DNA of 42,125 nucleotides from a bacterium. GTDB taxonomy: Bacteria > Omnitrophota > Gorgyraeia > Zapsychrales > Zapsychraceae. The position numbers and the translations under genes were made by a program. The stretch is from assembly GCA_030429765.1 (NCBI GenBank), contig JAUIER010000002.1, positions 1-42,125 on the forward strand, in the 5' to 3' direction. Under the pieces are notes generated by a model that had not been told where the DNA came from, made no database searches, and saw only the letters and a program-made list of their open reading frames with translations. Shown here one piece after another: positions 1 through 42,125 of this stretch. The first letter of the stretch is position 1; the number at the start of each line of letters is the position of its first letter.

Positions 1-3000
1 CCAGCCGTTGTCATCGCCGCCACATCATCCCAATTCACAATCGCGTCGCTCATCACATCGATATCCGCCCAATTAATACCCGCTGTACTCAATGATCTCA
101 GATCACTCCAGTTGACACCCGCGTCGCTCATCACATCAATATCCAGCCAGTTCACACCCGCGGTCGATAACTCACCGATGTTGCTCCAGTTGATCCCCGC
201 ATCACTTAAGACATTGATGTCGTCCCAATTGATTCCCGTTGATGACATCGCACCGATATTCGCCCAGTTCACACCTGCGTCACTCAACACATCGATATCC
301 AGCCAGTTGACCCCGCTCGTTGACATCTCACCGATGTTCAGCCAGTTGACTCCCGCATCACTCAACACATCTATGTCATCCCAATTGATACCGGCCACGG
401 ACAATGATTGAATTCCTTCCCAGTTCACACCCGCGTCACTCATCACACCGATATCGGTCCAGTTGATGCCTGATTCACTTAACGCGCCGATGTCATCCCA
501 GTTGATTCCCGACGTTGACAGATCCGCAATATTATCCCAATTGACATTCGCGTCACTGATCGCGTTGATGTCTTCCCAATTCACGCCCGCCGTTGACAAC
601 TCTGCAATACTCGCCCAGTTCACGCCCGCATCGCTCATCACATCAATATCGATCCAATTCACACCCGCTGTACTCAACTCACCAATGTTGCTCCAGTTAA
701 TACCCACATCACTTAACGCGTTGATGTCTTCCCAGTTCACGCCGGTTGTTGATAGGTCCGCGATGTTTGCCCAGTTCACACCGGCCTGGCTCAATACATT
801 CACATCTTCCCAATTGATGCCCGCCGTTGTCATTGTCGCAATATCACTCCAATTGACAATCGCGTCGCTCATCACATTGATGTCTTCCCAATTGATGCCC
901 GCTACCGATAGGGCCTGGATTCCACTCCAGTTGATACCGGTACTGCTCATCACATCGATATCCAGCCAGTTGATGCCCGCCGCACTCAAGTCTCCGATAT
1001 TCGCCCAGTTCACACCCGCATCACTTAACGTGTTGATGTCTTCCCAATTGATACCGCTCGTTGACATCTCAGAGATATTGTCCCAGTTCACATTCGCCGC
1101 GCTGATCGCCGCAAAGTCATCCCAATTCACACCGGCTGTACTCAAGTCCGCGATGTTCGACCAGTTGATACCTGTATCCGACATGACATCCAGATCAGAC
1201 CAATTGATTCCGGTCTGGCTGAGAACACCTATATCATCCCAGTTGATACCGGCAGCCGACAGCGATCCGATATTCAGCCAGTTGATACCCGCATCGCTCA
1301 GACTATTGATATCTTCCCAATTGACTCCCGACGCGCTGAGTTCGCCGATATTGCTCCAATTGATGCCGGCCTCGCTGAGGACATCAATATCTGACCAGTT
1401 GATTCCGGTCGAGGACATATCCGCGATGTTCGCCCAATTAACACCACTCTCGCTCATCACGTCGATATCGGACCAATTGATTCCACTTCGTGACAGATCC
1501 GAGATGTTGGCCCAGTTGATTCCCGCTTCGCTCAGGGCATCAATATCGGACCAATTGATTCCCGTCGTCGACATGTCTGCAATGTTCGCCCAATTGATTC
1601 CCGCGTCACCCATGGCGTTGATCGCGTCCCAATTAATACCCGCTGTCGACAGGTCGCCGATGTTCGCCCAGTTCACACCGCTCTCGCTCATGACGTCGAT
1701 ATCTGACCAATTGATACCGGCCACCGACAGCGATTGGATGCCTGACCAATTGACTCCAGCCTCACTGAGAACACTGATATCATCCCAGTTAATTCCGGTG
1801 CCGGACATCAAACCAATATCATCCCAATTGATTCCTGACGTGGACAGATCCCCAATGTTGCTCCAGTTGATACCCGCGTCACTCAGGACATCAACATCAG
1901 ACCAGTTGATACCCGTCGTGGACATTTGCGCGATGTTGTCCCAGTTAACATTAGCCGCGGTAATCGCATTGATGTCATCCCAATTCACACCGGCGGTGGA
2001 AAGTTGCGCGATACCTTCCCAATTGACGCCCGCGCCAGTCATGACATCGATATCTTCCCAGTTGATTCCTGAAGTAGACAGCTCGCCAATATTCGACCAG
2101 TTAATCCCGGCATCACTCATAATGTTGATGTCCGACCAGTTCACACCGGATACGGTCATTTCACTAATATTCGCCCAGTTGATTCCCGATTCACTCAAGA
2201 CGTCCAGATCCAGCCAGTTGATGCCGCTTGTCGACATCTCGCCGATGTTAGACCAGTTGATGCCGGCCTCGGTCAAAGTATCCACGTCAATCCAGTTGAT
2301 GCCTGTCGTCGATAGATCGGCAATATTCGCCCAATTGACCCCGGATTCACTTAAGACATTGATATCTTCCCAATTGATACCCGCCGTGGTCATATCCGCC
2401 ATATTGGCCCAGTTGACAATCGCCTCGCTCATCACATTGATATCACTCCAGTTGATACCCGCGACAGACAGCGATTGAATACCATCCCAGTTGACGCCGG
2501 CATCACTCATAACTCCAATATCAATCCAGTTGATACCCGACGCCGATAACGATCCGATATCATCCCAGTTGACACCGGCGGTTGTGAGTTCACCGATATT
2601 GTTCCAATTGATGCCCGCGTCGCCTAACGCATTGATGTCAGACCAATTCACACCTGATGTGGACAGCTCACCGATATTCGCCCAGTTGACGCCAGCCTGG
2701 CTCAGCACATTCACATCTTCCCAATTGATCCCCGCCGTTGTCATCACCGCGATATCGCCCCAATTGACGATCGCATCGCTCATCACGTTAATGTCTTCCC
2801 AATTAATACCCGCAACCGATAGGGCTTGAATTCCGCTCCAGTTGATGCCCGCGTCGCTCATCACATCGATATCCTGCCAGTTGATTCCCGTGGTTGAAAG
2901 CTCGCCGATATTCGCCCAATTGATGCCGCTTTCACTCAATACATCGATATCCGTCCAATTGATGCCTGTCGACGACATTTCGGCAATGTTCGCCCAATTG

Positions 3001-6000
3001 ATACCGGTATCTGTCAGCACATTGATGTCATCCCAATTCACACCCGCCGATGAAAGTTCACCTATATTGCTCCAATTGATACCCGCCTCAGTCAGTACGT
3101 CGATATCCACCCAGTTGATACCCGTCGATGACATCTCTGCGATATTCGCCCAGTTGATACCCGTCTCACTGATCACATCGATATCCAGCCAGTTGATACC
3201 GGTCGCCGACATTTCCGCGATGTTGGCCCAGTTCACACCGCTTTCACTCAACACATCAATATCCGCCCAGTTCACACCGCTGGTCGACATGTCGGCAATG
3301 TTCGCCCAGTTGATGCCCGCCGCTGACAGGGTATTGATGTTATCCCAGTTAACCCCGGCCGCGCTCAACTCACCAATGTCTTCCCAATTGATACCGGATG
3401 TTGACAGGTCAGAAATATTCGCCCAGTTGATGCCGCTCTCACTGAGCACGTCGATATCTGACCAATTGATGCCCGACACTGAAATGTCCGAAATATTTGC
3501 CCAGTTGATGCCGGCTTCACTTAAGACATCGATATCCAACCAATTGATACCGGCGGAACTCATCTCGCCGATTCCCGTCCAGTTCACACCCGCGGTGCTC
3601 AACGCGTTGATATCTTCCCAATTCACCCCGGCTACGGATAACGATTGAATACCGCTCCAGTTCACGCCGGCCTGTGACATCACATCAATGTCGCTCCAGT
3701 TGATGCCGGTTGTACTCAATGCTCCGATATCCGCCCAGTTAATTCCGCTTTCGCTTAACGCGTCAATATCCGCCCAATTGATGCCGGTTGTCGTCATCTC
3801 GGCGATATTCGACCAATTTACACCTGACATAGTCAAGGTGTTAATGTCATCCCAGTTGATACCACTGGATGAAAGATCTCCAATGTTGGCCCAATTGATA
3901 CCGGCTTCACTCAGGACATCAATGTCGATCCAGTTGATACCCGTCGATGACATCTCCGCGATATTTGACCAATTGATACCGGCTTCACTTAAGACATCCA
4001 CATCCACCCAGTTGATGCCTGTTGAGGACATCTCGGCGATGTTGGCCCAGTTCACGCCCGACATCGTCAGGCTGTTGATATCGTCCCAGTTGATGCCGCT
4101 GGTTGACATATCTCCGATGTTCGACCAGTTAATACCGGCTTCACTCAGGACGTCGATATCGACCCAGTTGATGCCTGTCGACGACATCTCCGCGATGTTC
4201 GACCAATTGATGCCTGTCTCACTAAGAACGTCAATATCAGCCCAGTTGATACCGGCCGTGCTTAAATCACCAATCCCCGACCAGTTCACACCCGCGGCGC
4301 TCAAGACGTTGATATCCGCCCAGTTGATACCGGAGGTTGATAACTCAGAAATATTACTCCAGTTGACACTCGCCTCGGAAATCACATTGATGTCATCCCA
4401 ATTGACACCCGCCGTCGACAGATCGGCTATACCACTCCAATTGACACCCGCCTCGGTCATGACATTAATGTCGTCCCAATTGACGCCCGCGCTGGATAGC
4501 TGACCGATGTTCGCCCAGTTGACCCCGGCATCACTCATGACATCGATATCGCTCCAGTTGATTCCGGCCACCGACAACGACTCAATCCCGCTCCAGTTGA
4601 TGCCCGCGTCGCTCAAGACGTCAATATCACTCCAGTTCACACCGGCCGTGCTCATGGCATTAATGCCGTCCCAATTCACGCCGGCCGTAGACAAATCACC
4701 GATATTGGCCCAGTTCACGCCTGACTGACTCAGCACGTTCACGTCTTCCCAATTAATCCCAGCGGTCGTCATGACGGCAATGTCACCCCAGTTCACGATG
4801 GCATCGCTCATCACATTGATATCTTCCCAATTGATGCCCGCTACCGACAACGCCTGAATGCCCGACCAATTGATCCCCGCGTCGCTCAACACATTGATAT
4901 CGGCCCAGTTGATGCCCGTGGCCGACATATCGCCGATGTTCGCCCAATTGATGCCTGCGTCACTGATGACATTGATATCTTCCCAATTAATACCGGTCGA
5001 CGACATTTGCGCGATGTTGGCCCAGTTCACGCCGGTATCGCTCATCACCCCGATGTCATCCCAATTCACACCGGCGGTAGAAAGTTCGCCGATATTGGCC
5101 CAATTGACGCCGGCGCCTGTTAGCGCATCGATGTCCGCCCAGTTGATACCCGTCGAAGATAAATCAGCCAGATTGGCCCAGTTCACGCCTGACTGGCTCA
5201 AGACGTTGACATCTTCCCAATTAATACCGGCGGTCGTCATGGACGCGATATCGCTCCAGTTAACGATCGCGTCGCTCATCACATTGATATCTTCCCAATT
5301 GATACCCGCCACTGACAAGGCCTGAATGCCTGTCCAATTAATACCCGCATCGCTCAACACGTTGATATCTTCCCAGTTGATGCCCGCGGATGAAAGATCT
5401 CCGATGTTGGACCAATTGATGCCGGCTTCACTCAATACATCGATATCAATCCAGTTGATTCCCGTCGAGGACAGCTCCGCAATGTTGGCCCAATTTACGC
5501 CCGACTCACTCAGCACATCAATATCCGACCAGTTAATACCGGCGGTGGACAGATCGGCGATGTTCGACCAGTTAACGCCCGCGTCGCTCATCGTGTTGAT
5601 GCCATCCCAGTTGATGCCGGCCACCGACAAGGCTTCAATGCCCAACCAGTTGATTCCCGTCGTTGTCATGGCATTCAAGTCGCTCCAGTTAATACCTGCA
5701 TCGGTCAACGCGTTCACATCATCCCAATTGATACCGGCGGTCGAAAGTTGCCCCAGGTCACCCCAATTGATACCGGCTTCACTTAAGACATCAATATCCA
5801 GCCAGTTGATTCCGGTGGAGGACATCTGCGCGATATTCCCCCAGTTAATGCCGGACACGCTCAAGGCATTGATATCATCCCAGTTCACACCACTGGTCGA
5901 CAAATCACCGATGTTGGCCCAGTTGATGCCGGCCTCGCTTAACACATCGATGTCGACCCAGTTGATTCCCGTTGAGGAAAGCTCGGCGATATTCGACCAA

Positions 6001-9000
6001 TTAATATCCGCTTCGCTTAAAACGTCCACATCCACCCAGTTGATGCCGGTGGATGACATTTCCGCGATATTCGCCCAGTTCACGCCTGACACCGTCAGGT
6101 TGTTGATATCGTCCCAATTAATACCGCTCGTCGACATATCACCAATGTTCGACCAATTGATGCCGGCTTCACTTAGGACGTCGATGTCAACCCAGTTAAT
6201 GCCCGTGGATGACAACTCGGCGATGTTCGCCCAGTTGATTCCGGTCTCGCTCAGGACATCTACGTCGGCCCAGTTGATGCCGGTCGATGACATCTCAGCG
6301 ATGTTCGCCCAGTTGACCCCTGCCTGGCTGAGCACATTGACGTCCGCCCAGTTGATGCCGGTGGACGACAGATCTCCGATGTTCGACCAATTGATGTTTG
6401 ACTCGCTGAGAACATCAATATCGATCCAGTTGATGCCCGTCGAGGAAAGCTCGGCAATGTTCGCCCAGTTCACGCCTGTACTGCTCATGGCGTCAATATC
6501 CAGCCAGTTGATACCGGACGTTGTCATCTCACCAATGTTCGACCAGTTCACACCCGCGTCACTGAGAACATCAATATCATCCCAATTGATCCCGGCGACC
6601 GATAGCGACTGGATACCGCTCCAGTTGACGCCCGCATCAGACATCACGTTGATATCATCCCAGTTAATACCAGCCATGCTCAAGGCGTTGATATCATCCC
6701 AATTGATACCCGCCCCGGATAAACTCGCGATGTTAGACCAGTCAATACCGGCCTGGCTTAGGGTGTTAACGTCTTCCCAATTAATGCCGGCCGTCGTCAT
6801 CACGGCGATGTCACCCCAGTTGACGATGGCTTCACTCATCACATTGATATCATCCCAATTCACACCGGCCACTGAAAGCGCTTGAATGCCTGACCAATTA
6901 ATTCCCGCATCACTGAGAACATCAATCTCGGCCCAATTGATTCCGGTGGATGATAGTTCACCAATATTGTCCCAATTGATTCCGGCCTCACTTAAAACAT
7001 CAATATCCTGCCAATTGATTCCCGAGGCTGACATCTCCCCGATGTTACTCCAGTTAATCCCTGACTGCGTCAGCACATCGATATCATCCCAATTGATGCC
7101 GGCCGTCGATAAACTCTGAATACCGGACCAGTTGATGCCGGCTTCACTTAAGACATCAATATCCTGCCAGTTGATTCCTGTCGAGGACAGCTCCCCAATA
7201 TTCGCCCAGTTGATTCCCACAGCACTGAGCGCATCAATGTCGGCCCAGTTGATACCCGACGTGGAAAGTTCACCGATGTTCGACCAGTTGATGCCGGCGT
7301 CACTCATGACATTCAGGTCATCCCAGTTGACTCCGGATGTTGAAAGGTCCGCAATGTTGGCCCAATTAACACCCGCGTCGCTTAACGTGTCGATTCCGGC
7401 CCAGTTCACACCGGCGGCTGAAAGCGCCCCGATATCATCCCAGTTAATACCTGTCGTCGACAACGCCCCGATATCGCTCCAGTTGATCCCGGCGTCGCTG
7501 AGGACACCGATGTCATTCCAGTTGATGCCGGTCGATGACAATTCAGAAATATTCGCCCAGTTAATGCCGCTTTCACTTAATACGTCGATATCCAGCCAGT
7601 TGATACCGGTGGATGACAATTCGGCGATATTGCTCCAGTTCACACCGGCGCTGCTCATCACATCAATATCCGACCAGTTGATTCCCGACGTGGACAGATC
7701 CTGAATGTTGTTCCAATTCACACCGGCCGATGACAACGCGTCAATGTCCGCCCAGTTGATGCCCGATGTCGACAGATCCTGAATACCGGACCAGTTGATG
7801 CCGGCGTCGCTCAGCACATCAATGTCATTCCAGTTGATGCCCGATGTCGACAAATCCTGAATGCCCGACCAGTTGATACCCGCTGAACTCAGGACATCAA
7901 TATCCGTCCAATTCACGCCGGACATGGTCATCTCGCCGATGTTGGCCCAGTTGATCCCTGACTCGCTGAGCACATCAATATCCACCCAGTTGATTCCGGT
8001 TGACGACATCTCCGCGATGTTGGCCCAGTTGATGCCTGTCTCGCTCATCACATCAATGTCCGACCAGTTGATACCTGATGTCGAAAGGTCGCCGATATTC
8101 GCCCAGTTCACTCCGGCCCCCGACAACGATCCAATATCATCCCAATTGATGCCGCTCGTCGATAGATCACCGATGTTGGACCAATTGATATTTGATTCGC
8201 TCAAGACATCGATATCCAGCCAGTTGATGCCGGTCGATGATAGCTCGGCGATGTTACTCCAGTTGATGCCGGCCTCACTTAACACATCAATATCCTGCCA
8301 ATTTACTCCAGAGGTTGACATCTCACCGATGTTCGCCCAGTTCACGCCCGCGTCGGTCAGCGCGTCGATGTCATCCCAATTAATGCCCGCCACCGAAAGA
8401 TCTTGAATGCCCGACCAATTCACACCCGCCGTGCTCATCACATTAATATCGTCCCAATTAACCCCGGCGGTGCTCAAGTCATTGATCCCCGACCAGTTCA
8501 CGCCTGCCGAACTCAACACATCAATATCCGACCAATTGATTCCCGCGGTTGATAGATCCTGAATTCCCGACCAGTTCACGCCTGCATCGCTGAGAACGCC
8601 GATATCATTCCAATTGATACCCGTCGCGGAGAGTTCGCCAATATTCGCCCAGTTGATGCCCGACTCGCTAAGGACGTTGATGTCCTCCCAATTGATACCC
8701 GCCGTGGTCATTTCCGCGACATTCGACCAATTGACGATCGCGTCACTCATCACTGTGATATCCGCCCAATTAATTCCAGCGACAGATAGATCTTGAATCG
8801 CTGACCAATTCACACCCGCCATGCTTAGCGTGTTGATGTCATCCCAATTGATACCGGCCGTGGACATATCGCCGATGTTGGCCCAGTTAATACCGGTCTC
8901 GCTCATCGCGTCAATATCACTCCAGTTGATACCCGTGGTGGATAGTTCGGCAATATTCGCCCAGTTGACATTGGCGTCGCTGATGGCGGCAAAGTCATCC

Positions 9001-12000
9001 CAGTTCACACCGGCCGTGGTCAGGTCGGCGATGTTCGCCCAGTTCACACCCGCATCGGTAAGCGTGTTAATGTCGTCCCAGTTTATCCCTGAAGTTGAAA
9101 GGTCTTGAATGCCCGACCAGTTGATCCCGGCTTCACTTAATACATCGATATCTGTCCAGTTAATACCGGCCGCCGACAGTGTTTGAATCCCCGACCAGTT
9201 GATCCCGGTGGAGCTCATCACATCGATATCATCCCAATTGATGCCGGCTGTAGATAGATCCTGAATCCCTGACCAGTTGATGCCCGCTTCACTTAATACG
9301 TCGATGTCCGCCCAATTGATACCGGACACGGACAGATCCTGAATCCCTGACCAGTTAATCCCGGCCGAACTCAATACATCAACGTCACTCCAGTTGATAC
9401 CTGCCACCGACAGCGCATTGATGTCGCTCCAGTTGATACCGGCGTCACTCAATACGTCTATGTCATCCCAGTTGATACCGGCGGTGCTTAGCGCGTTAAT
9501 ACCGGACCAATTGACGCCCGCCGCGCTGAGCGTTTGAATGCCGTCCCAGTTGACACCCGACGCTGAAAGCTCTCCGATGTTTGACCAGTTGATCCCTGCG
9601 TCGCTCATCACATCGATGTCAGACCAGTTCACCCCTGACTTGGAAAGTTCACTCACATTTTCCCAGTTGATATTTGCGTCGAAGATGACCATGAAGTCAT
9701 CCCAGTTAATGCCGGCGGTGGTTAGATCTGTCAGACTGGACCAGTTCACACCGGCATCGCTCAACACATCGATATCGCTCCAGTTAATGCCGGCGGTCGA
9801 CATATCCTGGATATTGTCCCAGTTCACACCTGCGTCACTAAGAACATCGATATCACTCCAGTTAATCCCTGCCGTGGATAGATCCTGCAGCCCTGACCAA
9901 TTCACTCCGGCCGCGGACAATGTCCCGATGTCATCCCAATTGATTCCGGCGGTCGAAAGATCTTGAATTCCGGACCAGTTGACACCCGCGTCGCTGAGCA
10001 CGTCGATATCAGACCAATTGATGCCTGTTGTTGATAGTTCGGCAATATTTGACCAATTCACACCTGCGTCGCTCATCACGCCGACATCGTTCCAATTGAT
10101 TCCGGTCGTGGACAGCTCGGCAATATTGCTCCAGTTGACATTAGCGTCACTCAATACGGCAAAGTCATCCCAATTTACGCCCGCCGTCGATAGATCCTGT
10201 ATCCCTGACCAGTTGACGCCGGCATCACTCAAGGCGTCAATGTCATACCAGTTGATGCCTGTATCACTTAAAACCGCCACGTCATCCCAGTTCACCCCGG
10301 AAAGGGTCAACGCTTGCAGATCATCCCAATTGATGCCCGCATCGCTCATCGCATCGATATCCGACCAGTTGATTCCGGCCACCGTCAGTGCGTTCAAATC
10401 ACTCCAATTCACACCGGCTTCACTTAATATGTTGATGTCATCCCAATTGATCCCGGCTGTGCTCAGGTCATTGATACCGCTCCAGTTCACTCCGGACGCG
10501 CTCAATGTCTGAATGCCGTCCCAGTTGACACCGGCCAATGATAGTTCACCGATATTCGACCAATTCACACCTGCGTCGCTCATCACATCGATATCTTGCC
10601 AATTCACGCCGGCCGTCGAAAGCTCTGAAATATTCGCCCAGTTGATATTGGATTCGCTCAGTACAGTGAAGTCATCCCAGTTGATACCTGTCGTGGACAG
10701 ATCGGAAATGTTCGCCCAATTGATCCCTGCTTCACTAAGGGCATCGATATCCAGCCAATTGATGCCCGATGCTGAAAGTTCCGCGATATTATCCCAGTTC
10801 ACACCGGCATCACTTAACACATCAATATCAGACCAATTGATCCCCGACGCTGACAATTCGGCAATGTTGTCCCAGTTGACGTTGGCGTCACTGATCGCGG
10901 CAAAGTCATCCCAATTCACTCCGGCCTTGGACAGTTCACTGATATTGTTCCAGTTCACTCCGGCATCTGTTAACGCGTCAATGTCCTGCCAATTGATACC
11001 TGATAAGGACAGCTCACCGATATTACTCCAGTTGATCCCCGCATCACTCAACACATTGACGTCCGACCAGTTTATCCCCGCCGCGGATAGGTCGCGCACG
11101 TTCGACCAGTTCACACCGGCATCCGACATCACGCCAATATCCGACCAGTTGATACCCGCTTCAGACATCTCTCCGATATTACTCCAATTCACACCGGCTT
11201 CACTTAAGGTATCGATACCATCCCAGTTGATGCCCGTCGTCGACAACTCGGCAATATTTTGCCAGTTCACATTGGCGTCACTGATGACGGCAAAATCATC
11301 CCAATTCACCCCGGCCATCGAAAGCTCAGAGATGTTGGACCAGTTGATACCTGTATCGGAAAGCACATCGATATCTAACCAGTTGATTCCTGAGAGAGAA
11401 AGTTCACCGATATTACTCCAATTGATGCCGGCTTCCGACATGAAGGAAATGTCATCCCAGTTGACACCCGCCGTCGACATAACTCCAATATCATCCCAGT
11501 TCACACCGGCTTCCGAAAACTCGACGAGATCGTCCCAGTTCACACCGGCATTGGTTAAGTCAGCGAGTGAATCCCAATTAATCGTTTCCGACCAGTCAAT
11601 CTTGGCCCCGCTCATGACCGCGATATCCAACCAGTTGATGCCAGACTCAGACATATATTGCATATCCGCCCAATTGACTCCCGCATCACTCAGCACGTCC
11701 AGATCCGACCAATTGATCCCCGCCGAACTCATGATGGCGATGTCATCCCAATTAACGCCCGCCGAGGTAAACTCATCCAGATTCGCCCAGTTCACGCCCG
11801 CATCGCTCATCACATCGATATCCGACCAGTTGATTCCCTGAATGCTCATCGCCGAGATGTCGGCCCAGTTCACACCCGCGTCGGTTAAAGCGTCGATATC
11901 GTCCCAGTTGATGCCGGCAATCGATAATCGCATGATGTCATCCCAGTTGACACTGGCGTTGCTCATCACCCCGATGTCATCCCAATTCACACCGCCCGCA

Positions 12001-13124
12001 CTGATGGAATCGGTCACCGACTTGATCGCCGTCACATCCGAACGGAGCGTGTCGACATCGGCCCAGTTGATGGTATCGGTCGAGGCCTTGATCGTGGAGA
12101 TGTCTTCCCAATTAATAGTGTCCGTATCATCATAAATGGCTTCGATGCGGTCCCAGTTGAACGGTGAAGCGATTTTTGACAGCGAAGGTTTGATTGTCGG
12201 GATCGGGGCATATGTTCGGTACGTCGTACATCCGGTACAGTCAACGATTCCGATTTCGATAAAGTAAGAATCTAACTCATCCGAAGGCGTCCAAAGCTCG
12301 GATTGACACCAGTCTTCGGCGTCCGTCGGATTACGGTCATTGTTGGCACCATTCGAACCAAATTCAAGGATACCACCGGTAACATCATCCGATACCGTTC
12401 CGGATTCAAGGTTCCCTGCGGAATTATAAAGGCTACCCGCCAAACACGTATCAAGCGTCCCGTCATCCAACGGCAAGCGTTGGTTATCCGATTCAATCCA
12501 GGTGTAGATTGTATATGCCCCGTCACCGGCCAAAGCGTCATCATCCCACACGGCTGCCAGCTTTACCCCTGTACCCGGAAGAACGTCAAACGGATCAGAA
12601 ATAGCAGAGGTAAGGCCGGGAGCCGTTGCTATCAGCGTGTACAATTCCCCGCCGGCAGTAATAAGCAGATCGGTATAGGCTGCTTTACCGCCTGAAGCCT
12701 CGACGGAAGTGGTTCCTTCCAGCGTTCCGGCCCCGGGGTTGTTGAAGATATCCAAGGTAATTTGAGTGGAGTTGTCTGTTGTCACCAAGTTATCATTGGC
12801 GTCTCGAATTTCAACGATCGGTTGGCGTCGGAATTCGAACCCGTGTTTTGTTGCGTTAGGAATTTGTGTGAAGACAAGTTTGGAAGGAGTGCCGTGTGAC
12901 AGAGACTCGGCATTAGGGGAAGTGCCACTCGTTAGACCTGTTGAAGGTCCACCTGAAAAGATATCATCACCAAGGGATGATTCAGCGTCGCCACTGTAGG
13001 CTCCACCCGTAAACTGGGCAAGCGCTACCGTCGGGACCTGAGCAAATACAAACAGAACCGCGACCAAACAGGCGACAGCTCTGTGAAATTGATAGTACCA
13101 ACCGGATTTATTGCTTATTCTCAT
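1..13124 (-). CDS. Giant secreted tandem-repeat protein, 3' end beyond window (at least 4374 aa)
   Basis: The minus-strand frame starting at ATG 13124 (in-frame TAA four codons upstream) stays open to the window edge; no stop was met in the parts I translated, and the frame of the conserved Trp codons is unchanged from 12155 to 32. Residues 1-36 form a signal peptide ending ALA|Q. Residues about 82-183 resemble a bacterial Ig-like (Big/filamin) domain (KLVFTQ start, VEIRDAND core). Residues 184-320 hold several Cys and are unrecognised. Trp 324, 339 and 354 mark 15-residue units; from Trp 381 to Trp 4365 there are 306 units of 13 residues (G-I/V-N-W-x-D-I-x-x-L/M-S-x-A) plus one 6-residue unit. 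The start has no clear Shine-Dalgarno and lies 28 nt after the FGE-like gene, so it is probably cotranscribed. A cell-surface filament, adhesin or sheath is inference. Giant repetitive proteins are known in Omnitrophota. Confidence 0.88.
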   Translation of the reverse strand, partial: MRISNKSGWYYQFHRAVACLVAVLFVFAQVPTVALAQFTGGAYSGDAESSLGDDIFSGGPSTGLTSGTSPNAESLSHGTPSKLVFTQIPNATKHGFEFRRQPIVEIRDANDNLVTTDNSTQITLDIFNNPGAGTLEGTTSVEASGGKAAYTDLLITAGGELYTLIATAPGLTSAISDPFDVLPGTGVKLAAVWDDDALAGDGAYTIYTWIESDNQRLPLDDGTLDTCLAGSLYNSAGNLESGTVSDDVTGGILEFGSNGANNDRNPTDAEDWCQSELWTPSDELDSYFIEIGIVDCTGCTTYRTYAPIPTIKPSLSKIASPFNWDRIEAIYDDTDTINWEDISTIKASTDTINWADVDTLRSDVTAIKSVTDSISAGGVNWDDIGVMSNASVNWDDIMRLSIAGINWDDIDALTDAGVNWADISAMSIQGINWSDIDVMSDAGVNWANLDEFTSAGVNWDDIAIMSSAGINWSDLDVLSDAGVNWADMQYMSESGINWLDIAVMSGAKIDWSETINWDSLADLTNAGVNWDDLVEFSEAGVNWDDIGVMSTAGVNWDDISFMSEAGINWSNIGELSLSGINWLDIDVLSDTGINWSNISELSMAGVNWDDFAVISDANVNWQNIAELSTTGINWDGIDTLSEAGVNWSNIGEMSEAGINWSDIGVMSDAGVNWSNVRDLSAAGINWSDVNVLSDAGINWSNIGELSLSGINWQDIDALTDAGVNWNNISELSKAGVNWDDFAAISDANVNWDNIAELSASGINWSDIDVLSDAGVNWDNIAELSASGINWLDIDALSEAGINWANISDLSTTGINWDDFTVLSESNINWANISELSTAGVNWQDIDVMSDAGVNWSNIGELSLAGVNWDGIQTLSASGVNWSGINDLSTAGINWDDINILSEAGVNWSDLNALTVAGINWSDIDAMSDAGINWDDLQALTLSGVNWDDVAVLSDTGINWYDIDALSDAGVNWSGIQDLSTAGVNWDDFAVLSDANVNWSNIAELSTTGINWNDVGVMSDAGVNWSNIAELSTTGINWSDIDVLSDAGVNWSGIQDLSTAGINWDDIGTLSAAGVNWSGLQDLSTAGINWSDIDVLSDAGVNWDNIQDMSTAGINWSDIDVLSDAGVNWSSLTDLTTAGINWDDFMVIFDANINWENVSELSKSGVNWSDIDVMSDAGINWSNIGELSASGVNWDGIQTLSAAGVNWSGINALSTAGINWDDIDVLSDAGINWSDINALSVAGINWSDVDVLSSAGINWSGIQDLSVSGINWADIDVLSEAGINWSGIQDLSTAGINWDDIDVMSSTGINWSGIQTLSAAGINWTDIDVLSEAGINWSGIQDLSTSGINWDDINTLTDAGVNWANIADLTTAGVNWDDFAAISDANVNWANIAELSTTGINWSDIDAMSETGINWANIGDMSTAGINWDDINTLSMAGVNWSAIQDLSVAGINWADITVMSDAIVNWSNVAEMTTAGINWEDINVLSESGINWANIGELSATGINWNDIGVLSDAGVNWSGIQDLSTAGINWSDIDVLSSAGVNWSGINDLSTAGVNWDDINVMSTAGVNWSGIQDLSVAGINWDDIDALTDAGVNWANIGEMSTSGVNWQDIDVLSEAGINWSNIAELSSTGINWLDIDVLSESNINWSNIGDLSTSGINWDDIGSLSGAGVNWANIGDLSTSGINWSDIDVMSETGINWANIAEMSSTGINWVDIDVLSESGINWANIGEMTMSGVNWTDIDVLSSAGINWSGIQDLSTSGINWNDIDVLSDAGINWSGIQDLSTSGINWADIDALSSAGVNWNNIQDLSTSGINWSDIDVMSSAGVNWSNIAELSSTGINWLDIDVLSESGINWANISELSSTGINWNDIGVLSDAGINWSDIGALSTTGINWDDIGALSAAGVNWAGIDTLSDAGVNWANIADLSTSGVNWDDLNVMSDAGINWSNIGELSTSGINWADIDALSAVGINWANIGELSSTGINWQDIDVLSEAGINWSGIQSLSTAGINWDDIDVLTQSGINWSNIGEMSASGINWQDIDVLSEAGINWDNIGELSSTGINWAEIDVLSDAGINWSGIQALSVAGVNWDDINVMSEAIVNWGDIAVMTTAGINWEDVNTLSQAGIDWSNIASLSGAGINWDDINALSMAGINWDDINVMSDAGVNWSGIQSLSVAGINWDDIDVLSDAGVNWSNIGEMTTSGINWLDIDAMSSTGVNWANIAELSSTGINWIDIDVLSESNINWSNIGDLSSTGINWADVNVLSQAGVNWANIAEMSSTGINWADVDVLSETGINWANIAELSSTGINWVDIDVLSEAGINWSNIGDMSTSGINWDDINNLTVSGVNWANIAEMSSTGINWVDVDVLSEADINWSNIAELSSTGINWVDIDVLSEAGINWANIGDLSTSGVNWDDINALSVSGINWGNIAQMSSTGINWLDIDVLSEAGINWGDLGQLSTAGINWDDVNALTDAGINWSDLNAMTTTGINWLGIEALSVAGINWDGINTMSDAGVNWSNIADLSTAGINWSDIDVLSESGVNWANIAELSSTGINWIDIDVLSEAGINWSNIGDLSSAGINWEDINVLSDAGINWTGIQALSVAGINWEDINVMSDAIVNWSDIASMTTAGINWEDVNVLSQSGVNWANLADLSSTGINWADIDALTGAGVNWANIGELSTAGVNWDDIGVMSDTGVNWANIAQMSSTGINWEDINVISDAGINWANIGDMSATGINWADINVLSDAGINWSGIQALSVAGINWEDINVMSDAIVNWGDIAVMTTAGINWEDVNVLSQSGVNWANIGDLSTAGVNWDGINAMSTAGVNWSDIDVLSDAGINWSGIESLSVAGINWSDIDVMSDAGVNWANIGQLSSAGVNWDDINVMTEAGVNWSGIADLSTAGVNWDDINVISEASVNWSNISELSTSGINWADINVLSAAGVNWSGIGDLSTAGINWADIDVLSETGINWSNIAEMSSTGINWVDIDVLSEAGINWSNIGDMSTSGINWDDINSLTMSGVNWANIAEMSSTGINWVDVDVLSEAGINWSNIAEMSSTGINWIDIDVLSEAGINWANIGDLSSSGINWDDINTLTMSGVNWSNIAEMTTTGINWADIDALSESGINWADIGALSTTGINWSDIDVMSQAGVNWSGIQSLSVAGVNWEDINALSTAGVNWTGIGEMSSAGINWLDIDVLSEAGINWANISDISVSGINWSDIDVLSESGINWANISDLSTSGINWEDIGELSAAGVNWDNINTLSAAGINWANIADMSTSGVNWADIDVLSESGVNWANIAEMSATGINWLDIDVISETGINWANIAEMSSTGINWVDIDVLTEAGINWSNIGELSSAGVNWDDINVLTDTGINWANIAEMSSTGINWTDIDVLSESGINWANIGELSTTGINWQDIDVMSDAGINWSGIQALSVAGINWEDINVMSDAIVNWGDIAVMTTAGINWEDVNVLSQAGVNWANIGELSTSGVNWSDINALGDAGINWNNIGELTTAGVNWDDIGSLSASGINWIDIGVMSDAGVNWDGIQSLSVAGINWSDINVMSEAIVNWANMADMTTAGINWEDINVLSESGVNWANIADLSTTGINWIDVDTLTEAGINWSNIGEMSTSGINWLDLDVLSESGINWANISEMTVSGVNWSDINIMSDAGINWSNIGELSTSGINWEDIDVMTGAGVNWEGIAQLSTAGVNWDDINAITAANVNWDNIAQMSTTGINWSDVDVLSDAGINWSNIGDLSTSGINWDDIGLMSGTGINWDDISVLSEAGVNWSGIQSLSVAGINWSDIDVMSESGVNWANIGDLSTAGINWDAINAMGDAGINWANIADMSTTGINWSDIDALSEAGINWANISDLSRSGINWSDIDVMSESGVNWANIADMSSTGINWSDIDVLSEAGINWSNIGELSASGVNWEDINSLSDAGINWLNIGSLSAAGINWDDIGVLSQTGINWSDLDVMSDTGINWSNIADLSTAGVNWDDFAAISAANVNWDNISEMSTSGINWEDINTLSDAGVNWANIGDLSAAGINWLDIDVMSSTGINWSGIQALSVAGINWEDINVMSDAIVNWSDIATMTTAGINWEDVNVLSQAGVNWANIADLSTTGVNWEDINALSDVGINWSNIGELSTAGVNWIDIDVMSDAGVNWASIAELSTAGVNWEDINAISDANVNWDNIADLSTSGINWDDIGALSESGINWTDIGVMSDAGVNWEGIQSLSVAGINWDDIDVLSDAGVNWLNIGEMSTSGVNWLDIDVLSDAGVNWANIGAMSSTGINWDDINVLSDAGINWSNIGELSTAGVNWLDIDVMSDAGVNWSDLRSLSTAGINWADIDVMSDAIVNWDDVAAMTTA
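30..11984 (-). repeat. 39-bp tandem repeat array, 306 units, in frame
   Basis: TGG codons (CCA on the plus strand) recur every 39 nt. Checked positions 30, 849, 2409, 5061, 9000, 10989, 11457 and 11574 all share the same remainder modulo 39. The interval 30-11574 is exactly 296 x 39 nt. One 18-nt unit follows (11574-11592), then ten more 39-nt units to 11982. The units differ freely at synonymous positions (Gly GGA/GGC/GGG/GGT, Ile ATC/ATT, Asn AAC/AAT) while the Asn-Trp pair is kept. This points to selection on the protein rather than recent slippage. Confidence 0.95.
11985..12155 (-). repeat. Boundary repeats: two 15-residue units and one 27-residue spacer
   Basis: Between the N-terminal domains and the 13-residue array, the Trp codons sit at 12153-12155, 12108-12110, 12063-12065 and 11982-11984. 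The spacings are 45, 45 and 81 nt. The 15-residue units read N-W-x-x-I-x-x-I-x-x-x-T-D-T-I. They share the N-W-x-D-I core of the main array but add two residues and the T-D-T motif. They look like the ancestral or capping form of the repeat. Confidence 0.8.
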
Positions 13125-13152
13125 AAAGAAATGAACTTACTTACAGCAACAA

Positions 13153-14787
13153 TTAAGGAGCCGTCCGAACCAGACGACCTCCCCCAAAAATTCCCAACGA
13201 TGAATCGTATCGTTGGCTGTAGCCTTCACTGTCCGGATCCTGTGCCGCGTGTGTTCGTGAAGACGTTTGAAAAGCGCGGACATTCGACGATTGAAAATCT
13301 CCGCCGCGATAACCGCTGCCCACCGTACCTGTAACTCCCCGGGCGGCATCAACCGCGTTGATCCCGGGCCAGTCCGTATTGGTTGCATTTCCTTCAAAGT
13401 TGTTGAGAACTGAGAGTGTTCCGTCACCGTGTGTCCCCAGGAACTGACGTCCCTGACTTCGCCCCACGGTCACGACCATTTCATTAAGATTTCCTGACAA
13501 TTCCATGTTCCCATAATATCCCGCTCCGCTTGTCGCCCGATTAGTCGTCTCTTCCGCAAAAATTCCTGCACGTATAGCCCCTTTTTGGCCATCCGCGTTG
13601 CCGCCGACCCGTCCATCACCTGAGGACCAACTCAAACTATTTCGGTTGATGTTGGCTGATCCGTCAAAGATCTGCTCGCCGCCGTTCTCGTCGGCATCCG
13701 GAAAGATCTCGCTGGCCTGAGCCTCATTCATCGTTGTCTTGCCCCAGGCATATTCATTTGGTACAGGTTGAATATCCGTCCCACGCGCCGCTTTTTCATA
13801 TTCCAATTCGGTCATCGGACGAAGTCCGGCCCAATCGGCATACGCGGCCAGGTCCGGCCATGACAGATAGCTCATCGCACGGTCGGGCCTGAGTGTGGTC
13901 GCCACCGCCCGTTCGTCGTTGGAATCCCATGCAATCGTATTGCGATTGACAATCCCGTCGGTGTTTTTACCGCCCTGCAGCGAACTCGTAATGTCACGTG
14001 TTAATTTTTGTTCGTAGGTCAATGTGTTGAAAAACCGTACCCACTGCCCTTCGGTCAATTCGTATTTCATCATATAAAAGCCGCTGTACCCCTTTGGAAA
14101 TGATGATGGAATCAGAAACGTCGATCCCGAGCTGTCTTCACCTGTCGCCCCGGAACTCTGATAGTAAAACCCGTCACTGACGGTGTTGATCACATTGATG
14201 GCATTCTCACTTTGGATGTACCAGGCCTCGTTGTCTCCGCTGCCTTGTTTAAACCGGTAGTCCGAAGAACTGTTTCCATCACCGGCATAAAATGAACCCT
14301 CAGGGATCTTCACCATTTCAACACCGAAAATCTTAACCACCGTATTGGCAGCGCCGGCCTGATCATCTGTCAAACCGTCTTGGCCGTAATCCCACACAAA
14401 GGTGACATTGGTCGCCTCAACGTTACCGGTTGCAAAATTAGTTTGCTCAAGGAAAAAACCACGCTCGTCCTGAGGAACCAGCACTTGAAAACCGCTGGTC
14501 GGATCAAATCCGGCGGGGTTCAAGCCGCTGCCGGCCATACTCCCGTGCTTCCAAGTGGTTCCGCCGTCGGTTGAAAACTTGATAAAAGCCCATACCGCGT
14601 CATTAGACTCAACTGATTTCCATCCATTCGACCAGCTGAAATCGGCCTGCATCGCGATGACGTTATTCGCTGAATTCATGCTGGTGACCTCTAGATCTTC
14701 GATCTGAAGATTGTTCGCATCAACAGCTTTAGCGCTTAAAGAAAACGCTATCCCGGCTACTAAAAAAATTTTTAAGTAATTCATCAT
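13153..14787 (-). CDS. Exported FGE-sulfatase-fold protein (SUMF1-like), paralogue 1
   Basis: 544 aa from ATG 14787. This start gives a signal peptide (MMNYLKIFLVAGIAFSLSAKA) and lies 4 nt after the upstream stop; an ORF start at 14868 would put 27 unrelated residues before the signal. The N-terminal half is a beta-rich domain with the motif NDAVWAFIKF. The C-terminal half has FGE-sulfatase hallmarks: FYMMKYELTEGQW, RPMTELEYEKAARG, GYYGNMELSGNLNE and a terminal GYRGGDF segment. The region that holds the two copper-binding Cys in true formylglycine-generating enzymes has none here, so enzyme activity is unlikely; a binding or structural surface role is more plausible. It is paralogous to the next gene upstream and precedes the giant repeat gene by 28 nt. 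Confidence 0.85.
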   Translation of the reverse strand: MMNYLKIFLVAGIAFSLSAKAVDANNLQIEDLEVTSMNSANNVIAMQADFSWSNGWKSVESNDAVWAFIKFSTDGGTTWKHGSMAGSGLNPAGFDPTSGFQVLVPQDERGFFLEQTNFATGNVEATNVTFVWDYGQDGLTDDQAGAANTVVKIFGVEMVKIPEGSFYAGDGNSSSDYRFKQGSGDNEAWYIQSENAINVINTVSDGFYYQSSGATGEDSSGSTFLIPSSFPKGYSGFYMMKYELTEGQWVRFFNTLTYEQKLTRDITSSLQGGKNTDGIVNRNTIAWDSNDERAVATTLRPDRAMSYLSWPDLAAYADWAGLRPMTELEYEKAARGTDIQPVPNEYAWGKTTMNEAQASEIFPDADENGGEQIFDGSANINRNSLSWSSGDGRVGGNADGQKGAIRAGIFAEETTNRATSGAGYYGNMELSGNLNEMVVTVGRSQGRQFLGTHGDGTLSVLNNFEGNATNTDWPGINAVDAARGVTGTVGSGYRGGDFQSSNVRAFQTSSRTHAAQDPDSEGYSQRYDSSLGIFGGGRLVRTAP

Positions 14788-14791
14788 AACT

Positions 14792-16384
14792 TTAGTTGGA
14801 ATCAACCGTCCGGACTCCCCGTCCGCCGACATTGGCGTAAGCTGTCGGATCTGATTTGGCCGCGTCATTGCGGTCTGAAATTCTTAGTCTGGCTCCGCCG
14901 GATTCATCGCTGTATGAACCGCCGCGGTATCCGCTTCCCATGGCGTTGGTCACGCCGCGGCTGACCTGCACATCAGTTCCCGGCCATCCGTCCACATTAG
15001 CGAACCCTTCAAATCCCGCTCCGGCCGTTAAAACCCCATCACCATGTTGCCCGGTAAACGCGCGTCCCGTGGCGTTCCCGATTGTGACGGCCTGTTCTTT
15101 CAGGTTTCCCGACAATTCCATCACACCGTAATAGCCGGCACCCGCCTGCTCACGGTTAGACGTGGGCGTGGCAAAGATCCCCACGCGCAATGGACCTTGT
15201 GCAAATTGCGCGCCGTTTGGAACATCACCGCCGCTGAAAACTTGATTATTAAAATTGGTGTTCGCTCCCGCTGTGACAACGGTTTCGTTACCATCTTCAT
15301 CTCCGCCTGAAATCGCGTTGGCCGCGGCAATATTTGTCGTTCCCCAGGCAAACGCCCCTTCTTCCGGCTGAACCGGGCCACGTGCCGCTTTCTCGAATTC
15401 AAGCTCCGTCATCGGTCGTAGCGCCGCCCAATCCAGAAAGGCCGCGAGATTCATCCAGCTCACATACGATACCGGACGGTTGGGCCGCTGGGTGGAACAC
15501 GCGAGCGGTGATCCCGAACAACTAATCGTATTGCGAGCCATCACCGCATCGGTATTTTTGTGCGCCCCGTCTGTTAAGTCATGATTCGCGCGCGCCCCGG
15601 CTGATGGCAAACCATTCAGAAATTCGACCCATTGACCTTCTGTCAGTTCGTATTTCATCATATAAAAAGCCTGATAACCTTTGGGAAACTCATCGGGAAT
15701 GGAAAACGATGACCCGGTGGCGTCTTCCGTCGGTAGACCGGCCGACACATACCGGTAACCATTCGTTCCCGGATTTGATACAGAAATACCGGACTCACTC
15801 GACACATACCATGGATCAGTGTCCGCACTTCCTTCATTTAGGGACGCTGCGCTCGTTGAATAGTCACCGGCGTAAAATTCCGCTTCCGGCACAAAAACCA
15901 TTTCTAAGCCGAACACGTTTAGGTACGCCGCGTTCTCTTCGGTGAAGCCGCAGCTTTCATAGTCAAGCTGCAGCGCCACATTCACAGATGACACATTGGC
16001 CGCTTTGCCGTAATCATTCAGACGGATAAACGCTCCTTTACGGTCATCCGGCACATAGATCTCAAGATTATTGGCCGTCCCTGTGGACGATCCTGCCGGA
16101 TTTAAACCACTATTCGTGATGTTGCAGAGTATTTTGTTGGTTGGTGAAACTTCAGGATCATGTAAACGGAACGTCAACCACACGGCGTCGTGATTGATTT
16201 TTGTGCGCCACGCATTGTCCCACGATAAGCTAAACTCTGCGCTGAGCGTTTTTGTTGAAGGATTCCGCTGACCGATTTGAACATTACTGATGCTCAAATT
16301 GCTAGCCATCGCGACAGAGGCGCATAGCAAGGTCATGACCGCTGTCAACATAAAGGTCAGGTTAAACTTTTTCGTGCAAGGCAT
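14792..16384 (-). CDS. Exported FGE-sulfatase-fold protein (SUMF1-like), paralogue 2
   Basis: 530 aa from ATG 16384, which begins a good signal peptide (MPCTKKFNLTFMLTAVMTLL, cleavage near AMA|SN). A GTG at 16468 is preceded by an AAGGA-like site and would add 28 hydrophilic residues, so the start is not settled. It shares order and motifs with paralogue 1: an N-terminal beta domain with HDAVWLTFRL, then FYAGD, FYMMKYELTEGQWVEF, RPMTELEFEKAARG, GYYGVMELSGNLKE and SGYRGGSYSDE. The catalytic Cys pair of FGE is absent. The pair looks like a tandem duplication. The 193-nt gap to the TPR gene may hold a promoter, but I see no convincing boxes. Confidence 0.84.
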   Translation of the reverse strand: MPCTKKFNLTFMLTAVMTLLCASVAMASNLSISNVQIGQRNPSTKTLSAEFSLSWDNAWRTKINHDAVWLTFRLHDPEVSPTNKILCNITNSGLNPAGSSTGTANNLEIYVPDDRKGAFIRLNDYGKAANVSSVNVALQLDYESCGFTEENAAYLNVFGLEMVFVPEAEFYAGDYSTSAASLNEGSADTDPWYVSSESGISVSNPGTNGYRYVSAGLPTEDATGSSFSIPDEFPKGYQAFYMMKYELTEGQWVEFLNGLPSAGARANHDLTDGAHKNTDAVMARNTISCSGSPLACSTQRPNRPVSYVSWMNLAAFLDWAALRPMTELEFEKAARGPVQPEEGAFAWGTTNIAAANAISGGDEDGNETVVTAGANTNFNNQVFSGGDVPNGAQFAQGPLRVGIFATPTSNREQAGAGYYGVMELSGNLKEQAVTIGNATGRAFTGQHGDGVLTAGAGFEGFANVDGWPGTDVQVSRGVTNAMGSGYRGGSYSDESGGARLRISDRNDAAKSDPTAYANVGGRGVRTVDSN

Positions 16385-16577
16385 AGTCGGGTCTGGGAAA
16401 TGCACCTTCAGGTCACTATCCGTTGTATCTGCTGTTGATTGACTACTATATATTGTCCTCAGATACACACAGTTTCCTTGAAGTAAACCACTTAATTTAC
16501 CAAAAATTATGAAATTGTATTAGTTTCCAACCGATGTTTGCGCCCGGGTAAACGGCGCGACAGACAACCCACTCAAA

Positions 16578-17093
16578 CTACCGATATTTTTCCAAATCTT
16601 CTTCGAGCTTTGAATCAACCTTGGCTCGCAATTCCAGCTCCGCCTGAACAATCTTACCATTGACGAACTTACGGTCTTTGGCCGACGGATTCAAATACAA
16701 ATACATTTTGTAGTGCTTCAGCGCTGTTTTGTGATCACCCAGATGCTCACCGCTGACAAAGGCCAAGTTGTAATGCGCGTCCGGATCATTCGGCATTAAC
16801 GTGATGGCCTGAAAATACTCCCGGGCCGCGATTTCGTAGTGGCCCTTTTGAAAATAGATATTGCCCATGTTGTAGTGCGCTTTGGCCGCGTCTACTTGAA
16901 GCCGGTCATCATTGATGCTGTATGAGTCGATGTTTGAAATCAGGTCATAGGTCCTGTTTTCCCGGCCGCTGATTTCGTGATCATACTGAGCTTCGGCGCT
17001 GACACCCCCTACAGACAGGATCAATAGGGTCGTGACTATCAAAGATAAAAATCGATCCGATTTGTTTTTTATCTCGTTTTCATTTTTTCGCAT
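16578..17093 (-). CDS. Small exported TPR protein next to secretin
   Basis: 171 aa from ATG 17093, preceded by a GAGGG Shine-Dalgarno seven bases upstream; a longer ORF start at 17120 lacks this. The N-terminus is a signal peptide or anchor (FLSLIVTTLLILSVGGVSAEA). Residues about 70-150 hold two to three TPR helices (AHYNMGNIYFQKGHYEIAAR, PDAHYNLAF, ALKHYKMYLYLNP). The C-terminus is charged and helical. It follows the secretin by 26 nt. TPR pilotins such as PilF/PilW assist secretin assembly, and this gene could play that part, but no lipobox is visible, so the pilotin role is inference. Confidence 0.8.
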   Translation of the reverse strand: MRKNENEIKNKSDRFLSLIVTTLLILSVGGVSAEAQYDHEISGRENRTYDLISNIDSYSINDDRLQVDAAKAHYNMGNIYFQKGHYEIAAREYFQAITLMPNDPDAHYNLAFVSGEHLGDHKTALKHYKMYLYLNPSAKDRKFVNGKIVQAELELRAKVDSKLEEDLEKYR

Positions 17094-17119
17094 CGTCGTC
17101 CCTCTTGAATGATTTAGCA

Positions 17120-18721
17120 TTAGTCTGTGCTATAGGATTTAAATGGTTTGATTGTTCCGTTCATTTGCTCATAGTCTTCATGACCGGCCACGATGTGCGG
17201 CGTCAAGAAGATAACAATTTCAGTCTGTGCGAAGTTATCAGATGTGCGGCTGAAGACCTTGCCGAGAAGCGGCATTTCCATCAGCACTGGAAACCCTTTT
17301 TTCTGGTGCACCCGGTCATCTTTTTTCAGACCACCAAGTATGATTGTATGCGAATCCTGCACCATCACGGTTGTTTCAACTTCGGTCTTGTTGACCTGCG
17401 GAATTCCGCCGCCTTGAGATTCAACCGTACCGACAATGGTCGAGATTTCCGGACGCAAACGCATTGTTACAAAACCTTCATCGTTGATCGTCGGCGTGAC
17501 ATTCAACTTGAGTCCGACGTCGATAAAACGAACATCCTCACTGGTAATAGCGTTGTCACCCGTTCCCGATGTCGTTGAGATGATGTACGGAACGGTGTCA
17601 CCGATGTGAATCTTGGCCTCTTCGTTATTGGTCACTAAAATTTTCGGATTCGACAGAATTTTTGTCTCACTCACTTGCTTGAGCGCACGTAATGTGGCCT
17701 CAAATGAATTGATGTCAAAATCACCGTAAGCCACTTGACCGAATGTAGAGGCCAAATTGTCACTGGAGGAGATGTTTCCGATGTTGGTGTAGGTGTTGTT
17801 GAAGGAAAGCTTACGCAGGTTGTCGGATCCGCTGTTTCGGAAATCCTTTTGCCAGTCGATACCGACATCGTATTCCGGATTGATAACCACTTGGAGAATT
17901 CGGGCATCCACCAGCACCTCTTTGGTCGGTGTGTCGAGTTTTTTGACGACAGACTCGATCTCACGCCGTCTTTCCGGGAAGGCCCGGACAATCAATTTGT
18001 TTGAGCGCTCATCCGGTGTGATTGAACCCACCGCTTTAGCGTCGATACGCGCGCGTAATTTATTGGCCACCACATCGGCGCTGGCATACTGCAACGTGTA
18101 GACATATGTTTCCAAAGGCTTCTCAATCTCGCGTACCGCTTGCTTCATTTTTTCAATCGCATCGGGTGTGTCGATCATAACCACAGAGCCGGTGTCTTCA
18201 TCTATTATTATACGTCCAACGTTGCTCTTGATACTGTCCAATGCGGCCAATGCATAGCTTGGCTTGGCGTAATTCAAACGGATGATCGAGACTTCAGTTT
18301 GATCCCCAAATCTTTTACCGAACATGGATTCGTGTTCAGCCGCCGTCATAATCTGTACAATTTCACCCTGGACTTTGTACGCCAGGTTATTGGAAATGAT
18401 AACGATATCCAACGCATCCCGAATTGTTACGCTGTTTAATAAGACGGTTGAACGTCCTTCCACCGTCGGGGAAATGACAATATTAAAGTCGCCTTTAAGC
18501 GCGAGAAACTTGATTACGTCCACGATGTTCATGTCCCGGACATCCAGCGAAATTTTTCGCTCCATCCGTTTCATGATCTCTTCTTCATACTGTTTGATGC
18601 GAATCGGTTTTGGTTTCTGCGCATGTGCCGGCGTGATGATCGACATGGTAAAAATCATGGCGAGCAGTATAGACAGACAACCCAATCCTGTTAACGTCTT
18701 TTTACAGTTGTGGTTTTTCAT
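17120..18721 (-). CDS. Secretin, PilQ/GspD-like outer membrane channel
   Basis: 533 aa with a signal peptide ending AHA|Q. Residues about 55-125 form an STN/N0 domain (ISLDVRDMNIVDVIKFLA, then VTIRDALD). Two N1/N2 KH-like domains follow (VSIIRLNYAKPSYALAAL; TYVYTLQYASADVVANKLRA, ending in ANKL/NKLIV signatures). The secretin C-domain begins at KEVLVDARILQV and ends with QTEIVIFLTPHIV; it includes the VPYI and VGLKLNVTPTIN stretches. It forms the outer-membrane pore of type II secretion or type IV pili. The start overlaps the upstream GspC/PilP-like gene by 20 nt, indicating translational coupling. No ATPase, pilin or PilM/N/O gene is in the window. Confidence 0.92.
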   Translation of the reverse strand: MKNHNCKKTLTGLGCLSILLAMIFTMSIITPAHAQKPKPIRIKQYEEEIMKRMERKISLDVRDMNIVDVIKFLALKGDFNIVISPTVEGRSTVLLNSVTIRDALDIVIISNNLAYKVQGEIVQIMTAAEHESMFGKRFGDQTEVSIIRLNYAKPSYALAALDSIKSNVGRIIIDEDTGSVVMIDTPDAIEKMKQAVREIEKPLETYVYTLQYASADVVANKLRARIDAKAVGSITPDERSNKLIVRAFPERRREIESVVKKLDTPTKEVLVDARILQVVINPEYDVGIDWQKDFRNSGSDNLRKLSFNNTYTNIGNISSSDNLASTFGQVAYGDFDINSFEATLRALKQVSETKILSNPKILVTNNEEAKIHIGDTVPYIISTTSGTGDNAITSEDVRFIDVGLKLNVTPTINDEGFVTMRLRPEISTIVGTVESQGGGIPQVNKTEVETTVMVQDSHTIILGGLKKDDRVHQKKGFPVLMEMPLLGKVFSRTSDNFAQTEIVIFLTPHIVAGHEDYEQMNGTIKPFKSYSTD

Positions 18722-19325
18722 ATCTTAGTATCATCTCCTCGTTTTCATAGCCAAGTTCAACACTATCGGCATAGATCGTTTTGACTTTTATATTCCCGAT
18801 TTCTTCACCCTTTTGCAGAAAATACGTGACTTGTTTGTCCGTATCTTCAATCATCGCAGAAGCTGTATCCACGCGATCAAGCCATGAAATTCCGACGAGT
18901 TTCAGACTTTTTGTCTTGCGAGTTATGTTCATTTGATCAGATTGACGTGATTCGGCCATCATTGCGCCGGGTTCGTACGGTTCAAATATGTTTCTGCGCC
19001 CGGCTCCGGCGAGATAGTAAGGCAATTTTTGCGCCATAGGCAGGAGACCGCTCTGAGAGGCTCCGGCATTGGCACCGGTCGAAGCGGTGATATCGATATC
19101 CTTACCGAGAAGATCCATGCCGGCCTTGACTTCCAAGGCCACCAGCACGGCGATGCCGAGAATGGCCAATATCAAAACTTTGTTGAACGTCTTGATAGCC
19201 GTTAACAAGTCTTGCTTTTTATCAACTTTTTGCTGCGCCTTCGATGCACCACTTCCGTCTCCGGAAGATGCCTGCATCATCTTCAACAATTTTTCTTCGG
19301 CGGTTTCTTTCTTCTTAAGGATCAT
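18702..19325 (-). CDS. GspC/PilP-like inner membrane protein of a secretin system
   Basis: 207 aa. Residues 1-40 are charged and cytoplasmic, about 47-66 form one membrane helix (VLILAILGIAVLVALEV), and a linker rich in Gly/Ala/Ser follows. The periplasmic part has the RRNIFEPYEP motif typical of GspC/PilP proteins. It ends with a small beta domain (LKLVGISWLDRVDTASAMI ... YFLQKGEEIGNIKVKTI ... DSVELGY) that matches the homology-region fold which contacts the secretin N0 domain. The gene overlaps the secretin start. No Shine-Dalgarno is visible and a candidate -10 box ends 8 nt before the ATG, so a leaderless message is possible. Assignment rests on topology, motif and neighbour. Confidence 0.75.
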   Translation of the reverse strand: MILKKKETAEEKLLKMMQASSGDGSGASKAQQKVDKKQDLLTAIKTFNKVLILAILGIAVLVALEVKAGMDLLGKDIDITASTGANAGASQSGLLPMAQKLPYYLAGAGRRNIFEPYEPGAMMAESRQSDQMNITRKTKSLKLVGISWLDRVDTASAMIEDTDKQVTYFLQKGEEIGNIKVKTIYADSVELGYENEEMILRYEKPQL

Positions 19326-19333
19326 TACGTATA

Positions 19334-19362
19334 ATCTTATATTTGATTAATTATGATATCAA
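19334..19362 (-). promoter_or_regulatory. Candidate promoter of the GspC/secretin cluster
   Basis: On the minus strand TTGATA (19357-19362) and TAAGAT (19334-19339) are separated by 17 nt, a plausible sigma70-type pair. The -10 box ends 8 nt before the ATG at 19325, which would give a leaderless or near-leaderless transcript. The region is very AT-rich, so a chance match is possible. Confidence 0.35.
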
Positions 19363-19377
19363 GTTGAAAATCAACTT
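19361..19377. promoter_or_regulatory. Inverted repeat overlapping the candidate -35 box
   Basis: AAGTTGA-AAA-TCAACTT is a perfect 7-bp dyad with a 3-nt centre. It lies about 36 nt upstream of the GspC/PilP-like start and touches the candidate -35 hexamer, where a repressor or activator site would be expected. No known regulator can be assigned. Confidence 0.35.
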
Positions 19378-19406
19378 TTTACAACCTATTTTTGGAGCAC
19401 CGCTCA

Positions 19407-19435
19407 AATCAATTTTCTCGACGAGAAAACCGATT
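19407..19435. promoter_or_regulatory. Long palindrome upstream of the secretin cluster
   Basis: TTTTCTCG-A-CGAGAAAA (19413-19429) is a perfect 8-bp dyad around one base. It is extended by AATC/GATT arms at 19407-19410 and 19432-19435 after a 2-nt mismatch. It sits about 80-110 nt upstream of the first gene. It has no T-tract, so an operator is more likely than a terminator. Confidence 0.4.
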
Positions 19436-19806
19436 GAAAACTGTGCTCGTGTAAGTGTTTTTTTGGGTAATTGGAAAAAAATTCTACAAGCATCAATAAT
19501 TCATGCAAAAGTGTCACGTAGTTTTCACTTTCGATTCACTGAAAGTTAATCACATGCTTAAGCACGCGAACCACTTTTGTTTTTTGTTTCGCTCACGTCC
19601 CCGCATTTTTCAATCGGCGGCGTGTACAGTATTTTTTTGACGAAGAACTTTCTTTGGGTGAGGACTCCCCCTTCACCGCGCGGAGTACAATCCGCATCTG
19701 CTATGGGGTCGAGTCATTGGATGTATAAATTTCGGAGCAGAGGATACTAGCAAATTTATTAAAAGAATTTTAGCATTGTTAATAACAGTTTCAAGTATTA
19801 TATGTA

Positions 19807-20790
19807 TTATTTTATAAAGTGCTTCGGCAGAAAAAACAATGCCCCGCTGACAAATCCGGCCGTGCGGGCAAACGCGCGCAAAAACATCATCCACGCCCCA
19901 AACAACCGCTCACCCCACCCCGAAAACATACGCCACGCATAGACTAGCTGGAGGAGCGATAACACAACCACGACCAAGATAAGCCCCGCAACCCCCGCCT
20001 TAAAACCCAATCCGGCGATGATCACCAGCGGAACAACGATGAGACACAAAAGAACCTCAACCATATCCTTCCAGAAGGTGTAATCGTCCCCCGTCACCAT
20101 CCCGGGATGGTTAAGATACATCCTGACCCGCCAGAATCCATGCCGGAACTGTTCCCGCAGATACTTTCCGAGGCGTACGGGATGTTCATGGGCGACCAAT
20201 GCCTCCGATTCAAACATAATCTTACCGCCGGCCGCCAAAATCTTGTAACTCAGATCGTTATCCTCCCCGCTGGCTTCCCGATACTGCTCATCAAAACCGC
20301 CAACTTGTTCATACATCGCCCGTTTGACACCAAAATTATAACTGCCGAATGAACGCGGATGCCTGGGCATCAGCCGAAGGTGCCGAAAACGAATTTCCTG
20401 ATGCACACACCGGGCCAGCAGCGATTCAGGATTACTGATGCCGTAGCTGCCGCTGACGACCGACACCTCATCAAGCTCAAACCCGCCGATCGCCCGTTCG
20501 ATCCAGTCCGTATGCGCCCGGCAATCGGAATCGGTGAAAAAGATGACATCACCGGTTGCCCTTCTTGCTCCGGCGTTTCGGGCCACTGCCGGACCGGCAT
20601 TGGACTGATCAATGACCAGTATGCCGCTTAGACTCTGGAGGATTGATGACGTGTCGTCGGTTGATCCATCATTGACGATAATAATTTCTTGAACGGGATA
20701 TGTCTGACGAAGCACACACTCAACGCATGCTTGTATGGTTGACTGGCAGTTATAGGCGGGAATAACGACGCTGACGGTTAAAGGACTCAT
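19807..20790 (-). CDS. Family 2 glycosyltransferase, membrane-anchored
   Basis: 327 aa from ATG 20790, chosen because it overlaps the upstream methyltransferase stop as ATGA. The GT-A core is clear: VSVVIPAYN at the start, VNDGSTDDT, the DxD-type FTDSDC motif near residue 95, and a GEDNDLSYK acid motif near residue 190. The C-terminal 90 residues form two to three hydrophobic helices (VLLCLIVVPLVIIAG; LILVVVVLSLLQLVYAW). It should transfer a nucleotide-activated sugar at the cytoplasmic face of the inner membrane, for a surface glycan or lipid-linked sugar. It is the last gene of the five-gene operon that starts at 23872. The sugar cannot be told from sequence. Confidence 0.9.
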   Translation of the reverse strand: MSPLTVSVVIPAYNCQSTIQACVECVLRQTYPVQEIIIVNDGSTDDTSSILQSLSGILVIDQSNAGPAVARNAGARRATGDVIFFTDSDCRAHTDWIERAIGGFELDEVSVVSGSYGISNPESLLARCVHQEIRFRHLRLMPRHPRSFGSYNFGVKRAMYEQVGGFDEQYREASGEDNDLSYKILAAGGKIMFESEALVAHEHPVRLGKYLREQFRHGFWRVRMYLNHPGMVTGDDYTFWKDMVEVLLCLIVVPLVIIAGLGFKAGVAGLILVVVVLSLLQLVYAWRMFSGWGERLFGAWMMFLRAFARTAGFVSGALFFLPKHFIK

Positions 20791-21479
20791 CGTTTCTTGG
20801 AAATGGTATACAGCAGCATCCCCCACATCGATCCAAAAAGACCGTCGGGAGAAAAAGCAAATGGAACAGTATTCAATCCACCGCTGGTCAATGGCTTTAG
20901 ACCATTGCGCTCATTGAGGTCAATCAACTGACTGAGAACAAAAGGATCCTCTTCAATGCCCGGCATAAAGAACGGCCGTATCAGTTCCCACGGAGACCAG
21001 CGGTTGGGAACGAATGTTACCAGCACCCCCTCCGGTGAGAGAACACTGGAAAGGTTCGTGATAATCTTATCCTGATCCACCGGGGAAAAATGCTCCAGGA
21101 GTCCGTCCGAAAAAATCAGATCAAACTTTTCCTTCGTAAGCCTGGACAACTTATCTTCAACGAGATTCGCTTTGACCAGTCGGGCGCGCCCGCCGGTTTT
21201 TTCTTGGGCAATATCAAGCGCCGCCTGTGAATAGTCCAAGGCCGTTGTTGCCATTCCATGCTCGCAGAAAAATTGTGAAAAAAATCCGCTGCCGCAACCG
21301 GCATCCAACGCGTGTTTATTTGGTCCGACGTACGGCTGCAACATGCGCATGATTCTTTTCTTTGACCAACTGACTTTTGTAAACTTTTGAGTCTGTTCCA
21401 GACTCCAATAGTTGTTCCAATCGTTTGCCTTCGGCCTTGCCTCTTCTTTATCAATTGCTTTAGCTTTTGTTGTTGTCAT
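20787..21479 (-). CDS. Class I SAM-dependent methyltransferase
   Basis: 230 aa. Residues 56-65 hold motif I (ALDAGCGSGF) for SAM binding; TALDYSQAALDIA is the acidic strand-2 motif, and FDLIFSDGLLEHF is motif IV with the typical LEH. The family methylates small molecules, glycan or lipid intermediates. It overlaps DUF2304 by 20 nt and the GT2 gene by 4 nt, so the set is translationally coupled. A role in modifying a glycan made by the neighbours is inference. The N-terminal 20 residues are Lys-rich and may be unstructured. Confidence 0.9.
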   Translation of the reverse strand: MTTTKAKAIDKEEARPKANDWNNYWSLEQTQKFTKVSWSKKRIMRMLQPYVGPNKHALDAGCGSGFFSQFFCEHGMATTALDYSQAALDIAQEKTGGRARLVKANLVEDKLSRLTKEKFDLIFSDGLLEHFSPVDQDKIITNLSSVLSPEGVLVTFVPNRWSPWELIRPFFMPGIEEDPFVLSQLIDLNERNGLKPLTSGGLNTVPFAFSPDGLFGSMWGMLLYTISKKR

Positions 21480-21828
21480 GCCGCGCCTCTTCCTTGAGTT
21501 GTTTTATTTCAAATTCTAAAATTCCGATTTTTTGGGCCATTGAATCATTTCGATTATTTTGTTGACACAAAAAGACAGTCATAAGCAGACTCAAGCCAAC
21601 AAACACTGTGAGTAACGCAAAGAAAATAAAATTACTCGGCAACTCAAAGCCTAATGCAAATGCAATAGCGAATAATAATTTATCAAACACAGCGAAGAAA
21701 ACACCTAAAACACCGACGAGAATCCAGCCAAATCCATATTTAAATGTTAACTTTTCTTTGCGTATTAATTCTAAAACTCCTAATAAAATTCCCAACGCAA
21801 ACGTAATCGTTATCGCTTTAATGATCAC
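21460..21828 (-). CDS. DUF2304 family membrane protein
   Basis: 122 aa from a GTG start one base after the GT2 stop. Three hydrophobic helices (IIKAITITFALGILLGVLEL; YGFGWILVGVLGVFFAVF; FIFFALLTVFVGLSLLMTVF) precede a C-terminal coiled coil (NDSMAQKIGILEFEIKQLKEE). This is the DUF2304 layout: a small three-helix protein commonly found directly next to a DPM1-like glycosyltransferase. It may anchor or assist that enzyme, but the function is not established. Confidence 0.85.
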   Translation of the reverse strand: MIIKAITITFALGILLGVLELIRKEKLTFKYGFGWILVGVLGVFFAVFDKLLFAIAFALGFELPSNFIFFALLTVFVGLSLLMTVFLCQQNNRNDSMAQKIGILEFEIKQLKEEARHDNNKS

Positions 21829-21829
21829 G

Positions 21830-22597
21830 TTACGCTAACTCCTTTTTTTGTTTCATTCTTCCTAATATAATTGCGATCGTTACTTTGATCATGTAGTACA
21901 ACGTTTTAAAATAACGAATGGAACTGTTACCGGAAAATCTTTTACGCATGACAACCGGCACTTCAACAATGCGCGCGCGGTATCTTCCCGCCACAACGAT
22001 AGCCTCCGGTTCCGGGAAATCATGCGGATAATATTTTGCAAACAACGCGATCATTTTTTTATTATACGCGCGGAATCCGCTGGTGGGATCAGTCACTTTG
22101 TACTGCGTTATTACGCTGATTAAACGCGCGAAAAAATTGATACCGATGCGGCGTACAAAGGAAGATTGATAACCCAAAAAAGGAGGAATGAAACGGCTGC
22201 CGATACTCATATCAGCTTCGTTATTGATCACCGGTTCGATGAGACGTTTGAGGAAATTAATGTCATGCTGACCATCTCCGTCAACCTGGACGGCCAGGTC
22301 AAACCCATTTTGCTGCGCAAACTTGAAACCGGTCTGAACCGCCCCGCCGATACCCAGATTAAACGGCAGTGAGATCACATACGCCCGCGTGGTTCGCGCT
22401 TCCCGCGCTGTATTGTCCGTCGATCCGTCGTTAACCACCACAACCGACAATGACCCGCCTAAATCAAGGATTTCATTGACCGTTTTGACGATACTTCCCT
22501 CTTCATTATAGGCCGGGACGATAATGAGCGTCTTGACCTGCTGCAGCGTCTCCGGTGAAGGGGATGACTGATCAATTGGGACCGTCTTCTTCATCAT
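21830..22597 (-). CDS. DPM1-like family 2 glycosyltransferase (polyprenyl-phosphate sugar synthase type)
   Basis: 255 aa. GT-A motifs appear in order: LIIVPAYNEEGSIVKTV, VVNDGSTDNT, NLGIGGAVQTGF, the VDGDGQHD metal-binding motif, GSRF, and VTDPTSGFRAYNK. These are diagnostic of dolichol/polyprenyl-phosphate mannosyl- or glucosyltransferase relatives. There is no long C-terminal membrane region, only a weak hydrophobic helix near the end; DUF2304 directly downstream may supply the anchor. The start follows the S41-gene stop by 3 nt. It could supply lipid-linked sugar for a GT-C enzyme such as the TMTC-like protein at 29947-31995; that link is inference. Confidence 0.92.
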   Translation of the reverse strand: MMKKTVPIDQSSPSPETLQQVKTLIIVPAYNEEGSIVKTVNEILDLGGSLSVVVVNDGSTDNTAREARTTRAYVISLPFNLGIGGAVQTGFKFAQQNGFDLAVQVDGDGQHDINFLKRLIEPVINNEADMSIGSRFIPPFLGYQSSFVRRIGINFFARLISVITQYKVTDPTSGFRAYNKKMIALFAKYYPHDFPEPEAIVVAGRYRARIVEVPVVMRKRFSGNSSIRYFKTLYYMIKVTIAIILGRMKQKKELA

Positions 22598-22600
22598 AAC

Positions 22601-23872
22601 TTAACTAGGTTGTTTGTTCACATACAACAGATAGGATGTCGCGTACTTGAGGATATCGTCCCATTCATTTTCGGAAACGATTCGATCCGGAACCAAACCA
22701 TCGAAACTAAACACTTTTCCGTCCGGGTGATGCCCTCGCGCAGTGACTAATAATACCATAGATTCGTCGTCCAGGTGAAACATACTTTTCAAAAATACCT
22801 GCCCGGCGGAGTTTTCGCCGATCAAAACCGCCCGCTGACGGCGCTGCAGGATCCCCGAGAACAGCTCTGAGGCGCTGCCGCTGCCATGATCAATCAGAAT
22901 CGCCATCGGCCCGGTATAATGATACTCCTCCGGGATCGTCGGGACATCCAGCAATGCTTTAGGCTGGTTTTTCTTCTGAAAATAGGCAAACTCATCGCCC
23001 GGCGGCAGAAAAAATGAGGAAATCTCACGGGCCGCCAGGGGCGGACCGCCGGGATTACCCCTTAGATCAATGATTAAGCCCTTGATCTCCCCTTGCTGAC
23101 GCATAAAGGCCAGATGACGAAACATATCATCCGCGGTTTTGCGGTTAAATCGGTCGATCTGCAGACAATAGATACCGTCGACCGGGATAGGCACATCAAA
23201 CACCGTCTGCTTGAAATATTCCTGACTGACCACCGTCATCGATTTCTTTTCCCGGGTCCGGCCATCAAAATAATCCAACACCACCCGACTGTCCTCAAAC
23301 GAGGTCAACAACTCCACAATTTGTTGCTGGGTGAAATCCTGAACCGGCTGCTGATCAATCTGAACAATCAGATCATTTACCCGTAAACCATTCTTGTAGG
23401 CATCGGACCGCGGCTCCACAAATGAGACACGAAATCCCAGCGGCAGTTTTTCCCCCTGAATACCGATATCAACTTTTTTTCCCAATACCGTCTCTTCATA
23501 TTCCTTGGCCGGTTTGGGCGGATAAAACGCCGAAAAAATATCATCGTCTTCTTTGAGAAAATCGATCAGAAACGCCGCGCTACGCCACCGCACATAATCG
23601 CTGGACTTGCCTTCACTTTGTAATTGCTGGTATATCTTGGAATTAAACGTTTCGATGAAACGATCGTAGTCGGCGCGGTCGAGATCAATGTAGTAATTGT
23701 CGGACATCACTTGATACACCTGTTCGAAATAATCCAGATACCCCTGATAAACGTGATCCGAATGGGGTTGCTCTTCCGTCGTGGAGGTCTGCGCATGAAG
23801 ATCTTCGCCGGATAGACACGGACTCACCGCGGCTAGACATCCGATTAAAAATAAACTTGAAGGATTTTTCAT
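22601..23872 (-). CDS. S41 (tail-specific) peptidase-like protein with PDZ, catalytic Lys replaced
   Basis: 423 aa with an N-terminal signal sequence. Residues about 128-215 form a PDZ domain (KNGLRVNDLIVQIDQQPV); the TSPc fold follows (IKGLIIDLRGNPGG near 263-276). The nucleophile motif GSASE is present (Ser 333). The general-base Lys of CtpA/Prc enzymes lies 25 residues after this Ser in a GEKTFGK-type motif; here that position is Gln 358 (GENSAGQ), so the usual Ser-Lys dyad is missing although Lys 362 is close. It may be a binding protein or use another base, as S41 tricorn-type enzymes do. It is the first gene of the glycan operon, downstream of the terminator at 23923-23960. The start is ATG with a weak ribosome site. 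Confidence 0.88.
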   Translation of the reverse strand: MKNPSSLFLIGCLAAVSPCLSGEDLHAQTSTTEEQPHSDHVYQGYLDYFEQVYQVMSDNYYIDLDRADYDRFIETFNSKIYQQLQSEGKSSDYVRWRSAAFLIDFLKEDDDIFSAFYPPKPAKEYEETVLGKKVDIGIQGEKLPLGFRVSFVEPRSDAYKNGLRVNDLIVQIDQQPVQDFTQQQIVELLTSFEDSRVVLDYFDGRTREKKSMTVVSQEYFKQTVFDVPIPVDGIYCLQIDRFNRKTADDMFRHLAFMRQQGEIKGLIIDLRGNPGGPPLAAREISSFFLPPGDEFAYFQKKNQPKALLDVPTIPEEYHYTGPMAILIDHGSGSASELFSGILQRRQRAVLIGENSAGQVFLKSMFHLDDESMVLLVTARGHHPDGKVFSFDGLVPDRIVSENEWDDILKYATSYLLYVNKQPS

Positions 23873-23922
23873 TTTCGTAAGAGGTAATGTAAAGTCTGCT
23901 CATGACACCTGAGATCGGTATC

Positions 23923-23960
23923 AAAAAAAATCCCCACTGCAAGATAATCCTGCAGTGGGG
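23923..23960 (-). terminator. Rho-independent terminator after the EF-hand gene
   Basis: A perfect 10-bp stem, CCCCACTGCA/TGCAGTGGGG, encloses a 9-nt loop (23932-23960). On the minus strand it is followed by A and eight T (23923-23930). It starts 17 nt after the stop of the EF-hand gene and separates it from the S41-led operon. Confidence 0.95.
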
Positions 23961-23977
23961 CAAAAATATTTACTCAT

Positions 23978-24508
23978 TTAGTTTAGCTGTCTTACCAGAC
24001 CGCCGACTTCGTACCGGCTGATCTCACCGTCGTTGTTTGTATCAAATGTTTTAAGCAAATCGGAACTGACCTTGAAACGCCCTTTGTTACGGACCGACGA
24101 CACGACATCTTTGTAAAAATCGGTCACTTCAGATTGCTGAAGCATCCCGTCACGATTAATGTCGTACAGACGCTCAACGCGATTGGTGACGCGCGGCTCT
24201 GTTGAAGTGTTTTCCATCGCCTGATCGATCACTTCGATTTCCTGCAACGCCGCGCTTACCGCATCGGTGGTAGACATCGTTTCAGCCTCGGCTTGAACCT
24301 CGTTGGTTTGCGTTGTGTACGAATTCGCTACCGGAGCCGCTTCCTGACGATTGACCTGCGTCGCTTGTGCGCGGGAGGTCTGCGAGGATGACTGCGTTCC
24401 CATTCGGCGATTTCGTCGATCATAATTGATCATTTGGGCATGAGACACTTCCACCGCGACAAACAGCAGAACAAACACCCATAAAAATTTTTGAGCTGAA
24501 AACTTCAT
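23978..24508 (-). CDS. Exported EF-hand calcium-binding protein
   Basis: 176 aa from ATG 24508, which has a textbook AGGAGG seven bases upstream; the longer ORF start at 24538 would overlap the promoter region. A signal peptide (FLWVFVLLFVAVEVSHA|Q) is followed by a Ser/Thr/Gln/Ala-rich region (about 30-95). Two EF-hand loops lie at residues 116-127 (DINRDGMLQQSE) and 156-167 (DTNNDGEISRYE), with Asp/Asn at positions 1, 3 and 5, Gly 6 and Glu 12, so both should bind calcium. It has its own near-consensus promoter and terminator, so it is monocistronic and probably well expressed. Its partner in the envelope is unknown. Confidence 0.9.
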   Translation of the reverse strand: MKFSAQKFLWVFVLLFVAVEVSHAQMINYDRRNRRMGTQSSSQTSRAQATQVNRQEAAPVANSYTTQTNEVQAEAETMSTTDAVSAALQEIEVIDQAMENTSTEPRVTNRVERLYDINRDGMLQQSEVTDFYKDVVSSVRNKGRFKVSSDLLKTFDTNNDGEISRYEVGGLVRQLN

Positions 24509-24547
24509 CAAACATCCTCCTGTAAAAGTTATCGCCAACTTGATTTC

Positions 24548-24575
24548 ATTATATGGCTTTGGCCTGGCATGTCAA
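24548..24575 (-). promoter_or_regulatory. Near-consensus sigma70 promoter of the EF-hand gene
   Basis: On the minus strand TTGACA (24570-24575) and TATAAT (24548-24553) are both exact consensus hexamers, 16 nt apart. They overlap the last codons of the upstream lipoate ligase gene. The predicted start near 24541 gives a leader of about 33 nt that contains the AGGAGG site. Confidence 0.85.
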
Positions 24576-25327
24576 TCGTTACGGCCATTATTTTGATCTG
24601 TTTCTAAAGTCAGATCCACATAATACTTAGCCTTCTGCCTCAAATCGCGCAGGCACTGCTCTTCCGATGCTGAGACCCCCGAGGCCGCCTCTGTCACGCC
24701 CATACGTTCTGCCAACACACGCCTAACGGCCTGCGGATCCACTGCGGCATTGCTCACAAACTCCCGATGCGGACGATCCCCCCTGTACTCCGGCCGGTCC
24801 TTGGGATGCCTGAGATACCTGGATATGAGCGGTAAATCAAAGTCGTAGAGCAGCGTTCCGTGATGCAGGACATAATGACGCCCGCGCTTCTGCGCGTTGC
24901 CGGAAATTTTACGGTCTGAATCCGCCAACGCGATATCCGAGATCGGTAAATAACGCGAGCGGACACCCAGCCGCTCGAGCGTGTCGACGACTGTCCCGAG
25001 GATATATTCGTATGACTTTTTTAAATCAGCCACCTGGGGCGTCTTCTCTCTAGATAGTATATAGGAGTAGTTCATGCAGCCCGCCCCCTGAAGAACTGTA
25101 CCGCCTCCCGACGCACGGCGCAACACCGGCACGTTGTGAGAACGCACCTCCTGGATTTGGACATCATCCATCAGCTTCCCAATGCGCCCCAAGACCACAA
25201 AATATACGGGGGATTCCCAGAAGCGCAACACCTCACCACTCAGACCCTGCTCCGCCAACTGCAAAAGCACCTCGTCGTACAGGATATTATCTACCGGACT
25301 TTCGAATGATATGTCTTTGAGGATCAT
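24572..25327 (-). CDS. Lipoate/octanoate-protein ligase family (LplA/LipM-like)
   Basis: 251 aa of the biotin/lipoate A/B ligase fold. Conserved elements are RRASGGGTVLQGAG (residues 70-83), NYSYIL, the catalytic-type Lys in KISGNAQ (Lys 140) and HHGTLLYD. It attaches lipoate or octanoate to a specific Lys of carrier proteins. It lies 10 nt after gcvPB as the last gene of the glycine cleavage operon, so GcvH is the likely target. It is shorter than E. coli LplA and lacks the C-terminal accessory domain, so it may be an octanoyltransferase (LipM-like) or need a separate activating partner. Which chemistry applies cannot be decided here. Confidence 0.9.
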   Translation of the reverse strand: MILKDISFESPVDNILYDEVLLQLAEQGLSGEVLRFWESPVYFVVLGRIGKLMDDVQIQEVRSHNVPVLRRASGGGTVLQGAGCMNYSYILSREKTPQVADLKKSYEYILGTVVDTLERLGVRSRYLPISDIALADSDRKISGNAQKRGRHYVLHHGTLLYDFDLPLISRYLRHPKDRPEYRGDRPHREFVSNAAVDPQAVRRVLAERMGVTEAASGVSASEEQCLRDLRQKAKYYVDLTLETDQNNGRND

Positions 25328-25337
25328 GGATGGGGTT

Positions 25338-26789
25338 TTACTGCGTGAAATAATTCGTATTCAGCTCGCGCGCGGCCTTGACCTCATCTGGACGGCTGAT
25401 CGGCGTGGTTTTGGGCAGACCATGGAACATACCGGGGTTTTCCTGACTTTCAAGGTCCGCCTGCAGCATGCATTCGATAAATTCATCCAGCGTGGTCCGC
25501 GATTCGGTTTCCGTCGGTTCGACCATAACGGACTCCTTCACGGTTAACGGAAAGTACACTGTCGGCGGATGAATCCCCTGATCGATCAAATACTTGGCAA
25601 TATCAACGGCGTGAACCCCGCGTTCGGCCTGCTTCTTGGCGGAAAACACAACTTCGTGCATACACAACCGGTCAAACGGCAAATGAAATTTATCTTTGAG
25701 ACAAGCCTTGATATAATTCGCGTTCAACACAGCATGATCGCTCACCGCCCGCAATCCTTCTTCACCAAGCAAGAGAATATACGCATACGCCCGCAGCAAC
25801 AGCGCAAAATTTCCATAGAATGAGGCAATGTATCCAATCGAATCTTCATAGTCATAATCAAGGGCGAATGTCCCGTCAGATTTTTTGACCACACGTGAAA
25901 CCGGCAGGAATGGTTCAAGTTTCTTGTTAACCCCAACCGGGCCAGCTCCCGGCCCGCCACCGCCATGCGGCGTGGTAAACGTTTTATGTGTGTTGATGTG
26001 CATGACATCGAAACCGATATCACCGGGACGGCACCGTCCGAGGATCGCGTTTAAATTTGCACCGTCGTAGTACATAATCCCGTCGACATCGTGGATCATC
26101 TGAGCGATCTTATCGATATCAGAATTAAACAAGCCATGCGTGTTCGGACAGGTCAGCATCAATCCCGCCACTTCATCATTGATCTTTGACTTGAGAACCT
26201 CAAAATCCATCACCCCGTTTTCATCTGACGGGATCGAGATGGTGTCGTAGCCGGCAATACGGGCCGTAGCCGGGTTTGTCCCATGCGCGGAATCAGGCAC
26301 GATGATGTAGCGCTTCTTATTCCCTTTGGCCTTGTGATACGCGGCCATCATCATCACCCCTGTCAACTCGCCATGCGCGCCGGCTAGCGGCTGCATCGTG
26401 AAACTGGCCATCCCGGTCATCTCACACATCCACTGTTCGAGATCATAAAGAACTTCAAGTGCGCCTTGAGTGAGACGCTCACCATCTTTAAGTTGCGGCA
26501 GCAATGGATGCAGGTTCGCAAAACCCGGCACCCGCGCCGAGGCCTCGCAGAATTTGGGATTATACTTCATCGTACACGATCCCAATGGATAAAAATGTGT
26601 ATCGATTGAGAAGTTTAACTTCGACAATTGCGTGTAATGACGCACCACGTCGAGTTCAGACATTTCAGGAAATGGACAATCTTCGCTGCGCAGATACTTG
26701 GCATCAATTTTCCCGGCGGCCGGCACATCCAGCGCCGGATTCTTATATCCTCGACGCTGATCGACACTTTTTTCAAACACCAAACTCAT
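25338..26789 (-). CDS. gcvPB: Glycine dehydrogenase (decarboxylating) subunit 2, P-protein C-terminal half
   Basis: 483 aa from ATG 26789, which overlaps the gcvPA stop as ATGA; a longer ORF from 26840 lies within gcvPA. The PLP Lys is seen in INTHKTFTTPHGGGGPGAGP (Lys 269), with FYPLGSCTMKYNP, DSAHGTNPATA and YDGANLNAI as further family motifs. With GcvPA it forms the heterotetrameric P-protein that decarboxylates glycine and passes aminomethyl to lipoyl-GcvH. Full length, with no defects seen. Confidence 0.98.
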   Translation of the reverse strand: MSLVFEKSVDQRRGYKNPALDVPAAGKIDAKYLRSEDCPFPEMSELDVVRHYTQLSKLNFSIDTHFYPLGSCTMKYNPKFCEASARVPGFANLHPLLPQLKDGERLTQGALEVLYDLEQWMCEMTGMASFTMQPLAGAHGELTGVMMMAAYHKAKGNKKRYIIVPDSAHGTNPATARIAGYDTISIPSDENGVMDFEVLKSKINDEVAGLMLTCPNTHGLFNSDIDKIAQMIHDVDGIMYYDGANLNAILGRCRPGDIGFDVMHINTHKTFTTPHGGGGPGAGPVGVNKKLEPFLPVSRVVKKSDGTFALDYDYEDSIGYIASFYGNFALLLRAYAYILLLGEEGLRAVSDHAVLNANYIKACLKDKFHLPFDRLCMHEVVFSAKKQAERGVHAVDIAKYLIDQGIHPPTVYFPLTVKESVMVEPTETESRTTLDEFIECMLQADLESQENPGMFHGLPKTTPISRPDEVKAARELNTNYFTQ

Positions 26790-28147
26790 GTCGTCACCTC
26801 GGCGGTCAACCCCGTTAATACATCCTTCAGCGCCGCGCAATAATTGTCAATGTCCTGACGCGTACGTTTTTCTGTAACCGCCACGATCATATAGTTGTCC
26901 ATTCCACCATAGTAACGCCCGAGGGGGAATCCCGCCGCAAATCCACGTTCAATCATTCGATCCATAATCGTCGACGCGTCGACCGGAAGTTCAACGGTGA
27001 ACTCATTGAACGTCGGCGATGAACGCATCACCTTGACGCCATCAATTTTATCTAGTGATTGCCGCGCATATTCCGCTTTATGCAGATTTGTCATCGCCAA
27101 CTCTTTAAATCCTTGCCGCCCGACAAGCGCCATATAAATTTGCGCCTGCAGGGCGCAGAGCGATACGTTCGTGCAAATATTTGATGTGGCCTTGTCCCGA
27201 CGGATGTGCTGCTCGCGCGCCTGAAGTGTATTCACAAAACAGCGCTGACCTTTTTGGTCGACGGTTTGTCCGACTATCCGACCGGGCATTTTACGAATAT
27301 ACTTTTTCTTCGTCGCCATAAACCCAAGGTACGGCCCGCCGAAGTTCAGCGGCAATCCCAGACATTGCCCTTCCCCCGTGACGATATCCACATCCATCGA
27401 TCCCGGTGTTTTCAGGATCCCCAGTGCCACCGGATAGACACTTTGAATGACTAGAATACCCAACTCGTGAGCGCGCGCGACGATGTCACTGTGATCATCA
27501 ATCGCCCCGAAGAAGTTCGGATTCTGCAGAATGATCGCTGACGTGTCTTTGTCCAGATGCTTAAAGATCTCATCCCGACTGGATTGACCGTGAACCACTT
27601 GCGTTTCCACAAATTTGTAATTCAGGTTCTTGGTATACGTATCGATAATCTTACGGTAGATCGGACTGACACCCCCGTCCATGACGATCTTGTTACGACG
27701 GGTGATCCGGATGGACATCATGGCGGCTTCGTACAGCGCGGTACCTCCGTCATAAAGCGAGGCATTGGACACCTCCATCCCCGTCAACGCGCAGATCGAA
27801 CTTTGAAATTCGTACAACGCCTGCAACGTTCCCTGGGCCACCTCCGGCTGGTAGGGTGTGTAGGCCGTATAAAACTCCCCGCGGGAGATCATGGCATCCA
27901 CCGCCGACGGCACGTAATGATCGTAGTAACCGCCGCCCAAAAAAGAAACCAGATCGACCGAATTTTTACGGGCCAGATGTTTGATATGCTCAAGCACATC
28001 ATATTCCGAGCGCCCGTCGGGAAGATTAAATGACTGGGGGTAATGCTGGGGCTTGATATCGGCGAACAAGTCGTCAATCGACTTCACACCGATCGTGTTC
28101 AGCATGTGTTGAATGTCAGCATCTGTGTTGGAGATGTAGGGAATCAA
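26786..28147 (-). CDS. gcvPA: Glycine dehydrogenase (decarboxylating) subunit 1, P-protein N-terminal half
   Basis: 453 aa. It starts at TTG 28147, supported by AGGA six bases upstream and by the family start (IPYISNTDADIQHML). Motifs include FLGGGYYDHYVP, YTAYTPYQPEVAQGTLQALYE cut by the family's usual order, SLYDGGTALYEA, GEGQCLGLPLNFGGPYLGF and ALQAREQHIRR. Partner of GcvPB in the P-protein. It starts 3 nt after gcvH and overlaps gcvPB by 4 nt, so the two subunits are translationally coupled for equal supply. Confidence 0.97.
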   Translation of the reverse strand: MIPYISNTDADIQHMLNTIGVKSIDDLFADIKPQHYPQSFNLPDGRSEYDVLEHIKHLARKNSVDLVSFLGGGYYDHYVPSAVDAMISRGEFYTAYTPYQPEVAQGTLQALYEFQSSICALTGMEVSNASLYDGGTALYEAAMMSIRITRRNKIVMDGGVSPIYRKIIDTYTKNLNYKFVETQVVHGQSSRDEIFKHLDKDTSAIILQNPNFFGAIDDHSDIVARAHELGILVIQSVYPVALGILKTPGSMDVDIVTGEGQCLGLPLNFGGPYLGFMATKKKYIRKMPGRIVGQTVDQKGQRCFVNTLQAREQHIRRDKATSNICTNVSLCALQAQIYMALVGRQGFKELAMTNLHKAEYARQSLDKIDGVKVMRSSPTFNEFTVELPVDASTIMDRMIERGFAAGFPLGRYYGGMDNYMIVAVTEKRTRQDIDNYCAALKDVLTGLTAEVTT

Positions 28148-28150
28148 AAA

Positions 28151-28537
28151 TTATCCTGCACTTTCTAAAAACTTTTCGTACTCTTCGGAAGTCATCAGAT
28201 TATTTTTTTCTTCCAGGTCAGAAAGACTGATTCGTGCGACCCATCCCTTTTCGTAAGGAGATTTATTGATCAGCCCTGGATTCTCCTCAAGCTCTTCGTT
28301 GACTTCAAGGATCCGCCCGGACATCGGAGAGAAAATATCACTGGCCGCTTTGACAGACTCAATTGAGGCAAGCTCTTCAAATTGCTCCACCTCGTCATCC
28401 ACCGACGGCAACTCGATAAAAGTGATATCACCTAATGAATTCTGAGCATAATCAGAAATACCAACATAAGCCTCATCTCCGTCGATATTAACCCATTCAT
28501 GCTCTTTGGTGTAGAGCAAGTGTTCCTCAATTTCCAT
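28151..28537 (-). CDS. gcvH: Glycine cleavage system H protein (lipoyl carrier)
   Basis: 128 aa, normal length. The lipoyl-accepting Lys 63 lies in ESVKAASDIFSPMSG. The start is ATG with GGAG seven bases upstream, matching the usual LYTKEHEWV N-terminus. It shuttles the aminomethyl group between P, T and L proteins. The E-x-V-K-A motif is intact, so it should be a substrate for the lipoate ligase at the end of the operon. No L-protein (lipoamide dehydrogenase) is in the window. Confidence 0.98.
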   Translation of the reverse strand: MEIEEHLLYTKEHEWVNIDGDEAYVGISDYAQNSLGDITFIELPSVDDEVEQFEELASIESVKAASDIFSPMSGRILEVNEELEENPGLINKSPYEKGWVARISLSDLEEKNNLMTSEEYEKFLESAG

Positions 28538-28548
28538 CTTTTTCTCCT

Positions 28549-29649
28549 TTAGCTTTTAAGAGAACCGTTCTTGTAAAAAATCTTGCTTGAAATTTCTGCC
28601 TCGGCGCGGCTGCGCTCTGTGCCGAACATCACCGCCTGCCCCTGAACGGCATGACGCTGATCGATTAGTCCGACGCCTATTCCTCTTTCGAGATGAGGCG
28701 AAAAGGATCCGCTGGTGACGACACCGATCACTTCTCCGGCTTCCGTGTATATCTGCTGTTCTGAACGCGGCGAACGCCGACTGCGTGAAACTAGTCCGAC
28801 GAGTTTGCGCGGCACACCGGCGTCTTGCTGCCCCTGTAACGCAGCCTTGCCAATAAAGTCTTTGTCAAAATCGATGAAACGGTTTAGCCCTGACTCCAGC
28901 GCCGAAATATCTTCGTTGAGCTCATGTCCGTACAATCCGTATCCGACTTCCAGACGAAGAACATCTCTGGCTCCCAATCCGGCCGGTTCGACCCGTTCGT
29001 CCTGCATCAATATCTGCCAGTATTCCAGCGCCCGGTCCCACGGGCAATAAACTTCATAACCGAGTTCACCGGTGTATCCTGTGCGACTGATCAAGACATT
29101 CTCTCCCAAGAAATTGAAAAAATCAAATGTATAATAGGCTAAATTTTCGACACCGGGGACATGTTGTTTCAAGACTTCCCTCGACAGTGGTCCCTGCAGA
29201 TCAAGCTTGGCGGTATGAAATGTCACGTCGTCAAATTGTGCGTCTTGCGTGAGCTGATTTTTAAACTGCTGCGCGTCTTTGTCGATGGTCGCGCCATTGA
29301 CCACGATAAACCATTTGTCCTGCTCCAAACGAAAAACAATCAGATCATCGATCACACCCCCGTCGACATTAAGCATCCCGCCATAACGGCAGGACTTGAC
29401 CGGCAGGTCCGACAGCCGCTGCGTGACAATTCGATCCAGACCACTTTTCATCAGGTCGCCCTGAATGATAAACTCACCCATATGCGAAATATCAAACAAA
29501 CTGGCCTGTTGGCGCGTTTGCGCATACTCATCCAGGATGCCCGCGTACTGCACGGGCATATCCCATCCGCCGAACGGGACCATCTTCGCGCCGAGGCGGA
29601 CGTGTTCATCAAATAGTGGTGTTTTTAAAAGCTGTGCGTGTGTCGACAT
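28549..29649 (-). CDS. gcvT: Aminomethyltransferase, glycine cleavage T protein
   Basis: 366 aa, the usual length. Motifs are TPLFDEHVRLGAKMVPFGGWDMPVQY at the start of the family alignment (seen here as its two halves around GAKM), FDISHMGEF, LDLQGPLS, SRTGYTGELGYEVYCP and GLGARDVLRLEVGYGLYGHE. It transfers the methylene unit from GcvH to tetrahydrofolate. First gene of gcvT-gcvH-gcvPA-gcvPB-lplA, with spacings of 11, 3, -4 and 10 nt. The ATG has only a weak ribosome site. No glycine riboswitch fits into the 41 nt between it and the tRNA. Confidence 0.97.
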   Translation of the reverse strand: MSTHAQLLKTPLFDEHVRLGAKMVPFGGWDMPVQYAGILDEYAQTRQQASLFDISHMGEFIIQGDLMKSGLDRIVTQRLSDLPVKSCRYGGMLNVDGGVIDDLIVFRLEQDKWFIVVNGATIDKDAQQFKNQLTQDAQFDDVTFHTAKLDLQGPLSREVLKQHVPGVENLAYYTFDFFNFLGENVLISRTGYTGELGYEVYCPWDRALEYWQILMQDERVEPAGLGARDVLRLEVGYGLYGHELNEDISALESGLNRFIDFDKDFIGKAALQGQQDAGVPRKLVGLVSRSRRSPRSEQQIYTEAGEVIGVVTSGSFSPHLERGIGVGLIDQRHAVQGQAVMFGTERSRAEAEISSKIFYKNGSLKS

Positions 29650-29690
29650 GCTCGTTACGTGTTTGTTACAACTAGGATGGAATTAAAAAA

Positions 29691-29764
29691 CGCGCCCGGG
29701 TGGATTCGAACCCCCGACCCTCAGTTCCGAAGACTGATGCTCTATCCAGCTGAGCTACGGGCGC
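29691..29764 (-). tRNA. tRNA-Arg, anticodon TCG
   Basis: 74 nt folding as a cloverleaf: acceptor GCGCCCG/CGGGCGC, D arm GCTC/GAGC, anticodon stem TCAGT/ACTGA with loop C-T-T-C-G-G-A (anticodon TCG, reads CGA), and T loop TTCGAAT. The T stem GGGGG/CCACC has one G-A mismatch in the middle. The discriminator is G and no CCA is encoded; six T follow at once, suitable for transcript end. It lies 41 nt before gcvT. Confidence 0.95.
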
Positions 29765-29899
29765 AATATGTTAACCGGTTGGCCGCGGACGCTACTGTTC
29801 TGGCCATCATGAATGGCCGTCCGCCAGCTGTCGGTTAGTCACAAACAATTGAATCTTGGTGTTGGTTATAAATCGGATAAGGAATTTATAAGCGTGCTA

Positions 29900-29927
29900 A
29901 ATATACCATTTTTCCAACTTTCTGCAA
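29900..29927 (-). promoter_or_regulatory. Candidate promoter upstream of tRNA-Arg
   Basis: On the minus strand TTGCAG (29922-29927) and TATATT (29900-29905) are 16 nt apart, in the 182-nt gap between the TPR gene and the tRNA. It would start a transcript about 130 nt before the tRNA. Only the -10 box is strong. A hairpin with arms GGCCAT/ATGGCC at 29802-29818 lies in the leader. Confidence 0.4.
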
Positions 29928-29946
29928 AGCATATTTTTTATCACTT

Positions 29947-31995
29947 TTACGGACGCTTGTCGGCTTCAGCCATATGCCGTTTGATCCGCTCCACGTAGGC
30001 CGGATTGACGGGGTGATTCAGACGTTGGGCGCTTATAATGTCATCGTAAGCCCGGTCGTAATCACGTTGGGTAAAAAACATAAACGACCGCTGATAGTAT
30101 ATATCGGCCCGGTCAGGCTCCATTTCCACCGCCTGATCAAACGCGTCGATCGCCGCGGAAAAATTGTTTTGCCGCGCCTGCAGCCGGGCAATCGCCAGCT
30201 GCACACTCACATCCGGACGACCTGCCGCCAAGGCATCCGCATAATGCGTCAATGCTCGGTCAAGATCACCCTTGAGTTCATACGTTCGAGCGATGCTCTT
30301 TTGGATGACGGGATAGTCGGGTTGCAGCTGCTGCGCGCGCTTGAAATCAGCCAAAGCCTCTTCATACCGTTTCATTTTGGCGAAGACATTTCCCCTATTC
30401 ACATAGGTCCGAAAGTCATTTGGGTCCAGCCGTAAGGCCGCCTGGTAATCCGTCAAGGCCTCACGATACTTCCCAATCCTCGAGAAGACATTACCGCGAT
30501 TCACGCGGGCCGACTTGGAGTCGGGATCGTGCTCAAGCGCCTGGTTAAAATCATCCAATGCCATGGCGTATAGCTGCCTCTCGTACAGATACAATCCCCG
30601 GGCATTCAGCACGTCGACATTTGCTGGATCCAGTTTCAAGGCTTGCTGCAACGCATTCAATCCTTGACGGTCCTGCCCTTGTTTCAAATACGCCCGTCCC
30701 AGATTCAAGTAACCGCGGTGCTTGTCCGGTGACTTCTGAACCACGTCCTGCCATAGTTTGATCTCTGAGCGCCAGACCTGATTACGCTGAATTGTCAGAA
30801 TCGACAACACGCCGATCAACCCGGCAGTCACCGCCATACGTCCGCGCCGGTCACCGAGAAGCATCCAAATCCCGTCGCTCATCACCATAAAAAAACCAAT
30901 CGAGGGCAGATACATACGGTGCTCAAAGATCACATGACGAATCGGGATCACACTCGACTCCACCAACAGCGTCACAAAAAACCAGAAAATCCCAAATGCC
31001 ATGACTGGACGCCGGGATCGGTAAACAGCAGCCAGGCTCAGTAAGGTCAGAATGCCGACAATCGCCAGCCATGTCGGCCAATGCCACAGTTCCGAGACAA
31101 CCGGATAATCGTAATCCAAATTCTGACCCCAGGGGATGATCAACAAACGGATATATGTCCAGATAACCGTCGGCTGGGTCCATAAATAGTTTAATGATGT
31201 GATCGTGTCCCCGACGTGTGAATGCGATGCGATTTGATTACCGATTATTTCACTGATGCGAAATCCATACATCGCCGGAATCATGCCGATCCCTAACACA
31301 CAGCCGCACCACATCACGATGGCTGCACGTGAATTCGTTGTGTTTGATTTGTTGCCAAAAAATGCGTAATAACTGATCAACATCATGATCGGCAGCGTCA
31401 GGGCGATCTGCTTGGTCATCATGGCCAACCCGCCACATATGATCGACGTCGCCAACCAGCCTTTTCTCAACGCTCCTGCCGGCTTGAGCCACGCCGTCAG
31501 CCAACTCCACATGGCAGCCAGATAGAACAGCGTTGCTAAACTCGTAAACCGCTGCGTGATATAGCTCACTGCTTGCGTCTGGACGGGATGAACTAAAAAC
31601 AACATGGCAACTATGAGCGCCAATCCAGGCGATCCCCCCTCTTCTCTTCGAGCGGGACACCTGACGCACGCAGATAAAAGCGTCACGAGCTTATAAACCA
31701 GGAACGTATTTATTATGTGGATGACAACATTCGTGAGGTGATAGCCGAGGACACTGGTTCCGTGCAGCTGATAGTTGACGGCAAAGGACAATAATCCGAT
31801 GAATCTCGTCGGGACAGGAAAATGATTGTAAATCCGCCCGATATCTTCGAGCTGATGGACGTCACTGTTCCGGACAATGTACTCATGGTCGTCAAATTGG
31901 AATTCTCCGTTCAACGATGGACTGTAGATCAGAAAACCCAGAAGAAAAAAAAGCAGCAGACAATAAAGCGGATGATGAAATAATTTTTTGATCAT
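29947..31995 (-). CDS. Polytopic membrane protein with C-terminal TPRs (TMTC/GT-C-like)
   Basis: 682 aa. Residues 1-400 hold about ten membrane helices. The first periplasmic loop carries the acidic FDDHEYIVRNSDV motif typical of GT-C enzymes and close in layout to eukaryotic TMTC O-mannosyltransferases and related bacterial proteins. Residues about 425-675 contain seven TPR units (GYLNLGRAYLKQGQ, ARVNRGNVFSRIGKYREAL, TYVNRGNVFAKMKRYEEAL and others). A protein glycosyltransferase that uses a lipid-phosphate sugar is plausible; activity is inferred from topology and the DD motif. It follows the Nramp-like gene by 36 nt. The weak ribosome site suggests modest translation. Confidence 0.78.
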   Translation of the reverse strand: MIKKLFHHPLYCLLLFFLLGFLIYSPSLNGEFQFDDHEYIVRNSDVHQLEDIGRIYNHFPVPTRFIGLLSFAVNYQLHGTSVLGYHLTNVVIHIINTFLVYKLVTLLSACVRCPARREEGGSPGLALIVAMLFLVHPVQTQAVSYITQRFTSLATLFYLAAMWSWLTAWLKPAGALRKGWLATSIICGGLAMMTKQIALTLPIMMLISYYAFFGNKSNTTNSRAAIVMWCGCVLGIGMIPAMYGFRISEIIGNQIASHSHVGDTITSLNYLWTQPTVIWTYIRLLIIPWGQNLDYDYPVVSELWHWPTWLAIVGILTLLSLAAVYRSRRPVMAFGIFWFFVTLLVESSVIPIRHVIFEHRMYLPSIGFFMVMSDGIWMLLGDRRGRMAVTAGLIGVLSILTIQRNQVWRSEIKLWQDVVQKSPDKHRGYLNLGRAYLKQGQDRQGLNALQQALKLDPANVDVLNARGLYLYERQLYAMALDDFNQALEHDPDSKSARVNRGNVFSRIGKYREALTDYQAALRLDPNDFRTYVNRGNVFAKMKRYEEALADFKRAQQLQPDYPVIQKSIARTYELKGDLDRALTHYADALAAGRPDVSVQLAIARLQARQNNFSAAIDAFDQAVEMEPDRADIYYQRSFMFFTQRDYDRAYDDIISAQRLNHPVNPAYVERIKRHMAEADKRP

Positions 31996-32031
31996 AAATT
32001 TCCGGTCAATCCATTAAGAACCACACACCGA

Positions 32032-33300
32032 TCAGACCATTACAAAGCGGGCATACACAAAACACAAACTGAATAGTGTTAACAACGCCAGACACACCCA
32101 GCTTAATCCGATCTTAAATCCCGACGGACGATACTCGGCCGGCACATTGTCCAGCCCCATGGTTTTGAGATTGAGAAAGGCGAAGATGGGTGTCGCCAGG
32201 AAGGCCAGCGTCGTAGCAAAATAGATAAGCAGCTTCATACGGGTAACAAACAAACCGATCACGATAACCGAGCAAACAGAAATCAGGATCATCGATGAAA
32301 GATAGATACGCTCCTTCTGCTCGGACATTGACGGCCGGACCATGACCATCACCTCACGGATCACCCGCGGGAAGGCATCCAGACAGCAAATTGTCGTGCT
32401 GAACATTGTGGTCGCCGCCGCGGTGGCAATCACCCACCAGCTCCATCCTCCCAGCGCCCGAGTGTACAAATCCAGCACCTGCCCGGTAAACGCCACGGCC
32501 TTACCGGAAAACTCTTCACCGGTACCGTACATCACCAATGCGCCGAGCCCTAAGAACATGAGAGCCATCACCAGCGTTCCCCAGTAACCGATATGAAAAT
32601 CCATCAATGCATGTTTAAGATCCGGCCGATGCCCGGTCTGTCGGATACGCTCGGAACACCAGAAACTATGCCAGACGGAAATTTCCAAAGTCGTGGGCAT
32701 CCACCCCATTAACGCGACGAGAAACGTAATGTCCGAGGCCTGCCCCCAGTCAAATGATCGACTGAACCCCGGCTCAGCCAGGCTTCCTTTGAGCAAGGCG
32801 GCACCGAACGCAAAGACCGTTGAGACACCCAAAAAGATAATCATGCATTTCATCAAACGGTCAAGCAGCGGATACTTACCCGCACTGAGGATGACAACAC
32901 AAACCGTCAGCAAGATTGCACTGAGATACACCGGTTCGTACGGCCACTGAAACACATTCACCAAGAGCCCTGTCGTCACCAGCGTCACCGCCGACTGAAT
33001 TGGGATCATGGTGCATAAAGAAAGGATTAAAAACAGATTGAAGGCCCATCGCCCCTGCCGGCGATAGCCGTGCAGCAAATGCTCACCCGTGGCAATCGTG
33101 TAGCGCGGACCAAATTCAAAGAAAGGAAATTTAATAACCATCGCGGCCACCACCGCGAAGACGAGACCAAAACCGTAGACGGCACCGGCCCGTGTGGACT
33201 GGACTAAATGTGAAACGCCGATACTGGTCCCGGCGAAAATCAATCCGGGACCGATCGTCTTGATCAGTTTGTTTAGGGGACTATTCGGATTTTTTTGCAT
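32032..33300 (-). CDS. Nramp-fold transporter lacking canonical metal ligands
   Basis: 422 aa from ATG 33300, which overlaps the small upstream gene by 20 nt; the ORF start at 33366 would add an unlikely 22-residue stretch. About eleven membrane helices. TM1 begins KTIGPGLIFAGTSIGVSH and continues QSTRAGAVYGF, which aligns with Nramp TM1, but the DPGN metal motif is replaced by GVSH. TM6 reads MGWMPTTLE where Nramp has the MPH motif; the Met and Pro remain and the His is Thr. So it belongs to the Nramp superfamily, but manganese or iron transport by the usual site is doubtful. The substrate is unknown. Confidence 0.82.
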   Translation of the reverse strand: MQKNPNSPLNKLIKTIGPGLIFAGTSIGVSHLVQSTRAGAVYGFGLVFAVVAAMVIKFPFFEFGPRYTIATGEHLLHGYRRQGRWAFNLFLILSLCTMIPIQSAVTLVTTGLLVNVFQWPYEPVYLSAILLTVCVVILSAGKYPLLDRLMKCMIIFLGVSTVFAFGAALLKGSLAEPGFSRSFDWGQASDITFLVALMGWMPTTLEISVWHSFWCSERIRQTGHRPDLKHALMDFHIGYWGTLVMALMFLGLGALVMYGTGEEFSGKAVAFTGQVLDLYTRALGGWSWWVIATAAATTMFSTTICCLDAFPRVIREVMVMVRPSMSEQKERIYLSSMILISVCSVIVIGLFVTRMKLLIYFATTLAFLATPIFAFLNLKTMGLDNVPAEYRPSGFKIGLSWVCLALLTLFSLCFVYARFVMV

Positions 33301-33526
33301 ACTTCTTCGTCTTGTATCCCATCCACAGACCAAACCATAATCCCAGCGCGCAGAATAACGGGACACAGATCATCAGGTACAGCTTGAACTTTTCCTCCTG
33401 AAGACCGACGAATTGTATCCCGGCATCGATGGTGAGATTGGCCAGCATAAAGGCGATCAGAACTCCGGTCGGCAATCCCCATAACACCAGCCCCACAAAC
33501 ACCCATAACATGGTCAGTGTGCTCAT
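33281..33526 (-). CDS. Small two-helix membrane protein linked to the Nramp-like transporter
   Basis: 81 aa with two hydrophobic helices (MLWVFVGLVLWGLPTGVLIA and YLMICVPLFCALGLWFGLWM) and a Lys-rich tail. It begins 1 nt after xseB and overlaps the transporter start by 20 nt. I do not recognise the family. The coupling suggests an accessory subunit or stability factor of the transporter. Confidence 0.75.
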   Translation of the reverse strand: MSTLTMLWVFVGLVLWGLPTGVLIAFMLANLTIDAGIQFVGLQEEKFKLYLMICVPLFCALGLWFGLWMGYKTKKYAKKSE

Positions 33527-33527
33527 A

Positions 33528-33728
33528 CTATTCTTCCTCTTTAAAACCCTCGACGACTTTCTTGACCTCGGTTTCCGCCTTCTCGATCTTGGACTTGCAT
33601 TCCTTGATCAGCGTAGCCGCTTCCTTGACCTTGGCGGAAAGTTCATCCACATCAATTTGTTCTTTTTCAATCCGGCTGATGATGTTCTCCAGCTTTTCGA
33701 TGGATTTGCTGTACTTGTTGTCCGACAC
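33528..33728 (-). CDS. xseB: Exodeoxyribonuclease VII small subunit
   Basis: 66 aa, the usual size. It starts at GTG 33728 with GGGAG seven bases upstream, 2 nt after xseA. The sequence KSIEKLENIISRIEKEQIDV, followed by the L-x-x-K-V-x-E-A-x-x-L-I-x-x-C pattern, is the family signature of two amphipathic helices. Several copies bind the large subunit to form the single-strand exonuclease. Confidence 0.95.
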   Translation of the reverse strand: MSDNKYSKSIEKLENIISRIEKEQIDVDELSAKVKEAATLIKECKSKIEKAETEVKKVVEGFKEEE

Positions 33729-33730
33729 TG

Positions 33731-35191
33731 TTATTCTCCCTCTGTTTCTTTGATTGACTTGACCTCACTGGTAACGATGCTGCTGACAAACTCCGTGACG
33801 ATCTGTTGCTGCACTTTAATATCTTTGGCCTGGCGGATCAGCTGCCCATCTTGGGTTCGGGTGATACTGAATCCACGTTTGAGCGTATTGTTAGGATGCA
33901 GGATCGCCACCACTTGATCAAAATTTTTAAGCTTCAGCCGTTCCGCCGTAATCCGGTTCTCCGCCATCCGGACGAGTCGGCTCTGGTATTCATTGAGTTC
34001 ACGCTGCTGGGTACGGAACGCGGCGCTGTGCGCCACTTCAATGATCCTGATAAACCCTTTCAACCGTTGCTTCTGACTGTCAATCCGTGACCGGGACGCC
34101 TTAACTAAATTCGTTCTCAAGTTTGACAGATTCCGCCTTGACTGCTGAAGGAATATCGACGGCTGCCGCTGTATTGTCTGCGTATATTCTATCAGTCTTT
34201 TATTATACGTTTGCAAATAATTCCGCGTGCCATTCTGCAGCCGCACAGAACGATCCTTGAGCCTGTTCTTCTCCTCCTGAAACTTCTGCTGACTTAATTC
34301 CGTCAGACGGCGGAAATTCTGGTCCAGACGGTCATTGTACCGACCGATGTGGTCCACTAAAAATTGGGCGATCGCCGTCGGCGTCTTGGCATAGGTATGC
34401 GCCGCCATGTCAGTGATGCTATTGTTGATCTCATGTCCGATCCCGCTGAGTACCGGCAACCGGCTATCGGCGACTTTTTCCGCGATTTTCTGACTGTCAA
34501 AATCCGCCAGATCAGCCAACGATCCTCCTCCACGGGTGATCACGATCACGTCGAGATTCTTGATCCGCTGAAGATCATCCATCGCCGCGCACACATCCGC
34601 CTCGGCCTTCTTACCCTGCATTAAGGCGTTACGCAAATAAACATTAAAACCGATCTGGCTTCGGTTCAGCTCTGAAATAAAATCGTTATAGGCCGCGGAA
34701 TTGTCGGAGGTAATCAATCCGACATTTAATGGAACCAGCGGCAACGGTAACTTCTTGTTTTTGTCCAGCACACCGCGCTTTTTTAATTGGGCGATCAGCT
34801 TTTGTCGTTGCTGCGCCAGCTTGCCCAGTGTATAGGTGGGATCAATGCTCTCGACGACCAAACGGACCGCGCCGTGCGGCGGGTAGTAATCAACTTTACA
34901 TGAAAATTTGACTTCTATGTCATCCGTCAGCTCAAAGGCGTTCTCGGCCTTCTTTAGCGTATGCTCGATAAACGCCTTGCGTCCCCCGAATAAAACCAGA
35001 TCCGCCTTGGCGACAATCGTCTGGGACACCTCATCCTTTTCAATGAGCTTAAAAAAGATATGGTTCTTATTCCGGCTACGGTCATACTCCTGAATCTCAC
35101 CGCAAATCCAAACCGGTTGAGGAAAGGCCGCGTTCAAAACATCCTTAATGAATTGATTCAATTGCGAAACAGTAAAAACACTTTTAACCAT
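33731..35191 (-). CDS. xseA: Exodeoxyribonuclease VII large subunit
   Basis: 486 aa. The N-terminal OB-fold starts [14 protein letters not shown] and includes WICGEIQEY. The catalytic domain shows [52 protein letters not shown] and the family's [14 protein letters not shown] long coiled coil (about residues 270-430) precedes the C-terminal LKRGFSITR motif. It degrades single-stranded DNA from both ends. It overlaps the macro-domain gene by 8 nt and is followed by xseB. The HE in GIGHE and the D in TDMAA are intact. Confidence 0.97.
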
Positions 35192-35687
35192 GACTCTCCA
35201 TTACCTGATGGTACGTTGCCGCATCCAACTCGGAAAAACAACAGAATACAATTTGTTGAAGTTCCGCCTCCTCTGATTCAACGGTCTGAATCGCGATCTG
35301 TGCCGCTCGAGTTTTGGGAAACCGGTACACCCCGGTACTGATACACGGAAACGCGATCGACTGAATTTTTGCTTCACGCGCCAACCGCAGGCACTCACGA
35401 TAGCAGCGGGCAAGCAATTCGTCCTCCTGATGCAAACCGCCGTTCCACACAGGTCCGACTGTGTGAATCACATACTGCGCCGGCAAGTTGTACCCCCCGG
35501 TGATCCGCGCCTCTCCCGTCGGACATCCGCCGATCCCGATACATTCGTCCAGCAACTGCGGTCCGGCCGCTCGGTGGATCGCGCCGTCCACACCTCCTCC
35601 ACCACGTAACGAATTATTCGCCGCGTTGACAATCGCGTCCACTTCAAGCCGCGTGATATCGCCGACATAAACCTGAATCTTCTTCAT
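35184..35687 (-). CDS. Macro domain protein, ADP-ribose deacylase type (YmdB-like)
   Basis: 167 aa from ATG 35687; a TTG four codons earlier is also possible. The macro fold is clear: [20 protein letters not shown], the [14 protein letters not shown] phosphate loop, [24 protein letters not shown] and [14 protein letters not shown]. The catalytic-type Asn of NAANN and the GVDGAIH Asp match the MacroD/YmdB group that hydrolyses O-acetyl-ADP-ribose and mono-ADP-ribosyl-Asp/Glu. It overlaps xseA by 8 nt. Whether it has a specific tie to DNA processing is not shown by the sequence. Confidence 0.93.
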
Positions 35688-35695
35688 CAGACTGA

Positions 35696-36646
35696 TCAAT
35701 CCTTGGTCCAGATGCGCGTGTTCAAATTAAGATCCTCCACAATACCGACGGCTAATTGCAAATCCTCAAAGTATTCTTCAATCGGCTCGACATTCAAAAG
35801 CGACTGAAACATGCGCGGCTCAAAAAGATTTCGCGAAAAGGATATGGCGATATGCACATTCGAATCCAGAAACGACAAGCGGATATTCCGTCCGGCTTTT
35901 TCTTTAAACTCAACAATCCGCAACATTAAGCTCGGCGAAAGAATATAGCGAGCCTCGGTCTGATCGGTAGAATACACAACAAAGTGCCGCTCGAAATCCG
36001 GATCCTCGAGCTTAACCAGATCCGGCCGACGACGTCCCAGCGACTGAAAAAATCGTGAGATCCCTTTAAACAGCCTCTCGGAGCGATCCGGCAGGACAAA
36101 TGTTTCGCCGGCAAAGTGTTTGTTAAAATCCGCGATAAAAAACAAGCCGCGATGAATGGTATGACGCTGACGTCGTCCCTTGCTGTCGCGGGTCTCGTAA
36201 GCCGCGTGAACTTCAGAGAACTCAACAGCCGTCGCCCCGATCTTCCCCTTCACCAGATCGTCACCGTTATAGATCTCCGGCGTCTTCAAAAACAAACGGC
36301 TAAGACGGAACCGGTCGAGCGGAATCATCCCATCCTTGTCATACTGCAAACTCGGATCAACAAACGCCACGAGCGGCGCAATAATCACATCCTTAAACTC
36401 GGCCTTGTATCCGCGCGTGATCTGATTGAACAGGATAATCGCCATTAAAAGCGAAAAGAAAATTATGATCCCTGGAGCCGGGCCCAAATCCCGCAGCATC
36501 AACGCCAGCCCAAGCCCCGCCAATACAGACGGAACAATCCAGCGCAGCATCTTCTGTACCTGCTCCAGCCTGACTTTTTCAAGCCGTCTCAGATCCGGAA
36601 GCAGATCCCGCTCATAGAACACTCTCAGCTCATCCAGCGATTTCAT
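35696..36646 (-). CDS. DUF3137 family membrane protein
   Basis: 316 aa. A charged N-terminal helix (about 1-33) is followed by two membrane helices ([31 protein letters not shown]) and a large soluble domain with the DUF3137 motifs [21 protein letters not shown] and [12 protein letters not shown]. It lies 20 nt after lemA; this pair recurs in many bacteria. The function is unknown. Confidence 0.85.
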
Positions 36647-36666
36647 AGCAAAAAATCCGGCATGAA

Positions 36667-37224
36667 CTATTTTTTGAAGATATCCCCGACATTGACATTC
36701 TCGCGTTCGCCCTCGGGAATTTCAAACATAGGCTTGCGTTTATAACCGATGATACCGGCCACAATATTGGTCGGGACCATTTCCACCGCGTTATTATAAT
36801 CCAGCACAGTCGCGTTATACGTGCGCCGTGACGCGGAGATTTGCTCTTCCACTTCATTCAGTGTTTTTTGCAGGTGCAGGAAGTTGGTATTGGCCTTCAG
36901 GTCCGGATAATTTTCGACCGCAACCATGATGCCGCCGATGGCCTTGGATATCTGATTGTCCAGCTCAACCTTCTGATCGCTGGACAGATTTCCTGACATC
37001 GCTCTGGAACGCAAAGCGGTAATCTGTGTCAGCGTTTCCTTTTCATGTTCCATATACTGCTTGACGGTTTCGACGAGATTTGGGATCAAGTCGTATCGCT
37101 TTTTCATCATGACATCCATGCCGGAAAAAGCGTTTTCCACCTGATTCTTTTTCCCGACCAATCCGTTGTACATGCTGATAAACATAACCAGCAAGACAAC
37201 AATGACACCCAGGGCAATCCACAT
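36667..37224 (-). CDS. LemA family protein
   Basis: 185 aa. One N-terminal membrane helix (IALGVIVVLLVMFISMYNGLV) precedes the diagnostic NQVENAFSGMDVMMKKRYDL stretch and IPNLVETVKQY. NFLHLQKTLNEVEEQI, YNATVLDYNNAVEMVP and the C-terminal KPMFEIPEGE follow. A perfect AGGAGG five bases before the ATG fixes the start. The biological role of LemA proteins is unsettled; it forms a probable unit with the DUF3137 gene. Confidence 0.95.
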   Translation of the reverse strand: MWIALGVIVVLLVMFISMYNGLVGKKNQVENAFSGMDVMMKKRYDLIPNLVETVKQYMEHEKETLTQITALRSRAMSGNLSSDQKVELDNQISKAIGGIMVAVENYPDLKANTNFLHLQKTLNEVEEQISASRRTYNATVLDYNNAVEMVPTNIVAGIIGYKRKPMFEIPEGERENVNVGDIFKK

Positions 37225-37260
37225 ATGTTCCTCCTGACTTATCGTTGTGTTAACTAAAAA

Positions 37261-37863
37261 TTACTCGGCGGGTTCCTGGTAGGCAACCCCTTCCACAAAT
37301 TCCAGCGCGTCTGAGTTGATACAGTATCGTAATCCGGTCGGGGCCGGACCATCCTCAAACACATGACCTAAATGCGCGCCGCTCACCCGGTCCACCACCT
37401 CAATCCGTTTCATAAAAAGGCTGTTGTCTTCATGCAGCTCTATGTTGGCCTCATGAACGGGTTTATAAAAACTCGGCCATCCGGTCCCGGAATCAAATTT
37501 ATGATCTGAATGAAACAAATCATTACCGCTTACCTTGGATCGATAAACACCATGACGTTTGTTGGCATTCAGCGAGCCGGAAAACGCGCGCTCTGTCCCT
37601 TGACGAAAGGCAATCTCAAATTCCTGATCATTGAGAACTTTCCGCCAGTCTTCCTCGGGCTTGTACACGTGTTTCATCTTTGTCATTGCCCCGCGTTCAA
37701 CACTATAGACCTCGGACTCACCTGTTTGATATTTTTTCAGATCCGGCTTCAATTTTTCCTCCATTCGTTGTACGTATTGTCTGGACGGAGATTCGGCCTG
37801 GGTCAACCGATATCCAATCAGGACACAAATGACAATTCCTACTGCAACGAGTGCATATTTCAT
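37261..37863 (-). CDS. msrB: Membrane-anchored peptide-methionine (R)-S-oxide reductase, zinc-less form
   Basis: 200 aa from ATG 37863 (an in-frame TTG three codons earlier lies too close to the GAGGGG site). The N-terminal helix (MKYALVAVGIVICVLIGYRL) exports or anchors it. The MsrB domain shows ERAFSGSLNANKRHGVYR, HKFDSGTGWPSF, GAHLGHVFEDGP and the catalytic RYCINS (Cys near 181). The two C-x-x-C zinc pairs and the resolving Cys (usual FDSGCGW) are absent, here Thr. So it must be recycled by another thiol donor. It repairs oxidised methionine in envelope proteins. Confidence 0.93.
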   Translation of the reverse strand: MKYALVAVGIVICVLIGYRLTQAESPSRQYVQRMEEKLKPDLKKYQTGESEVYSVERGAMTKMKHVYKPEEDWRKVLNDQEFEIAFRQGTERAFSGSLNANKRHGVYRSKVSGNDLFHSDHKFDSGTGWPSFYKPVHEANIELHEDNSLFMKRIEVVDRVSGAHLGHVFEDGPAPTGLRYCINSDALEFVEGVAYQEPAE

Positions 37864-37880
37864 CGGACGCAACGCCCCTC

Positions 37881-39206
37881 TTAACTACATTGATTTTTGT
37901 TCATGAACTCGATGACGCGTTTGTCGATCAGGATGTGATGATCATAAATCGGCTGACGCAGCACAATCCCTTCGAGTGTGGTACAGCGGCTCAACGCCAC
38001 ATAGACCTGGCCGTGCGAAAAGGTTCCCCGGCCAATATCCACGATCACCCGGTCAAACGTTTTACCCTGACTTTTGTGAATCGTAACCGCCCAGGCCAAC
38101 TTCAGGGGATACTGCTTGAACGATCCCACCGCTTCGGACTCGATGCTTTGCGAGTCGTCATCAAAATAAAACCGGAAGATCTCCCAGGTAACCGGTACCA
38201 CCTCAACGACCTTACCGCCATTCAGCTCAACTTCAAAGGGACCTTCGCCAAATCCCTCCTGATTCAAGTAGGTGACCTTACCCAGGCTACCGTTGATCCA
38301 CCGGCCTTTGGGGTCGTTATTGAGCATCATCACCTGAGCGCCCTCTTTGAGCTTGAGATTTAAATGTGTCGGCAAATCCTTTTCCTTGAATTCCCCGACG
38401 AGATCTCCTTGAAACTCACATAATTTACCCTCGAGCAATCCCAGTTGTTCCTGATTGACCCGGTCGGCAATCGCATTTGTCGTCGTCAGCGAAATAAAAA
38501 ATTCACCCTCCGGAATTCGAAACTTGGGATTGAGCCGCTGATTCAGCACCACCATGTCGTAACGCGAACACGAACGATTTCGGATGCCACCGAGCAGGTT
38601 GACAAAATCCTCATCGACCTGACGGTAAATCTTGTCAAGCTCGATGATCTTGAGATCCAAGGTACCATAACATTTGGCATCGAAGAAAAACGGACTTGGA
38701 TACACATCCTTGAAGATACTTTCCTCACGCCGTGTGACAACCGGCGGCAACTGATACAGATCCCCAAAAAAGACCATCTGAATCCCGCCGAAAGCTTTAT
38801 TTTTCTCCCGGCCATACATCCTCAAAAAAGCGTCAATGCAATCCAGCAGGTCCGCGCGGACCATCGAGATCTCGTCAATAACGATCGCGTCGAGACTTTC
38901 ATACATCCGACGCTGTGCCCGGCTCACCCGAATTGAGTAGACATTCTCTGGTGTTATGTCCGGCCGAAAACAGAAAAAAGAGTGAACCGTCTGCCCTTTG
39001 ATATTGACCGCCGCGACCCCGGTCGGCGCCAACACCACGATCTTCTTGCTGGTGTGATCGCGAAAATACTGCAGCAGCGTCGACTTTCCCGTTCCGGCTT
39101 TGCCGGTGACAAAAATATTCTGCTTGTCATTTTCCAACAGGTCATAACTGACCGCGAATTTGTCGTTAAAATCTATGTTTTGTTTCTCTTCGAATGTTGT
39201 TGCCAT
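37881..39206 (-). CDS. Pif1/RecD-like superfamily 1 DNA helicase
   Basis: 441 aa from ATG 39206; a TTG three codons earlier is less likely. Motif I GKAGTGKS (35-42), motif Ia LAPTGVAA, motif II VIDEISM (109-115), motif III FFGDLYQLPPV and motif IV/V elements (TTTNAIADRVN) are present. The C-terminal UvrD-like part reads LAWAVTIHKSQGKTFDRVIVD in two pieces and YVALSRCT. This is the PIF1-type ATP-dependent 5'-3' helicase layout without extra domains. It acts on DNA forks or G-quadruplex-like structures in known members. It follows the ydbL-like gene by 56 nt and has only a weak ribosome site. Confidence 0.92.
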   Translation of the reverse strand: MATTFEEKQNIDFNDKFAVSYDLLENDKQNIFVTGKAGTGKSTLLQYFRDHTSKKIVVLAPTGVAAVNIKGQTVHSFFCFRPDITPENVYSIRVSRAQRRMYESLDAIVIDEISMVRADLLDCIDAFLRMYGREKNKAFGGIQMVFFGDLYQLPPVVTRREESIFKDVYPSPFFFDAKCYGTLDLKIIELDKIYRQVDEDFVNLLGGIRNRSCSRYDMVVLNQRLNPKFRIPEGEFFISLTTTNAIADRVNQEQLGLLEGKLCEFQGDLVGEFKEKDLPTHLNLKLKEGAQVMMLNNDPKGRWINGSLGKVTYLNQEGFGEGPFEVELNGGKVVEVVPVTWEIFRFYFDDDSQSIESEAVGSFKQYPLKLAWAVTIHKSQGKTFDRVIVDIGRGTFSHGQVYVALSRCTTLEGIVLRQPIYDHHILIDKRVIEFMNKNQCS

Positions 39207-39262
39207 AAATTCCAATTCTTTGAGTACTGATTGTTAGTGATAAACCCTCACGGCCGAACCGA

Positions 39263-39670
39263 CTACTTTGTCACCCAGTCGCCGTTTTCCAGCTGGATCC
39301 GGTGACCTTTCGAAGCCTTCTCTCTCTGCACCCGCGCAAATACCTGTTCGACGACTTCAATCGCCCCCTTGAGATCGTTCTGCGCGGTAATGGTCTCATA
39401 AATCACCTTACGGTCATCGTTTTCATTCTTGACCAGTTTAACGATCTCCGTGTCATGCTCAAGGACAGACAGGTATCCCTGATTGTTTTCACCAACAACC
39501 AGTTGGGCCTTCAATCGCTGGATTTCGTCGTAACGTGCCCGACGATTTTCCAACGCGGCAGATACTTGAGCCGTCATCTGCTTGATATTGTAGTTATTGG
39601 CCTCGGCCAAAGGTGAAATTGATACGGCCATCAGCGCAACTAGAATCCATCTTGATATTTGTCGAAACAT
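39263..39670 (-). CDS. YdbL-like periplasmic protein (DUF1318)
   Basis: 135 aa with a signal peptide (WILVALMAVSISPLAEA|N) and AGGAGG five bases before the ATG. The region ARYDEIQRLKAQLVVGENNQ followed by GYLSVLE matches DUF1318 proteins such as E. coli YdbL. In E. coli, ydbH-ynbE-ydbL form one operon and YdbL is proposed to chaperone YnbE. Here the order ydbH, ynbE, ydbL is the same, with a 10-nt gap to the ynbE-like gene. Confidence 0.82.
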   Translation of the reverse strand: MFRQISRWILVALMAVSISPLAEANNYNIKQMTAQVSAALENRRARYDEIQRLKAQLVVGENNQGYLSVLEHDTEIVKLVKNENDDRKVIYETITAQNDLKGAIEVVEQVFARVQREKASKGHRIQLENGDWVTK

Positions 39671-39680
39671 GATTTCCTCC

Positions 39681-39887
39681 TTAGCTCTTTAATAGACTTT
39701 CCTTGGGCGCATCACCACTGATGTAATCCTCGATATTCGTGGCGGTGTTTTCCAGCCCCTTGACGTCCAGGGTGATATGTGCGTTAATCGTGATCGGTCG
39801 GTCCGGATCGCCGACGGCCTTGACGGTACAGCTGGACACGACGGGCACGACCCCCAAAACGAATACCAGCAACATAATTTGTCTCAT
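39681..39887 (-). CDS. YnbE-like outer membrane lipoprotein
   Basis: 68 aa from ATG 39887, with AGGAG six bases upstream and an ATGA overlap with the ydbH-like stop. It has a lipoprotein signal (MLLVFVLGVVPVVSSC) with lipobox VSSC. The mature part holds the short beta segment RPITINAHITLDVKG, alike to the PITINMNVKI-type strand of YnbE. Known YnbE pairs with the YdbH C-terminus to complete a beta-groove bridge to the outer membrane. Small size, lipobox and gene order make the call good. Confidence 0.82.
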   Translation of the reverse strand: MRQIMLLVFVLGVVPVVSSCTVKAVGDPDRPITINAHITLDVKGLENTATNIEDYISGDAPKESLLKS

Positions 39888-41296
39888 GGTTGACTCCTGT
39901 TGATTTGAATCGTTGAAATCGACTGTATCCATTGCGGGATAGTTCCATCCATGCGGATATCAATTTCCGGGTTATAGTCAATGTTTAATGATTTGATCTT
40001 GAGTTGATTCTTAATGTTGAGATTTTGATTGCCGTCATTCTTAATCTCGGACTGGGCAAAACTGAGATTTACAAAGCCATCTTTCTTTAGAATTTCTTCG
40101 AAATTTTTACGCTGCCGGGAATTGGGAATGTAGTCCATAACATGTTTCAAAAGGGATGCCTTGATATTCGCCCCGGGTTCGGCCATTAACTTGCCCTGGA
40201 TGGAAGATTGAACATCCCGCCCCCCTGCGAGTTGAAGCGCCCCGGACACGATCCCTTTAAAATTCGATGTCAGACCGCCGGCCTCCTTCGGCAGCAGCCC
40301 TAGATCGACCGTGTCAAAATCGACATTGATTTCGTAATCCGGCTCAACCACAACCTCCATCGTACCGTCCACGGTCAACGTCCCGCCATAGAATCCAACC
40401 GGCTTGGTTTCAAAGTTTAATCGATCGTCCCGGCCGAGCACATTGATCTGCGCTGGACCAAAGATAAAAGCGCCTATTCCACCGTCGGCGACAACCAGAT
40501 CAGCTTTATATGTCAAATCCGACTTCCCGCTATTCGTTCGTTCATACCGGGCCGACCACTGTCGAAGATCTTCAAGTGTTCCGCCCATCGTGATGTCGCC
40601 TGATATCCACCCACGTACCGGAAAGACATTTGCCGACTCGGCCCATTCCAAGGCCAAACGCGACAGATTCAAATTCGATAGATCCACATAGGCATCCAAT
40701 TGATCCTGACGGCTGAAATCACAATTGATCATCGCCACTACTGATCCTCCGGCCATCTCAAGGGATTGCACATGAAGGCTTCCCCTTTGGCTCGACCACT
40801 CCAATGAGCCCGCCAGATTTTCTGCGGTTATGTGATTCACCTCAAGGTCCACCCCTTTGAAATTCGCGGTAACATGAGAGGGATCCATTTCGATCAAACC
40901 ATCGAACGAGCCTTGTTGGACCGCCGCGGCATCACCGTGAATTTGCGACACCACTACCTCAAAACTGATCGGTGTTTTTTTACGCAAGCCATCCCGTATA
41001 CTGTCCAGGACCAAAGATTCAAATTTGAAATCAAAGAGCTGTCCCTGAATATCCAGTCGCCCTGTGACGCCCTCAAATTCATAACGCTGAGGCCATCGGA
41101 ATCTGACCTTATTGACATCAAATCGAGTCAGCGTGACTTCATCCATTTGGCTGTGAAGGACTAACGGTATAATCCGTTCATAGGGCCCTGAAAAAAATGA
41201 ACTGACGACTGTCAGACAAATGAGTATACATGCAATCAGACATACGGACAGAATAAATCGTACCATCCTCCCAAGGATGGTCTTACCGCCTGTCAA
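39884..41296 (-). CDS. YdbH-like AsmA-superfamily intermembrane bridge protein
   Basis: 470 aa, about half of E. coli YdbH. The N-terminal membrane anchor (FILSVCLIACILICLTVVSS) is followed by repeated beta strands typical of AsmA/TamB/YhdP-like proteins. The C-terminus (NGNQNLNIKNQLK-type strand, then DYNPEIDIRMDGTIP) matches the YdbH family end. Such proteins form a hydrophobic groove that moves phospholipids between membranes. The start is TTG 41296, overlapping the upstream stop as TTGA; an ATG at 41266 follows GGAGG without spacing. The short length implies a shorter bridge or a partner. Confidence 0.8.
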   Translation of the reverse strand: MTGGKTILGRMVRFILSVCLIACILICLTVVSSFFSGPYERIIPLVLHSQMDEVTLTRFDVNKVRFRWPQRYEFEGVTGRLDIQGQLFDFKFESLVLDSIRDGLRKKTPISFEVVVSQIHGDAAAVQQGSFDGLIEMDPSHVTANFKGVDLEVNHITAENLAGSLEWSSQRGSLHVQSLEMAGGSVVAMINCDFSRQDQLDAYVDLSNLNLSRLALEWAESANVFPVRGWISGDITMGGTLEDLRQWSARYERTNSGKSDLTYKADLVVADGGIGAFIFGPAQINVLGRDDRLNFETKPVGFYGGTLTVDGTMEVVVEPDYEINVDFDTVDLGLLPKEAGGLTSNFKGIVSGALQLAGGRDVQSSIQGKLMAEPGANIKASLLKHVMDYIPNSRQRKNFEEILKKDGFVNLSFAQSEIKNDGNQNLNIKNQLKIKSLNIDYNPEIDIRMDGTIPQWIQSISTIQINRSQP

Positions 41297-42125
41297 AATC
41301 CTTGATCTCTCGCTCGGTTTCGCGCGTTGTTGAACTGCGACATTGTGTTTCTCTGCCGCTGCTGTTGTTGGCGTAGTTTCGATTGGTTAAAATTATGCCG
41401 GACATTCGGCTGTCGAACTTGATTGTTGACCTTACGAATGGGCTGGGGCTGCCGGATATTGGACTGTTGTTGCTGCACAGGCTGCGGCGGCGACACGTTG
41501 GGTTGCTGAATGGCCTGCGGCTGCTGAATGGGCTGACTAGGTGTGGGATTGACCGAAGCCGGGGCATTAGCCGGCGGTGCGGCAGGCGCCGGTGTAGGCG
41601 GTTTGGGTTTACGCCGGACCACCGGTTGCGACTTGTGAATATTCTTGATCCCGACCGTCCGTCGACGTTCTTCCAGATCCGCTCTGAACCGCATGTAATT
41701 CGCGTTCAACCTGTTGGCATAGCGCTGGTCACCAACCAAAAGGTTGATGTCGATTTCCAGCAGGGCGGCCACGTTCTTCATGAACAATTTATTTTCAAAG
41801 GCGCGATGTCCTAGGATCTGAACGATCTGATTGTCCAACTCCACCAACCTCTGAAAGTACTGCTCTTCCATCTGCTGGTTTTTGAGGACGACATCGAAGA
41901 AATCACTGTAAGCCTCCTTTTTGGCCGGTTCCAGACTCTCCAGCAATTTAGCCATCTGCTCTTTTTCACTCTCAAAATATCGAACGAAATTCGCATTTGT
42001 TTGCTGGACCTTGTCCGACATCGCCCGATGCTCTATTTCAATTTCCTGATACGCCTGGATCATGCTGTTGGGATCATTCGGCGTGATGGCGTTGAGTTGA
42101 CTGAGCAACTCGCCGAACTTTTTCT
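41293..42125 (-). CDS. Coiled-coil protein with Pro/Gln/Asn-rich tail, start beyond window
   Basis: About 276 residues are visible; the frame is open to the window edge (KKFGELLSQLNAITPND...), so the true start is probably outside. Residues up to about 160 are helical and charged (MAKLLESLEPAKKEAYSDFF, QQMEEQYFQRLVELDNQIVQ), suggesting a coiled coil. From about 165 the chain turns to Pro/Ala- and Gln/Pro-rich low complexity with repeated Q-P and R-Q-P steps, and ends in a basic N/R/Q-rich tail. I recognise no family. It overlaps the ydbH-like gene by 4 nt, so it may act in the same envelope process. Confidence 0.7.
   Translation of the reverse strand, partial: KKFGELLSQLNAITPNDPNSMIQAYQEIEIEHRAMSDKVQQTNANFVRYFESEKEQMAKLLESLEPAKKEAYSDFFDVVLKNQQMEEQYFQRLVELDNQIVQILGHRAFENKLFMKNVAALLEIDINLLVGDQRYANRLNANYMRFRADLEERRRTVGIKNIHKSQPVVRRKPKPPTPAPAAPPANAPASVNPTPSQPIQQPQAIQQPNVSPPQPVQQQQSNIRQPQPIRKVNNQVRQPNVRHNFNQSKLRQQQQRQRNTMSQFNNARNRARDQGF

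Follow-up and report, generated by a model that had tools for sequence, protein, structure and literature searches.

What does a gene encode whose reading frame is still open when its contig ends, and with which partners does its product work? The window, the whole stretch of 42,125 nucleotides analyzed here, is contig C34:1-42125 of an Omnitrophota genome (3.31 Mb, 34 contigs, 95% complete), and its position 1 is the contig end. The initial annotation, made from the window alone, described a giant secreted repeat protein whose frame leaves the window without a stop, a description that proved correct and understated. The ORF listing and the translation reveal no stop over the 4374 codons of the minus-strand frame 13124..3, and the other two minus frames across 3..13124 hold 290-297 stops. 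The plus-strand ORFs of 155-671 aa within 463..11841, already suspected to be false, are antisense shadows of this gene. Beyond the reach of that annotation lay the second half of the giant, a membrane-anchor partner, and a setting of T2SS and F-type ATPase genes; this locus setting is a more important finding than the repeat gene alone. The features of the window are collected in Table 1.

Table 1. Positions of the giant gene, its parts, and its upstream neighbors in the window
Feature	Position	Strand	Basis or remark
Thirteen-residue array	3..11990	(-)	Consensus N-W-x-D-[IL]-x-x-[LM]-[ST]-x-A-G-[IV]
Entry units before the array, 15-residue spacing (TDTINWEDISTIKAS)	11991..12167	(-)	Translation and alignment
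Second beta domain, conserved Trp and Cys (~residues 197-310)	12195..12536	(-)	AlphaFold2 (lower confidence), alignment
Ig-like domain (~residues 82-195)	12540..12881	(-)	AlphaFold2 pLDDT ~80-94; Foldseek
Signal peptide (residues 1-36, MRIS...VALA/QFTGG, predicted cleavage at the slash)	13017..13124	(-)	Alignment; sole transmembrane-like window of the giant
Giant gene, 5' (N-terminal) half	1..13124	(-)	4374 codons, open at the contig end; synteny with G036
Exported FGE-sulfatase-fold protein 1	13153..14868	(-)	Pfam; no conserved Cys
Exported FGE-sulfatase-fold protein 2	14792..16468	(-)	Pfam; conserved Cys outside the C-terminal region
TPR protein, conserved in the locus	16578..17120	(-)	Pfam; synteny
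Secretin (GspD)	17120..18721	(-)	PF00263, 1.6e-47; synteny
GspC-like inner-membrane protein	18702..19325	(-)	PF11356 just below cut-off; synteny

The stop codon sought past position 1 was found on a second contig. The end of contig C4 is the sole other site in the source genome with array DNA, on the same strand and in the same phase. The second half of the gene runs from 189998 down to ~177467 of C4 for 4176 more codons, and the stop adjoins C4:177467. A direct join of C34 to C4 breaks the 13-residue period and a gap of 12+39n bases restores it; a small unsequenced gap, not fixed in size, remains between the two ends. The join is supported by the related genome G036 because it carries the whole gene on one 104-kb contig (open frame of 10,972 aa, 32.9 kb, 805 units), with an N-terminus and a C-terminus homologous to those of the source giant (DDIVVKTWFESEE versus DEIIVKTWFESE) and the same genes on both flanks. 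The source product measures at least ~8,550 aa and its frame at least 25.6 kb across the two contigs, which, at more than 20 kb, places it by size among the Omnitrophota giant ORFs. In genome G018 the gene is in three fragments totalling >11,700 aa, and the length among relatives, where it can be estimated, ranges from 8,550 to >11,700 aa. Contigs of short-read genomes almost always break at the array, which leaves the gene split, truncated, or missed; this exposes a blind spot of such genomes, in which broken contigs hide the giant gene.

The array as a whole comprises more than 600 units of 13 residues, almost uninterrupted. The rhythm of more than 300 Trp units first reported for the window corresponds to 312 [ND]W units, with a spacing of exactly 13 in 306 of 311 cases, as against a mean of 0.94 and a maximum of 5 such spacings in residue-shuffled copies. 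A further 302 units follow on C4, where all 301 spacings are exactly 13. The mature giant contains 7.3% Trp, 11.8% Asp, 11.2% Asn, and 0.5% Lys plus Arg, for a net charge of about -1250. Between units, synonymous divergence is saturated (pS ~0.75) and replacement divergence is confined to a pN of 0.25-0.38 (pN/pS 0.34-0.51); recurring 40-mers number 0 in the N-terminal half and 14 in the C-terminal half. The array is old and maintained by selection, and neither a recent expansion nor an assembly error, because synonymous sites are saturated while replacements are restrained. In the source genome, units are most alike when 2 or 6 positions apart, and in G036 similarity is flat across lags; the longer periods are therefore lineage-specific, and what is conserved is the 13-residue unit.

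The repeat had been unfamiliar to the initial annotation, and the searches bear this out. Pfam returned no match for the first 431 aa of the giant; for a 1000-aa array stretch it gave weak summed matches to unrelated enzymes, with no single stretch over a curated cut-off. The candidates 2-Hacid_dh, Lysostaphin_N, Met_gamma_lyase, and CutC were rejected as such sums of weak repeats. A profile search of PDB sequences with the repeat yielded nothing convincing, and its best match, the LDL receptor (E 0.38), was taken as chance. The string G-[IV]-N-x-x-D-[IL] prompted us to consider a dockerin or EF-hand origin, which stayed a lead: D-x-[DN]-x-[DN]-G calcium loops numbered 0 in each of the three proteins checked, and the Dockerin family of Pfam gave no match. 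By these Pfam and PDB sequence searches, the 13-residue Trp unit qualifies as a new repeat family. Nearly free of indels over hundreds of copies, it should be useful in structural biology and in repeat-protein design. The first description also proposed a solenoid of short stacked helices. AlphaFold2, given 16 units with 40 in-array rows, placed a helix of 9-10 residues in every unit, beginning beside the Trp and stopping before the Gly, at a mean pLDDT of 49.7. One short helix per unit is thereby weakly supported and stacking of these helices is plausible, while the solenoid itself is not demonstrated by the model.

The array is framed by distinct ends. At the N-terminus, the motif A-Q-[FY]-x-G-G is conserved around the predicted cleavage site of the signal peptide, and the giant lacks other transmembrane-like windows, multiple transmembrane helices included. 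The Ig-like domain named in the initial annotation is modeled with high confidence, and its Foldseek matches include intimin D0-D1 (6tpl) and InvE (5n40). The model points to a fold shared with intimin/invasin-type adhesins, and not to membership in the intimin family; butyrophilins, the top Foldseek matches, were set aside as generic Ig folds with low TM-scores. The Cys-bearing segment that was said to follow is also present, with Cys 227, 273, 296, and 299, in addition to Cys19 inside the signal peptide. After the array, the giant closes with a 250-residue predicted helical tail ending IIVKTWFESE.

The genes around the giant give it a context. On the minus strand, a GspC-like gene, the secretin gene gspD, a TPR gene, and the genes of two exported FGE-fold proteins lead up to the giant. 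It is followed by ORF445 (the anchor), F1 alpha, epsilon, c, a two-helix protein, b/delta, gamma, and beta, and then by GspE, GspF, a peptidase-like protein, GspG, I, J, K, a PilM/GspL-like protein, GspM, and a TPR protein. The giant gene is thus located within a run of T2SS genes, with GspC and GspD upstream and GspE-M downstream. This order is conserved: ORF445 and F1 alpha lie directly downstream of the giant in 18/18 genomes examined, GspE then follows in 17 of the 18 (in G027 the contig ends first), TPR-GspD-GspC lies upstream in 10/10, and the FGE pair in 8/10. The assignment to T2SS relies on the secretin, on Pfam matches of GspE and GspF, on GspG, which scores over its cut-off, and on matches for GspI, J, K, M, and the PilM/GspL-like protein. 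Curated cut-offs are missed by GspC, I, J, and M and, outside Pfam, by GspK, and no GspH was identified. The GspE protein (L009:8427-10658) has an N-terminal MshEN and a C-terminal PilZ domain, and some relatives have a shorter GspE; these domains suggest that the machinery may be under cyclic-di-GMP control. The two FGE-fold neighbors match PF03781 (1.6e-14 and 5.4e-11). They are probably not enzymes, and were rejected as active formylglycine-generating enzymes, because neither family (9 genomes each) has a conserved Cys column in the C-terminal 150 residues, where the catalytic Cys pair was looked for. Beside the locus, positions 19807-29649 of the window carry genes for glycosyltransferases, a methyltransferase, an S41 peptidase, a lipoate ligase, and glycine cleavage, in an order kept across the bacterial order; a small protein with an EF-hand/dockerin-like C-terminus (23978-24538) has homologues at the same place in several relatives.

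The locus ATPase, with alpha, beta, gamma, epsilon, b/delta, and c (PF00137) subunits, is the second F-type set of this genome, in addition to a separate canonical ATP synthase on contig C8. Its alpha and beta subunits pass generic F1 models. Of the a and c subunits expected together in a proton-translocating F1Fo cluster, the locus has c alone; no a subunit was found in it, and the only PF00119 match of the genome is on C8, with the canonical F1 genes. The c subunit has as its neighbor an 80-aa two-helix membrane protein (L009:13774-14016) with an acidic residue in helix 2 and no Pfam match, which may be a divergent c subunit or a replacement for a.

The gene that follows the giant is ORF445. 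Its product has a signal peptide, a beta-plus-coiled-coil-like domain in two copies, one transmembrane segment near the C-terminus, and a short charged tail, and the ORF445 start overlaps the giant stop by one base. The ORF445 profile matches 154/384 Omnitrophota genomes. We sampled 20 anchor loci, and 19 of them contain the F-type ATPase and T2SS set. In ten of the 20, the anchor domain and its transmembrane segment are fused to the C-terminus of a giant whose body, where sampled, is Ig/fibronectin-like, unlike the NW array, with open frames of up to 12,861 aa; in the loci lacking a fusion, the anchor is a gene of its own behind an ORF that is long or cut off by the contig end. Unrelated giants hold the same locus position in other Omnitrophota classes. 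The motif hydrophobic-x-x-[WY]-[FYLM]-E (for instance VVKTWFE) ends 28 of 29 unfused ORFs upstream of the anchor, and fused giants share the helical stretch and carry a similar sequence, P[VI][VI]x(T/S), directly before it. Giant and anchor behave as a single unit, which some lineages encode in two pieces, because the same module is fused to the C-termini of different giants elsewhere. Genome G109, a single 1.97-Mb contig, has two giant-anchor pairs (3244 and 4548 aa); FGE-fold genes lie upstream of one pair, and T2SS/F-ATPase genes ~7 kb from the other. In genome G144, a second locus (L103, contig C14, 15420-16679) encodes a giant with 15-residue units (AIKTKTDTISWADVT), likely a sister repeat of the 13-residue unit, and has two F1-alpha-like genes in a row. 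The anchor homologues at G054:C34, G242:C46, and G274:C242 each contain one in-frame TAA or TAG, for which decay, sequencing error, and recoding are candidate explanations.

All named relatives of the giant are Omnitrophota metagenome-assembled genomes, in agreement with the first assignment of this DNA. N-terminal homologues were detected in 19 of 37 genomes searched, the source genome included, and C-terminal or array homologues in 27 of the 37; the latter extend to 62/384 Omnitrophota genomes in several classes. Several relatives of the same order have no detectable giant gene, and many assemblies are broken at that place. A viral origin was rejected, with no relative among viral contigs.

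We propose that the giant gene, on balance, encodes the fibre of a dedicated cell-envelope machine. The array would form a long acidic rod that is exported by Sec and held by its C-terminus at the inner membrane through the anchor, while the T2SS-like part would pass the N-terminal end, with its Ig domains, out of the cell by way of the secretin. Force or torque to extend, retract, or move the fibre would come from the rotary ATPase. The fibre would probably serve to attach the bacterium to other cells or surfaces or to move it over them, working like the gliding legs of Mycoplasma or SprB of Flavobacterium. A wider reading is more tentative: an undescribed Omnitrophota machine in which an F-type ATPase and a T2SS-like apparatus move an anchored giant fibre through the secretin for gliding, tethering, or predation. 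As part of that same tentative reading, the fibre would be exchangeable between lineages, with the 13-residue Trp solenoid, Ig/fibronectin-like chains, and others as its types. The position of the giant gene within a secretion/rotary-ATPase cluster, beside its own membrane anchor, suggests that the unexplained giant proteins of Omnitrophota serve a single machine at the cell surface as working components. A T2SS usually exports folded proteins and releases them, and a membrane-anchored rod through the secretin would be unusual, which speaks against a fibre. The low confidence of the solenoid model, the missing a subunit of the cluster, scores under the Mycoplasma gliding cut-offs, and the several relatives of the order in which no giant gene could be detected also count against it, though many assemblies are broken at that place.

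The main rival to a fibre machine is a static coat, secreted or held at the surface. The giant would then be ordinary T2SS cargo (a secreted coat, matrix, or adhesin), with an ATPase that does no more than energise secretion or maintain ion balance, and with no movement. A complete T2SS around the gene and a strongly acidic, low-complexity product with the net charge given above speak for such cargo, and an extracellular coat has been proposed for giant proteins in V. archaeovorus (PMC10066038). We consider this reading rather unlikely, since the anchor, fused to the giant or directly after it in every sampled locus, argues against release, and a dedicated second F-type ATPase is foreign to known T2SS, which use GspE. 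The giant could also stay within the envelope, spanning or wrapping the periplasm as a scaffold or ruler that organises the T2SS/ATPase complex. The signal peptide, the inner-membrane anchor, the failure to find an outer-membrane domain, and exported FGE-fold partners that could be periplasmic track proteins are consistent with it, yet a rod built from over 600 units would be much longer than the periplasm is wide, and the wide variation in length disfavors a fixed-gap ruler; we regard it as improbable. It is very improbable that a giant adhesin gene has merely hitch-hiked near an unrelated T2SS/ATPase cluster, given the same position over several classes with non-homologous giants, the fused or adjacent anchor, the one-base overlap, and the common C-terminal motif. 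Although contigs end in the array in almost all genomes, the assembly artefact that the initial annotation allowed for, or a pseudogene array, is extremely improbable given 8,550 codons without a stop, an N-terminal half without a recurring 40-mer, saturated synonymous sites with restrained replacements, and a complete independent copy in G036.

The fibre reading can be set beside known systems that pair a motor with large surface proteins. Mycoplasma mobile has a type 2 F1-like ATPase with Gli349/Gli521, a motor proposed to move surface legs (PMC11864180, PMC8406192). Both have F1-type motor genes distinct from those of the ATP synthase, together with large surface proteins. In contrast to M. 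mobile, epsilon, b/delta, and c are present here and the genes lie amid those of a T2SS; the searches made revealed no relationship for the repeat, and the alpha and beta subunits score below the cut-offs of the Mycoplasma gliding ATPase models (NF045863, 377.8 versus 600 bits; NF045858, 409.8 versus 850 bits). GldJ and GldK of Flavobacterium have FGE-like folds, and two exported FGE-fold proteins precede the giant here, an analogy for which we claim no homology. The giant surface adhesin SprB is moved by a rotary motor on the GldJ/GldK track (PMC12635249). That system combines Type 9 secretion with a proton-driven motor, whereas the present locus combines a T2SS with an F-type ATPase.

The closest comparison is within the phylum itself. 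Seymour et al. 2023, in the accessible part of their report, describe 'symbiotic' F-type ATPase/type-4a pilus loci in Omnitrophota and treat giant ORFs of unknown function separately from them (PMC10066038). Those giants, which include a V. archaeovorus ORF of 39,678 aa, are exported and were proposed to act in adhesion, coat formation, or predation, and most Velamenicoccia giants were called poorly conserved (PMC10066038). Their loci share with ours the phylum and a second F-type ATPase beside genes of the type IV pilus/T2SS family, and they are probably the same loci. The descriptions diverge in that the assembly genes here match T2SS (GspC, G, I, J, K, M) and that giant and anchor are inside the locus, where that part of the report places neither. 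The present giant differs further from the giant ORFs described there: apart from the signal peptide it has no transmembrane segment, its repeat is a single Trp unit of 13 residues, and it belongs to a conserved family whose locus and partner are defined. In the searchable literature, which leaves supplements, preprints, and subscription papers outside, we found no prior report that places giants in such loci or that describes the anchor, the C-terminal motif, or the repeat; within that literature, the placement of the giant in the locus, its anchor partner, its C-terminal motif, and its repeat family appear to be new. Relative to these earlier accounts, the giant genes of Omnitrophota now have a constant place in the genome, a membrane anchor as partner, a signature at the C-terminus, and a candidate for their motor, and three traits hitherto reported apart (giant ORFs, 'symbiotic' F-type ATPases, and pilus/T2SS genes) are joined into one phylum-wide, testable system.
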